From NCBI GenBank assembly GCA_037893245.1, contig JBAIAA010000074.1:2108001-2172000 (forward strand): a stretch of DNA of 64,000 nucleotides, given 5' to 3'. The translations under genes were made by a program, and so were the position numbers. This document shows, piece by piece, positions 1 to 64,000 of the stretch. The notes beneath the pieces are model-generated. The model did not search any database. It saw only the letters and a program-made list of their open reading frames with translations, and was not told the origin of the DNA. Each line of letters starts with the position of its first letter. Position 1 is the stretch's first letter. The stretch is from Crossaster papposus. Lineage: Eukaryota > Echinodermata > Asteroidea > Velatida > Solasteridae.

Positions 1-193
1 TCTGAAGACAATTAGAGGAAGTTAGTTTTTTTGAGATTGGAGGAAAGCCCAGAAGAATATTCTTGGGGGAACCCACGGCATGAGGCAGGGACTGAGAACC
101 CAATCCACATATTGTCCCAGGTGGGATTAGAACTCGGGTCACAGCGGTGAAAAGCCAGGAAAGAAATGCTACGCCAACCTGACTCCCCATGAT
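1..193 (-). mobile_element. tRNA-derived SINE, copy 1 (fragment at window edge)
   Basis: Read on the minus strand, this stretch matches 45150-45420 over most of its length: a 'gcgtagc...ctttcct' start, then 'accgctgtgacccgagttc', then 'atgtggattgggtt', a 'cagtccctgcct' segment and an A/T-rich end. The segment cgagttctaatccc corresponds to gggttcaaatccc in the other copy, which fits an RNA polymerase III B-box. Two dispersed copies with a tRNA-like promoter point to a SINE family. The exact 3' end is cut by the window edge. Confidence 0.6.
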
Positions 194-412
194 AATGTGT
201 GGTGTACTCAGAAAAGGTAGTGTACAGGGTGGTATTCAAGACTATAACGAGTCCCTGCAAGTCAATCGCAAGTCCTCCAGTCTCTGGGATACTTTTAGTC
301 ATTTCATGCTACTGAAACTGAAGTTGAACACTGTCCTGATGAGCCACATTGGCTCAGGACAAACCAGCTTTGCTTGCTTTGTTTGAAATATGTATCCTTT
401 TTTGTGCATCAG

Positions 413-721
413 GTGATGCAGGTGTCGGCCCTAGCCAAGACCGGCCTGACGGAAGCCTGGGACGTGATGTCAGAGTACCGGGATATCATGATCAAGTACG
501 ACCTCTTGCTTCCCAAGCGCGTCAAGCAACACCGCATCTGGATGTGGAACCACATCCGGGACAACATCATGAACATCTTCATGTGCCATCCGGAAGTCAG
601 GGCAGAGATTCCGCGGATGGAGATAGAGGTGGACCAGGGTCGAATCACCTCGGGAATGGCCGCCGATATACTCCTCAGCAGGTTCCGAGCCAGGACGGCC
701 TGGCATGACAATGAATTATAA
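413..721 (+). CDS. MMAA: MMAA last coding exon (methylmalonic aciduria type A GTPase, C-terminus)
   Basis: This is the final coding exon of the MMAA/MeaB-type G3E GTPase. The protein works in mitochondria, where it gates adenosylcobalamin loading of methylmalonyl-CoA mutase and protects that enzyme. The exon opens after a pyrimidine-rich acceptor ending at 411-412 (cag) and is in frame with VMQVSALAKTGL; it stops at TAA 719-721. The translation holds the diagnostic C-terminal part of the family: VSALxxTGLTEAWDVM, then HRIWMWNHI, PEVRAEIP and GMAADILLSRF. These align with the human MMAA end as I know it (HPTVREQIP and GLAADFLL). The helical C-terminus forms the dimerisation arm in the family. 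The G1-G4 GTPase motifs must lie in exons before the window. An AATAAA at 884-889 could end the transcript. The family call is very secure; the gene is partial here only because of the window edge. Confidence 0.93.
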   Translation: MMQVSALAKTGLTEAWDVMSEYRDIMIKYDLLLPKRVKQHRIWMWNHIRDNIMNIFMCHPEVRAEIPRMEIEVDQGRITSGMAADILLSRFRARTAWHDNEL

Positions 722-883
722 GATATTTGAGGCTATGGTGGCGTTTTTTTTTGCAATTGTGGTATGCTATGGTGAATAGCCATAGTCATTGACAGTTAAT
801 GTGGATGCGATACAAGCCTCGAGAACATGAATGGATCCTGTCACTTGTAATCTGCATTGTTATCAGGTGGCCACCGCCACTAT

Positions 884-889
884 AATAAA
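884..889 (+). terminator. candidate MMAA poly(A) signal
   Basis: A canonical AATAAA lies 163 bases after the MMAA stop codon on the same strand. It is the first such hexamer in the 3' flank. In AT-rich DNA this is only suggestive. Confidence 0.4.
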
Positions 890-974
890 AAGTACACATG
901 ATGGTGAAGCTTACCATAAACATTTGGAATGGCCTATTGTTTCCTTCTTTAACTTTAAGTGTTTAAAAATATAT

Positions 975-1360
975 AAACTCATCACAAAAAGTATCGACAC
1001 ACTTGAAAATGAGCCAATAATTAACGGCCCGAAAGGATTAATCGAAGCAAATAACCCAGTGCATAATTTTGTTCTGCGTATTTTGACACCTCGTTTGTTG
1101 AGATACGATGTTGCGGAGTGGAGTTATTGTCATTTCAATGGTCGTAAATCCAGTTTCAAAAGTGACAATCATCCCCATAGAAGCAGGTTTGTATTGATCA
1201 TGTTGATGTTAAATGATCAGCCAATAAGATAATCTCTACATATGCCCGCCTTTTCAAAAGAAATTATGCCCTGGGTTATTTGCTTCGATTAATCCATACC
1301 CTTTCGGGCCGTCAATTATTGGCTATTTTTAAGTGTCTTGATACTTTTTGTGATGAGTTT
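975..1360. mobile_element. foldback (inverted-repeat) element
   Basis: The left arm 975-1062 (aaactcatcacaaaaagtat, later taacggcccgaaaggatt and aatcgaagcaaataaccca) is the near reverse complement of the right arm at about 1263-1360. About 200 bases separate the arms. This is the structure of a non-autonomous foldback or MITE-like DNA element. The open reading frame that crosses it shows no domain and is not a gene. Confidence 0.7.
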
Positions 1361-1720
1361 ACATGAAATGTATTGCGGTAATATAAAAAAATTATAATAA
1401 AATATAAAAAGTACAGATACAAAAAACACTAATCCATTGTTGTGACTTTCTTTGGCTACAGAGTTTTTATTCAATTAATAGCAGTTAATAGCTCTTCCTC
1501 TTATAATGTTACACAATTTAAAAATCGTAAAGCATTGTATGTATTGATAATGGGGCAATTATAGGGCGTAGGGCATAACTACCCATATGTGCAGCAGCTA
1601 AATAATTTGAATACGGCTATAGAATGAAAGTTAAATCCTTTCGCTAGTAGTTGAGGCAGTCAGAATAGATTGATAATGAAATATTCCATTTTGCGATTCA
1701 ATAACATTCTTTCACATTAA
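1361..1720. other. AT-rich intergenic DNA
   Basis: I see no open reading frame, RNA gene or clear repeat here. It is simple AT-rich spacer between the foldback element and the first TTAA-MITE. Confidence 0.5.
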
Positions 1721-2035
1721 AAGGAAGGATACACCATTTGCAGATATCGAAAAAATGTACTACCAAATTATTACGAAATATTTTACTTATTTGAAAGTTA
1801 ATATTGATTGTAGGCATCCAGCAAAATGATTACGCTAGATATCCTGTAATTGTTATAAAAAATTGAATTTTATAATAAACAATTTGCGATCGCGAAAAAA
1901 AACAAGAACATCATAACATCTACCTGATGCCGTTTTTCTTGCTTTTCTCAGATCAGTTAAAACAATATTTAATACAACCCCCCAAATCCACTCATTCATG
2001 ATAATCCAAGCAATTACCAATGGTGTATCCTACCT
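1721..2035 (+). mobile_element. TTAA-flanked MITE, family A, copy 1
   Basis: The left end is a diverged form of AGGTAGGATACACCATT and the right end is its inverse, aatggtgtatcctacct, each bordered by TTAA (1717-1720 and 2036-2039). The interior shares the family's phrases gatatcgaaaa, gctagatatcctgtaatt and tacaaccccccaaat. A TTAA duplication is the signature of piggyBac- and Kolobok-type insertion. No coding capacity is present, so it is non-autonomous. Confidence 0.8.
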
Positions 2036-3871
2036 TTAAATACAACGAGTTAATACCACAACTGCTTTGTCTTGTTGGCAAAAGTCAGACTCTTATAAAT
2101 GAACAATCAACAAAACAGAAGTATATTTTTCTGCTAAAATGTGTACAAGTAATACCACTACATGTACTTACAAGTTACATACCTTCTACGAAATTGCACA
2201 AACCGAGGTACTTGTACCCCTTACATAAATTACTGGCACAACATTATTACTACCATTGCACTATTTTATAGTCGTTTACATATACAAATGTAGCACCATA
2301 ATAAATGATTTATAAGAAAAATTTGCTCAGATTACAAATGATTGGAACTAAATTCAACAGCGATTGTGACGTGCATTTTGTTCAGGATTTACAAATTCCA
2401 GGCTTTTAAACAGACCTAGGTGAAAAAGTAGGATCAAAAGGTACAACTTTGGAAACTAAATAAGGATAAACGTACGAATTTGTGGGCATATCCACTGATT
2501 ATAAGCCTCATTTAGAATGTTCTGTACCGGTACTTATCACAACACTTGCTCTTGGCGGCACAGTTGCAGTACTCCTACACCTAATCTCTTTAATGTGAGA
2601 TTTACATGTATACAACAGTATGTAACAAAATGAAAAATATTCAATGCGATTATATTTTTAGAAGTTGTGGGACAAACGTAGGAAAAATAGGTACATGTAT
2701 AATTAAAAGCCTGGAATTTCACAGTTTAGGTTTTTTTCCTAAAGTATTTGGTGAACATAAGTTTCTTCAGTGAGTTATCAAATAACTTTAAATAATTAAA
2801 TTTGAATAAATAAATATATAATATATAAAAAAATAACAAAAAGTAGTTGTAAAAAAAAAAATGCCTCATTCATGCATTAGAATTTTCGTTTGAAAATTTG
2901 GAGAGCAAAAAACATCAATTACCACTTGAACATTTATTCAAATCTTGGCCTAAATCTTCTACATTATAGAGTAAATGCTACATGTCGGTCCATTTTAACC
3001 GCCCTACACACAACCTTGACTACACTAAATAATACACTGACTGTACTGTACCTAGACTCCTCAAGCTCGTTACTTTGCATAAAATTGAGGTTCAGCGAAC
3101 CTGAATAAGGCATAATGAGTCATCCACAATTATTTGAACACTTAGGCCAGAACCTCAAAGCAAAATAGGCAAACCAAACATTTACAACGATCAAATCATT
3201 ATCAAATTTCAGAATATGATACGTATTTATAAAGTAAATACGCATTGCATAGCACTTTTCGTGTGAATTCGCAATAATTGAACAAAAAGAAAACTGAGCT
3301 AAATATATATGTGTTTGAACCCAAACCAGTATTCACATATACTATAACCTATTTGTTTTTGTATTTTTTTAGTTTAAGTACATAACAAAATACCATTTTT
3401 TTCGTCTGCAGTTTGCTAAATTCTGTAAGATCTTGAATATCTGATGGTGGTGGATTGCACCAATAATAAAACACAGACAGGCAAGATTCCAATATATAAT
3501 ACTGGTATGGGTAAAACGTTTAAAAACAAACAGTTTACAAACAAAACGGCAAATAAAAAAGAACACATATTGCACCGAACTAATCAGTATAATTAATTAA
3601 CAGAAATACAATTAAAACTAACAAAAATTACATTTATATATTCTTTGGCCAAATTATGTAAACTAACAAAAACTACAACTTTTGCCAGTGACCGTGTTTC
3701 TACAATGCACAAAGGTTATAGGTCAACTGGCACTCTAGCAAGATAGGTAATCTTTTTTGGAAGCATGCAGTCTGTGTGGATAATGTACATGTACATGTAC
3801 ATAGAAACCTTTCACCATCACATACAATTCTGTAAAATTCAAAAAATTGTTTTAAAGGTGAACAAAGGAAT
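2036..3871. other. AT-rich intergenic DNA without recognised genes
   Basis: The frames here are short and show no domain. Isolated homopolymers and AT-rich runs occur. I see no exon with convincing splice sites and no RNA gene. Confidence 0.5.
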
Positions 3872-3947
3872 GGATTGGAGCAGGGTTTAAACCCGCAGCC
3901 CAAGGATTGCCGTTCCAGTGCTCTACCAACTGAGCTATCTAGTCCTA
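3872..3947 (-). mobile_element. tRNA-like sequence (tRNA-derived SINE head or tRNA pseudogene)
   Basis: On the minus strand this reads like a tRNA 5' half and T arm: a D-arm-like tagctcagttggtagagca (A-box) and a T-loop-like gcgggtttaaaccctgc (B-box region). The acceptor stem pairs only in its outermost bases, so I do not call a functional tRNA. A fragment resembling its start recurs near 31709-31738 (gagctatccagccctatgt), which fits a dispersed SINE. Confidence 0.5.
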
Positions 3948-3982
3948 TGTTGGTGGTTCCAAAATTTGTCAAATCAAACCTA

Positions 3983-4022
3983 GTTAACACGATTAACACG
4001 GTTAACACAGTTAACACGGTTA
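3983..4022. repeat. short tandem repeat (ggttaacac)n, left part
   Basis: Units of 9-10 bases of the type cggttaacac follow each other here and resume at 4264-4345 on the far side of a family B MITE. The array therefore looks interrupted by, or expanded around, the insertion. Confidence 0.8.
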
Positions 4023-4260
4023 ACCAGTTCACCGCCGGAGGACGTAAATACACGCAAAGTTTTCTTCAGATTTAAAACGGATGACACATAAACACGTCAC
4101 GAACGAGGCCAGAAATGTCTGTCAGCAGCGAGCGAGGCCGGAAATGCGTGGGTGTGCTTCCCTGGACCATCGGCCTCAACCCACCTCGAATCGAGTTTTG
4201 CTAAAAATAATTCTGCGCCTCGGCTCAGTGATGTTAAAATAATCCCGGCGCAAACTGATC
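4023..4260 (+). mobile_element. MITE family B, copy 1
   Basis: The ends are inverted (aaccagttcaccgccgg versus ccggcgcaaactgatc). The interior shares aaaacggatgac, aatgtctgtcagcagcga, ggaaatgcgtgggtgtgctt, gatcgagttt and gatgttaaaataatccc with copies at 25577-25814 and 34815-35034 and with fragments at 36026 and 39344. No coding capacity is present. Confidence 0.8.
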
Positions 4261-4263
4261 AAC

Positions 4264-4345
4264 ATGATTAACACGGTTAACACAGTTAGCACGGTTAACA
4301 CGGTTAACAGCACGATTAGCACGGTTAGCAGTTAGCACAGTTACA
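4264..4345. repeat. short tandem repeat (ggttaacac)n, right part
   Basis: This continues the same 9-10 base motif with more divergence (ttagcacggtt variants). Confidence 0.8.
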
Positions 4346-5812
4346 TGTAGTATGTTAGACTGTAGTGTACGCACACTTTTTTTGCAATATATATGTTACG
4401 ATTGAAGAACACTGGCCTATTTTTTTTTTACAGTCGCGCAACATGACTTGATCTATTACTTTATACACGAAACTTCATTAAATAGAGCCGCTCTGCAAAA
4501 CTTTAAAGTGTTACACTCTTTTGTATAATCTCCATGCAGACATATTTGCTACATCAAACAATTAACTTGTCATCATAGTAGCTGGCAAATCCATAGCATA
4601 CAATGTACAAGTACCATTTGCGCACAGAACGTGGAACACGAAACAGCCACTACGATTCAAGGAAGTACATTGTATAGACATGTAGATGTTCTGCGCACCC
4701 TACTGCCAATTCATGCATAGTAAAAGAAAATTTACACCCACGACAGTACATCCACTTGTGTAAGTTGTAATGTGACTTGCATCTTATTAAATTAAAGTAA
4801 GGTATTTACTAAAAGAAAAACAAAACAGCCACTAAGATACTGCAGTGATACTAGAGCAGAAACAATGGAGAGATTTGTAAATTTTAAAGATTGTGACAGT
4901 CGATCAACTTTACCATATAACTTACTCCCTAGTGTAATTTACTAGCCCATACCCATCTAGGCAAATTCCAACACAATATGGCAAACTGTACATACAAACT
5001 GTTGGGTTAATTCTAGAAGTATGCCTAACCATGGAGCTATAAAAAGGATGGCGTAACCCAGTGTTAAAGACTGTCAGTTTAGGGGTCCTAACAGATCCCA
5101 AATAAAACTGGTGTTGTTTGAGTTTGACTGGATGGTGACTGTTAAGTTTAATGGTTTCAAAGAATTTAGAACCATGTAATACTTTTTTACTTTAATCTCA
5201 TTTTGTTTGGAGGAAGTCGCATATCACTCAACTTCACAAAATGCAAAAAAAAATAATAATTTGCTTACTGTGGTGCAAAAGTCCTGTTTTTGCAGTTACG
5301 CTGGCATTATTTAATACTCTGAACACTGTTTTAGGCCCAATAAAATGGAAAATTTAAAGACTAAATACTTTATATCTAGTCTCTTTTCATAAATACATTA
5401 TACATGCCAGGCCATTAAGAATTGATAACATTCTCAGTACATTACTGGATATAATACTAGCTATTGCACATATACAGCACTAAAATAACATGTCAATACA
5501 TGCACGTTTTATCTTAACAAGGACGTGAACATGATATTTTTTGTATTTTACTTTACAATGCATTGAAATTTTAAAATTTAATTTTGATTTTCTTCATCAA
5601 AATTACAACTTTGATATATAACAATTGGTCAATATTGTCAATGCACTAAATCTGACCAATTATTGAATAAAGACCCCCCAAAAAGGACAAGAATAGGAAA
5701 CAGACGACTTGCAAAATTCAGAGAATAATTGAATGCTGAAAAGAGTAGACAATGCTGATTATTTGTTTACATCTTGAAAATTTTGCCAAATATATTCACC
5801 GGTTTGTAGGCA
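4346..5812. other. 3' flank of RAB30, probably including its 3' UTR
   Basis: There is no coding frame with a domain. The part next to 5813 probably contains the RAB30 3' UTR on the minus strand, but I cannot place its end. The rest is AT-rich spacer. Confidence 0.4.
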
Positions 5813-8800
5813 TTACGTTCGACAGCAGAAGGAGACACTGCTGTGGTCTCGTATAGGATCCTCCAGCTGAGCATTCTTGATGTCCGAGTTGCGGACGTTG
5901 TTGGTCAGCTCCACGGCAATGTCCATGAACAGCTTCTCCACGTTGTCCGATTCCTTGGCCGAGGTTTCCAGTAGCCGCATGTCGTGGCTGTCGGCAAAGG
6001 TCTCTGCTTCTTCATTGGCGACCTCCCGGTCTGAGGCAAGGTCAATTTTGTTGCCTGCAACAAACAAACAAAAATCCAACAAAACAAATTATAACTGTTC
6101 GCATGGAGAGTTTTTTGCCCCAAAGCGGCATTCATTTCAGCCACGGATTCAGGATTTTCCAAGGGAGATACATCTGTCCTGCCAACAGGGAAAATATTAC
6201 CTATAACCCTGCTGGCATCGGTGATGTATCAATGAAATTATGAGTGAAATTTCAAAACGAAAATCCCACTGCTGGTGCGTAAATACTTTTGCATGCCAGT
6301 GCACATGTACATACGTTGCATTTACAGGTGTACACAGCTGTAGTAACATACAACATACACATTGATTTAGTAGTACATGTATATGGTATACAGGAAAGTT
6401 CCTAAGCTTCAGTCCTCCAAAATCAATCTACATTTCATAGGCCATACTACCTCACTCATCCAGAATCAACCAGAAATTCCTTGGGCCCACACAAAACCTC
6501 AATCCTTTAGAATCAACCAATAACTCTCTGGGTCATGTAACCTCAATCCTTTAAAATCAGCCAGAACTCTGAAATTTGTTACTGTGCGTATAACCTCAAT
6601 CATTCAAAATCATCTAAACCAAAACTGCTTGGTTGATTTTGGTTGAGTGAGGAAGGTTAGGGTTAACTTACAAATGCTACATCAAAAATCTGCCCCTACA
6701 TTTGGTCACTCACCAACTAACACTGAGATGACTTTGGGGCTGGCGTACTGCTCTACCTCCTTGAGCCAGCTTGGCAAGGCGTTGAAGCTCTCGGTGGACG
6801 TGACGTCAAAGACCAGGACCAACGCATCAGCACTGTGGTAGTAGCTCTGTGTGATGGATCGGAACCGCTCCTGGCCGGCCGTGTCCCATATCTGAAGCTG
6901 GTTAAGCCAAAAACAAACAAATAAACAAATAAATAAACGGAGAAACCATCGTGCAAGCTATTCTACAAAGCAACTGGGGCCAATTTCATTGAGCTGCTTA
7001 GCACAATAGTTTGCTTAGCATAGAAAAGTCTGGCTCAGTAAAAACAGCTTATCAGCTAAAACTCCATGTGCTTTTCTTGCTAAGCAAAAATCCGCTGAAT
7101 CAGTCACAAACAATATACACCACCTTAAAATTTGGTTTGTATCCCTGTTTTTCCCGAGAAAGAATTTTCATGCTAAGCCATTTTTTTGTGCTTGTACAGG
7201 CCTCGACCTTAAGAAAAAAAGGGGCAGGCCACTTTGGCCTCATCAACACCAAAATTTCAAAGGGCACCGAGGCCAACTGACGGGGCACCGAGGCCAACTT
7301 ATTTCCAAGTATTTAATTCATTATTTTTGCATAGTACGTATACACGTGTAACTAAGGATGTGAATCTACGTTTAATTTTGTAAACGTTTAGCAAACCTTT
7401 CCCGTAACGTTTAAACGTTTAAACGTTTATTGAAAACTTTAAAAGGCTGCCGCCTGTCCCGGTCTATTTGCGTAACTGCGGTCGCGTTTGTTTGTATACA
7501 TTGTGTACACTTAACACCATTTTTTTCTATGTTCTTTGAAGGCTAAACATTTCAAGAAGCATCACCTGCAAGTGCTGTCAAATCAAGTGCCACTTCAAGG
7601 AATGTCCAGACTAGCCTTAGGAAGATCGTTTATTTATTTATTTTTTAGCTACGATTAAAAAAAAAAAATTAAAAAAAAATTAAAAAAACCGTTACCCTCA
7701 CGAATTTCGCGATAGCTGCAGCATTCCAGCGAGTACTGCTGGTATACCGGTAATTTCCTACAGCCAGGCCATGAGAACAAAAACCAATCATTCATAACCT
7801 TTCCCCATTAGACTTCTGGCTACGCGCCACGGGCAGGGAGCGAAATTATTTTCCCCACTATGGGAAAGGGTAAATGGGCGTTTCTACACCCCTCGCGTCA
7901 TGATTATTCAGTAGTTTCAACAATAATACTAAAATATATTGTTATTGCTCAGTCAACTAGTTACACGTAGGCCAGAGGTACATTAAAGCACTTAGAAAAA
8001 CGGCTTCTGTCGACCTCTCCCAGTAGCCAAGTAGATAATGGGTTAGGTCATAGATCGTAAGATTGGGGTTCTAGTTCGGATGGTGCTCATTTTTCATTGA
8101 CTATTTTTGGATTGTAAGTTTATTGTGGGATGAGTTTAATTTGAGGGGAAGCAAGGTTCTAAGAACCTAAGTGTCTTCCATTCAGTGTGGTCTAGACACG
8201 CCCAGTTATGATAATTGGCCTTTACCATGTTGGGAAAAAAAATCACGCGGGCAGGGAAGCCTCGTATTTCCAAGCAACAGGGTTTGGGAGTCACAATACC
8301 AATGCGCCTAAACATTTCAGAGTAGAGAAGGAACTGCAACCAATGGCATTTTATTTACTGGGATTAAAAGCTTTGGCGGACGTCCTCAAAGTTCGGTGAC
8401 CTACATTGTGCACGTTGTGCCGCGCCCCTGAAGTTCGGTGACCTAGTACATTTATCTACTGAACGCCACGTCCTCAAAGTTCGGTCACCTTGTAAATATG
8501 TTTGTATAAACAAGAGATATAATGTATCAATTTGGACAATGGGGCTGTCAATCATTCTCTGGAGCCTGGAGAAATATTCTTTTGGGGGCCCAGATTATTT
8601 TTAAGACTGGGGAAACCTTAAACTGTATCGGAAAAAAAAGAGAAACATATTTTCCAGCAGATGATAGAAACATTTTAACAATTTTCTTAAATAAGTATAC
8701 AATTCTTTTCGAACCACAATATTGTTTACGGGGGAGATGTCGCAGAATCGTCAATGATGATTAAATAGTCGACATCAATTTGGATAGAAATAAATACAGG

Positions 8801-11800
8801 GTTTGGACTCGGAAACTATAACTTTGTGTTTATTACTTGCAACAACAAAACACCCAGATAAATGTCGAAAACTCTACAATTATATCACTCTTCAAAAACT
8901 AATTTTAAAGTTTACACATCCCCATTCCACAAGTATTCTGATATGTCACTCTCAGCGGTACCCGTTCTACGATCTAAAGAATATTTTATCCGTCGAATTG
9001 TTTTTTTGTAAGGGAACAGTGGTGTTTGCACTCGCAGCCCAAGCCGATCTTAATAAGCGACACAGATAGGCCTACATTGTTTTAAATAACGCATTTGTTT
9101 GATTACTGCAAAACACGCCGACTGGTGATTATAGCAAATTTAAGTTCCAACTTCACAGAAAAATAAAGAAATACGAGAGACTCAGAATTGTTTGAAAACT
9201 TAGTAGTTTAATCTGAATAGCCCTCGCCAAGTTTATTTTTTTTCCCAGCAGCTGGCGTATTGAAAACATCAAACACATGTGCACATGTGTTTGATGTTTT
9301 CAATACGCCGCTGCTGGGAAAAAAATTAACAGGCGTGGACGGCGTATGTATATACACTGTATAATCATCATCATGGGCACAATAGATACCGGCAGCTGCT
9401 GGTCATTGAGAAAAGTATCTGATTAATCTTCTTGGAATGTGACCAAGTACTACAGGCATTACAAATGCTTTGTAAAATAAATAGATGTTTGAAGAAAGTA
9501 AATTCTTCGTAAATAAAACTTGAGGGTATGGCGAAAATGGAAGGTCCATTTATTTTTTATTCGAGTTCCGTTTAAACGTTTGAAACAAATTCGAAACGGA
9601 TTTGATTTTGTTGACGTTTACACGTTTAAACGTTTAAAGGTCACATCCTTACGTGTAACGTACATGTATGTAAGCATATAATATGCAATATGTGAGGCCA
9701 TCATGTATTTCATGTCGTTTTCATAAAAACGGCTAAATTCAGTGCAGTGGAGAAAAGATCAGTGTAATTTTCAACTTGTCATTGTTGTCAATATATTTCT
9801 TTTATAAAAAAAAAATTCCAAAAAAGCTAAATGTTTAATATCACAGGAATACCAAATAAATAAACAATAATTCGAGAGACCTACCAGGTAATCAGCACAC
9901 TCGTTATTAATGTCGCGATATAAATATGAAGGCAGTGTTTTGCTGTTCAGGTTTCATGTTCTCTCTTTTAATTAACTCTCTTTTAATTAACTGTCTTTTA
10001 ATTAACTGTCCTTTAATTAACTTGCTGAGGCTCTTAAAACTATACACTATAGGGCCGTTTGCCAAACCCCAGTTTTGTACGATTGTCTTCGCAGTTTGGC
10101 AATGGTTATGAAGCCGCGTCCGGAGCCTATGTGGGGTTTTGAAAACGGGCCTGGTATTGCGCGCTCGGGGAAATCCCCCAGCACGCAATAACAGCAACAA
10201 AAGTAGTTCCGGCTTCGCGCTCCATATCAAGATAAACAACCATTGACCCCCTTCATACAGACGGGGAAACCCGTCAACCATGAAGCCGTTTTCCAAACCC
10301 CAGCTACTTCTGCGTTGGCTTCGTATGTGCATTTTGGCAATGGAGATGGAGCCATACACGGAGCCTGAGCTGGTTTCGGAAAACGGCTTCATGAGCATTC
10401 ATTCATAAAATCACGGCACGTACACCCCCATGTACATGATGTACATGTACGTATACGAACGATGTGTAAGTGCGAATGTACATGTACGTACGTACGTATA
10501 CAAAAGACTGAGAATCGCCGAGTGTCAGATTTGTAATACTGTACGTTAAGCGTCATTTTCGCGACGTGCAGATTTTTGGGACTGGAAATAATTGTGTACA
10601 TTATGTTTTTCTGCCGTGAAATTCTGGGCCTCGTATTAAATGTCTGTTGCTTTTTGCAAAAAGGGCAGCTGGCCAACTTGGCCGCGGTAAGGGTAAATTT
10701 TGAAGGGGCATTGCGGCCAAATTGAAAGGGCATGCGGCCAATGGCCGCGGTGGCCGCGGTTAAGATCGAGGCCTGGCTTGTATAATTAGCAGCTCCGTGA
10801 AATTTGCCCCAGGCCTGTGATGAATATTGAAATAATAGTTAGCACAATGCTTTCAGCATTGAAGGGAGGCCTTTACTCGGAATGTGTTTATATTGGTGTC
10901 TGACATTATAGCTGGGCTAGGCTTTACTGAATGATTTACAGAAGGCACTGTTCGAGAACAACTAAAACGACATTACCGTACTGCTTTGGTTATGGTATGG
11001 GTTAGGGGTAGCCTCACTAGTCTGGACCTATATAATTGACGCTACTGGAGTCATACTCGACTCGAGGCGTTGTGACTAATAGTTTTTCAAATTCTCAAAA
11101 TTCGTCTCAGCCATCCAGCCCGATCCTGGGCAGCACGAACAGCCTGATCGTGCTTAAGGCCGATGACGTTGAGGTCGTCTATAATCTGTAAGAGGTAGGT
11201 GCGACGCAGGCCTCCTCCCCGTCGAAACGGCTCTGAAGGTTGATTTTTAGGGTTTAGGAAGACAGCGAGTGGCACCTCAGGTCTCCGTAGTGCGTGACCT
11301 ATTAGGCGAAGGCGACTTCTCAGCAGGGTGGTTGTGGCAGGTGCTACGCAGGTACGAGCATACAAGTCGACGTTGGATAGCCGTACTGGGAAGTGCACAC
11401 CAAGACAGTAGCGTAGGAGAGCGCGGTGGGTAGCGTCAAGATGCCTGGCCATAGTTTCGGTGATCGCAAGGGCATCACAACTGTATAATAAAACTGTCTC
11501 AACTGTGGACTTAAACAGGTGCACCTTGGCGCTATCACTGGCTGCTCCGTCCCACACAAGTGTACATTTTCGGGCTGCAACCCAAGCCAGCTGTCGTCGC
11601 CGCTGAATGGCACTTCTGCTGTATGCTACGTTGCATCCCAGGTAGCAAAAGTCATCGCAGGCTGCAAGGGTGACGCCGGCTGTTGTACAAATGGCGTTGT
11701 GTTGAATGTCTCCAATGTACACGACCTTCGTCTTGCTGGCATTCAGACGCAGCCCCACTTTGGCTGATGCTGCCTCGAAGCGATGTAGTTGGCGTTGGGC

Positions 11801-13830
11801 TGCGTCCACATCATCAGACATCAGCGCGGCATCGTCGGCGTATGCAAGGGCAGGAATTTTTACGGCCATCCATCGCGCCGATAGACGTCTTTTCACCGTG
11901 TACCCATCTTCAAGAACGAGCGACGTGCGTAGGATGTAATCCATGACGATGACAAACAAATAGGGTGCTAAGGTATCTCCCTGGAGTACACCAGATGTTG
12001 TTGCAAACTCGTCAGTGCAGCCCGAAGATGTGCGCACGCATGCGGCTGTGTTGGTGTACAGTGCCATTATTGCGTTTATGAAAGCTGTGGGTATGCCATA
12101 GAATGATAGAATCTCTCTCATGGCACCACGGTCAACGCAGTCAAAAGCTTTGGAGAAATCCACGAAGGTTATTACCATACTCCGCTTCCTGGAGCGACAC
12201 GCATCAATCGCCATTCGTAGACATGTGATTTGTTCGACAGTGTTACGATTAGTCTGGACCTGGTAGGACTACAGGGTTAGGGTTGTCTTTTTGGTTGTTC
12301 TCTTTCAGTGCTTACCATGAATTACAATGTTTTTTAAAGAAGGCTTAATGGCCATTCTCGCAGTCAGACATCCGGGAACCTTGTTTATCTTCCTAGGGGG
12401 AACATTTGATGTTAATGCATGTTGCTATCGATGGGCTGCCCCTTCGTGACATAATGCCGACCTTGAGAATAGCCTTATAGTTTAATACATAACCTTACCT
12501 TTACTTTTTCTCCACCAATTTCCACAGTTTTGATCATAAAGTCAACACCGATAGTGGCACCCTGGCCAGGGGGAAATAAGCCCTGTTAAAAATAAAAATA
12601 AAATCAATATTTTCAGTAAAAGCACAAGACACTTGTTCCCCTGAAAAAACAGTCCCATCATCTTAACATCATACATGGTGTTGGGGGTGTTAGGGTTGAG
12701 GGGGTGTGGGGGGTGGTAGGGTGTAGGGGGGTGTGTTAGAGTGTAGGGGGGTGTTAGAGTGTAGGGGGGTGTTAGAGTGTAGGGGGGTGTTAGAGTGTAG
12801 GGGGGTGTTAGAGTGTAGGGGGGTGTTAGAGTGTAGGGGGGTGTTAGAGTGTAGGGGGGTGTTAGAGTGTAGGGGGGTGTTAGAGTGTAGGGGGGTGTTA
12901 GAGTGTAGGGGGGTGTTAGAGTGTAGGAGGGAGGTGTTAGAGTGTAGGGGGGGGGGAGGTGTTAGAGTGTAGGGGGGGGTGTTAGAGTGGGGGGGGGGGT
13001 GTTAGAGTGTAGGGGGGGGTGTTAGAGTGTAGGGGGGGGGGGGGGGGTGTTAGAGTGTAGGGGGGTGTTAGAGTGTAGGGGGGTGTTAGAGTGTAGGGGG
13101 GTGTTAGAGTGTAGGGGGGGTTAGAGTGTAGGGGGGTGTTAGAGTGTAGGGGGGGGGGGGGGGGGGTAGTGTATGGTGCATGTGCCCTTTGGCAAGGCAC
13201 TTTGTCACTCATTGCTTCTCTCCACCCAGGAGTAAATGGGTACCTGTGAGGGCAGAGATGGTTATTGTGGTTGATTTAGCTGCTTTGCGCCGAAATGGCA
13301 GCATTGAGCTGTATACTCCCCAGGGAGCTGAGATGGTATTTGGAATGTTTTGTGGGCCCAATGACCGGGGTAATATTAATAGGGTTAAGCGCTTTGAGAC
13401 AGTTGGTGATAAAGCACTATATAAGCACCGCACATTATTATTATTATTGGAAGGGGGAAAGGGGGTGTTGGTAGAGGAGAGGTTGAATGGGAGGCAGGGG
13501 GTGTTGGATGGGAGGGGGTGTTGAAGGGGGGGGGGGGGTGTTGGAAAGAGGAAGGGGGAGGGTTGTGGGGGAGGGGGGAGGAGGGAGGGTTGTCTGGGGA
13601 GGGGGTGGGTTGTGGGAGGGGGGGAGGGTGGGGGGAGAGGGGTTGGGGAGGGGGGAGGGCCGAAGAATTGACAGTTGTAAGGCATCTTAAAATGACACAT
13701 GTACACTCCTTTGTAAGCAAGGGAAAGCTTTCAATTTGCCTACCTGTGTAAACCGTCTGACCAGACATGTTTTGCCCACACCAGCATTGCCGATGAGTAC
13801 CACCTTAAACAGGTACTTGTAGTCTTCCAT
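5813..13830 (-). CDS. RAB30: RAB30 small GTPase (complete, four coding exons)
   Basis: Coding exons on the minus strand are 13744-13830, 12499-12582, 6714-6897 and 5813-6054. They join in frame with GT-AG borders to give 198 aa. The protein starts MEDYKYLFKVVLIG and has the P-loop GNAGVGKT (residues 14-21), an effector loop FPPGQGATIGVDF, WDTAGQE (61-67), NKID (120-123), ETSAK (148-152) and a C-terminal Cys pair (195-196) for geranylgeranylation. Human RAB30 shares FPPGQGATIGVDFMIKTVE, ITQSYY, SAKESDNVEKLF and a Cys pair four or five residues from its end, which separates it from other Rabs. RAB30 acts at the Golgi in membrane traffic and Golgi organisation. The gene lies head to head with PCF11. 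The 5.6 kb third intron holds nested transposons. A 5' UTR intron is possible because an acceptor-like accag lies just before the start codon. Confidence 0.93.
8382..8490 (+). repeat. direct repeats of aagttcggtgacct
   Basis: Three copies of a 14-base phrase (caaagttcggtgacct and variants) occur within about 110 bases inside the hAT-like element. Two of them are preceded by acgtcctc. They may be internal amplification within the element. Confidence 0.7.
9237..9327. repeat. near-perfect palindrome, arms about 45 bases
   Basis: The sequence cagcagctggcgtattgaaa and so on up to acacatgtgcacatgtgt reads back as its reverse complement to aatacgccgctgctggg. It can form a long hairpin. It lies inside the hAT-like element at 7353-9651 and may itself be a small foldback insertion. 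Confidence 0.85.
9960..10021 (+). repeat. tandem repeat of cttttaattaactgt, about four units
   Basis: Four successive units of about 15 bases built on cttttaattaact. The repeat lies inside the outer hAT-like element. Confidence 0.8.
10050..10152. mobile_element. small foldback element, copy 1
   Basis: The segment gggccgtttgccaaacccca is answered at 10129-10152 by its approximate inverse (tggggttttgaaaacgggcc). A second, better preserved copy lies at 10279-10393. Confidence 0.6.
10279..10393. mobile_element. small foldback element, copy 2
   Basis: The left end atgaagccgttttccaaacc and right end ggtttcggaaaacggcttcat are inverted and separated by about 70 bases. The internal phrase tttggcaatgg is shared with copy 1 at 10050-10152. 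Confidence 0.7.
11030..12249 (-). mobile_element. 5'-truncated non-LTR retrotransposon (LINE)
   Basis: The element lies in RAB30 intron 3, in the same orientation as the gene. A 12-base direct repeat tagtctggacct flanks it (11018-11029 and 12250-12261), as expected for target-primed reverse transcription. Its coding part is described separately. Only the C-terminal half of the polymerase and a short 3' tail remain. Confidence 0.75.
11087..12214 (-). CDS. LINE reverse transcriptase, C-terminal portion
   Basis: This frame of about 375 aa lacks internal stops. It shows the core reverse transcriptase blocks in order: FVDFSKAFDCVDR (first catalytic Asp), GVLQGDTLAPYLF, the YADD active site, LNASKTKVVYI and FCYLG. 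A later LRLIGHALRRP thumb/tail segment is common in LINE polymerases. The start is arbitrary: upstream, codons for VQTNRNTVEQI continue the domain until the truncation point near 12250. There is no endonuclease domain. The clade is uncertain (RTE-, Rex- or CR1-related). An intact remaining frame suggests a fairly young insertion. Confidence 0.85.
   Translation of the reverse strand: MAIDACRSRKRSMVITFVDFSKAFDCVDRGAMREILSFYGIPTAFINAIMALYTNTAACVRTSSGCTDEFATTSGVLQGDTLAPYLFVIVMDYILRTSLVLEDGYTVKRRLSARWMAVKIPALAYADDAALMSDDVDAAQRQLHRFEAASAKVGLRLNASKTKVVYIGDIQHNAICTTAGVTLAACDDFCYLGCNVAYSRSAIQRRRQLAWVAARKCTLVWDGAASDSAKVHLFKSTVETVLLYSCDALAITETMARHLDATHRALLRYCLGVHFPVRLSNVDLYARTCVAPATTTLLRSRLRLIGHALRRPEVPLAVFLNPKNQPSEPFRRGGGLRRTYLLQIIDDLNVIGLKHDQAVRAAQDRAGWLRRILRI
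12690..13166 (+). repeat. G-rich minisatellite, unit gtgttagagtgtagggggg
   Basis: About 25 tandem units of 17-20 bases of the type ggtgttagagtgtaggggg run through RAB30 intron 1. The G-run length varies between units, up to about 17 G. It ends directly against a SINE. It is read by RAB30 as C-rich RNA. There are no unique spacers, so it is not a CRISPR array. Confidence 0.95.
13167..13449 (+). mobile_element. Deu-like SINE, copy 1 (5'-truncated)
   Basis: The sequence ggcaaggcactttgtcactc, later cacccaggagtaaatgggta, gctttgcgccgaaatggcag and agcactatataagcaccgca recurs at 32336-32590 and, in part, at 48412-48690. It ends in a (tta)n tail. The aaatgggta core resembles the Deu domain of deuterostome SINEs. 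The 3' end resembles the LINE tail at 60030-60078. Confidence 0.75.
13450..13668 (+). repeat. irregular G-rich tract
   Basis: Irregular runs of ggagggggg and ggggtgttgga fill this part of RAB30 intron 1. It gives proline-rich translations on the other strand, which are artefacts. Confidence 0.85.
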
Positions 13831-15803
13831 TGTGATTGGCTGGTCTTAGTGCAGACACTAAATATGGATCTCAGAGATCCTTACAAATCTGTTATTCCTG
13901 TGAAAAAGACAGGGAATTACATCAGCATATGGGTAGGGGTGTTTATTTAGCCTTGATAAATGCTGTGCAATTTCACTCAAGCAGTATCAGGGTTAGTCTG
14001 GACAACTTACTAGTCGGGACCCAGACATGGGTGTTGTTCTGGCCCAGACCAACACACAGGACAGAGACAGCCCAGGTCAGGACAGAGAGAACTTCAAGTT
14101 ACAATACTAAGAGTTCTAGTCAACTTTGGATTACCTTTTCTGACATTTAGTTATGATCACCCAATCAAACAAAACTGTTGAAAAAAAACAATTTACAGAA
14201 TCGAACATGAATAAAATGGACACATGCAGACAAAACTAAATATTTCTTGTGTCTTCAGTCGTACACTATATTTGTGGGCCATGAAATGTGGCTAGTTACT
14301 GCACTGGACTCTGTGCCCTGGCCATACATAAATTTGTACATCAAACATTCATACATGTATACATGGAAATGAACAAAAAGTTACCAAAAAACTGTTGGCT
14401 TGATAATTCCACACATAATTTCTTCTTCTGGTGCAATTTCCCTCTTAATTATTTTGGTTTCAAACTCAAAGCTGTCTAATAATAGCTGTTTTAACCGAAA
14501 ATTAAGAGGCAAATTTTACCAACACGAGAAATCAGGCAATATTCGCGACAAAAGTCATGAATATTGACGCCAAATTTGACGTCAAATATCACGACCGGAC
14601 ATAAATTTTGACGCAAATGTTTTCCCAGCAAGCTATATTTTGGCTAGTTTTGCTCCAAGACCGAGTTTTTCATTTGTTCGTGACTTTCGGGAAAAGTCGT
14701 GAAATGTGACGCGAATATCGACGTCAAATTTCACGTCAATATTTGCGACTTTTGGGGAAAATCGTGAAATTTGACGTCAATATTATTGGCGATTTAATTG
14801 TCTTTGGGGAAAGTCGTGAAATTTGTCGCAAATATTGACGTCAATATTTACGATATATGTGTCCCTCTAGGGCCATCATAGTCATGATAGTGTGGAGCCA
14901 TGAAGGCGTGATTATTCATGGCTAAAAATATATTGCATTTTCAACTTTTGCAAAATTTGTTGGCGCGCCGTCCATGCTCATCATGATGCTGCAGTCATGC
15001 GCTGGCGCGGCAACGTGGATGGCAGTTTCAACACGAGATTGTTGCTTGCTTGATGAACAGCTGTCCTGGAGAGCCAGCTTACCATCATTTTTGCACCGTG
15101 ACATAAAACAGTTGTGTTGTTAACTGACTGAACATTAACGTTACGCGCACACGTCGTGTGATTAAAATGGCATAAGACCATTGTTGCAACACACGAGGCG
15201 CAATGTCAGAATTTGTTGTTTTTCTTGCAGGCAAAACTTCCCGGAAGTTGTAATGGATCTGGCGCGCTCATTGCTTTCTGGGAAATAAAAATAGTGACTT
15301 CATTATCACGTGATAGACAACGCGCCGACGTACGTACGTACATGCGCGCGATAAAACAAGGTTATTTGTGACGACTTTAAAGAAAACAAAATTTGATTGG
15401 TTAATTTAATGCAACGTTTTATGAATAAGTAGTAATAAAATAGAGTTGAAATAAAAGTAAAAACAAGTTAATGTCTTTAATGTAATTTATTTTAAGTTGT
15501 TTGTTATTGTTTGTATTTAATTCATCAGAAAATAAGATAAATGTATTCTCCATTGCAAATTTGTTTGAATAGTAATTGTCCAATCACGAATCGCGTAGCA
15601 TTGCCTCTGCCCTCCCCGCACCTAGCTAGCTGCTGCGTAATAAAACAAAATTGACTGATTTTTTTCGTTGAGTGGCGTGGTTCAGCCACTCGACGTCCAC
15701 CATATTTTTTGAAATTTTGTGTATTTAAAAAAAAGATTGCTGTTTCCCCACATATTGAGCCGTTTCTCGCCACTTCATAGCCTACGATCATCAGGTTTTC
15801 ATT
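13831..15803. promoter_or_regulatory. divergent RAB30/PCF11 promoter region
   Basis: This 1.97 kb lies between the start codons of two genes that are transcribed away from each other. It must contain both promoters and 5' UTRs, unless a 5' exon lies elsewhere. A CpG-containing stretch at 15240-15350 (with cacgtg and tandem acgt) is the best candidate core near PCF11. No TATA box is obvious. The middle (14520-14850) holds a degenerate repeat rich in tgacgtca. Confidence 0.6.
14520..14850. repeat. degenerate repeat with CRE-like tgacgtca sites
   Basis: Variants of gtgaaatttgacgtcaatat recur in both orientations. The palindrome TGACGTCA is present perfectly at 14577-14584, 14772-14779 and 14836-14843, with a one-base variant at 14719. 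It is the consensus site of CREB/ATF factors. Whether this is a regulatory array or just a foldback repeat cannot be told from sequence alone. Confidence 0.6.
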
Positions 15804-18800
15804 ATGGCGGAGGCGGTAAAACGAGAGTACGAGGCGTCGTTGTCCGACTTGTCTTTCAACAGTAAACCGCTGATCAACATGTTGACGATGCTGGCCGAAG
15901 AAAACGTGAAATATGCGAAGCAAATCGTTGAAGTCATCGAATCCCGACTGCATAAGGTTACTTGATTTGAATAGATCACGTCTATATTAATTCTAGAATA
16001 ATAATTTTGTAATATCTGCACATTTGGCGCTTTGTATTATGATGAAATTTGTAGGGATATTCGTTCGGTTTCTGTGTAGAAAAAAAATCAATATGGCGAC
16101 TAGTATCACTTGTCTATGTGGGCGCCCTTCATCTTTTTCATAGTTTTTCACTTAATTTTTGTTTAATGTCCTAATTAAACAGTATACATGAAGATAATTA
16201 AAATATTTATCACATTAAACGTTTTATGAAATAAACATGATAGGGCCTATTTTGTAATTCAGGTTCTCACTCAAAATTTGTTTTCCCTTTGGGGGCGGGG
16301 GAGGGGGGGGGGGGGGGGGGGGGTAGTAGTAGTAGTTAGGATAGGACTAGGAGGGGGGAGGGATTGAGTTGTTGCAAACTTGTCCTTGCAGTGATCATGA
16401 TTTAAACAAACCGATTAATATCGAATGTTTAGAAAGAATAACTCATTGCACATGTTGCATGCAGGGGCTGATAAAGACTAGTTCACACAACACAAGGCCA
16501 CTGTCATGACTGTTTGGCTTCAGAAATAATACCTATACATGTACTGCATTGTAAATTGCATTGTACTCCGACATCTTGTCCTACCTTTACCATTATTTTA
16601 CAATTTAAGATGTTGACAGGCGTATAAATGGCACTTGGCAGATGTGTTTTCAACATTTTGAGAAATATTTGGATAATAAAAAGTGATGCTGCTTGATCGA
16701 GTGTGGCTGATGTGTTCATTTAAAATGTCAGAGTGCGTCTGAATAGAAATTAAATGATTTGTTGCCGTGCTGATTTAATACGGGTGCTTCAGGCATGCAA
16801 CTTTTCACGTCACACAATATGCCATTATAAATTTGAGAATGTTCTGGTAAATGTTGCAATAAATTTCCTCCGTTTTTTAATTTTATTTCAAGTTGCGTGC
16901 CTGGTGCTCAAATTGTTAAAAATCTGGATAAATAATGTATACATCATGTACTGTTCAGTATTAAAAGGTAATATATTGGCCAAACCAATTTCAACTCAGA
17001 AATTGTAAAAATGTTTGCACAAATAATACTGTATGATCATAAAATCAAGCCATCCATGTTGACAATGTCTGTTTTTATGGTAACGATTCAAGTATACAAT
17101 GTACTTGCCTCTGAAAATGACGACGAGCCCGGTTTCTCCTCTCTGCAATTGTTGCCGTCTTCGCGTGAAAACAGTACATTTTCCCACATCTCCGTAATTA
17201 AAAATAATGATAGAATCAAGAACTGGATCCTGTACTAGCCGCAATTGCCTGCGTGGTACTTGTGGACATATTGACTGTGTGCCTTCTTTAATGTTGCAGA
17301 CTGCAGTGCTAAGATCCTTTGAAAGACGGAGACTTCGCGAGTGAAAAGTCGGGGGGGAAAAAGAAAAAAAATGTTTGCGGAACTTTTCCCCCCATAAGAT
17401 TCTAAACTTTGTCTCCTGTCTAAGTCTTAGCACTGCTTGATTTGTTTTCATTTTTTGGGTTAATGTGTAAGGAGTGCGCGCTGCTTATTTGAAGTGAACG
17501 AATATGAACCATATAGGGCAATCTTATCGCAAACTTTAGTTCTGTAAGGGAGGCGTTACTAGTGAGCTGCTGAGGTGTGGAGTGCAAGTTCAACCCCTCC
17601 CCCCTTGATGGACGACTGAAGACACCTTTATGTCTGCTTTTCCAAGAGCGAGATGAAGCAGGAGTCCTGATTCATCAGCTGGGAACATCTGGAAGAGGGA
17701 ATGTGCCGTCAGGTTCACCAAACTGCCAGATACCCCATCCCCCCCAAAAAAGTATTGATCGATTCATTTGAAAATATTGAATAGTCGGGTACCTCTGGCG
17801 AGAGGTTGAGTCACTCGGACGAAACCGCTCTGAATAGCGGCAATTTGTAAGAGAGGTTTAATCGGGCTTGCCTTTCATTGCGTTACATATGTTACAATGG
17901 GCCATCAAGGAATAAGGTTTGAAATTTAGAAAGGACTTGCACCTCTTGAATGTTACTGTCAAAATGGTTTGAAATGTAACCTAGGTGAATTTGTATAAAG
18001 GTTTTGTGAAGCGCCTTTGGAATTCTTGCAGAAATGCTGGATTTCCCTAAGGTCGGGATTTACTGCATACACATACGTATAGATATTCCTTCGCAGGTGT
18101 GCTTTGCCCAGAGTGTGCAACAAATTGTCTGATTTGTTTTCTTCCAAATTAACAGAAGTGGCATTTACATAGCCCTATAAACAGGACTGTAAATGGCTCT
18201 TAAATTGATCTTATTACTGGATGTAATGGCGACGGTAATGACTGATGTTACTTAAAAGAGCAATTTACAGCCCTGTTTGTAGAGCTTGTCCCAAAGCTGC
18301 GCACTTGGTCAGTATTTGCAGTTAAGAGGGGTCTTGGAACATATAAGCAAAATGTGATTCAGTTCCTTGAATTTGTAAGAGAAGATTGATCCAAGATGTT
18401 CTTAAAAAGAGAATTAGAAAAAGCCGGTAAACTAAACTTTCCATCATTTTGTAAGACTAGGTGGCTATAAATTCAATGGCTTCAGATGAGAAATGTACAT
18501 CTACCTAATCATCAGAATGTATCATCTGATTGAGAAGAGACATGTAACTGGTGTGAATAATAAGGGATTTAATTTTGCAAAGTTGTCTCTTGGCATTAAG
18601 TAAGCATTGAAATTGTTGTATTATGAGAAAAATATGCAAATTGTAGCTGTTTTGGTTTGTGTCTGTTCTTATTAACACTAATCTCAAATTGGTTTTGTCT
18701 CCAACTTTTTTTTCCCAGCATCTTCAGTCTCGATACAATTTCCAAAATTTGAAAAGTTTTACGTTTTTACTAATTTGTTAAAAAGAAAAGTCTTTTTAGT

Positions 18801-20499
18801 TGTCATAAAAAAGAAAAGGACAAATGTAGACTTTTATCAATTGTTTTGATAAAAATGTGTCGGATAAAATAGGTCTTATATGAATAACCATTTGTGTATT
18901 TTCTTTGATGCAGGATACAAGAAATTATTTATACCACCACTGTACACAAGTCACTTTCACACTTTGAAAGAAAAAGTCACAACAAAATAACAATTCATCT
19001 TGCAAATTCTGGCCAAGTCCAAGAAAGATGTCAAGACCTCTTAAGATTGATTTGAGTTGCAATTTTTTGTAAAAAGTGAAAAGAAATTGACTTGCGCTAA
19101 ATTGTGTGCTAATTAATGTCAAGTCTTCATAGTTAAAGTTAGCATACACCATTGGTAATTGCTTGAATTATCATGAATGGATGAATTTGGGGGGTTGTAT
19201 TTTATAGTAAATATTGATTAACTGACCTCTCTGATGTTTTACAATCATAGATGCCAAGAAAAGCACGAAAAACAGCGTTTGTTTTCAACCGACGTTTTTT
19301 CGCCATCGCCATCCGGCGATTGCGAATTTTTCTTTATAAAATATATTTTTCTGAATACATGTAATTACAGTATATCTAGCGCAATCATTTTGCTAGATGC
19401 CTAGAATCATTATTTACTTTCAAATAAGTAAGATATTTCTTAATAATTCGGTAGTAAATATTTACGATATTTGCAAATGGTGTATCCTACCTTTAAAAAA
19501 GTGAAAAGCTCGACTTTGACTGCAAAAAGAAAGTATGGTTGTGAGAAATGGTGGTGTCGGATTCTTTTAAGTTTTCAAAATCAGTAGATGAAAACGAGGT
19601 AAACAAATTGGGCAGAATAACTTCTCCCTAACTCAATAAGCCTGTGTGTTGATGATGTCACACTTTGTTTACCGAACTGGCTCCCATAACAAAAGCGCAT
19701 GTGTAAACAAAATGTGACGTCATCGGTACACTACAGAGACTTATATCACCATGTCCATTACTCTGTTTTAGCCACTTACACCGCGAGATCAATTTGGATG
19801 ACGCAACTCCCATCAATCAAGGACTTGACGCTTATTGACTTAGGAACTGTTTTTCCATTTCCCTACGTTTGACTACGATTATTTTTACAAAGTGGTCAAA
19901 AATTCTTTTAAGAAGTGTGAGAGGGGCTTGACCATTTCTTCCTCCCACTTCGTCTGTGCAGGCCAAACCCTCGGAAAAACTACCAGTCCTGTATCTCGTG
20001 GATTCTATCATCAAGAACATGAAGGGTGCTTATCTCGAAGCATTTACCCCGAATATCGTACAGACATTCTGTGGTGTGTTTGAAAAGGTTAGACACCTGT
20101 AGCAACTTACAGTTAGTGTAAATTTCTTTGGTAAAGTTTAAATTATTTAAAGCATCTTTTAAACTTCAGGACAGGAACGATTTTTGTGTTAAAAAAAAAG
20201 AGGGAAAAAAAACCTAGATGTGACTGTGTTGTACAAGATTTGTTTACAGTTCTGTAATTTAGTTTATATTTATTGATAAGTAATTGTATTTTTTTAATGA
20301 GCCGAGTTTTTGATGTGTTGTAAAATAAAGTGATTGTATTTTAATGTTTATAAAGTCTAATGAGATAGGGAAGTGGGTAGTGTTTAGACGTACCTGTACC
20401 TCATGAAGATTTTCTTTATTCTGTGATTCCTTGAAATTAAATTGTTTGTATCTTTGTACAAGTTGTCAATAAAACAGGCCCCCAAACTTACCCCCTACC

Positions 20500-20535
<36 letters not shown>

Positions 20536-22896
20536 GACGGTGTTATTTGATCCCATTTAAGTTGATAAAGTGGCTGATTCTATATATTTTTGTTCATTTT
20601 TTCCAAAGCAAGGCCCCCCCTTCTGTTGTCCCACTTTTACTTTTGAGCTCCGATTAATCCCTGTAGGCACTCTTGAGATTCTTGCTGGGTACCTATTTAG
20701 CATTCTCTGATATCGAAGACCCTTTCCTTAAACATCCCGACCTAACTCCCACATCCACAAGGTTACATTTCCAGTGCTTGGCTTACATTTTCGAGATGAA
20801 GAAAATTAAGTACTGGCAGACTTTTCGTTTTAATTTTTTTTTTTCATTTCAGAATATAATTTTGAACTTGGACCTTCATTGAAAAAAAAAAAAATTTGTC
20901 CCTTGGCCTTAACAAATGTCTTGATCTCGCGTGACTAACCGTTACAAGAAAAAAAATGCGGGCCGATTTCACACGAACAAAAAAGATCAATCTCAGTAAG
21001 ACTATTTCGTCCTAACTTGCATTCGATCAATTGCATACTCTTTCTAAGTTTGATCTTAGCATTGCTGAAATTGGCCCCAGACCCCAACTTTAACAAACAA
21101 ATTGTTAAGTAACTCAAGAGGAAGCCTTTAAAGATCGGAGAAAACAAAATAAACTGCCCTTAAACTATCGGCTTCCTGAAAAAAAAGTTTATGACAATTG
21201 TACAAAGATGACCACATTTAACACCACGTTAACCTTCACCGATTTGCCCATTGTGTGAATGAATGCCAGGTTGATGAAAAAACTAGACAGTCCCTTTTCA
21301 AACTGCGGATGACATGGGCCAGCTACTACAATCCCAAGAAGCTGTACGCCTTGGACCTCAAGGTTAAGGAGTTAGACCCGGCCTGGCCTGTTGTTGCTGT
21401 CCCCACCGCCGCCCAGCCTGCAGCGATACACGTCAACCCCAAGTTTATTAAAAAGGTGAGTTACTTTCCTTTTTGAATTTTGATAAAGTTTTAAAGGGAA
21501 AAGTTTTAAAATGTATTTAAAACAAAAAATTCCACCGCCCAATTATTTGTGTGTACTATACTCCTGATCCTTCCCCTACTTGGCTTTTAAGAATGATAAA
21601 AAAGACATTCTGGGGTGGAGCCAATTGACTGCTTTGAACCAAAACATTGTGTGTTGTGTAAGTGAGGCATCGGGATGCTGACAACCACTCACTGATAACT
21701 TGTACCTTGGCAACTCCTCCCTGTTCCACACCCCCTACTCGCCCCTTCACCCCCCCAAAAAAAATAAAAAAATAATAATTTATATATTAAATATATATTT
21801 AAAATATTCTTGTTATTTAACCATTTTACTAAGGATTCATCAACTGCGTTAATCTCATTAATCCAGATTGAGAAAATCTAAATAATCCAGTTACCCCAAA
21901 ACTCTAGGCCAGTATTGGCTGCACCCAAGACATCCCAGCCAGCCACTATCACTGCCATCTGATATTGAAATAATCTTATTAATCCAGTTGCTCTTTTCCC
22001 CAACCCCAAAAGTCCCAAACCAATGCCGCACCCAAGACATCCCAGCCAGCCACTGCTGCCACCACCCCGCCCACCGATGCCCCGCCCAACACTGGCACCA
22101 CCACCAGCAGCGTACAGCTGACAGCGGAGGAGCTGATCGATCAGAAGAAGAAAGAGAGTGAGAGGCAGGAGATGGAGATGCGGCAGCAGCTGATCAAGAA
22201 GCAGGAGCAACTACTGGACCTGCAGAGGAAGCGGCTGGAGTTTGAGCTCCAGCAGACCCAGAGCAAGCTGGAGATACAGGTCGGTATTCGCTATCACTCA
22301 GTTTCCAGTTCTGAAAAAAAAGTTTGATGCAGTTGGACTCAGAAAGGGGTCCCTACAACTTTCTTCCAAAAATCAAGTGTCGCAGTTGCACATAAGTTAG
22401 TGCCTATAAGTCTGACATGGGTGCACTTCCAGGTTCTTCCCACGCACTGCGCGTGGATCTTGACTTTAATATGCCCAACTTCAAGTGTAACTTACTTGAA
22501 ACTTACTTGAATTGTTTTTTTCTTCTATTTTCTTAGATTTTATTTTCTATCCCTTGTCTTTGTCTTGCCCTCACTGCTAGTGGCGCTTCTCATAAACAAT
22601 TCAAACAAAAAACTTATATACGCACAGTTGAACTATTTTAGGTTTTTGCTAGTTGATATACACTGTACTTGTTCCTTCAGCAAATGCAAGGTGACAATTG
22701 TAATTTTTATTTCATTATCTAAGCTTTCTTCTGAACTAAATTTATATTTATTCCTCCTTTTTTAAAAAAGGCTCTTGAGCTCAAGCAGAAAAATGAGCAG
22801 TTGCTACTCCAGCAGCAAGTCCTTCAACATCAGAAATCCCTTCAACAGCAGGAATCCCAAAAACAACAACAGCAACAGCAGCAGCAGCAGCAGCAT

Positions 22897-22944
<48 letters not shown>

Positions 22945-25900
22945 GCAGCTGCAGCAGCAGCTGCAGTAACTTGGCCAGTCGTTTCAGGCCCTCCTCAGCC
23001 ACTACCTCTCATGTGGTCAGGCGGACCGCCACCCATGCTGCCCGGCCACAATGGACCCCCGATGCACATGTCTCATCACGACCTGTCTAGTATGATGCCC
23101 ATTCACAACCAACAGCAACTGCCGCAGCAGCAAGTTTATTTGCCGCCACCACCAGTGCCGCCATTCAGTTTAGTTGGTCCTCCGGTTGCATCGCCCATGC
23201 AACCCACACCGCCCATGCAGCCCGTTCTCCCCATGCAGCAAGTACCACTAGCCCAACAGGTGAGAGGTGGCTGAAGATTTTGCTTAAGAATTTGCTGAAT
23301 TATTCAAGTCAAGCACAGCATTATTAATTTCATTAATTATGGTGGCCTGTCATTATAGCTGTTGACAAATTTTGCCCAATGGTTGCCAATTTCTAACCAG
23401 TAGAGTTGTTTTATTCAAAAACTCGGCACTTCACTCATTTTGAACTTGTATTACTATTAGCCCTTGTTTGCTTTAAGTCCTTTAAGTGTTTTCTGCTCAG
23501 GAACTTTGTGGAACTTAAAAACAATATTAAGAAGTTTTATCTTTTATTTGGCTGTTCGAGAAGTCATTTATACAATTTTGCATTTACTTAAGAAGTTTCA
23601 ATAAGAAGTGTTAAAATATGATGTAATTATAACTTGCTCTCTGGTATGGATTTTTTAATAAGTGTAAAAATGCCTTGATTTATATCACAACTATTTAAAT
23701 ATAAAATCTTTTTGTTCTGGTTTTTGATGTCTAGGGGCTAAAGGCTGCACCAGTTACCCGCGACCCTCGCATTGCTCGTGATCCCAGACTTGCTCGTCGT
23801 GATCCAAGGATCCGTGGTGTTGCAGATGCCACCCCTGCAACATTTGCATCTGCACCTCATCAGGTTGCCCCAGCTGTAGCCACTGTACCCCCCGTCCAAA
23901 GCACAGCACAGCCACCTGCTATTGCAGTAGCAAATCCACCGTCCGTGCCGCCGGCTACCTCAAATAACACCTCACAGGCCACTTCTTATCTGCAACTGAA
24001 AAGTGTGGTCACTGTTGCGCCATCGTTGCCTAGCTTCAAACCAACTTCCAAGTTTCCAACCAAAGGAAATTTTGCTAAAGACATTAAAGCAACAGACACA
24101 AAGCAGCAAGCTGAACAGAAACGAGAAACAAAGCCTGACAATAAGCCAAGTGACAAGAAAGACACCAAATCGGAGCCTAAGCCAAAAGAGACCAAAGCAA
24201 CAGAGTCAAAATCAGAGGGCCAGAAGTCCAAAACAGAAGGAGTTTCCAAACAAGATAAAACAAAGGACGTAAAATCCATTGATCGATCACCGCGCCGTTC
24301 GAGTGACGAGAAGAGGGACTGCAGAAGCGACAGCAAAAGCAGAGACTCTAGAAATTCCCGGGAACCAGAGCGAAGGGCCAGCAGGGACTCCAAGAAGGAC
24401 TTTGATAAAAGAGAAAGCTGGTCCAGCAGGGAACGGGATAACCGGGAACGAGATCGCGACTACCATGACCGACCCAAGAACAGAGTTGGGGTCACCAGGG
24501 AACCGTCTAGGCTCGCGAGTTCCAGGCACAGATCCAACAGGTCACGCTCTAGGTCAAGATCACCAGTTTCTAGGTCACGCTCGCCACGAGGATCTGATAA
24601 GAGTCGCACAACTTCACGTGCTCCCCCAAAGGTGGACAAATTTGGAAGAGATTTGCCTCGCCCTGTCAAAGAAATCGAGGAGGAAAAGAAACTAGAATCT
24701 GCTTCCGATGTTCACAAGAAAGAAGATGACAGCCGCAAGAAAGACACTGATGAAAGTTGCAAGAAAGACATTGACGAAAGGGTGAAATTGCGACGTAGTA
24801 GTAAAGAAAATGTGCCAGATATTAGAGAGGAGAATAAACTGAATCAGGGAAAATCCGAGAAAAGAAGGTCACCTTCTACTGATAAGGAAACTGACAAAGA
24901 GACCGAGTCAAATGTAGAGGCACCTAGTAAGCGTCCACGGTTGGATGAAAAAATGCCACCAGACAAGGCACCACCTTCCAAAAAGTAAGTCTGAACTTAG
25001 TGGAATTTGTTGAAACCTTACAAGTCTGCAGCAAGGTTTGGTTTGAAATTTTGTTAAGTGTGTGATTTTCACACAATGTATTTTTTGTACATTTTTCTTT
25101 TAATTAGAGAGCCTGAGATGAAAGAACAGAACAATCAGCAAAAAGAGAAAAAGCCCAAAGAAGTGGACAAACTAGACGTTAAGCTCCCTAAACCGCGACC
25201 ACTGATGGAACTTTCACCGCCATGCCTCTCTGTTGAGCCTGGTGGCCGGAGGAAAGCCCATTCTCACCCGCGTGATCAACTGGAGTATGAGAATGAAATG
25301 ATGTCCCCTCCTGGAGGCTGGAGGGAAAAACCACCATCCAGACGAAGACTCAGCATTGACCCAAATGTCCACATTCCAAAGGAGTTGTCCCTGGAAAAGC
25401 ATGCCTTCATCTTAGAGCAGGTATGGCAGAGGTCAAATAACAAAATTGCCCTTGAGAACAAATCGGGCTTGTCTGCTGTCATTTCTTCCTCTATGAAAAC
25501 ATAGTGGTGTTTCTAATTATCAACTTGACTACCAACCAGTCTTTTGCCATATTTTTTTTGAGAATTTTATGTTGTTGAACCAGTTGGCGCAGGATGACGT
25601 ATATAAACGCAAAGTTTTCCCCAAATTCAAAACGGATGACGCATAAACACGCCAAGTTCAAGTTCGGAAATGTCTGTCAGCAGCGAACAAGGCTGGAAAG
25701 GCGTGGGTGTGCTTCCCGGCACTATCGGCCTGAACCCGCTTCGGATCGAGTTTTGTTAAAAATAATCCCGCCCCTTGGCTTGGTGATGGTGATAATCACG
25801 GCGTGAACTGGTTGAAGAACCTGTACTGTTAAACAAATTAAAATTTTAGTTAATTTTAGGTATTAATTTAGTTTATTTGTATATTACAATACAGGTTTTT

Positions 25901-28900
25901 AATGATAGTTTTTTTAAACAAGACTTTCTTGAAACACTCTTGTTTTAATGCAGGCTGAAAAGCAACTCCATTCTGGTGAGTTGACCCACCAGCAACATCA
26001 AGATCTATTGCGTGAGCTGTTTGAGCTGCACCAACTCCAAAAACAACAGAAGGATGATGAGTACATGCAGCAACACACCCATGATCCACATTTTAGAAGG
26101 CACAGCCCGGACGATCCAAAAACGCACCATCACCCGAGATGGCTTACAGACCCCAGACAAGGTGGATTGTGGCCCCAAGAAAAGGACGTTGACCACAGGA
26201 GGTCATCTGCTCAGGATGTTGACATGAGAGTCTTTGACCCTGCACACCCAGTGCATGCTGTCATGTCCAAGTCTAGAAGCGAGGACTCTGCTAAATCGGG
26301 TGCAAAACCACATTCTGATGTACAGTTGAATCTGCCCAGTGTTGACCAGGATGAAAGGACAAGGAACCTTGTCCACAAGGATCGTGATGACAGAGTAAGA
26401 GGCCCGCCAGCTGAGAAACAGATTGTGCTCCCGCCACGTCCTCTCAAGTCAATTTTAAAAACAGGAAAGGCAGTACCTCTTGAGAGTCCCTTGTCACCAG
26501 AGCCCGAGGACAAATGTGGTAATGATGCAGTGACCAAAACGGTTGTTGAAGGGACTCTAGAAAAAGCCAATCTTTTTGAAAAGGAAGACAAACCTGCAAC
26601 GGTGTCTACAGACAAAGTGTTTCCTGCCTTAGATGAGAATAAGACCACTGCATTAGAAGTCATTATAATAAAGGACACCATTGTGGCTGAAAAGGGTAAA
26701 GGCAAGAAGAAAAACAAGAAGAAGAAAAAGAAAGGCTCAGGTAGTGAAGCCGAGGTCCATGTTGAAGTCACTGCTTTTGAAGAGAGTCTAGAAATAAAAC
26801 CCCCTGTTTTCAATGAGAAGAAAATCCAACCTCTGATGGACATGGATGAACGTCGAAACACAACAGATGAGCCAGCTCATGTGCTTCCTGCTCCATTCAG
26901 AGAAGCAGATGATTTGGAGGACTTATTCCCAGCTGGGAAAGATCGTGATGAGCGTCAGGGTCCAGGGCATCAGGCCAATCAAGAGAGTGAAAGAGGCAGA
27001 ATGCAACCAAGAGAAAGTCCTCCTGGAGATGGTTCTTCGAGGGATAGTCATTCGAGGGATGGTCCTTACAAGGAGGGCATACACAGGGATCATCCACCAG
27101 GAATGGATCAAATCAGAGAAAGCCACATAAGAGATCCAAGACTTCGTAAAAGTCCTGAAATGGAACCAATGGATATGCCCCCAAGACCAGGTCCATTAAG
27201 AGATGGTAGCTTGGGAGATTACCCCTCAAGGGATACATATCGAGAATCTTTGCCTAGAGGTCGCCCATACATGGACCAATATCCTGCTGAACTATCTAGA
27301 GAGGGTGCTTTCAGAGATAGACCACCTGGGGAAAGACCTTTCCGAGACGGACCCCCAAGGGAATATTTATTAAGAGGAAGCCCTCCCAGGGATATGCCTT
27401 TTAGGGATGATCCACCAAGAGAAGACCCACCAAGAGGTCCACTAAGAGGTCTACTAAGAGAAGGGCCACCGAGAGAAGGTCCACCAAGAGAAGGTCCACC
27501 AAGAGAAGGTCTGCCCAGAGAAGGTCCGCCCAGAGAAGTTCCACCAAGAGAAGGTCTGCCAAGAGAAGGTCCACAAAGAGATGGTCCACCAAGAGGTCTA
27601 CCAAGAGAAGGTCAACTGTGGGGAGGTCCAAGAGATGGTCCATTTGAAAAGGGTTTCCCAAGAGAAGGCTTCTTCAGAGATGAACATGGTCGAGAACGTC
27701 CTCTTAGAGACGGTCATCCAGGAGAAGGTCCATTCAGAGATGGACCAGCAAGGAAAGGTCCTTTTAGAGAGGGCCCTCCAGAATGGAATCCATATGAGGA
27801 TGACAGACCAAGAGACGAAACTTTGAGAGGTCATCCAAGGGAAGGCTTATTCAGAGAAGGCCATCCAAGACATGGCCCGATTAGGGATGATTTGTTTAGA
27901 GCTGGTCCCGCAAGAGAAGTTATACTGCGAGATGACCCTCGAAGAGAGGGTCCCTTTAGAGAAAGTCCACCTCCAGATGGACTGTTCAGAGATGGGTTAC
28001 CTAGAGATGGTTCCTTTAATAGAAGGGTTCCGAGAGATGGCCCATTCAGGGAGGGTCCATTCAGGGATGGCCCACCGAGGGGTAGCCCACCAAGAGAAGG
28101 TTCTTTCAGAGATATTCCATCAGGAGATGAGCCGTTCAGAGGACGCCTTCCACCTAATGAAAGATCATTTAGAGAAGACCAAATCAGGAAAGGTCTTCCG
28201 TTGGAAGGTCCCCTGTTCGAAAGTCTACACAGGGATGGTCCACTCAGGGATGGTCCACTCAGGGAAGGTCCTCCGTTTGAAGGTCCACTCAGAGAGAGCT
28301 CTTTTAGAGATGGCCATCCGAGAGATGCTTCCTTCAGAAGAAGCCCACCAAGAGGTGAAGCGTTTAGAGAAGGCCCTCCTAGACTGTTACCAAGAGATGG
28401 CCCTCGTAGAGATTTTAAGGAAGATTGGGACCCAAGACATGTCCCTCAACGTGATCCACATGATCCACGTGGTCCTCTGCATGAGCTCAGAGAAGAAAGA
28501 TATCCTGTATATCCCAAGGAGATGCAACCAAGAAATTTACCAGTGGAATTCCTCGAAGAAGCCCCATTGCCAATGGAGAGATTTAGAGGTCCACCTAGAG
28601 GAGGACCTGCTCCCGAAGAACCTGGAACACTGTCCCAAACTACAGACGGGGATGAGCGCCTCTCTCAACTGAAGGACCAAAAGTATGTTACTGCTTGCAC
28701 CTACTTACACTGCTTATACCTGCACAAAAAATACACGGAAAAGTTGACACTATTTTAATTATATTGCAAATTATGTTTTGAGGTTTCAGCTTCTGCTAAT
28801 ATTTTGCCCAATTTGCCTTGACAGATCTGTGGAGCCTTCACCAGTATCCCTGCCAGTGGAGATTCATGACCAACCACCGTCTTCTACAGCACCCTTAGTG

Positions 28901-31900
28901 TCTGTGCCTCAATTTGGGGCTCAACGCCCGCCATCCATGAATCCTGCGTCAAATCTTCATCCAGGCCTCGGAGGTCCCAACCTTGGCATGGTTCCCATTC
29001 TTGCGCCGGGAACCCACTTCTTCAACCCCAGGCAGCCGGGAGTAATGATGATGGCCAACCCTGGCCAGCCGAGGCCCCCCATGCTCATGCGTGGAATGCA
29101 GGCCCAAGGCATGAGGCAAGAACTGCTGTTGGATCAAAGAGGTTTCCCTCAACCTGCTCGTGGGATGCCCTATCCTGCTCTGATGGGTGCACCGCACCTC
29201 ATCCGTCCAGAAAATCCTCAAGGTAATTATTATTAAATTCAATATCCAATGCTTTATTACTGCTTACAGTTAAATCGTTGCATACCTAAAATAGTGCAGA
29301 GGAGAAGAGAAAAATGCCATTTTTGTATTAGCCTTTTAGAATCTAAAACAATTTTTAGAAAAAAGGATGAGTTGGAAGTCCTCTGAAACCTTAGACATAT
29401 ACCGTAATTTCCTGCGGTAAAGCCGCACGGCGGATAAGGCGCAGGTCCCTAAAATCACCCAAAAAAAATTCAAACGCCAACAGATAAGGCGCACTGCCGA
29501 ATAAGGCGCATGCTTGAACGCACCCAAAAGAACACCAGGCGCCACCCGGTGTAGGTACATCGCCAGAAAGGGGTCATTTTGTTGCCTTAGAACGATCCCA
29601 CTATTCCAAGCATGAATTAAACCGTAACCCCATGGGCTGGTCCCATGAAGAAAAAATCCAAAGTACCTTTAATTATCCATCCAGCCAAAGCTAGCTGTGC
29701 GTGATTGCGGTTTCTGACCCTGCAATGGTGCGTCTTTTTCCAAAAGAAATAAGGTTCAATGAACTAAAACCATTGAGTGAGCTGACACGAAATGTATCAA
29801 CAATCGCAAACACCAGATGTTCCTGACCGCAGAGTTTATACAATGGAAGCCGATACACGTGCCTCTCCCACAGATATCGGGTTTCAAAACCACGTTTAAT
29901 GTTTTGGTCCGTGGGATTATAAATTAATTCAGTACCGGTAGTACCGGTAAGTTCAGTCAGTCAGTGATTATAGTTTCTTTCCAGACAACGTAATCAGACA
30001 ACATAGAGTTGACTTAATATATGGAAGGGATTTTTAGAGGGGATTTGTTTTTAAATAAAGTTCTTTTCCTTTATTTCAAACCTATAATTTGTTAATCACG
30101 TTCATAAGATATTTGTTTAATACATCACTACTCTTAGTGTTAGTTTTGTTTTGAAGATCATTAAACTTATTTAATATCTTACAAATAAAATAAACGAAAC
30201 AGACACATGAACCATCTCTTTTCCCGTTTGGTCGTCCTGATAAGGACGGTTTGTTTTGTTGGACTCTTCAACATTTATTGGAAGCTATATGTCAGGTGGC
30301 TTATTGAGGGCGCCCTTAATTATCGCCAGATTCGTATAGGGGAACGATTATGGCGAAATAAATCAATTCGCTCGAGAAATACATTGACAAACGCCTTTTA
30401 AATAAATTAAATAACTGCCAGGCGAGGGTTAGTGTAAGTAAATACAATGTATCTTTGTTGGAGATGAGCGGGCCGGGACAACATTTATTGAGAAGCAGTT
30501 TGTGTTGAGAGAACGTCAACACCCAATGGTAATGAAGATTTTTTTAACTGGACTTCAGGGTTGGATAACGATTTTGTCACTGGGGAAGTAGTGAGCGGTG
30601 CTGAGGGCTTTGATGTTGGTCTTTTCAAGAAACTTGGTCGGCTCATCACTCAGTCACCCTGAATAATAAGATAATATTACGTTAAATTCTTATAATACTT
30701 TCTCAAACAAACATCTAAAATGAAGATATAATAAAACACCCTCAACGTTCACACAATAGAGGTTGGGTGAATGCGAATTCCAAACGTTTAAGTAATTCTG
30801 TTGCAGCATTTTCGGAATGAAAGAAAACGGCCAGAAAGAAAAAGGGGGTCGACACATTGCGGCATTGTTGGAATAAAAGCACGGTCGTGGGGGGGGGGGG
30901 GGGGGAATCAACACATCGTGGCATTGTTGGAGGGTAAGCACATTCATAGGGGATCAACACATCACGGCATTGTTAGAATGGAAACACGGTCACAATGTCC
31001 GAAGAGTTGAGCTAATTGGTTGACCGCATTATTGAGTAAGATTACGGCGTTCAAAGAATTCTTCACACAAAGACCGTCACTTTGAAATCAAGCGACATCA
31101 TATAAGGCGCACCGAAAGATAAGGCGCGGCGATGTTTTTGTGGTCTAGAAAGTCAGATAAGCCGCGGCTTTACCGCAGGAAATTACGGTAGGTGGACTAA
31201 AATTGTATTGTATAGATCTCGGTTTATTTGGACCAGTCAGTGCGAAACTGTCAAGGCTAACCTTGCCAACATTTCTAAAGGCAGGTTCTTGGATTTAACC
31301 TGACTGAAGCTTGTTTAATTCACCCTATGCCTGGACAGGTACACCACCCCCTCAGCCAGCAGGACCCTTTGACATCAATTCGCTCTTTGCCAAGCTGGTG
31401 GCCACGGGGATTCTACCGCCCACTAGAAGCGACTCGCCAGTGGTACAGGTAAATAATCGCAAGACACTTTCCATTCCAAAAGGTGCATTGTCGGCACTTG
31501 TAAGTTGAGAGAACCTATCAGAAACCGTAAAACAAATTCTGCATGGTAGAGATTTGAAACTAAAGCATTTTACAAATTACCACTGGACTCCTGAATTTTA
31601 CAAATATTGATTGATCACACTGAAACTGCTTAGTAATGGGCTCAATTATCCCTTTTGACATATAATTGTTTTATAAGTTCAACTTCGGGATTGACATTCC
31701 GGTATTTTACAACTTGAGCTATCCAGCCCTATGTTAACAGACCATCTTTTTTGTCAATGTATCTTTGTTTGGGGGCACTCGTCAAAGGCCGAAAACAATT
31801 GGGGATCACTCTGAGAAAATTCTTCTTTTTACTTACAACTTTTCAAATAAACCTCGAGGGGAACTATCGAGGAGCATTATGATTATTGTTTTAAAAGTTG

Positions 31901-34900
31901 AACAAAAAAATGATTTGGTAGATACAACAGAAAGGCACTAATTGGTTAAGGGATTATTCGTTGACCCAAATTTATCCAAACCAAAATAGTGCCATGCCAT
32001 GCCATTGTGTACCTCATCTCAAAAAGGGTAAGCGATTTGAAATCAATCAAGTATTTGTATCGGATATCTGTTGAGAGATTTCGGTCACTGGTTTTTGCCT
32101 TGCAGGGTACAGAAACGCCGCCCCCCACAGGACCAAAGGAGGAACCGAACTCCATTGAACCTGCTGAGAATGAGGACCTGTTTGTGCCAGAGCTAGGATT
32201 TTACCCGGATGAACTCAAATGGTAAGATAAAGCGGTTGGAACTTGTTGAGTGTTGTGGCCTTGTTGTCTCCGGTATTGAATTTAGAAGTCTGTAGGTAAT
32301 TCTGCAGGTTATGGGATAAAGTCCAGCCTAGGGTTAGGATGTTTGTGCCCCTTCGGCAAGGCACTTTGTCACTCATTGCTTCTCCCCACCCAGGAGTAAA
32401 TGGGTACCTGTGAGGTCAGAGATGGTTATTATGGTTGATTCAGCTGCTTTGCGCCGAAATGGCAGCATCGAGCTGTATACTCCCCCATGGGAGCTGAGAT
32501 TGTCTCTGGAATTTTGTATTGGCTCAATGATCTGGGGTAACAATATCGCAAAGAGCTTTGATCGAAGTTGAAATAAAAAACAATAGATTTCAAGGGCTTT
32601 AGAGCAAATATATCTTTGTTGCTGTTGCATGACTTTTGTAATTAATACTATTCGTAACTTTGACTTTATTTCAGTCGGTATGAGGGTGTTATCAACCGCA
32701 TCTACACAGGCACCCAGTGTTCATCTTGCGGGATGCGCTTTGTCATCGACGAAATGGACAAGTACGCTTTTTGAAATTATTTTGTTTTTTTTATTTTTAA
32801 GAAGGGGGTGGAAACCTGCAAAAAATTTGTGATGTTTAGAGCACGAAAGTGTCGTAGTCTTTGAGGCATTTTTATTTTAAAATTGAAGTATTGCCTCTCA
32901 GTTCGTAATATTCTAATTATTTATGGATCTATATTTTTGTGAAATTCTTTTTAACTTTTGGCCTTTAGATATCGCAAGCATCTCGATTGGCACTTCCGTC
33001 AGAATCGTCGGGATAAGGACGGCACGAAGGCGGCTCAGAACAGGAAGTGGTTCTATGAGGTGGATCAGTGGCTGGACTTTGAAGAAGTCAACGAAATTGA
33101 GGAAGGTAAACTTAACCCGTATGTGTATTTAAACATTTTTAAACAGGGTATATTTGTGACCTGTTCCATTGAAACACGGACAAAGTCGCACAATGTGTTC
33201 TATTACAATGTACTCCTGAAGTCATTTCGGGATGGATTTTCTTTTATTTTGAGGTTTTGGGTATTCCTGAATCACGAACTATTAATCTATTAGCTCTTCA
33301 AATTTGAACATAATCCGTCACCCAGAAGTGTGTTTTTGTCCATTTTGTGAAACAATTGTGTAATACGCTTTTCTGAACTTCAAAGCTGTTTATCTCATAA
33401 TTAGGTTGTCAGGGTTTTATCACTAAATCTTTTCCTCAGGGGAGATAGGGTCGGGGTACATATGTAAATGGTACATCATTTTTAAAGCTGAGAACCTAGA
33501 GAATTAAAAAAATCAAAAAAACTAAATTTTTCAACTTTGTCTGGATTACAATGGAGCAGGTCACATTTTAATGCTGCTCAACAAAATTAGGACTAATTCA
33601 GTTCATCTGTACCCAACTTGCAAAATCTTATTTGAGGTCCAAGACCCTACAATTTCAAGTAGGGCCTTGGGCCTCGAGGGTCAAAGCCTTGGCCTGGGCC
33701 TTGAGGGTCAAGCCTTGGCCTGGGCCTTGAGGGTCAAGCCTTGGCCTGGGCCTGGGCCTTGAGGGTCAAGCCTTGTGCTACAATTGTGGTAAGAATATGG
33801 TCAGATAGTCTCAAATGCAGCCTGATATGTGATCGGCTCTACAAAAAGGTGTATTAAGTCGCGCTGTGCATTATCATGTAATGACCCGCTCATCGTTGAG
33901 AGGGTAAACATTTCATCAACATGTGATTTAAATTTGTTGTCACGAATGACAGTTTCAAGTTTCATTCAAAGGAATGTTGATTTTAATGAACAAAGTAGAA
34001 AAAACGACCATTTTGTGTGCATCGTTCTGTTGTAGTACAACAGAGCCGGCTATTTCAAAGCCTGTTTTCTCAGTTGTGTAATTTGAACTCCAAAAATGTA
34101 ATAAATATGTAAACAGGTCATATCTACAAAATGAGAGGGGATATGGAACTCTATTATATACCAAATAAAAGCTTACATTGTGGGCTTTAACCAAGCATAT
34201 AACTCAATTTCATTTTTGTGTGATGTAATACACCTTTTTGTAGAGCCGGTCACATATGTTGTTATACTATTAACTCATTTAGATCTCATTCATATTAACT
34301 CACTCAAAATAATCTGTAGCGTCTATAATGTTTGGTTTCTCTCTCTTGAAAATAATTTGGAATGCAGAGAGTAGTAATTTCTTTGAGGCCATGGCGTTGA
34401 AGGACCACCAAACCGACAAAGATGGGGTGCACTGTGTGGCCATTGATGCAAGCATTAAAGGCGATGAGGTACGTCGTTGTAAAAGAAAAAGTAGTTGAAA
34501 CAGAACAAAATGCATCAATTGGATGTTCCAGAGTTTTGGGCGGGTGTGTGAGGAAAGGAAATTCTGGAATTTTGTAGATATGGTTATACTTTGTTCCCTT
34601 GTGCTAATTTTGTGCAACATCTTTGTGTGCATTTCAGAAAACATACTTGATGTGTGCGTTTCTGTTGTTGGGTTTATACTTTTTAGGGGAGCAACCAGGT
34701 GGTTTCTTTTTTGTTTGGGGGGGGGTGGGGAGGTAGTTGTTATCTACCAAGGGTGAATTTAGGAGATATTTATTGGGTTTTTCTGCTATTTTCTGCTATT
34801 TCTCTCTTAACCATGACGTATATAAACGCAAATTTGTTCCCAGATTTAAAACGGATGACGCATTAACACGCCACGAGCAAGGCCGAAAATGTCTGTCAGC

Positions 34901-37800
34901 AGCGAGCAAGGCCGGAAATGCGTGGGTGTGCTTCCCGGTACTATCGGCCTGAACACGCCTCGGATCGAGTTTCGATAAAAATAATCCCGCGCTTCGGCTC
35001 GGTGATGTTAAAATAATCCCGGCGCGAACTGGTTAATAGAATTGCCACTGCTCTTCTTTTTCTTATTGGTTGATGGGGGCGCAGGGTGGGCCTAGGATGT
35101 TTTGAACAGATGTTGATACTCTTTCCTCTTTATATTGTGTTGATTTTGTAGATGTGCAGTCTGTGCCATGAGCCGTTTGAGCAGTTCTTTGATGAGGATG
35201 AAGAGGTGTGGAAGTTAAAGGATGCCGTTAGGGTCAACAGGAGGGTAAGATTAAATTTATTCCATTTTCATTTCCCAAATTTGAAGAATTGCCTTCTCAA
35301 AAAAGAAAAGATCACCTTATATGTGACCAGCTCCAAAAAAATGGGTATTATGGGACAATTTGTTTTAAATGAGTTACATACACAGCTGGATTGGTTACAT
35401 TATAAGCTTTAATTTGGTATAGGTTTGAACCCTGAGGCATGTTGCATTTTTGAGATATGTCTATTTTTGCATAATCCTATTGTACAAATTAACGGGAGTG
35501 CTTTCAGAGATACAGCCCTTAAAGCACAGCAAAAGTCGCACAGAATACGAACAGAAGTGACACAAAACCTTTGTTTTATCATCTTTATTCATTAATATTA
35601 ATATTTGTCTAAATAAATTATGAAAGTATTGATATAAAAGAAGCCAATAAACCCCCCTCCCCCCCCCAACAAAAAAATCACGATGTGAAAATGTTTTTAC
35701 CCTCTCCACATAGAACAGCTCTTTACGTGAAATAGTATAGCGAAAATAGTATTAAGTGAATACCCTTTTTCGCAGAGCGGGTCACATATCGGGAAGCTTG
35801 TAAAATGTTGACATAATGATTCGGAATTAGGCTAAATGTAGGTTGAGTGTAATGCTGCAGTTATTAATAATTAAATCCTTATTAATTTCAGACATTTCAC
35901 CCTGGCTGCTACGAAGATGCGAAAGACGTAAGTTGACTACCGATCCCCAAATATTATGAATGCATTTGTTAACCGTCGCAATACGATAGAGAACCTAAAA
36001 TTCAAACTTGGAACACTAGTAGGGATGGCCGCAGCGAGCAAGGCCGGAAATGCGTGGGTGTGCTTCCTGGTACTATCGGCCTGAATCGCCTCGGATCGAG
36101 TTTCGTTAAAAATAAAAGTATAAAGATTGCTTCAAGATTTTTTGATTTGTTGGTATTGACAGGCTGCTCTTCTGGACACCCCAACCCCAGGAGAGGAGGG
36201 ACTGAACAGTTCATTTGATGGGGCATTGAGTCCGTTATCAGCGTATTCGCTGCAACGCGAATCAGCAGCTTCGCAATCGCAATCGGCAGAGCCACTGAAG
36301 AATCTAAAAGACAATAACAACAAACCGAGATTCCCTGATGCTGTGCAACCTAAGTCAGCAGCCGAAACAAAAGACGTAAAGAAAGAAGTTGAAAGCGACG
36401 CAAAGTCAACTGCTGCGCCGCAGTCGTCGGAGCAATCAGTTGATCCACCAGAAGACAGTCAGAGTCAGCAAAGTGTTTTGGCAGCCGTGGACCAGAAACT
36501 CACATCAACAGGTATAGCAGTTGATCTGCAGAATGACAGCAGTGCATCAACTGAACAGTCAGCGGGTTCACAAGTCGACAACGAGCCGTCGGCAGACACT
36601 GTTGTTAAAATGGAGACGGGCACAAGCGACGACAGTCGGCCGTCAGCTGCAGCGGATCAGCCAATGGAAGCTGCTGTCATTGCTGAAGCCAGCGTAACCA
36701 TAAAGCAAGAACCAACCGAGATAAGCGGAGTAAAGATGGAGCCTCATGTTGACCCCGAGGTCAAAATGGAGGTTGATGCATCAGCAGTCGGAACTGAACA
36801 TCATCCGCAAGATGCAGCAGTTCAGGAGAAAATGAAAGTTGAGGAGAAAATGGAAGTTGAGGACTCGCAGCCTGTTGCACAGGGCACTGCAGCGGTTGAC
36901 CAAGTGCAGGCAATGGAAACAACTTCTGAGAGTGTATCATCCGCAGAGACAATCGTGAAGCAGGAACCAGTGGATGAACAGCTGGAAACCACTGCCGAAG
37001 CAACTTCAGAGACCACACCCACCATCGAGATAAAACTAGAAATATCTGAGCAGAGCCCGTCAGAGTTTTCCCCTGGACGAAACTCAGGGCAATCCCCAAC
37101 AAGTGCAGTCAGGGATGAGGAATCACCTTCTCTTCCTGCTGAGTCCGAAACGGTACGAAACGAAACACCTGCTGAAGAACTAAAATCGACCGAAGCAGAA
37201 CCTTTATGTGAAATTCCGCTCAGTGCTGAGCAGGCAGGGGTCAGTGTTGAGCAGGCAGGGGTCAGTGCTGAGCAGGCTGGAGCCAGTGCTGAAGAAGCCG
37301 GGGCCAGTGCTGAGCAGGCAGGGGATGAGCAGGCAGGGGCCAGTGCTGAAGAAGCCGGGGCAAGTGCTGAGCAGGCAGGGGCCAGTGCTGAGCAGGCAGA
37401 AGCCAGTGCTGAGCAGACAGGGGCCAGTATTGAGCAGGCAGGGGCCGGTGCCGAGCAGGCAGAGGCCAGTGCCGAGCAGGTAGGGGCCAGTGCTGAGCAG
37501 GTAGGGGCCAGTACCGAGGCCCAGCTGAAACCGGACGAAGAGACGCCCATCTCTGAGAATCGTACTCCAGATCTGGAAACGGAACAAAGCCAGGTAGAAA
37601 CTGATGCACCAACCACGTCGCAGACGGAGACTGGTACCGATGCAAAAGAGAGCGCAGACGCTGCGACAAAACCTGATACGGAAGGCCAGACTGAGAGTGA
37701 GAAACAGTCCTCGACGGATACCCTAGCGGCGAACGAGGTGCATAACATTCAGACCATCAGTGTCGTAGGGAGGAGACGGAGGGATATTTTCTATAGGTGA
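15804..37800 (+). CDS. PCF11: PCF11 pre-mRNA cleavage/termination factor (complete, 17 coding exons)
   Basis: Coding exons: 15804-15956, 19962-20087, 21270-21455, 22013-22279, 22771-23259, 23735-24984, 25108-25420, 25954-28682, 28825-29222, 31339-31448, 32106-32221, 32675-32761, 32969-33105, 34368-34468, 35152-35244, 35892-35927, 36163-37800. The sum is 8229 bases, all junctions keep frame, giving 2742 aa (human about 1555). Residues 1-140 form the RNA polymerase II CTD-interacting domain (LSFNSKPLINMLTMLAEEN, YLVDSIIKN, LYALDLKVKELDPAWP, IHVNPKF). A coiled coil (about 190-260), poly-Q, RS/K-rich part and RREGPP-type repeats follow. Zinc finger 1 (C2061, C2064, H2079, H2083) and 2 (C2156, C2159, H2188, C2191) flank a CLP1-binding-like region (WFYEVDQWLDFEEVNEIEE). 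The protein belongs to cleavage factor II and couples 3' end cleavage to termination. Very secure; small splice choices could differ. Confidence 0.93.
16230..16863 (+). terminator. candidate intronic poly(A) signals in PCF11 intron 1
   Basis: Three AATAAA hexamers lie at 16230-16235, 16675-16680 and 16858-16863, within 0.9 kb after exon 1. Vertebrate PCF11 is known to limit itself by premature polyadenylation in intron 1, so these are plausible but unproven equivalents. In AT-rich intron DNA some would occur by chance. Confidence 0.3.
16294..16323 (+). repeat. poly-G tract
   Basis: About 25-30 nearly uninterrupted G bases in PCF11 intron 1, followed by (tag)n and more G-runs. A long G-run in nascent RNA could fold as a quadruplex. 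Confidence 0.9.
17297..17440. mobile_element. foldback repeat in PCF11 intron 1
   Basis: The segment gactgcagtgctaagatcc is answered about 120 bases on by an inverse (gtctaagtcttagcactgct), with further pairing of agacggagac and gtctcctgtc inside. No coding capacity. Confidence 0.55.
18172..18290. mobile_element. foldback repeat in PCF11 intron 1
   Basis: The inverted pair gccctataaacaggactgta and tttacagccctgtttgtaga encloses a short AT-rich middle. Structure only; no copies seen elsewhere in the window. Confidence 0.55.
19137..19492 (-). mobile_element. TTAA-flanked MITE, family A, copy 2
   Basis: Inverse orientation to copy 1, in PCF11 intron 1. TTAA borders at 19133-19136 and 19493-19496. 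It shares accattggtaattgcttgaa at one end and gcaaatggtgtatcctacct at the other, plus internal gcaatcattttgctagatgc. Confidence 0.8.
19636..19745. mobile_element. foldback repeat near PCF11 exon 2
   Basis: The phrase gatgatgtcacactttgtttac is inverted later as gtaaacaaaatgtgacgtcatc. It is 200 bases upstream of exon 2. Confidence 0.6.
20506..20532 (+). repeat. poly-A tract
   Basis: About 27 A bases in PCF11 intron 2 after 'ccatatt'. Could be the tail of an old retroelement, but no body is recognisable. Confidence 0.85.
20952..21078. mobile_element. diverged foldback MITE, family C-like
   Basis: The ends gggccgatttcacacgaac and tgctgaaattggcccc are inverted, as in family C. The interior is different (gatcaatctcagtaag and tttgatcttagc), so it is a related subfamily at most. 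It lies 200 bases upstream of exon 3. Confidence 0.45.
21879..21963 (+). repeat. partial duplicate of PCF11 exon 4 start
   Basis: The phrase gcacccaagacatcccagcc-agccact, with flanking cattaatccag and ccccaa words, is present here in the intron and again at 22025-22060 in the coding start of exon 4. The upstream copy lacks a long open continuation, so it looks like a duplicated, unused exon edge. Confidence 0.65.
22013..23259 (+). other. PCF11: PCF11 exons 4-5: coiled coil, poly-Q and proline-rich part
   Basis: Exons 22013-22279 and 22771-23259 encode residues 156-407. LTAEELIDQKKKESERQEM starts a charged coiled coil that continues through LELQ-like heptads, matching the human LTQEQLIRQQ segment. 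A CAG/CAA tract at 22861-22944 gives a poly-Q run broken by one His, then poly-Ala. A P/M-rich stretch follows (MHMSHHDLSSMMP). Confidence 0.85.
22861..22965 (+). repeat. CAG/CAA trinucleotide tract in coding sequence
   Basis: Nearly pure CAA/CAG codons give about 27 glutamines with one His, followed by GCA/GCT codons for alanines. The mix of CAA and CAG would slow slippage. Confidence 0.95.
23735..25420 (+). other. PCF11: PCF11 exons 6-7: D-P-R repeats, RS/K-rich region
   Basis: Exons 23735-24984 and 25108-25420 encode residues 408-928. TRDPRIARDPRLARRDPRI resembles the RDPRL motifs of human PCF11. Next come lysine/glutamate-rich stretches, an RS-like patch (SRSRSRSPVSRSRSPR) and the segment RRLSIDPNVHIPKELSLEK, which matches human RLSVDANLQIPKELTLASK. 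Retention of intron 6 would put a stop at 24986. Confidence 0.85.
25577..25814 (+). mobile_element. MITE family B, copy 2
   Basis: In PCF11 intron 7. The ends gaaccagttggcgc and gcgtgaactggttgaa are inverted. The interior matches copy 1 (gacgtatataaacgcaaagt, aaacggatgacgcataaaca, ggcgtgggtgtgcttcccgg). Confidence 0.85.
25954..28682 (+). other. PCF11: PCF11 exon 8: giant exon with R-[ED]-G-P repeats
   Basis: This 2.7 kb exon encodes residues 929-1837. It begins AEKQLHSGELTHQQHQDLL (matching human GEITQDDFLVVVHQIRQL) and has a poly-Lys patch near residue 1180. From about 1278 to 1824 it consists of scores of pentamer-like repeats such as FRDGPPREG, PPREGPPREG and FREGHPRHG. The human protein has a shorter run of FDGP/FEGP repeats in the same place. 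The strongest nucleotide-level tandem part is 27430-27620 (18-base units ccaagagaaggtccacca). Confidence 0.85.
27430..27620 (+). repeat. in-frame coding repeat, PPREG units
   Basis: Units of 15 bases (ccaccaagagaaggt and variants) repeat about twelve times. Variation is mostly silent or changes P to L or V. It is the youngest-looking core of the longer degenerate array. Confidence 0.9.
29402..31188. mobile_element. TA-flanked DNA transposon in PCF11 intron 9
   Basis: Terminal inverted repeats of about 25 bases begin ccgtaatttcctgcggtaaa (29402) and end tttaccgcaggaaattacgg (31188), flanked by TA at 29400-29401 and 31189-31190. Subterminal ataaggcgca motifs repeat near both ends (three on each side). 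No transposase frame is visible, so it is non-autonomous. Confidence 0.85.
30843..30992 (+). repeat. tandem repeat, three units of about 55-60 bases
   Basis: The phrase gtcgacacattgcggcattg recurs as atcaacacatcgtggcattg and atcaacacatcacggcattg, each followed by ttgga/ttagaa and aagcacggtc-like words. It lies inside the TA-flanked transposon. Confidence 0.8.
32336..32590 (+). mobile_element. Deu-like SINE, copy 2
   Basis: In PCF11 intron 11. It matches 13167-13449 from ttcggcaaggcactttgtca through ccgaaatggcagcatcgagc. The 3' end is diverged. Confidence 0.75.
33660..33778 (+). repeat. minisatellite, unit gccttgagggtcaagccttg
   Basis: About four units of 28-34 bases built from ccttgggcctcgagggtcaa, with extra gcctgg insertions. 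In PCF11 intron 13. Confidence 0.9.
33825..34257 (+). mobile_element. MITE family D, copy 1
   Basis: Inverted ends atatgtgatcggctctacaa and ttgtagagccggtcacatat. In PCF11 intron 13. The right part (ctctattatataccaaat, gtgggctttaacca) recurs at 44148-44263. Confidence 0.8.
34813..35034 (+). mobile_element. MITE family B, copy 3
   Basis: In PCF11 intron 14. The interior is near identical to the other copies. The left end has lost part of its inverted repeat (only aaccatgacgta); the right end is ccggcgcgaactggtt. Confidence 0.85.
35319..35788. mobile_element. MITE family D-related element
   Basis: Inverted ends tatgtgaccagctccaaaaa and tttttcgcagagcgggtcacata in PCF11 intron 15. The ends resemble family D but the interior does not. 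Confidence 0.6.
36026..36117 (+). mobile_element. MITE family B, fragment
   Basis: Contains gcagcgagcaaggccggaaa, gcgtgggtgtgcttcctggt and gatcgagtttcgttaaaaat only. It lies 45 bases upstream of PCF11 exon 17. Confidence 0.8.
36163..37800 (+). other. PCF11: PCF11 exon 17: acidic tail with psi-K-x-E motifs and EQAGASA repeats
   Basis: Residues 2198-2742. The first half has repeated SUMO-type motifs: VKME, IKQEP, VKMEP, VKMEV, VKQEP and IKLE (36600-37050). The second half holds thirteen heptads of the EQAGASA type. Human PCF11 also ends with VKNE, VKEE and IKTE motifs, so the principle is shared. The stop is TGA 37798-37800. Confidence 0.85.
37222..37516 (+). repeat. in-frame 21-bp minisatellite (EQAGASA)
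   Basis: Thirteen units of agtgctgagcaggcaggggc type (21 bases), one shortened (EQAGD). It translates to a regular heptad in the PCF11 tail. Confidence 0.95.
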
Positions 37801-37840
37801 TCCTGAATCCCTGGAAGCACTGTAGTACATGTATCTTTTG

Positions 37841-37846
37841 AATAAA
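37841..37846 (+). terminator. candidate PCF11 poly(A) signal
   Basis: AATAAA lies 40 bases after the PCF11 stop and is followed by gttgttaataac. Further hexamers downstream (for example near 38570 and 39020) could give longer 3' UTRs. Confidence 0.5.
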
Positions 37847-37869
37847 AGTTGTTAATAACAAAAACGATC

Positions 37870-40724
37870 CTGTACAAAGATTGAACAATTGCCAATGGAT
37901 ATCCTAAGCCAATGTTCTCCCGTGGTACTAAGTTAATAATTTTAAATTTTAAAAAGTACGGGGGAACAAATTGTAAAAAAAAAATATAAAAAAATATTGG
38001 CGTTTGCATTTCAATTGTTTATTGAGGGAAAGGATTCAGATGTTGAGTAATTACTTGAACAACTAGAGCTTTCAATCTGCAAACCTTCGATTTTCACTTC
38101 TCACTTTGTCATTGAAAATTGGGAAAAAAAACAGTTTACATGTATAAAGTCCGGTAGGGATTTATAGAGTTAATTCGGTTTTTATTATTACTTCCAAGTT
38201 GCATGCCTGATTTGTTTGTTCTCAAACTCTCATAATATCCCCCTGAATCGACCCATTTGACCAGGCACAATTTCCAAAAGAAGCATTTTGGCCAATTTCA
38301 ATAGCTCTGTGGACAGTATACACCACATAGCATACTGGTTCGTACACGTTTTGCGCAAAGTACTAAGAACTTATTTTATTCTGTGTGTGCACAAACTCCA
38401 ACCATCTTTGCGTAAGCCGTGCCGTTGGCATTATATTTGAATGTATCTCCTTGTAGTCTACCCAACTTTTTCTTTCTTATGGTCGATAGGGTACTTGTAT
38501 GGAACACGTTGCTCCAATGAAATTATAAATGTTCTAACTCATTTAAAATATGTTTTTAGGAGACCAAAACAAATAAAATTTAATTGGGCAGTTTGGTTAC
38601 AATATTATTCTTGGTTTTATTTGGTTTATGTTATATGTATGTCCAAAGTACTTTAAGTTAATATTGGGATTATATTTGTGATCTTTGCATAATAATTTGG
38701 AGGAACAAAGTAACACCTTTAACAAAAATGAGAGCTTTAGATGTTGCTTTTTTTTCTATTTCTTATTCTGTCTTTAAGATGCATATCGTTCTCATTCAAT
38801 GTTGTCCCTTTACTTGGGCAATATTTTTGATTTTGAAATTTTTATCCATACAATATTTTGCCGTTTTTAAATCGAGAAAAACAATTAAACTTTGAGAGTT
38901 TTGGATGACGGAACTATTTCCTGGCTGATATCGTTTTGTCGGGATATCCCGTTTGTATTATAATAGGTATAAATCAATTTCAATTTGTTTTCTTCTTTAA
39001 ACTACATGTAGATGTATCTAAATAAAAAACAATTGTGAGAATCAACTTGTTCTGTTTGTCGATCTCTGTATTTTTGGTTTACAGTTTAGTTTAGTACAAA
39101 TAAATGTAGTGCATTTGCATGTTCTTAGCGCATGTGGAGTTGGTGGGTGAATGGTACAAGCCCCCTTCCCCAATTAAAAAGCTAGACCCGCCATTTCATC
39201 TGTCGGTCCTGCTCCCTGCTTCCGGTTCCTCGGAGAGATTCGTTTCCAACCCCTCCTCATCCAGACAGTCTTTTATCCGCATCGTCTTGGCTTATTGAGC
39301 TGGGGAGAAAGAAAACTTGACCCAGTCCAGCTAGGACACACGCGCGTCGGCTCGGTGATGTTAAAATAATCCCGTTGCGAACTGGTTAAAACAATCCATT
39401 ATATTGCTAACAGTTGCATAAATCGGACTTGCTGTTTAAAATTCAAGATATGGCTTAAAAATTACTTGTGAGCGTGACATAAAGTGTTCCTGCTGATACA
39501 AAAAGTAGATCGATTATTTACTTTTTTAAAATCCAAACGGTGGTACAAACATTATTTGTGATGGAGGCTATACTTTGTGATAAATATCTCTATATCGGTC
39601 GACATATATTGGACCTAAACAAATAAAGAGGGTTCCCTAAAATTATTTCTGAAGTTCAAACATTTTAAATGGTAAGAAGTTAATCTTTCATTTGTATTAA
39701 CATTCTGAAATATTGCATTTTTATAAACATTTTGAAAATAGGGTCATTAGATTTTTCTCAAAAATGGTAAGGGGTAACCTTATATTAAAAATTTGCAAAT
39801 ACATTGTACATGTATTATAATTTTCAAATATTCAAAATTGTAAGGGCTAATTAAAATGTGCAAAATTGTTAAAAACATTCTGGAATAATGTTTTATTTTT
39901 TTTATTCAAAATGGTAAGGGGTAACCTTTTATTTTTATACATTTTGTGCGGATATTTCTGCTTAACACTCAAATTTTCCTTTTTTCAACAATTCTAAATA
40001 AAGGGGTCAATTTTGGTCACAATTTGATTTGGCTGTATCTTGAATAAATTTTCAAACTTATTTTGTATATTTTTCTTTTAGTGTGTATTATCGTTAAACT
40101 TTTTTGTGGTTGTACTAAGGAACAGACCCAACCTTGATTTTTGTCTTGCCTAAACGAAGTTGAGAAGAGACAACGCAATTTCTGTATGAAGTCTGTCCGT
40201 CGTATGTCATTTTGGTTAAAGTTTAAACAAAATTGGTTTTATATGTAAAGTTGAAGACCGATTCCAATCAAACTTGGGTAATGAATGCAATATTGTATCA
40301 TTCATATCATATAGTTGTGCTAAAGGTCAAGTACTGGGGTCAAAGGTCATTTTAGGTCAAGTTCTAATAGGCTTGAATTGTAAAATTTGTCTCATTTGAA
40401 AACAAAGTTCATTTCCAATCAAACTTGTGTTAATATAGATGCAAGATGGAAACTTGCATGTGATGGTGATATTTGTCACATACCAAGGTGAAATGTCATT
40501 TGAGGTGAAATGTCATTTGAGGTCAAGTTGTAAAATAGGGTAAAAGTAGGCGAGACGAGTGGTTCAAGAACATCCTTGTTTTTTTATATTGAACTGTATG
40601 GTTCAGTAACTATCGCCATTGTCACATACAAAAAAATCACCCATGTTAGATACAGCCTGGACTTTGATCATTAGTCTGACAATGTTTATCCACAATAAAA
40701 CAATCTACACAACTGTGTCCTTAA
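37870..40724. other. convergent intergenic DNA with degenerate repeats
   Basis: No gene is recognised. A family B fragment sits at 39344-39390 (ggctcggtgatgttaaaata then gcgaactggtt). Around 39760-39940, aaatggtaaggggtaacctt recurs. At 40215-40560, words such as ccaatcaaacttg and gaaatgtcatttgaggt recur at about 125-base spacing, which looks like a degenerate minisatellite. Confidence 0.5.
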
Positions 40725-41102
40725 AGGTATATACACCATTTGCAGATATCGAAAATATTTACTACTGAATTATTAATAAATACCTTACTCAATTGAAAGT
40801 AAATAATGATTCTAGGCATTCAGCAAAAGGATTGCGCTAGATATCCTGTAATTATTCCAAAAAAATGAATTTTCTAAAGAAAAATTCGCTCTCGCCGGAT
40901 GGCGAGAGCGAAAAAACAAAGATAACATAAGAATAACTGCTCGACCCCGGTTGAAAACAAATGCTGTTTTTCGTGCTTTTCTCGGCATCCATGATTGTAA
41001 AACTTCGGACAGGTCAGTTAAACGATATTTACTATGAAATACAACCCCCCAAATCTACCCATTCATGATAATTCAAGCAATTACCAATGGTGTATCCTAC
41101 CT
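40725..41102 (+). mobile_element. TTAA-flanked MITE, family A, copy 3
   Basis: TTAA at 40721-40724 and 41103-41106. The ends are aggtatatacaccatttgca and ccaatggtgtatcctacct. The interior carries tcgccggatggcgagagcga, a small hairpin shared with copy 5. Confidence 0.85.
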
Positions 41103-41106
41103 TTAA

Positions 41107-42934
41107 GATACAAGGCTGAAATCTATGCAGTATACTGCAAAATGTATTCAGTAGTTCACCACGTCTCTTTTTCTGTTTACTTATAGAAGAAATTATAATA
41201 GAATTAAATCAAGGGAGTCCTAAAATTTAAGGGGACGTATCAGCTGCTGAGTCTCATAATTTCAAGTTATTGCTGCTACATAATTTCAGAAACTTGTAAT
41301 TGCTTTTTAAATGTACACACGTGCAGTACTCGATATACATGTACATTATAAAAAATACAAAAACCTATAATTTAACCTAAAGAAATGTCCGTGTACAGAC
41401 ATAATTGTGTTTTTGTACCACTGTTGAGACATGCCATTTTTCTCGTGTACACAATTTGTGAACTGTCTAAAAGTTTGTTCAAAATGCTCCTACTTGAACC
41501 GCAATTACTTTCCTTGGTTGAAATTTGGACCAAATGTTCCCTTATTACACCCTAACCCTAACCCAAACACTAACCCTAGTTTTTTTTAGTAACATCCATA
41601 TACATATATCTATTTTGTGAAATACTTGTGAAGACCTATTCACCTTTAGAAATTACCTATGGAGACGTATTCAGTTCTCCACATGGTACGGTATATCAGA
41701 TCACACATATCTAAATATTATACACAACAAATTTACAATCTAATGTAAATAATCATGTGATCATAAATATAAAGTTTTACATTCTTTTTCAACTTTGGAT
41801 TTGAAAAACTACTTTTAATTTTCAAAAATAAATCAGATTTTGTTTCAGTTGCATTTTATTTTTCGTGGTAATTTTTTTTTTTTATCATTTGAATACTGTA
41901 AAATTGAATAAATATATAATTAATTTTGCTTTTTTTTTTAATATTTAAATGTACATGTCCAACTTGATCATTTTATATTAGATAAGATAAAGTCTTAATT
42001 GTAAAGCAAAATCTATGTGACTCCATAACAATTTCGGCCATTTTATATTCCTATAAAATGAATTTGCCAAATGCAATATTTTTACTGTAAATGGTTTTAA
42101 TTGAATTTCGAGTCATTATAAACATGTAAAAATACAATTAATTTTAGTACAATTTTAAAAAATATTACAAAACGTCTGTTTATGTATTTCAGACTCATTC
42201 TTTAGAGAGTTAAACATAATTTGCACATAATTTAAAAACACAGCTCATTTTAAAAGAAATTCCCCTAATCCCTGGACAAAAACAAAAAATACAAAAGTAC
42301 ATCAGTTTTATAAACAGCTTCCAGATCAAAAACAAGTACGTATGTTTCTGCACATAACAAATAAAGGAAAACTATTTAATATGTGCAGGAATTTTACTGT
42401 TAAATGAACAAGGCCATCTTTGTTATGAATGCCAAATAGCACAATTTACTATAAATTTCTCATTCCCAAGACTTTAAGAAAGAGGAAAATATTCCTTGAT
42501 GTAGCACATAATCACACACAATTTGTTGTCATCAAAATATTGGTTATATAAGTTATACCCATAGAGCTATATTAAATTACTAGAGCGCTAACTCTTCATT
42601 CTTACGCGCGAAGATACTTTGAATCCATTCTGCACGCAGACATTTTGAATTCATGTGCGTGTTGTAGAACATAATAAAAATAGATGGATTGAATTTTAAA
42701 AGTGTACTCTAAATGCAACGCGCATGCAAGTAGAACAGATGCAAACAACTTTATGCGCGTCATGTCAGTTTAAAAAAGTCACGGCAAACACCTATGAAAG
42801 AGACAGGGTACCATGCTTAAGCTAAAACATGGCTCCTAAACATGAACACAAAACACTGGAAATATCGCCGAAAGAAAAGTCACAAAATTTAGAGCATTTT
42901 CACCATTTTTCTCGCCAAAAAGGTATTTATTAAA
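41107..42934. other. AT-rich intergenic DNA
   Basis: Very AT-rich. A short telomere-like patch (accctaaccctaaccc) occurs at 41550-41575. Nothing else is recognised. Confidence 0.5.
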
Positions 42935-43100
42935 GGTAATAACAGTGCGAGGACCAGGTTATTACTGCGTGGTAATGACCGGGTTGGGGGATGACCGCTG
43001 GTAATGAACCTCGCCTTCGGCTCGATCCATTACCAGCGGTCATCCCCCAACCCGGTCATTATCACGCAGTAATAATCGGGTCCCCGCACTGTTATTACCT
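42935..43100. repeat. large near-perfect palindrome
   Basis: Arms of about 75 bases: aggtaataacagtgcgagga through gaccgctggtaatg, mirrored by cattaccagcggtcatcccc through cactgttattacct, around a short loop rich in ctcgccttcggctcg. It lies 270 bases past the sialyltransferase stop codon, perhaps in its 3' UTR. Confidence 0.9.
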
Positions 43101-43365
43101 AATTGGAAAGCTCTCTTTCTCAAGAATTTGAAAATACCAATATCTCAATTTTTCCGACTTTACTCTCATATTATGGTGACAGGTCACATATTGACCGAGA
43201 GTGTTACTACACTGTCATTTGTTGAAAGAGTATCGGTCAATTTGTGTGACATTTTTGGTTGGTGATACATTATCCATTGCACACTCTCTTGCGGTCATAC
43301 GAAAGGATTCGACTCTGGTGTGCAATATAAAAATATTCCTGAAGCAATTAATAAAAAATACAGTT

Positions 43366-46300
43366 TCAAGCTTGCCCGTTCACTGAGTTTAGCTGCGTCA
43401 AGTTCCAGTGCGGATAGCGGAACCTGATATCCAGTATGTTGGCCCAGCGTCTGAATAGCGTCTTCTCTGAGAGGAAGCGATGACTACCTAGCTCTAGCTC
43501 CTCCTGATGCTGTCTGTACATCTCACACTCTAACATGGACCGGCCGTAATAATGGTAAGGGGTACGGCTGTCGGGATGAAGCCTATTAATAAAAGAATTG
43601 TAAAATATAGAGAGTTATGGCAAGAGAGATTGAATGTTTTATCTAGACATCTTTGAGATTAGACACAATCTTTAAGGTGCTGCTAACTCTTTTTTGTTTG
43701 CTTATGGAACTATAAACCCCAAAAGGCCTATGCCCTTTTTGTTGAGATCCATCCTCAATCTTTCGTGAATTTGTTCAGTGGAGCGATGACCACTGCTTAA
43801 ATCCTTCAAAATCTTCTAACGATAATAAAGCAGTCCAGATGAATAATAAATAAATGTTTCAGATTTACAGTATTTAGTAAATATTTCAAAGGTTGGGTCA
43901 GAGAAACCCTGAAATTAAGAAAGGTAAATACTAGTTTGCAAAATATGAACTTTTATTTGTGTTTAGGCAGGAAATGGCCGGTATTTGCATGAAAGAGGGA
44001 GAATCTCCGGTCTAGGATCAAAATACAAGCAGATGTACAGAGTTTGAGGAAAGAAATGAGACATCAATGGCCAACCATTTTTTTAAATATTCTGGGGATG
44101 GTAAGCGGCAGCATGACTGCAAAGCATCAACTTGAAAGGGGCTATGGATCTCTATTATATACCAAATGAACTTGCTTATGTTGTGGGCTTTTCAACCATG
44201 TATATAACTCAATTTTACTTTTTTGTGACATAATGCACCTTTTTGTAGAGCCGGTCACATATAAGCATAAACCCTTTATTCTTTGAGAGTCATTGGATGA
44301 AACTATTATAAGCAATGTGCTAGCAAAAAAAAAAATTGCAGAAAAGTGTCTTGCTCCGGAACAAAATTTTGGTAAAAAGCGAAACTTGCTTAGCAAATCA
44401 GTGAAAAACCAATCTCAAGCTGGTAAGCTGTTTGTACCGAATGACTATTTTTTATATTTTGCTTAGCATCTTCCAAATCTACTTACTTGCAGTGGTTTTC
44501 GTCGGCCATACCATAGACTGTGATGCTGTCACACATCTGGATGGCTAGAAGCATTGTGAACACACCGGTAGATACCCAAGTGTTGGTCTTAACTCTGTAC
44601 AGGAAGGAAAATAATAAATGACAGCAGTTTAGAGTAAAACAAAAATCTACAAAAATCTACACATTTCTGTATTCAATTGGTCTCTCAAAGTCTTTTGCAC
44701 TTCACTACTCTTTGCAAAACCACTTTTGCCACAGTTATTAGTGCCTATATTTCAATTTCCTTTGAGGTAATCTTCTGTGGATTATTAAAAATAGCCCTCA
44801 AAATCCCTGCACAATTCTTGTTGTGTTAAAGGTATAATACACCATTTGCACATTCCGAAAATATTTACTACCGAAATATTAAGAAATATCTTACTTATTT
44901 TAAAGTAAATAATGATTCTAGGCATCCAACAAAATCGCCAAAAAACAATAACAACATAAGAATAACTGTCAAACGACAGTTGAAAACAAATGCTATTTTT
45001 CCTGCTTTTCTCGCTATCCATAATTGTAAAACTTCAGAGATTTACTATAAAAGACAACCCCCCAAATCCACCCATTGCTGATAATTCTATCAATTACCAA
45101 TGGTGTATTCGACCTTTAAGCTAGCAAATTTGGTTACGCATATCTTTTTTTTTTGGTGTAGCGCTTCTTTCCTCGCCTTCCACCGCTATGACCCGGGTTC
45201 AAATCCCGCCTGGCCCCATTATGTGGATTGGGTTTTCAGTCCCTGCCTGATTCCGTGGGTTTTCATCAGATTATTCTTCTGGGGTTTTTCCACCTCTAAA
45301 ACTGAACTTCTTCTCATTGTCTTGAATGTTTTTTCTCCTCAGCCTTGCGAGCTACTAGGGATCCTTGGTTTCAAAAACCAGACAAAATTAATAATAATAT
45401 TTAATTGTGCAGTGACTTTAGTGTGACAGTTACTTTAACACTTTATATTCCCTTACCTGAAACTGACTTGCAAGGTTTTAAAAGGTTTCCCATATGGTTC
45501 TAAATTAGCTTCCAACTTTAATATAAGCACTTGCATACAATGACAAACTAGCATGATAGTATGACAGCTGCCAGAATTTACTTAAAGGTAGGATACACCA
45601 TTTGCAGATATCGAAAATATTTACTACCAAATTATTAAGAAATATCTGACTCATCTAAAAGTAAATAATGACTCTAGGCATCCAGCAAAATGATTGCGCT
45701 AGATATCCTGTAATTATTCTGAAAAATAGAATTTTATAAAAAAAAAATCGCAATCGCCGGACAGCGATCGCAAAAACACACAAAAAACATCAGAATAACT
45801 GCTCAACGCCGGTTGAAAACAAACGCTGTTTTTCATGCTTTTCTCGGCATCCATGATTGTAAAACTTAGGACTGGTCAGTAATACGATATTTACTATAAA
45901 ATACAACCCCCCAAATCTACCCATTCCTGATAATTCAAGCAATTACCAATGGTGTATCCTACCTTCACATGATCCACCCATTCCTGATAATTCAAGCAAT
46001 TACCAATGGTGTATCCTACCTTCACATCTACCCATTCCTGATAATTCAAGCAATTACCAATGGTGTATCCTACCTTCACATCCACCTATTCTTGATAATT
46101 CAAGCAATTATCAATGGTGTATCCTAACTTTAAGAACATCATGTCTTTTTCGCAATCATGCCAATGCAAATCATAGGGGAACACACCTGTCGATACCCAG
46201 CTCGTCTTCAAACAATGCTGCCACTTTAGTCTCTCCCTTGTTCCTCATGGAGTAGAACTGGATAGGGGTGTGTTGGTAGGTCTTGAGCATCTGTCTCAGC

Positions 46301-48962
46301 ATGTAGGTGGGTCGTCCCATGTGATGAGGGTTCTCGGTTCCCCACACTAACACCTGTAATAAGGGTGATGCAATAATTGAAAAATTATGCATTCTCTAAT
46401 AATAATAAAAATAATAATGGCATTTATAAAGCGTATTTTTTCGAAGGTTTCAATGCGCTTGAGAACAACTCCACGTAAGCAGAAAATGATGAAATTGCAA
46501 AATGAAGGATGAGAGCAAACCTAGGATGAAAACAGATATGATTTGAGTTTACGTTTAAACTGGTGAACAGAGTTACAGTGACAAATGAGAGGTATTGAGT
46601 TCCAGTATCTGGGTCCAGCCACAGAGAAAGCCTTATCACCTGCATGTTTGAATGTGCGTTCTACCTTTAAGTTATGCTCCGAGCGGAGACCACGTCGGTT
46701 GGGCATACTGAGGTCAAGTGAATATATTATGTATTATGGATGCGTACCTGATACTAGTGCCTTGTACATATTCACAGCTGTTTTGAAGATGATGCGTTTT
46801 TGAACAGGTAGCCAGTGTAATTGCCGAAGAAGTGATGATGCATAACAATGTTTAGGTTGTGCAAGTGTGATACGGACAGCATTGTTTTGAAGCTTTTGTA
46901 GGCGACAGATATCCGATTGGCGAAGAGGAAGGAAATATTACACGCTTCTCTTTTATTTTGTGAGAGTGACTAAAAGTTGTTTCTGAGTTGCTACTTTTCT
47001 ATTAAAAAAAGATTCAAAGCATTTTCAAACATACTTTGCCCGCGACTTTAGGATCTTTTTCACTCTACACATAGTTTTAAAGGCCCATCAAAAAGTTTAA
47101 ACATCTGACTAAATCATTATGTTGGACCCCCCCCCCCCCCCCCCCCCCCTTTCACATTCATTAAGAAAATCCATTTCTTCCATGGCCAGAAAATTGCCTG
47201 CTTAAGGACAATACAGAGCCACTTTTATTTTAACCCAAAATTTCAAAACCTTCTGGATCATTATGTTCAACTCCGCCAAATTTTTCAATGGCTGGGTAAA
47301 GTAATTGAGGAAAACTATCCTGCTTAAGGACAATACAGGAGCATACAACAAAATTTGTTTTGTTTTGACATTTTGTGATTTTAAATCTTTTCTTTTCTTT
47401 TCTCTGTGGCCCTAAATTAAATTTGAATTTTGATTATTGTCAATAATATTCTGGTTTTGTTTTAATTCATAGAATTAATATTTATGTAACCAGGGCCCGT
47501 TTATTTAAACTAATAAACCACCCTGTTAAAATAAAACAGCAAATAAATTAATATTTTAAAATTTGGCAGGCCAACGGTAGTTAGAAAAAATCTTTGTATT
47601 GTGACAAAGACTTTGTGAAAAATTTAAAAGCAAGTCGAGAATAAAAAGGATCCAGAAAAATCTAACCAATCTTACCATGTCGGTCTTGCCTCTGCCAATG
47701 AGGTGAGCATCCTTGAGGAATGACAAGGATTTGAAGCACACCACCCTCAGCGTTGTCTTGCGACCTACGTCCACCGAGTAGCCCACGGTGGGGGCGTCGT
47801 TCATACGGATCACGCAGGCCGACTGGTCAATCTCGCTGCCCGCAAATTTATTGAGGAGCTGGCCTGAGCTGACCACCACGGAGCAGTTGGTGCAGCGGTG
47901 GTCAAACGGCTGAAGAGGCAAAAACAACAACAACACAATTCTGAATTGAATGAACACTGACAGTGTACAGATTGTTTGGATTAGATGCGCAGATCATAAT
48001 GTTCATTTTCAGGGGTCGTTATTTCGCCCCGTCCATCAAAAAGTAAAATCACTAAATCTTTTACCAGTAGGCTATAACTTCTTTTATAACAAAAGAGGCT
48101 TTTTTCCCCAAGTGTCTTCATAAAACTCTAACCTCTTATGAACTTCCAAGTCTGGTAAAGTGGTTCAATATTGTATGTGGGACCAAGAAAACAAGATAAC
48201 GCTTGGTTCAGACAGGCGTTCCACAGTCGCGCCGAACTAAATGAGTGAATTGAGTTCGACGTCTGAAACGAATAAGGGCAACAAGGCGCGCCAGACGGCG
48301 AACGATCGACTGCTGGAGTTGTTAAAGCGACTCAGGAGCGACTTGATTTAAATTTGGGTCGGCGCGACTGTGGAACGCCTGTCTGAACCCAGCGTAAGAC
48401 TACAATATCAGGCATGGCCCAGTGGATAGACTACTCGCCCCATAATTCAAAGGTGGTGTACGAGTCCCATTGCGGCCAACGTGTTGTGCCCTTGAGTAAG
48501 GCACTTTACCTCAATTACTCCTCTCCACCCAGGTGTATAAATGGGTACCGGCTTAATTTAAGGCAGATGGGAAAGTAACAGACTCGCGCTGTGGGGGGAG
48601 GTGTAATGATTCTCCCAAAGCAACATCGCATAGCGGAGTCTGTCCCAATCGCTTTGAAAGAGAGAAGGCACTTTGACCTTTGACCTGTGAACACAGGCCA
48701 TCTCCTCCTTATTGGACATGACAACAATTGAGCAAATCTACCAAGTCCAAGTTTAGAAACTGAGAGAACTCACCTCTTTTGAGTGCACACCGATGTATTC
48801 ATCTGTAATCTCTTTGGCCAGTTTTAACAGCTTGTTCTTGTTCAGCGGTTGTTTTGGGCGAGTACCTAGTATCCTCCTAGCTGGTGAATGCAGGTTATCC
48901 CAACTGGCGTAGAATGTCACCAGTAGCGTAATGAATAACGAGTACAGGAGCAAGTACTTCAT
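43366..48962 (-). CDS. ST6GALNAC: ST6GALNAC3/5/6-like sialyltransferase (complete, five coding exons)
   Basis: Coding exons on the minus strand: 48774-48962, 47676-47909, 46187-46353, 44487-44594, 43366-43582; all joins keep frame and give 304 aa. It is a type II Golgi enzyme of family GT29 that moves sialic acid from CMP-sialic acid in alpha-2,6 linkage to GalNAc on glycoproteins or glycolipids. Residues 3-21 form the signal anchor (YLLLYSLFITLLVTFYASW). Sialyl motif L spans about 69-125 (CTNCSVVVSSGQLL, IDQSACVIRMNDAPTVGY, DVGRKTT), motif S about 204-226 (VSTGVFTMLLA, CDSITVYGM), motif III is YHYYG with H243, and motif VS is H267-x4-E272. The start codon lies directly after an acceptor, so a 5' UTR exon exists upstream. 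Length equals ST6GALNAC3 (305 aa). The exact paralogue is uncertain. Confidence 0.9.
44148..44263 (+). mobile_element. MITE family D, 3' fragment
   Basis: Matches the right part of 33825-34257: tctctattatataccaaatg, gtgggcttttcaaccatgta, tttttgtagagccggtcaca. In the sialyltransferase intron 4. Confidence 0.8.
44830..45115 (+). mobile_element. TTAA-flanked MITE, family A, copy 4
   Basis: TTAA at 44826-44829 and 45116-45119. It is shorter than the other copies (286 bases) through loss of the central hairpin region. Confidence 0.85.
45150..45420 (+). mobile_element. tRNA-derived SINE, copy 2
   Basis: Begins tttggtgtagcgcttctttc and has a clear B-box cgggttcaaatcccgcc, then gtggattgggttttcagtcc and cctgattccgtgggttttca. 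The first copy lies at the window start. In the sialyltransferase intron 3. Confidence 0.7.
45586..46129 (+). mobile_element. TTAA-flanked MITE, family A, copy 5, with amplified 3' end
   Basis: TTAA at 45582-45585 and 46130-46133. After the normal end at about 45965 the last 55-60 bases (cccattcctgataattcaag, caattaccaatggtgtatcc) repeat three more times before the outer TTAA. It lies in intron 3, 58 bases downstream of exon 3 on the minus strand. Confidence 0.9.
46395..46950 (-). mobile_element. CR1/L2-like LINE 3' end
   Basis: On the minus strand the translation shows two reverse transcriptase C-terminal hallmarks: LQKLQNNAVRIT with LLRQLHWLPVQKRI, then (in another frame because of decay) FKHAGDKAFSVAGPRYWNSI with FKRKLKSYLF. 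It ends in a (tta)n-type tail at 46398-46420. It is truncated 5' and frame-broken, so it is dead. It lies in the sialyltransferase intron 2. Confidence 0.85.
47128..47151 (+). repeat. poly-C tract
   Basis: About 23 C bases, in the sialyltransferase intron 2; it reads as poly-G in that transcript. Confidence 0.9.
48200..48394. mobile_element. PIF/Harbinger-like MITE
   Basis: Inverted repeats of about 35 bases (cgcttggttcagacaggcgt and on, mirrored by acgcctgtctgaacccagcg) are flanked by TAA (48197-48199 and 48395-48397). A three-base TWA duplication fits PIF/Harbinger. No coding capacity. In the sialyltransferase intron 1. Confidence 0.75.
48412..48690 (+). mobile_element. Deu-like SINE, copy 3, with tRNA-like head
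   Basis: A-box-like tggcccagtggatagactac and B-box-like ggtgtacgagtccc open it, followed by gtaaggcactttacctcaat and ccacccaggtgtataaatgg, the core shared with 13167-13449 and 32336-32590. It is the only copy here with its tRNA-derived 5' end. Confidence 0.75.
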
Positions 48963-49013
48963 CTGCAGAATAAAAACAAAAAATAAAAACTGATTCTGTC
49001 CGTTCCAAACCAA

Positions 49014-50064
49014 GACTATGTCTTTGTTCTGAGTGATGGTAAGTTTCAGGTTAGGCCATTAAACATTTATTTTTGGGATTCCATCACCAATATAAGCAGG
49101 AATTTATTCGGGAGTTAAGGAGGGCTAAAAACAAAATTGCCGTATGTTCGCTAAGCAATTTATTTTCTGTGCTTAGCATTCTTTTATGCTTCACAGTAAC
49201 ATATATTCTTACCCATGATCTAGGTAGTGTTATTCCACTGACAAAGCACATGCTTGCTGGGTGATCCTGCCCACTCATTGTTGTTCATCAGTTGTTGTCG
49301 TGTTTGCCATGTGGTGTGGTGGCAAATGCAGCCCTATCCGACTATCCTGAATCAGTGAATGAGAGGAAAAGAATAAAAATAATCCCTCAAACAATTAAGT
49401 TCCAATCTTAAATTAAAGACTTATGCTCATACAGTAGGGGGTACATGCTGATATTTTACCACGATTCAACTCGATACTGCTGACATGATTGCCCGACTTC
49501 GACTCGAGCTTGTTTACTTTTTGCGCCGCGTGTCTACGCTACACAGCGCCCTCAAGAGATTGTAAACGTTTGTACGTGGGAAGAGAAAAAAGAAGTGGGG
49601 GGGGGGGGGGGGGGGGGGTGGTGGAGGAAACACTTTTGCAGGGTGCCGGTGGCAGAACACTTTTATGTAAATAAGTAACCGTAACGCCGGCAATCGTGCG
49701 CGCGTTTACAGATTAGCACTTATGGGGTACCGGGAACAAAAGGGCAACGATGAGACAATGGTCCCCCACAATCCTGTCTTTAGAAATAAAGTACCCCGCA
49801 GGTTAACGCTGTGTATTTCGAGATTGCTAAGGAGAAAGAGGAAAACCAAATGAGGGAAGTAAAGTCGAACTATATAGAGTTACCCCACAACCAATGGCTG
49901 CCAAATGTGGATATTTTTTCCGTAATGCCGGATATAGATAGGCCCCACTAACCCCACATATTTAATTATACCATGGAGGAATAAGAGCAGCTCTTATTCC
50001 TCCATGATTATACACACTATACACCAGCAACCGTGGACCCTATATGATTGTCTCGATCACTATA
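49014..50064. other. 5' flank of the sialyltransferase gene
   Basis: The noncoding first exon and promoter of the sialyltransferase should lie here or further up. A poly-G run of about 20 bases is at 49598-49618. A 36-base perfect palindrome is at 49973-50008. No coding exon is recognised. Confidence 0.4.
49973..50008. repeat. perfect palindrome, 18-base arms
   Basis: The sequence catggaggaataagagca is directly followed by its reverse complement, giving a loop-free inverted repeat. Confidence 0.9.
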
Positions 50065-50296
50065 GGGCCAAATTCACGGCACTGCTCTTACTAGCTAAGC
50101 ACAAAAGCTTAGTACCAAAAAGTCTTGCACAATAATAATGGGTTGGCGGCCCAAACTCCATGTGCTTTTCATGCTTAGCGAAAACCAGCTGATTATCAGT
50201 CAGATACATCACCTGAACATTTGGTCTGTAACCCTGTTTTTGACAAGGAAAATGTTCATGCTAAGCAAAGTTTTGTGCTTAGCAGAAATTGGCCCC
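50065..50296. mobile_element. foldback MITE, family C, copy 2
   Basis: Ends gggccaaattcacggcact and agcagaaattggcccc; interior aaactccatgtgcttttcat and catgctaagcaaag as in the RAB30 intron copy. The word ctata borders both ends, a possible target duplication. Confidence 0.8.
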
Positions 50297-50462
50297 AGCT
50301 ATATCTTGTTTAACTTTTTAGGAAGGCCTGAGGTTTTGTACACCTTTTGTGGACGCGGTTGGTCAATCGTGGAATTGTTATGCCCTAACCCAATGTACGC
50401 GCAATGCTTGTTCAGTTGTACAAGAAGTAAGTTGGCACGGCGGCGGGCCGGGAACTAAAAAG

Positions 50463-50561
50463 GACCGTACGGATCCAGACTCCCACGATCGGAGCCAGAG
50501 GCGCGTACGTCACGTACGTATACGCGCCTCTGGCTCCGATCGTGGGAGTCTAATTACGGTC
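50463..50561. repeat. GC-rich long hairpin
   Basis: Arms of 33 bases (agactcccacgatcggagcc, agaggcgcgtac) are mirrored after a nine-base loop of cgtac words; outer gaccgta and tacggtc also pair. The composition is far richer in CpG than its surroundings. Confidence 0.9.
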
Positions 50562-51595
50562 GAGAGCGATTATATCGGCCGACGAAACGATCCCCGCCCC
50601 CTTTAGCCCGGAAACATCCGCGAAATTGAAAGAAATCATCAAGTTTCTAATCGGGAAACGGTACTCCGTACCAATTACCCGACAGCGCGCATCTATAGTT
50701 AACATTAAGGCTGGACGCGGGTGAGGTATGGTACTAACTCAACCAGTAGGGCCTAGTGTTTTTCTAACTTATGGGAGGGGGGAGGGGGGGGGGGGGTGTC
50801 AGTAATTTTGTACAACCATTTTCCTCCGTCGAGCATGCGTTTTACCTTAACATTTCCCGTTTCACCCGGGTATAAATACATGTAACTCTATTGACGATGT
50901 GCCCTCTGACGTCACGTGTTTACATCTGTATTCAAATGTGCTCGTCAATATGCGCACACATCGTGTTTTGCATAAAATTTGGTTGAGGAGTGACGCCACA
51001 GGTCAGACCAATTAACTTTGAATTATGTGACCTCTGATGTCGCCTCTTAACCAAATTTATGTAAAACACGATGCATGCGCATATTGACGGGCACATTTGA
51101 ATATACATGTACTGTAAACAGAGGGCACATTGTGTTTGCTGTATTGAGTTATTGCGCACAAATCATTTTATATTTTGAGAAGAGGTTCCGTGCATCCAAC
51201 TTAATTTAATTGTTTCCGTGTATCTTCGAAGGAATGTGCACCCGCTCCCCAAATCAAACACTGACACCTTTCATTACACCCGTACTTTTGTTCGCTATAA
51301 TCCACTGGGGCCTCAAAAATAAAGAGAGAAAAACTGAGAGGATGATGACTTTGATGTTAATTATTTCATGTCCAGCTCTATGACAACTCAAACGAGACAC
51401 CATTGAAATTATTCAAAGAATAATGCAGTCGATTTTAGAGAAATTTCATAATTTCTATATGACGTCATTGGGGTGCATGCAAGGTTTATACTGGCACAGT
51501 AAATCTGTAATAAATCAATAGGAGGGTTATGGAAAGGGCAACCGACATTAGCCAAGCTACATCTAGGCCTAATGTGCCCGTGTGCCATAGCCCGT

Positions 51596-52247
51596 ATACA
51601 GGGTGGTTAACCCACAAAAATGCAACAAAGTATAACCATGGAGCATTAAACTAGCTCCGTGGTATAACACAGATATAAAAATAAAGATGCTGTGGTTTAT
51701 AAGATACATCTTTCCACTTTAAAATGAGACATCAAACGTCAACGTACATCTGACAATGTTGAACACAGTTTTGAATATTTATTTATTTATTTAACTACTA
51801 GACTACCAACAGCGGAGGAATTTTCCGATATGGTCAAATTGTATGGACCATGGGGCCAAGCTTTTCGATTGTGTTTGGATACTGTGCAAGTGTAGACTTG
51901 AAATCAAGTCGTTAATACTTTTGTCTTTGTCCGTGCAGGCGCCACCGAAATAAACCAGAGTGGGCATGGTGGCTCAGCGCTGGTTCATTTCAGTGGCGAC
52001 TTGATTTCAAGTCTACATTTGCACAGTATCCAAACAAAATCGAAACACTTGGTCCCATGGTCAATTTGATCCCTCATGGAAAATTATTCATAACTCTGTC
52101 AAACATTGTCAAATTTGGACCTTTAATGTCCCATTTTAGTGGAAATCATATCTTTGAAACCATACCTATATTATCGATGTTAGTTATACATTCACTACGT
52201 GTGGTATTCTGTTATATTGGGTTGCATTTTTGTATACACCCTGTATA
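51596..52247. mobile_element. large foldback element with tacagggtg ends
   Basis: Inverted ends tatacagggtg and caccctgtata. Arms of roughly 300 bases pair imperfectly (gacatcaaacg versus ggacattaaagg side) and very well near the centre (ttggatactgtgcaagtgta, gacttgaaatcaagtcg). The ends resemble mariner-type elements with TA borders. No transposase is seen. Confidence 0.75.
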
Positions 52248-52544
52248 TACTTAAGGTTCACTGTAACGCAATTTTCCTTCGTAATCGGATATAGAGTTTC
52301 TCCAATTAGAGCTCGTTTCCCGCGTAAATTTACACCACGTGCTTTTCTCCGTTGTGATAATAAAACAAACCTACAACCTCCGAGCCTTCTTCAGTTTCAC
52401 TACAATTGACACAGCAGTGCACACTGCACACTTTATATTGGTGATAATTGGGTCCAACTGTCTTTTTCCTGGACAATCGAAGATTTTGTTTTTAGCAACG
52501 TTCAAGATATTTACTCGCCCGTCGTCAAGAGAACAATATGCAAG

Positions 52545-52790
52545 CAGGGGCCAATTTCATAGAGCTGCTAAGCACAAAAATTTGCTTAGCATGACAATTT
52601 GTCCTTGGCAAAAACAAGGTTACCGACCAAATTTTCACCTGATCTTTATTGTTTTGGATTGATAATTGACTTTTTTTGCTTAGTTTGAAAAACACGTATA
52701 ATTTTGGCTGGTAACCTGTTTTTAATGAGCAAGACTTTTTTTGTGCTAAGCAATTTTTTTTGCTTAGCAGCTCTATGAAATTGGCCCCTG
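52545..52790. mobile_element. foldback MITE, family C, copy 3
   Basis: The best preserved copy: caggggccaatttcatagag and tagagctgctaagcacaaaa are mirrored by gcttagcagctctatgaaat and aattggcccctg. Confidence 0.9.
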
Positions 52791-53692
52791 ATTACGGCTT
52801 TACTAGTTTCTGATTATATTGATTCGTTTTGGCATGCTCTTATTTTAAAGAAAATAATAAAAGAAGTCAAAAAATGCGTCTCGGAGACGCATTAAAACAA
52901 AATCCATCAGTAGAATATTATTTTCTCATGCAGAGTAAAGCATTCACAGAGCTAAAACCTCGTCAGCTTTAATTGTCAAGCGCCATTCTTTAGATTTTGA
53001 AAACTATTGTTGCTTCAAACGATACAAAATGCGCAACCGACAAATGGTATACTATATAAACTTAAAGACAAACACTTTTTAAATGTACTCAGCCGGGAAT
53101 AAACGTTCTCCGTAAACTTGGGAAATTAAAACATCTCACTAAAGATTTGAGTAGTACCCTTTCAGTTACGCAAAAAAACATTTGTCTTTATTATCAGCAT
53201 CATTAAGTTTCTATGGTTGAAGCGCGATTACATTGACCGCCTTTTTCTCAAGCTTTTTACCGCCGCCACAGCTAACCGTTTCGCCTGCTCATCCCAGTTG
53301 AGCCACCTCGCCGGCCCATGTCATGGGAAGGATGGAGAAATTCAAGACGGGAACATGATCGCCATATCATGTCACTCCAGATCTTTAGGCTACTCCCGGG
53401 TAGTTGCATTGTCGCTATTGTTTTATTAACAATTTGAAGAAGATAAGAGAAAAAAATAAAAATACGACAGAGTCGGGACAAAACCGAGAACATGGCTGTG
53501 TCGTGTCATCGAGCTGTGCGCTTAACTAGGTCTGCGTTGAAGCGTTCGTTGACAACTGGCAATTTTCGCGTTCATTGAGAAGTGCGTACAAGACAGCGTT
53601 TATCAAAAGTATATAGCCTACCTTACCAAAAGAGAAACATCGTTCAAAAAAATGACTTCTCAAGCAATAAAACCTAATATTATATATCAATA
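52791..53692. other. intergenic DNA without recognised genes
   Basis: Short frames with no domain; mixed composition. Nothing I can name. Confidence 0.4.
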
Positions 53693-54163
53693 TTGCTCAT
53701 AAGACATAATTTAGACGGATGTAAAACTGAAAAAAAGTGGTTAACTTTGTCCATGGAGAATATTTTTCTTTTCTCCAGGCTTCGTCTAAGCTTAAGACTT
53801 GACCCCCCACTGTCGAAATACGGTACAGCTGGAAGTCCAGAGGCGCAGGAAAAATCGAAGGATGCAACAACTTTGTTTAGTCAGTTGATGCGTCCCGAGC
53901 ACCTGCTTGACTCCGGCGCCTTACTCAGCGGCCAGGTCGGTCATGAATATGTGCCAGCCGAAAATCGTCGTCTCGGGGCTGGCGTGTCCCCGGGCAGCTA
54001 TCGGCTGGTGAATGGACAGTATACCTCGGATAGGCGACAGGTTTGGGGAGCGCTGACCGACCGCGGCACATCTCTACTGCCGAGACTAACGGTCTCACTT
54101 TCCCAGTGCGCTAACTTCTTCGGTGGAATTGCTTCAATACGCGCATGCGGCGGATACAATTAG
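53693..54163 (+). other. unrecognised open frame of 156 codons
   Basis: A frame with RLDPPLSKYGTAGSPEAQEK and PENRRLGAGVSPGSYRL-like composition follows an acceptor-like ttttcttttctccag at 53765-53778. I recognise no domain. An inverted repeat (aagttagc near 54110 and 54194) overlaps its end. It may be a terminal exon, a first exon or chance; I would not count it as a gene without transcript support. Confidence 0.2.
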
Positions 54164-54499
54164 TAAGTTTATCCGCTAAATTTCGGTCGGAGAAGTTAGC
54201 ACACGGGAAGACCGTTACACCTATACCACAGTGCTTTTATTCGTGTCGGACTTTTTGAGAAAAAAACACTGGTTTTTGTTACCGGAGGCTTGATATAAGA
54301 ACGGCTGCCGTGCGGAGAATAATTAGGGTTCTTTTATCTGTGGTTGTGGAACTACATAAAGCACCATGGAGATTGGAGAATGTGAAGGGGTGGTGGGAGG
54401 GGCGAGTGGGGTGCCGGGCGGCGATTTTTTTCCCCCCAAACGACATCGCCATAGAACTGGTTTTTAGCGCATCTGATTGGCTATCTGTTACGTCATGGT

Positions 54500-54665
54500 A
54501 GTAAATTGTACTCTTATTGTAAATTGTAAATTTATTGACCCTAGGATTCTCAACTTATTGACCCTAGGACTCTGGGTTATATTGACCCTAGGACTCTCAA
54601 CTTATTGACCCTAACCCTAACCCTAACCATAACCCTTTTTTACCCTAGGACTCTGGGCTTTTGTT
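54500..54665 (+). repeat. tandem ttgaccctaggactctcaac units with telomere-like core
   Basis: Several 25-30 base units (attgaccctaggactct with caactt or gggtta) contain three consecutive ccctaa words at 54609-54628. It is an interstitial telomere-like array. Confidence 0.85.
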
Positions 54666-55144
54666 ACCCTAGTACACGCCATGCAATGCGACACATGGAT
54701 GAATGGATGACGTATATGTTAAACAACCATTCAGATGCGCTAAAAAACAGTTCTATGGCGATGTCGTTTGGGGAAAAAAAAATTTCGCTGCTGGGCGGGG
54801 GTATACACATTGACACTTACAGGGTTTTGGTATAAACATGGCGACAATAGTACCCCGCAAGTTCCGTCAGAAATCTAGGTATCCCACATGTTTAACGCTA
54901 TGTATTTTGATATTTGAACAAATAAGAACAATATAAGTATAGGGTCGGACAATATACCCTATTATTATTAACTCCTATGTCCAAGTGCTGTAAACTGGGC
55001 GGCGTGACTAATTTCCAATACAAACAGGAACACTGCCTAGACACATCCGCATTGAAAATAAGGCTTTCGCTGTCCACATATAACCGTGCGATACGTATCC
55101 AGATGAGATGTGTTGTTATATACGTTCATGCGAAACGTTTTAAT

Positions 55145-56160
55145 TAGCTGTTTCGGTTTTTCACCGAAACAGCTTTTGTTTTCGTTAAAGTTTTTTTTTT
55201 TCTTTTTTTTTTTTTTAGCTGTTTCGGTTTTTCACCGAAACAGCTTTTGTTTTCGTTAAAGTTTTTTTTTTTCTTTTTTTTCTTTTTTTTCTTCAGACTT
55301 TTTCCCATAGGATTTGTACACGTTTTTTCTGCCATGGCATTTTGACACTTTGCTAAATCCGATCGACTTGAAACTTGGCATACACTTAGAACACCACCCA
55401 CAGATGGTCCTAGAAGAAATTCGTCGCGATTACCTCATTCAAGGTCACGTGACTTCGCGTTAAAGGTGATATTTTCCCCATAGGTTTTGTACACGTTTTT
55501 CTTCAGACTATTGACTTTGACACTTTAGTAAATCCGATAGACTTGAGACTTGAAATACACTTAGAACACCACCCACAGATGGTCTTGGAAGAAATTCGGC
55601 ACAATTGCGCCATTCAAGGTCACGTGACGGCACGTTAAAGGTTTAATTTTTCCTCCATAGGTTTTGTACACGTTTTCCTTCAGACTATTGACTTTGATAC
55701 TTTAGTAAATCCGACCGACTTGAAACTTGGCATACACTTAGAACACCACCCCCAGATGTTCCTGAAAGACATTCGGTACAATTGCGCCATTCAAGGTCAC
55801 GTGACGGCACGTTAAAGGTTTAATTTTTCCTCCATAGGTTTTGTACACGTTTTTCTTTAGACTATTGACTTTGACACTTTAGTAAATCCGATCGACTTGA
55901 GACTTGGCACACACTTAGACCACCTTCCACAGACGGTCCTAGAAGAAATTTGGCAAGATTACATCATTCAAGGTCACGGGGCGTCACATTAAAGGTTCAA
56001 ATTTTCCCTATAGGTTTTGTACACGTTTTTCTTTAGACTATTGACTTGAACACTTTAGTAAATCTGATCGACTTGAGATTTGGCACACACAAAACACCAT
56101 CACACACATATTAAAAGACACTCGAAACAGCTCTGTGTTTGTCCACAAACACATGTCTAG
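55145..56160 (+). mobile_element. Helitron/HINE-like element 1 with minisatellite body
   Basis: A 5' hairpin agctgtttcgg-loop-ccgaaacagct (55148-55176) is present twice in tandem with poly-T. Then come five units of about 170-180 bases (ttttgtacacgtttttcttc, gacactttagtaaatccgat, acttgagacttggcacacac, tcaaggtcacgtgac). The 3' end is cgaaacagct, a hairpin gtgtttgtccacaaacac and CTAG, followed by T, as Helitrons end. The 5' and 3' cgaaacagct words are subterminal inverted repeats. Confidence 0.7.
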
Positions 56161-57492
56161 TTTTTTTTTTTTTTCCTTTTTTTTTTTTCCACTTTCAGTG
56201 TTTTTACCCATAGGATTTACACACGTTTGTTCTGCCAATACACTTTGACACTTTGGTAAATCCGATCGACTTGAGACTTGGCATACATTTAGACAACCAC
56301 CCAAGGACGGTCCTAGAACAAATTCGTCGCGATTACATAATTCTTGGTCACGTGACGTCACGTTAAAGGTGCAATTTTCCCCCATAGGTTTTGTACACGT
56401 TTTTCTTCAGACTATTTAATTTGACAGTTTGGTGAATCCGATTGACTTGAAACTTAGCACACACCTCGACCACCATCCCCAGGAGGTCCAGGAGAAAAAT
56501 CGTCATGATGACGTCATCGTGGGTCATGTGACGTTACACAAAAGGTGCAGTTTTTAAGACCCTCTATCTCTGGAAGTACACGTCCGATTGGGGTCAAATT
56601 TGGTTTGCAAGTATTCGAGGATGTGTTATAGACGAAAATTAAGATGACGTAATTATGACATCATCGAGTGTCATGTGACGTCACATTAAAGGTTCAATTT
56701 TCTCCATAGGTTTTGTACACGTTTTTCTTCAAAATATTGAATTTGACACTTCTGTCAATTCGATCGACTTGAGACTTAGCACAGACCTCGACCACCATCC
56801 TTAGGAGGGTCAAGAACAAAATAATCAAGATGACGTCATCGGGGGTCATGTGACGTCACATTAAAGGTGTAGTTTTTAAGACCGTCTAACTCTGAAAGTA
56901 CAAGTCCGGTTGGGGTCAAACTTGGTTTGCAAGTATTCGAGGATGTGTTATAGACAAAAAATAGGATGACGTAATTATGACATCATCCGGTGTCATGTGA
57001 CGTCACATTAAAGGTTCAATTTTCTCCATAGGTTTTGTACACGTTTTTCTTCAGACTATTGAATTTGACAATTTGGTAAATCCGATCGACTTCGGACTTG
57101 GCACACACCTCGACCACCATACCCAGGAGGGCCAAGGGGGAAATCGTCAGGATGACGTCATCGTGGGTCATATGACGTCACATTAAAGGGGCAGATTTTA
57201 GGACCCTCTATCTCTGGAAGTACATGTCTGATTCGGGCCAAACTTGGTATGCAAGTATTCCAGAATGTGTAATAAACGAAAATTAAGATGACATCATGAT
57301 GACATCATCGGGTGTCATGTGACGTCACTTTAAAGGTGCAGTTTTTCCCATAGGATTTGTACACGTATTTTTCAACTTATATATCTTGGGAAAATTGACA
57401 AATCCAATCGATTTCAGACTTGGCACACACATAATGAAAGTTATCTTAGACATCCGAAACAGCTCTGTGTTTGTCCACAAACACATGTCTAG
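56161..57492 (+). mobile_element. Helitron/HINE-like element 2, directly abutting element 1
   Basis: It starts at the T-run right after the CTAG of element 1 and lacks the 5' hairpin. Its units first match the 170-base type, then lengthen to about 320 bases by adding 'ctatctctggaagtaca' and 'ttggtttgcaagtattcgag' segments and gacgtcatc words. The 3' end at 57455-57492 repeats the cgaaacagct, hairpin and CTAG module. Confidence 0.7.
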
Positions 57493-57904
57493 TTTACATT
57501 TCATATTATTCATTTCTTTCTCACTTCTGTCTTGGGCGGGGGTGAAAACTCCTCAAGTTGGCACCAAGATCCATATTGTGAATTATAAAGTAATACGCTT
57601 AGGCGAAAAACAAGTTAATGAAAGTTACATCAACATTGCTTCTTGGTGTTACATAGATGTATATATATATTTTTTAAACATTATAAAAAGTCACCACAGA
57701 AGAAAGAAAAATAAAGAAAATGAAGAAAATGTTATATTCTGAGGCCTAATCAGAGATAAACAAGTTATGAACAGGGTAATCATTAAAAGACACTTTAAAC
57801 AAAGCGGGCGCACTTTGTATGCGTACTTTGACAGACAAGTTTATTATCTCAGCCGATAATGCACTAAAATATTTTTTTAAATCACTTTTGAGACAAGAAA
57901 TAGA

Positions 57905-58112
57905 AACATGTTGTCAGCCAAAACTCCATGTGCTTTTCATGCGAAGCAAAAAACAAGCTGAATATTAGTCACAACAAATACATAAACCTAAAAATATGGT
58001 TTGTGACCCTTTTTTTATCAAAGAAGAATATTCATGCTAAGCTTTTTACCAAAGAAGAATGTTCATGCTAAGCAAATTTGTGTGCTTAGCGGCTTCATGA
58101 AATTGGCCCCTG
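57905..58112. mobile_element. foldback MITE, family C, copy 4 (left end lost)
   Basis: Has gtcagccaaaactccatgtg, catgctaagc words and the right end gcttcatgaaattggcccctg. The opposite end is missing. Confidence 0.75.
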
Positions 58113-58225
58113 TCGATATAATGAACAAACATGCACAAAATATAAATTACAATTTGTTTAGATCAGATCAGAACTGTGCATTCTCACTTCCAACAACATA
58201 AAGCTTCCTATATTCAGTTTATTAA

Positions 58226-58612
58226 AGGGATCGTATACGTTTGGTAATTGGAACCCATTGTTTGTTTCAATCCTATATAGTTATAGATATATACCATAAA
58301 ACTAACGTGTACAAATTTCATTTCAAAAAGTGGTGGCGATTTTGAGATATTGCCGAAAATCTTGAGCGGTTATGTCCACGCAGGAAGAATAATCTGCATT
58401 GGAATACACAATCTGAGAAACGTCACTGCAGTAACGCTTCTCATATTCAAATTTTTGGGGATAAAAAGTGATATCTTTTTCCATAGCCGCAGTACTTCGA
58501 AGTGAACAGTTTCTAAAAATGCATTATACTATCAAAAGCTGCTGTACTTCTTACTTAGTAAGTTTTTATTGTCATTAATTGTTGGAGTAATTACCTAACG
58601 TATACGATCCCT
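58226..58612. mobile_element. second TTAA-flanked MITE family
   Basis: Inverted ends agggatcgtatacgtt and aacgtatacgatccct are bordered by TTAA (58222-58225 and 58613-58616). Size 387 bases, no coding capacity. The termini differ from family A. Confidence 0.85.
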
Positions 58613-58724
58613 TTAAACAAGTTTTAAGTATAGTTGTGACATCAACATGATATGTACAAATGAAATGTACTTCTATGTACTTCTATATGTACTTACATAC
58701 CAAAGCAATCTATAAACATCATGC

Positions 58725-59205
58725 AGGGACGTAGCCAGGAATTTAAAGGGAAGGAGCACTTTTGGTGATTGATATTGGGGAGGGGTCTAAGAGAAGGGTG
58801 TGTCCCCCTCCTATTTGCGTTTTTTTTTTTTAAGAATTAAAGATCTCAGATGCGATCTGGTGCAATATTTTGCAAGTTTCATGACATATCATGTGATACC
58901 ATATCATCTGTAAAAAATTTAGTTTTCACGACGTAAAGTGTCACCAATTACCAAGTTTTCATTGGATATTGACTGTAAAATGATATTCTGACCATGCATT
59001 GGTAGGCTCAAACGGTATTACGATTCTAATTGGTTTAACTTTAAGGGCTGATGAGAATGCAAGCGGATCAGAAAGGCACTGACGAAATAGCCTGCAAAAA
59101 ATAGGTTTTTAATATTGTTTTGACACTGAAAAGGGCGGGGGGGGGGGGGGGGGGGCGGGGGGAGAGGGGGGAGCACTCCCCCTGCTCCCCTCTGGCTACG
59201 TCCTT
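58725..59205. mobile_element. element with gggacgtagccagg ends
   Basis: Left end agggacgtagccaggaattt and right end tctggctacgtcctt are inverted. Words taaacatc and taaacatg lie close to the two ends, a possible 8-base duplication. A poly-G stretch at 59137-59170 lies inside. Confidence 0.65.
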
Positions 59206-59869
59206 GTAAACATGTCATAAAGTCTGCTGCGCAAGAAGTTAGCTTTTATGTACAAATATGATTATTAAATATTAGGCCCTCTTAATTCTTTTGACAAAAT
59301 AAGACACAGTTTCTGTAATTGTTATACTCAATATTGTAAGAATAAATATTATTAATAATTCTTGTTTTAGAATTCCTTTTTTAAAACATGGCGAGAAAAT
59401 ATTGTTTATGTTCCTGTCTGTACTGTATTTTTCAAGACCGGTTTAAAAGATACTCTGGTTGGCATACGCTCGCTATTATTAAGACAATGGTGACTAATAA
59501 CAAAAGTGACGTCATTGTGAATAAACGGCTTTTTAGCTATACAGCTGCGGCGTTAACATCGATGTCCTTTGAAATGCATCTTTCTGCCGAAAATTCCATG
59601 ACAGAGCCACATAACGGGCGAGTTGGTCCTTACATGCTCCCTCTTCTGATCTGGCTCGGGGCCCGGTCGTTCAACTACACTCGCTCCATCTCAGAAATTG
59701 GGAACAAGCGCGTTGTATTGATTTAAATTATAACCCAGTTTGTGCCCCTCTCGGTAAAACTTGCCCCAAGTACCCCTGCACATTTTTTTGGTAACAAATG
59801 TGCTCAACACATAATGCAAAATGGGGCACTCCGACTACTTTAAATTTTGTCCCGTTGTTGATGGAAGGT
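59206..59869. other. intergenic DNA
   Basis: A 112-codon frame on the plus strand (59388-59726) has no recognisable domain. No gene is called. Confidence 0.4.
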
Positions 59870-60080
59870 ACTATAGTCGGTTGCAGCCCCTCGTCTATGG
59901 AATAGTCTACCAATAGTCCTGAGATCACAACCAGATGTTGACTCTTTCAAAACCCATCTCAAAACCCACCTTTTCAGTCATGTATATCAGTAGTTTTTTT
60001 CAGACCCCAGCGCAGTGAATAGATTTTCTAGATACCAGCGCTATACAAGTTTGTATTATTATTTATTATTATTATTATAT
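59870..60080 (+). mobile_element. CR1/L2-like LINE 3' end
   Basis: The frame PRLWNSLPIVLRSQPDVDSF then KTHLKTHLFSHVYQ-stop is the standard reverse transcriptase C-terminus of this LINE group. After it comes agcgctatacaagtttgta and a (tta)n tail. It is 5'-truncated to about 210 bases. Confidence 0.85.
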
Positions 60081-60124
60081 AGTTTCTCTTCGCAGCTGTG
60101 GAGTATCACTGGCCTGTGAGTTTT

Positions 60125-61390
60125 TTAAGCGCGAGACTCTTCCGTTGTCAACCGATCGGTGCTTTTCATGGCGCTTCGCATGGACCCATTAGTCGTCTTC
60201 ATCGAGCTACAAGTAGCGAAGATGACACGCCTGTTCTTCCTACCTGCCTCGCCCTGAGCCGATGGATCGGCACGGCATCTTGGACTGCAGGTCGGGCTGA
60301 ACGCCTCGCAGAAAGCCCGCCGGTACCGCGAATTGGCTACGTTGTAGATGATGGGGTTTATGGCGGAGTTGCAGAACGTCAACAGGTGGCTGAATAGAAG
60401 GAAACCCTCGAACTGCTTGTTGGATTCGTAGCGTGTGTTTCCTGTTAGACGGCGGATGAACCAGTAAAGGGAAAGGGTCTGGAATGGCGCCATCAGGAGA
60501 AAAAAGATGACCCCGTTGATGACGAGCATCCGGGCGATTTGGTTGCGGACCTCCAGGTTCTTACGTACGCCGGCCGCCTGGCGACCGATAACGCCAAGAC
60601 GGTCGTTCATGGCGCGCATAACGCGCACGAACAGGACACTGTTCACAGCCATGGCGACAAAGAAGGGAAAAGTCTGGATGAAGCTGGCGTAGCGGAAGAC
60701 CGCCTCTGAAACGGAGAGATAGGCAGTCATGGTGGCTGGTAGGGTGGCTTCGAGTTCCGCGGTGGGCCATATCATGCAGTAGACGACGATGTGGCACTGC
60801 GACGGCACAGTGGTGCCTGCCAATATGGCCGCCACCACCCACGACAACACGACCAGTTTGGACGCGTTCCATGGATCAGCGTTGCCAACGAAGACCTTCA
60901 TCGGGCGACAGACGGCGTAGAATCGCTCGAAGGCCACCGCTGTTACCAGAAACTCGCTGGTGAAGAAGGCGATGTAGGAGACCACATAGATGACGATAAA
61001 GCAGCCGAAGTTGATATTGCCCTGGTCTTTAGCCAGCGGCGAGCTAGCAAAGTGCGCAATCTCCTGCCCCATAGCCGCACCTAGGAATAGAATATCAGCA
61101 AAGGCGAGACTGACTAAATACACATTCACCACAGTCCTCATCCGATGTACGCGAGCCACTACAAACAAGAAGGCAATGTTAGACAGAAGACCGATAGCCA
61201 TTATGACCGGCAGGATGTAAGTATTGACGATCTTCTCCATTGGGCTGTACATGTACAGCTCCACTTCTTCCTCTGTCTCGACAAACACGACCTTGTCGCA
61301 CGACAGCGTGAATGTACCGAAGAGTTGGCCGTGCTGGTTGTAGTCACCGCTGCCGTTCACCAATGTCTGGTTCAGGAACGAGAAATCCAT
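60125..61390 (-). CDS. class A (rhodopsin-family) GPCR, peptide-receptor-like
   Basis: Single-exon receptor of 421 aa. I start at ATG 61390 (MDFSFLNQT) because it gives the usual short glycosylated N-terminus (N7, N12), and an acceptor-like cattcttag lies just upstream; the frame stays open further up without receptor-like sequence. Seven membrane helices are at about 55-79, 88-108, 126-151, 178-197, 235-258, 286-310 and 329-351. Hallmarks are GLLSN in TM1, LAFAD in TM2, Cys130 before TM3, Cys199/205 in loop 2, ERF (155-157) in place of DRY, and NPIIY (345-349). TM6 has LMAPF where CWxP is usual. Ser/Thr- and Cys-rich tail follows. TM7 and the region after it (NSAINPIIYN) resemble the thyrotropin-releasing hormone and ghrelin receptor group, but the ligand cannot be named. 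Confidence 0.88.
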   Translation of the reverse strand: MDFSFLNQTLVNGSGDYNQHGQLFGTFTLSCDKVVFVETEEEVELYMYSPMEKIVNTYILPVIMAIGLLSNIAFLFVVARVHRMRTVVNVYLVSLAFADILFLGAAMGQEIAHFASSPLAKDQGNINFGCFIVIYVVSYIAFFTSEFLVTAVAFERFYAVCRPMKVFVGNADPWNASKLVVLSWVVAAILAGTTVPSQCHIVVYCMIWPTAELEATLPATMTAYLSVSEAVFRYASFIQTFPFFVAMAVNSVLFVRVMRAMNDRLGVIGRQAAGVRKNLEVRNQIARMLVINGVIFFLLMAPFQTLSLYWFIRRLTGNTRYESNKQFEGFLLFSHLLTFCNSAINPIIYNVANSRYRRAFCEAFSPTCSPRCRADPSAQGEAGRKNRRVIFATCSSMKTTNGSMRSAMKSTDRLTTEESRA

Positions 61391-63220
61391 CTTTGATCCT
61401 GGAGCTAAGAATGAACCGAGAAAACAACAATTCTGCCAACTGTAGCAGCTTGAAAGAAACGATGTTGCTTTGTTAATGTCCGGCCTATTTTTTGGCAGAC
61501 CTCCGTTTTGCTTGTATTTATTGCACACGCAACTGAACAGAGGCCAGGGCTTTGCGAGAACAAGTGTAGGTCTAAATCTGATCATTCACATATACCTGAT
61601 CGCCGCTTTTCTTTGCATCATAATTCATCGCAGTCAGAACCAAATAGCGTCATTTTTGGCGGGAAAAAATCGACCGAGGGCAAAGAAAACGGTGAACTCA
61701 AACACAATACAATGTTTGTAACGACTGTCTCATATTTGCAGTCTCTTTCCGGTGCAAATATTGACGAGCACAAATTACTGAGTCTGTAGTTTGCATGTAC
61801 AGCTTCTTAGCCAGTCCTTCGACAGTCTGTCGCCCAGCAGTCTGAACAGAGGTTATAAGCTTTGTGATGCGTGCTAAAGCCCTGAAGTATTTATTCCCCA
61901 CTGTTCCACTTCAGATCAGGAAGACTCCAGCGTCTTGCCGGATACCGTACGGATGTGCAAATAGCGCTGGGGGCGTTATCATCACCGTACGTACACCAGC
62001 ACGCGTGGCTTGTAAAAGGTCGATAATCTCGCAGATACAATGTAAATCAGGAAATGTGCAACTTGGAGATGTCGCCCCTGCTTCAGTTAAACTTGGTGAC
62101 AAAACATGCATCTGCTTTAGAGTAGCCCTGTCACATAAAACGAAACGTCAGCTCTTTCAGACGTCTGATGACGATGTGATTAATAAGACTGTGATTTGGA
62201 GTAGGTGAACACCCACGATACGAACTCACGGTCCCAATGAAAGACAGTCGACAACGGCCCACAGGTAGGTCCTTTTTATATACTTGCCCAGTGCACGCTT
62301 ACCAAGCTTTATCCAGATAAGTGTTATGATTGGTTGGTGTGCAACCACCTGATTAAATCCGTGTACCTGATTGGCCCCTCAGTGTCACCCACTCGGCTGG
62401 AAAGTCACTCAGGTTTTCAAACGATCTTTTAGGCACGCAAATTGACATTGTGCAAAAAAGTGTATTGGTAACTGTATCTGCGGGACAGACAGGCCGACCG
62501 TAATGCCCTATACTCGATGGGTAGTTCTCCGTAAACAAACACTGGAATCGCTTGGAAAGGGAGTCTGTTAAGCAAATAAGTGGAGCGTCCGTAACACGAA
62601 CCGAACGACCTAATGCACCATTCGTTTCATTAATAGCAAACAGCCGTAACATGGAGAGACTGTGCACCAAAATGCAAACCCAACCACCGCAAACACCAAG
62701 ATTTTTGTATTTGCTCAACTGACATTCTCTAATTGAAAACTGGAGTAAGTTACAAGGTATCTTATTATTTCCTACTTGAAGGAGCAGGGGGAATTATGTT
62801 GACTATAGCCATTGACCTACTGTGCTGATTATCTGGAGGGTTTTAGAGTGCAGTGGAGAAATGTCATCGCATTTTATACTATTATGGTAAAGGGCCTACA
62901 TGTACATGGATTTCTGCGCATTGAATTTTGTGCTTAATCTTGAGATGGCGTTTGTTGGCCTTGCACAAAATTGGTAGATGTAGCTCTAATCGTTACACCG
63001 AATTATATGAGTTGCACCAAACTACCCCTACCTTAACTGTGCAGTAAACGTCTATCACGATCTCACGTTTACAGCTGGTTTATATGCAATACCCTTGCCT
63101 TGCAATATCCTTGCCGACGATGAGTATAATGCCAGGAGTTTCGCTTGGTTCCACCGCCCATGGCGCCCTGGTCTGGTCTGATGCGCTTTTAGCTCTGATT
63201 GGATAGATGTTTTTGTGTGA
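61391..63220. other. upstream region of the GPCR gene
   Basis: Short frames only. It should contain the 5' UTR exon(s) and promoter of the receptor on the minus strand. A TATA-like element is at 62272-62282. Confidence 0.45.
62272..62282 (-). promoter_or_regulatory. candidate TATA box for the GPCR
   Basis: Minus strand tatataaaaag within cttgggca-like GC context at about 880 bases before the start codon. If used, transcription would begin near 62240 and a 5' UTR intron would end at the acceptor near 61405. Confidence 0.3.
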
Positions 63221-63476
63221 CCTGGCCCAATTTCTTGGCTCTGCTTACAGTTAGCGAAAAATCCCTGCTTACTATAGCAGACAATTAGGTGCTTACGATA
63301 AACGTATTTCGCGCGTTAGCGAGGAATTTGGGTCTCTGAGCATGCGTACATCCCGTAACTAAGGATTCTGTGCTTACAGGGTTAGCGCCAAATATTTCTG
63401 CTAGCGCGGTTAGCGGAAAATGGTGACCGTAAGCGAGGAATTATGTGGTTAACAGAGCCATGAAATTTGGCCCTGT
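63221..63476. mobile_element. foldback MITE distantly like family C
   Basis: Inverted ends ggcccaatttcttggctctg and cagagccatgaaatttggccc; interior words gttagcgaaaa, ctgtaagc and gtgcttac. It keeps the outer ggccaaattt design of family C with a different body. Confidence 0.65.
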
Positions 63477-63570
63477 ACTCTGGAGGTCATTAGTTTCGCA
63501 GGCAATTCGAAATGTCATGGTACGCTACCCAGAATGCCGTGCGTTTCCTTTACATTAAATCTGTAAAGCT

Positions 63571-63915
63571 GTATCAGCCACTGACCTCTACACCTGGACG
63601 GACCATTGTCCATATTCAGGCTGTTGTGCTAACGCTTGAAGTCGGCGCGAACTGGAAGTGCAACATGGCGCACCCAAGACGTCACTTCTGTGAGCCAATG
63701 AAATGTCTAGGTGTTGTGGTCAGTGGATTTACTCTATACATTTTGTATTTATAAACATTATGTCATACGTACCGTACCCACTGAACTCTACACCTGGGCA
63801 TTTGATTGGCTCAAAGAGTGACGTCGTGGGTCCGCCATGTTGCACTTCCAGTTCGCGCCGACTTCAATTCGAAACAATGAATGCTCTGTCCAGGTGTAGA
63901 GGTCAGTGGTATCAG
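63571..63915. mobile_element. foldback element with tatcagccactgacctctac ends
   Basis: The left end gtatcagccactgacctctacacctgg is mirrored by ccaggtgtagaggtcagtggtatcag. Inside, a second inverted pair (gaagtcggcgcgaactggaa with atggcg, and gccatgttgcacttccagtt with cgccgacttc) is present. Overlapping frames are artefacts. Confidence 0.85.
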
Positions 63916-64000
63916 CGCTTCCCAGCGCCCAGTATAATGGCGGCGGGGACGAGCGAACGAGTTGGGTAACTAATCCCATTTTGCATGTTAATTTGGAGTC

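What the first reader, a model, noticed from the sequence alone, without database searches (positions are those of the whole stretch)
13744..15956. RAB30 and PCF11 lie head to head, as in human
RAB30 exon 1 (minus strand) and PCF11 exon 1 (plus strand) start 1.97 kb apart and diverge. From what I know of human 11q14, RAB30 and PCF11 are adjacent and divergent there too. Keeping two functionally unrelated genes in this arrangement across deuterostomes suggests a shared, constrained bidirectional promoter. PCF11 sets transcription termination, so the neighbour gene could report on its regulation.
Basis: partly seen in the sequence, partly recalled or inferred. Interest (0 to 1): 0.7.

Follow-up and report, generated by a model that had tools for sequence, protein, structure and literature searches.

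The report
Ancient divergent RAB30–PCF11 gene pair
In this echinoderm genome two unrelated genes sit back to back as they appear to do in mammals and may start from one shared stretch of promoter DNA, which is an inherited neighbourhood of an ordinary kind rather than proof of a promoter conserved from echinoderms to humans.

Summary
RAB30 (minus) and PCF11 (plus) are adjacent and divergent, start codons 1,973 bp apart. Human Rab-30 is the best solved match of the one, the Pcf11 CID of the other. Mitochondrial code and gene order point to an echinoderm. Published passages fit adjacency in mammals.

One correction: 13744-13897 is probably not RAB30's first exon. It has a top-scoring 3' splice site and lies in CpG-poor DNA, so RAB30 likely begins with an untranslated exon nearer PCF11, inside a CpG-retaining block at about 14.9-16.2 kb. 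Starts under 1 kb apart are likely, not shown.

A compact shared promoter is plausible here, but not one constrained across deuterostomes: the human promoters lie tens of kb apart (recalled; a SNP called intergenic between them), and 339 bp of the gap here is a high-copy repeat.

Unasked-for lead: PCF11 intron 1 opens with four clustered poly(A) hexamers behind a weak splice donor, the anatomy of vertebrate PAS1 autoregulation.

The parts
13744..13897 (-). RAB30 first coding exon (start codon A at 13830; probably the second exon of the gene)
   Evidence: acceptor score 9.0, in-frame TAA upstream; CpG o/e 0.28
12499..12582 (-). RAB30 coding exon B
6714..6897 (-). RAB30 coding exon C (Ras domain)
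5813..6054 (-). RAB30 last coding exon, stop codon ending at 5813, C terminus CCRT
15083..15220 (-). putative RAB30 5' untranslated exon (3' edge set by the best donor in the gap; 5' edge guessed)
   Evidence: last exon base 15083, score 8.8, best of five donors scoring 5 or more; inferred, no transcript
14549..14887 (.). high-copy repeat inside the gap
   Evidence: every listed match other than the locus itself falls on this part of the query (254 matches counted, not all listed); internal 50-nt direct and inverted repeats
14888..16200 (.). CpG-retaining block spanning both presumed starts
   Evidence: o/e 1.27 (14888-15803) and 1.59 (15804-16200) against 0.19-0.55 at 13744-14548 and 0.49 at 16201-17000
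15236..15248 (.). ETS/GABP-type palindrome ACTTCCCGGAAGT (motif name recalled)
   Evidence: only match in the window with up to 1 mismatch, 0.03 expected
15306..15313 (.). E-box palindrome TCACGTGA
   Evidence: five in the window against 0.60 expected, the other four at 55.4-56.4 kb
15804..15956 (+). PCF11 exon 1, coding part (start of CID), weak donor AAGGTTACT
16174..16235 (+). four clustered poly(A) hexamers in PCF11 intron 1 (ATTAAA three times, then AATAAA)
19962..20087 (+). PCF11 exon 2 (CID)
21270..21452 (+). PCF11 exon 3 (end of CID); both edges approximate, the acceptor scores only -2.4
21983..37800 (+). rest of PCF11 as I read it from open frames; exon edges not worked out, 3' limit inferred
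   Evidence: zinc finger at 35152-35412 over cut-off, Clp1-interaction match at 32955-33293 below it; the frames at 25933-28758 and 36160-37800 match no Pfam family

Best explanation
This is the echinoderm copy of an old divergent gene neighbourhood, RAB30 on one strand and PCF11 on the other, inherited from at least the common ancestor of echinoderms and mammals. Shown: the genes, their orientation and the start-codon spacing. Inferred: RAB30 begins with an untranslated exon near 15.1-15.2 kb, so that both genes start inside one CpG-retaining, presumably unmethylated block (about 14.9-16.2 kb) with transcription starts well under 1 kb apart. The block then works as two back-to-back core promoters in one open region, with general activators such as an ETS/GABP factor in the middle loading polymerase in both directions. 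PCF11 output is set separately, by premature polyadenylation in its first intron. The pair stays together in animals mainly by descent and slow rearrangement; the compact promoter is a local state, not the thing conserved.
For: RAB30: human Rab-30 4.1e-87, 294 bits, against 199.6 bits for the next Rab. PCF11: yeast Pcf11 CID 4.3e-19 against RPRD1A 1.2e-10, Pfam CID, PCFS4 zinc finger; the zebrafish first exon quoted in PMC6458999 (REYQSSLEDLTFNSKP) resembles REYEASLSDLSFNSKP here; 3 of 3 CID matches are this locus. Mammalian neighbours. Upstream RAB30 exon: 3 of 3248 minus-strand AG sites reach the acceptor score, and these are RAB30 exons A, B and D; in-frame stop; CpG o/e 0.28 in exon A and 0.19 at 13898-14300, but 1.00, 1.61 and 1.59 at 14888-15300, 15301-15803 and 15804-16200. 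ETS palindrome unique, 0.03 expected; GABP is over-represented at human head-to-head pairs (PMC4089025, passages). Sea urchin methylomes are mosaic (PMC8291442, passages).
Against: No transcript ends were available. RAB30's body as a whole has o/e 0.73, hardly lower than the window's 0.74. CpG-rich 1-kb windows are not rare: 67 of 413 in 104 kb reach 1.0 and 20 reach 1.2. The assumed RAB30 leader holds six ATGs in about 204 nt. Donors of 8.8 or more occur 0.31 times per kb on this strand, so one in 1.9 kb is not striking. A GLA/NAGA-like and an MMAA-like gene nearby are also head to head, 2,270 bp between candidate start codons, with o/e 0.22-0.75 over the starts and 0.94-1.07 in mid-gap, so the geometry alone is ordinary.
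Confidence: 0.55

Rival explanations
1. A single bidirectional promoter has been under constraint throughout deuterostomes and is what keeps the two genes together.
For: Pair is divergent here and fits adjacency in horse, cat and human; promoter-like block here.
Against: Human starts are tens of kb apart (recalled; a SNP called intergenic between the genes) with a lncRNA promoter named there. Here 339 bp of the 1,973-bp gap is a high-copy repeat.
Confidence: 0.1
2. Neutral retention: the genes are neighbours only because nothing broke them apart; each has its own independent promoter and nothing is shared, here or in vertebrates.
For: Geometry is ordinary (neighbouring head-to-head pair); flanking genes here do not match the mammalian ones; microsynteny may reflect low recombination or rearrangement (PMC8851819 and PMC5722932 passages); TpG/CpA excess at 14888-15300.
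Against: One CpG-retaining block covers the gap up to PCF11 and there is none at RAB30's coding start.
Confidence: 0.3
3. Regulatory-block retention: long-range elements of one gene lie in or beyond the other and lock the pair.
For: A recognised cause of conserved pairs (PMC8851819 and PMC5722932 passages).
Against: Neither gene is a developmental target of the usual kind (inference); conserved non-coding sequence could not be tested, no relatives held.
Confidence: 0.05

Closest known systems
Conserved metazoan microsyntenic gene groups (PMC8851819, passages; Irimia 2012 seen only as a citation)
   Same: Functionally unrelated genes adjacent in an echinoderm and, by the passages, in mammals
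   Different: Only two genes, where that study speaks of blocks of at least three; flanks here (GLA/NAGA-like, MMAA-like, GT29 sialyltransferase, GPCR) are not the mammalian ones named
Human divergently paired genes, starts under 1 kb (PMC12672016, PMC4089025, passages)
   Same: Divergent, one CpG-retaining block, ETS/GABP-type site in the gap
   Different: Start distance here is inferred; the same pair in human is not within 1 kb (recalled)
Vertebrate PCF11 PAS1 autoregulation (PMC6458999, passages)
   Same: Clustered poly(A) hexamers in intron 1 of PCF11; intron 4.0 kb here, about 3 kb in human; short read-through extension (two residues here)
   Different: Sequence anatomy only; tandem AATAAA in vertebrates, three ATTAAA and one AATAAA here; use not shown
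CstF-77 intron 3 poly(A) site with weak 5' splice site (PMC3708835, passages)
   Same: Weak donor ahead of an intronic poly(A) signal in a 3'-processing gene
   Different: Different gene and intron; a 33.2-kb intron there

Membership tests
RAB30 | Closest to human Rab-30 among solved Rabs, by a clear margin | tested here: met
   294 against 199.6 bits; no tree was built
RAB30 | C-terminal double cysteine for prenylation (recalled) | tested here: met
   ends SFCCRT
PCF11 | N-terminal CID closest to Pcf11 | tested here: met
PCF11 | Clp1-interaction region and C-terminal zinc finger | tested here: inconclusive
   zinc finger over cut-off (31.4 against 27 bits); Clp1-interaction 21.7, below the cut-off of 24
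Conserved microsyntenic pair | Same two genes adjacent in distant clades | tested here: met
   adjacent in this window; mammals only through passages that fit adjacency; no other invertebrate checked
Conserved microsyntenic pair | Same relative orientation in the other clade | not testable with these tools
   divergent orientation in human is recalled
Bidirectional promoter pair | Transcription starts under 1 kb apart | tested here: inconclusive
   start codons 1,973 bp apart; upstream RAB30 exon inferred
Bidirectional promoter pair | Both transcripts depend on the shared stretch | not testable with these tools
   needs reporter or deletion
PCF11 PAS1 autoregulation | Tandem poly(A) signals in intron 1 | tested here: met
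   four in 62 bp; shuffles reach four in 100 bp in 1.45% of 2000 anywhere in the intron, 0.05% within its first 400 nt (that cut chosen after seeing them); total count not raised, 9 against 8.7
PCF11 PAS1 autoregulation | Site used, and used less when PCF11 falls | not testable with these tools
   needs 3' end sequencing

The most novel reading that the evidence does not exclude
PCF11's premature-termination feedback, reported in human, mouse and zebrafish, is older than vertebrates: echinoderm PCF11 carries its own PAS1, just past a weak first splice site, beside the same open block from which RAB30 is divergently transcribed, so that a change in PCF11 level alters early termination in one direction of a shared promoter while RAB30 in the other direction serves as the untouched reference.
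Probability: 0.3. Interest if true: 0.55.

Novelty: new member of a known kind. Interest (0 to 1): 0.3.

Why it matters
It adds one echinoderm example to the gene neighbourhoods kept since early animals (one study infers 256 new blocks at the bilaterian and 162 at the cnidarian-bilaterian ancestor, passages of PMC8851819), and suggests that a divergent pair can lose a compact promoter without the genes parting. The intron-1 hexamer cluster makes a concrete test of whether PCF11 autoregulation predates vertebrates.

Tried and rejected
Rejected: reading the 1.97 kb as a distance between transcription starts. Led nowhere: ATGGCGG sites (YY1-like, recalled), 17 in the window against 13.3 expected, 13 of 100 shuffles as many; RNA families, 0 matches at gathering score in 5000-40000; a second haplotype copy of the gap, none among the listed matches (which scored 40 of 1891 candidates); a published statement of the pair outside mammals (wider searches on divergent pairs and microsynteny). 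Against my PAS1 lead: the total of poly(A) hexamers in intron 1 is not raised, 9 against 8.7 expected, only their clustering; two other clusters of four occur in the 104 kb on both strands; donors scoring 4.1 or better occur 5.2 times per kb (minus strand). The acceptor model is crude: other acceptors in use here by my gene models score 4.9, 6.8 and -2.4.

Papers: only passages returned by term searches were read of PMC7143816, PMC3543264, PMC7449002, PMC6976565, PMC11411778, PMC4526524, PMC6458999, PMC8851819, PMC5722932, PMC12512555, PMC4792925, PMC12672016, PMC3708835, PMC4089025 and PMC8291442; others were seen in listings alone. Human gene coordinates and orientation, splice-site weights, mitochondrial gene order by phylum and motif names are recalled.

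Full report
Source. The window is C74:2108001-2172000 of a 1.02-Gb, 1841-contig assembly. The small contig C1841 holds a COX1 frame with 13 TGA codons under the standard code; under the echinoderm and flatworm code AAA becomes Asn at places I recall as conserved, such as STNHKDIG. Frames that I read as ND4L and COX2 follow COX1 in that order, which I recall as typical of echinoderms; no family search was made on them. I take the source to be an echinoderm; class and species were not determined.

Genes. RAB30 on the minus strand has four coding exons, coding parts 13744-13830, 12499-12582, 6714-6897 and 5813-6054, giving 198 residues. Its best solved match is human Rab-30 at 294 bits, the next Rab 199.6 bits; no tree was built. 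PCF11 on the plus strand starts at 15804; exons 1 to 3 make a CID that matches yeast Pcf11 at 4.3e-19 and RPRD1A at 1.2e-10. Further on lie a sub-threshold Clp1-interaction match and a zinc finger over its cut-off; two long frames at 25933-28758 and 36160-37800 match no Pfam family, so the 3' limit near 37.8 kb is my reading. In the assembly the CID gives 3 matches, all at this locus.

Neighbourhood. To the left lie a GLA/NAGA-like gene (minus; alpha-galactosidase matches) and an MMAA-like gene (plus; MeaB match in L014, and, below cut-off, at window 299-721). To the right a GT29 sialyltransferase exon and a GPCR, both minus. Mammals have CCDC90B, ANKRD42, PCF11, RAB30 together (horse) and a list running ANKRD42, PCF11, RAB30, PRCP (cat). 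So, as far as recognised, only the pair is shared. Human adjacency is supported by a SNP called intergenic and labelled PCF11, RAB30 (11:82,821,382). From memory the human genes lie near 82.69-82.78 and 82.87 Mb of GRCh37, divergent, about 85 kb between starts, with RAB30-AS1 (now RAB30-DT) between; the papers seen show only that this lncRNA has a named promoter.

Where RAB30 starts. The exon with the start codon is preceded by TTCCCTGTCTTTTTCACAG; 3 of 3248 minus-strand AG sites scored in 64 kb reach its 9.0, and RAB30 exons A, B and D, at 9.0, 9.5 and 9.1, are those three. RAB30 exon C scores 4.9 and PCF11 exons 2 and 3 score 6.8 and -2.4, so the model ranks crudely. An in-frame TAA lies six codons upstream. 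CpG o/e is 0.28 in that exon, 0.19 in the next 403 bp and 0.55 at 14301-14548; then 1.81 in the repeat, 1.00 at 14888-15300, 1.61 at 15301-15803, 1.59 at 15804-16200, and 0.49 at 16201-17000. In animals with mosaic methylation such retained CpG suggests unmethylated 5' regions (inference; sea urchin methylomes are mosaic). The best donor in the gap ends at 15083 (8.8). I infer an untranslated first exon there. Against: TpG/CpA at 14888-15300 is 1.56, a sign of past CpG loss, where 15301-16200 has 0.99-1.11; RAB30's body as a whole is hardly more CpG-poor than the window, 0.73 and 0.74; donors of that strength occur 0.31 per kb; the assumed leader has six ATGs.

The gap. 14549-14887 is a high-copy repeat (254 matches counted, 40 of 1891 candidates scored, listing cut) made of roughly 50-nt direct and inverted units. 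The rest holds one perfect ETS palindrome at 15236 (0.03 expected in the window) and an E-box palindrome at 15306. GABP is over-represented at human head-to-head pairs. CpG-rich windows are not rare: 67 of 413 reach 1.0, those at 69-72 kb lying on a repeat array of the right flank.

A control pair. The GLA/NAGA-like and MMAA-like genes are also head to head, 2,270 bp between candidate start codons, with o/e 0.22-0.75 over the starts and 0.94-1.07 at L014:4001-4750 in mid-gap. Both start codons are my reading; the frame with the MMAA start matches no Pfam family. Head-to-head spacing near 2 kb thus looks ordinary here.

PCF11 intron 1. Vertebrate PCF11 carries tandem AATAAA signals in its first intron and limits itself through them (passages). 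Guided by that, I looked at intron 1 here (15957-19961). Its number of AATAAA and ATTAAA hexamers is as expected (9 against 8.7), but four lie within 62 bp, at +218 to +279 of the intron; of 2000 shuffles 1.45% reach four in 100 bp anywhere in the intron and 0.05% within its first 400 nt, a cut chosen after seeing the data. Two other clusters of four occur in 104 kb, both strands. The donor of exon 1 is weak, AAGGTTACT, 4.1 against 8.4-11.2 for three RAB30 donors, recalling the weak donor of the CstF-77 intronic site. This is anatomy, not use.

Verdict. The pair is real and, by the mammalian passages, old. The shared-promoter idea is plausible for this genome and not supported as a deuterostome-wide constraint. 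Interest is modest; the intron-1 lead is worth a direct test.

Noticed in passing
G000 contig C8, positions 2872001-2873343 and 5208663-5210009: COX1-family matches in open frames without stops on a multi-megabase contig look bacterial, so the assembly may include a symbiont or contaminant chromosome.
   Followed up: no
11087-12268, minus strand: Reverse transcriptase open frame of 393 residues inside a RAB30 intron (Pfam RVT_1 8.4e-23); non-LTR type is my guess.
   Followed up: partly
14549-14887: High-copy repeat of about 50-nt direct and inverted units, CpG o/e 1.81; 254 matching pieces counted in the genome.
   Followed up: partly
12680-13170: Minisatellite of GTTAGAGTGTAGGGGGGT-like units in a RAB30 intron, with long G runs on one strand.
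   Followed up: no
L014:3489 (minus) and L014:5760 (plus): A second head-to-head pair, GLA/NAGA-like and MMAA-like, 2,270 bp between candidate start codons.
   Followed up: partly
55445-56355: Four copies of TCACGTGA, close to ATGTGACGTCAC-like repeats.
   Followed up: no
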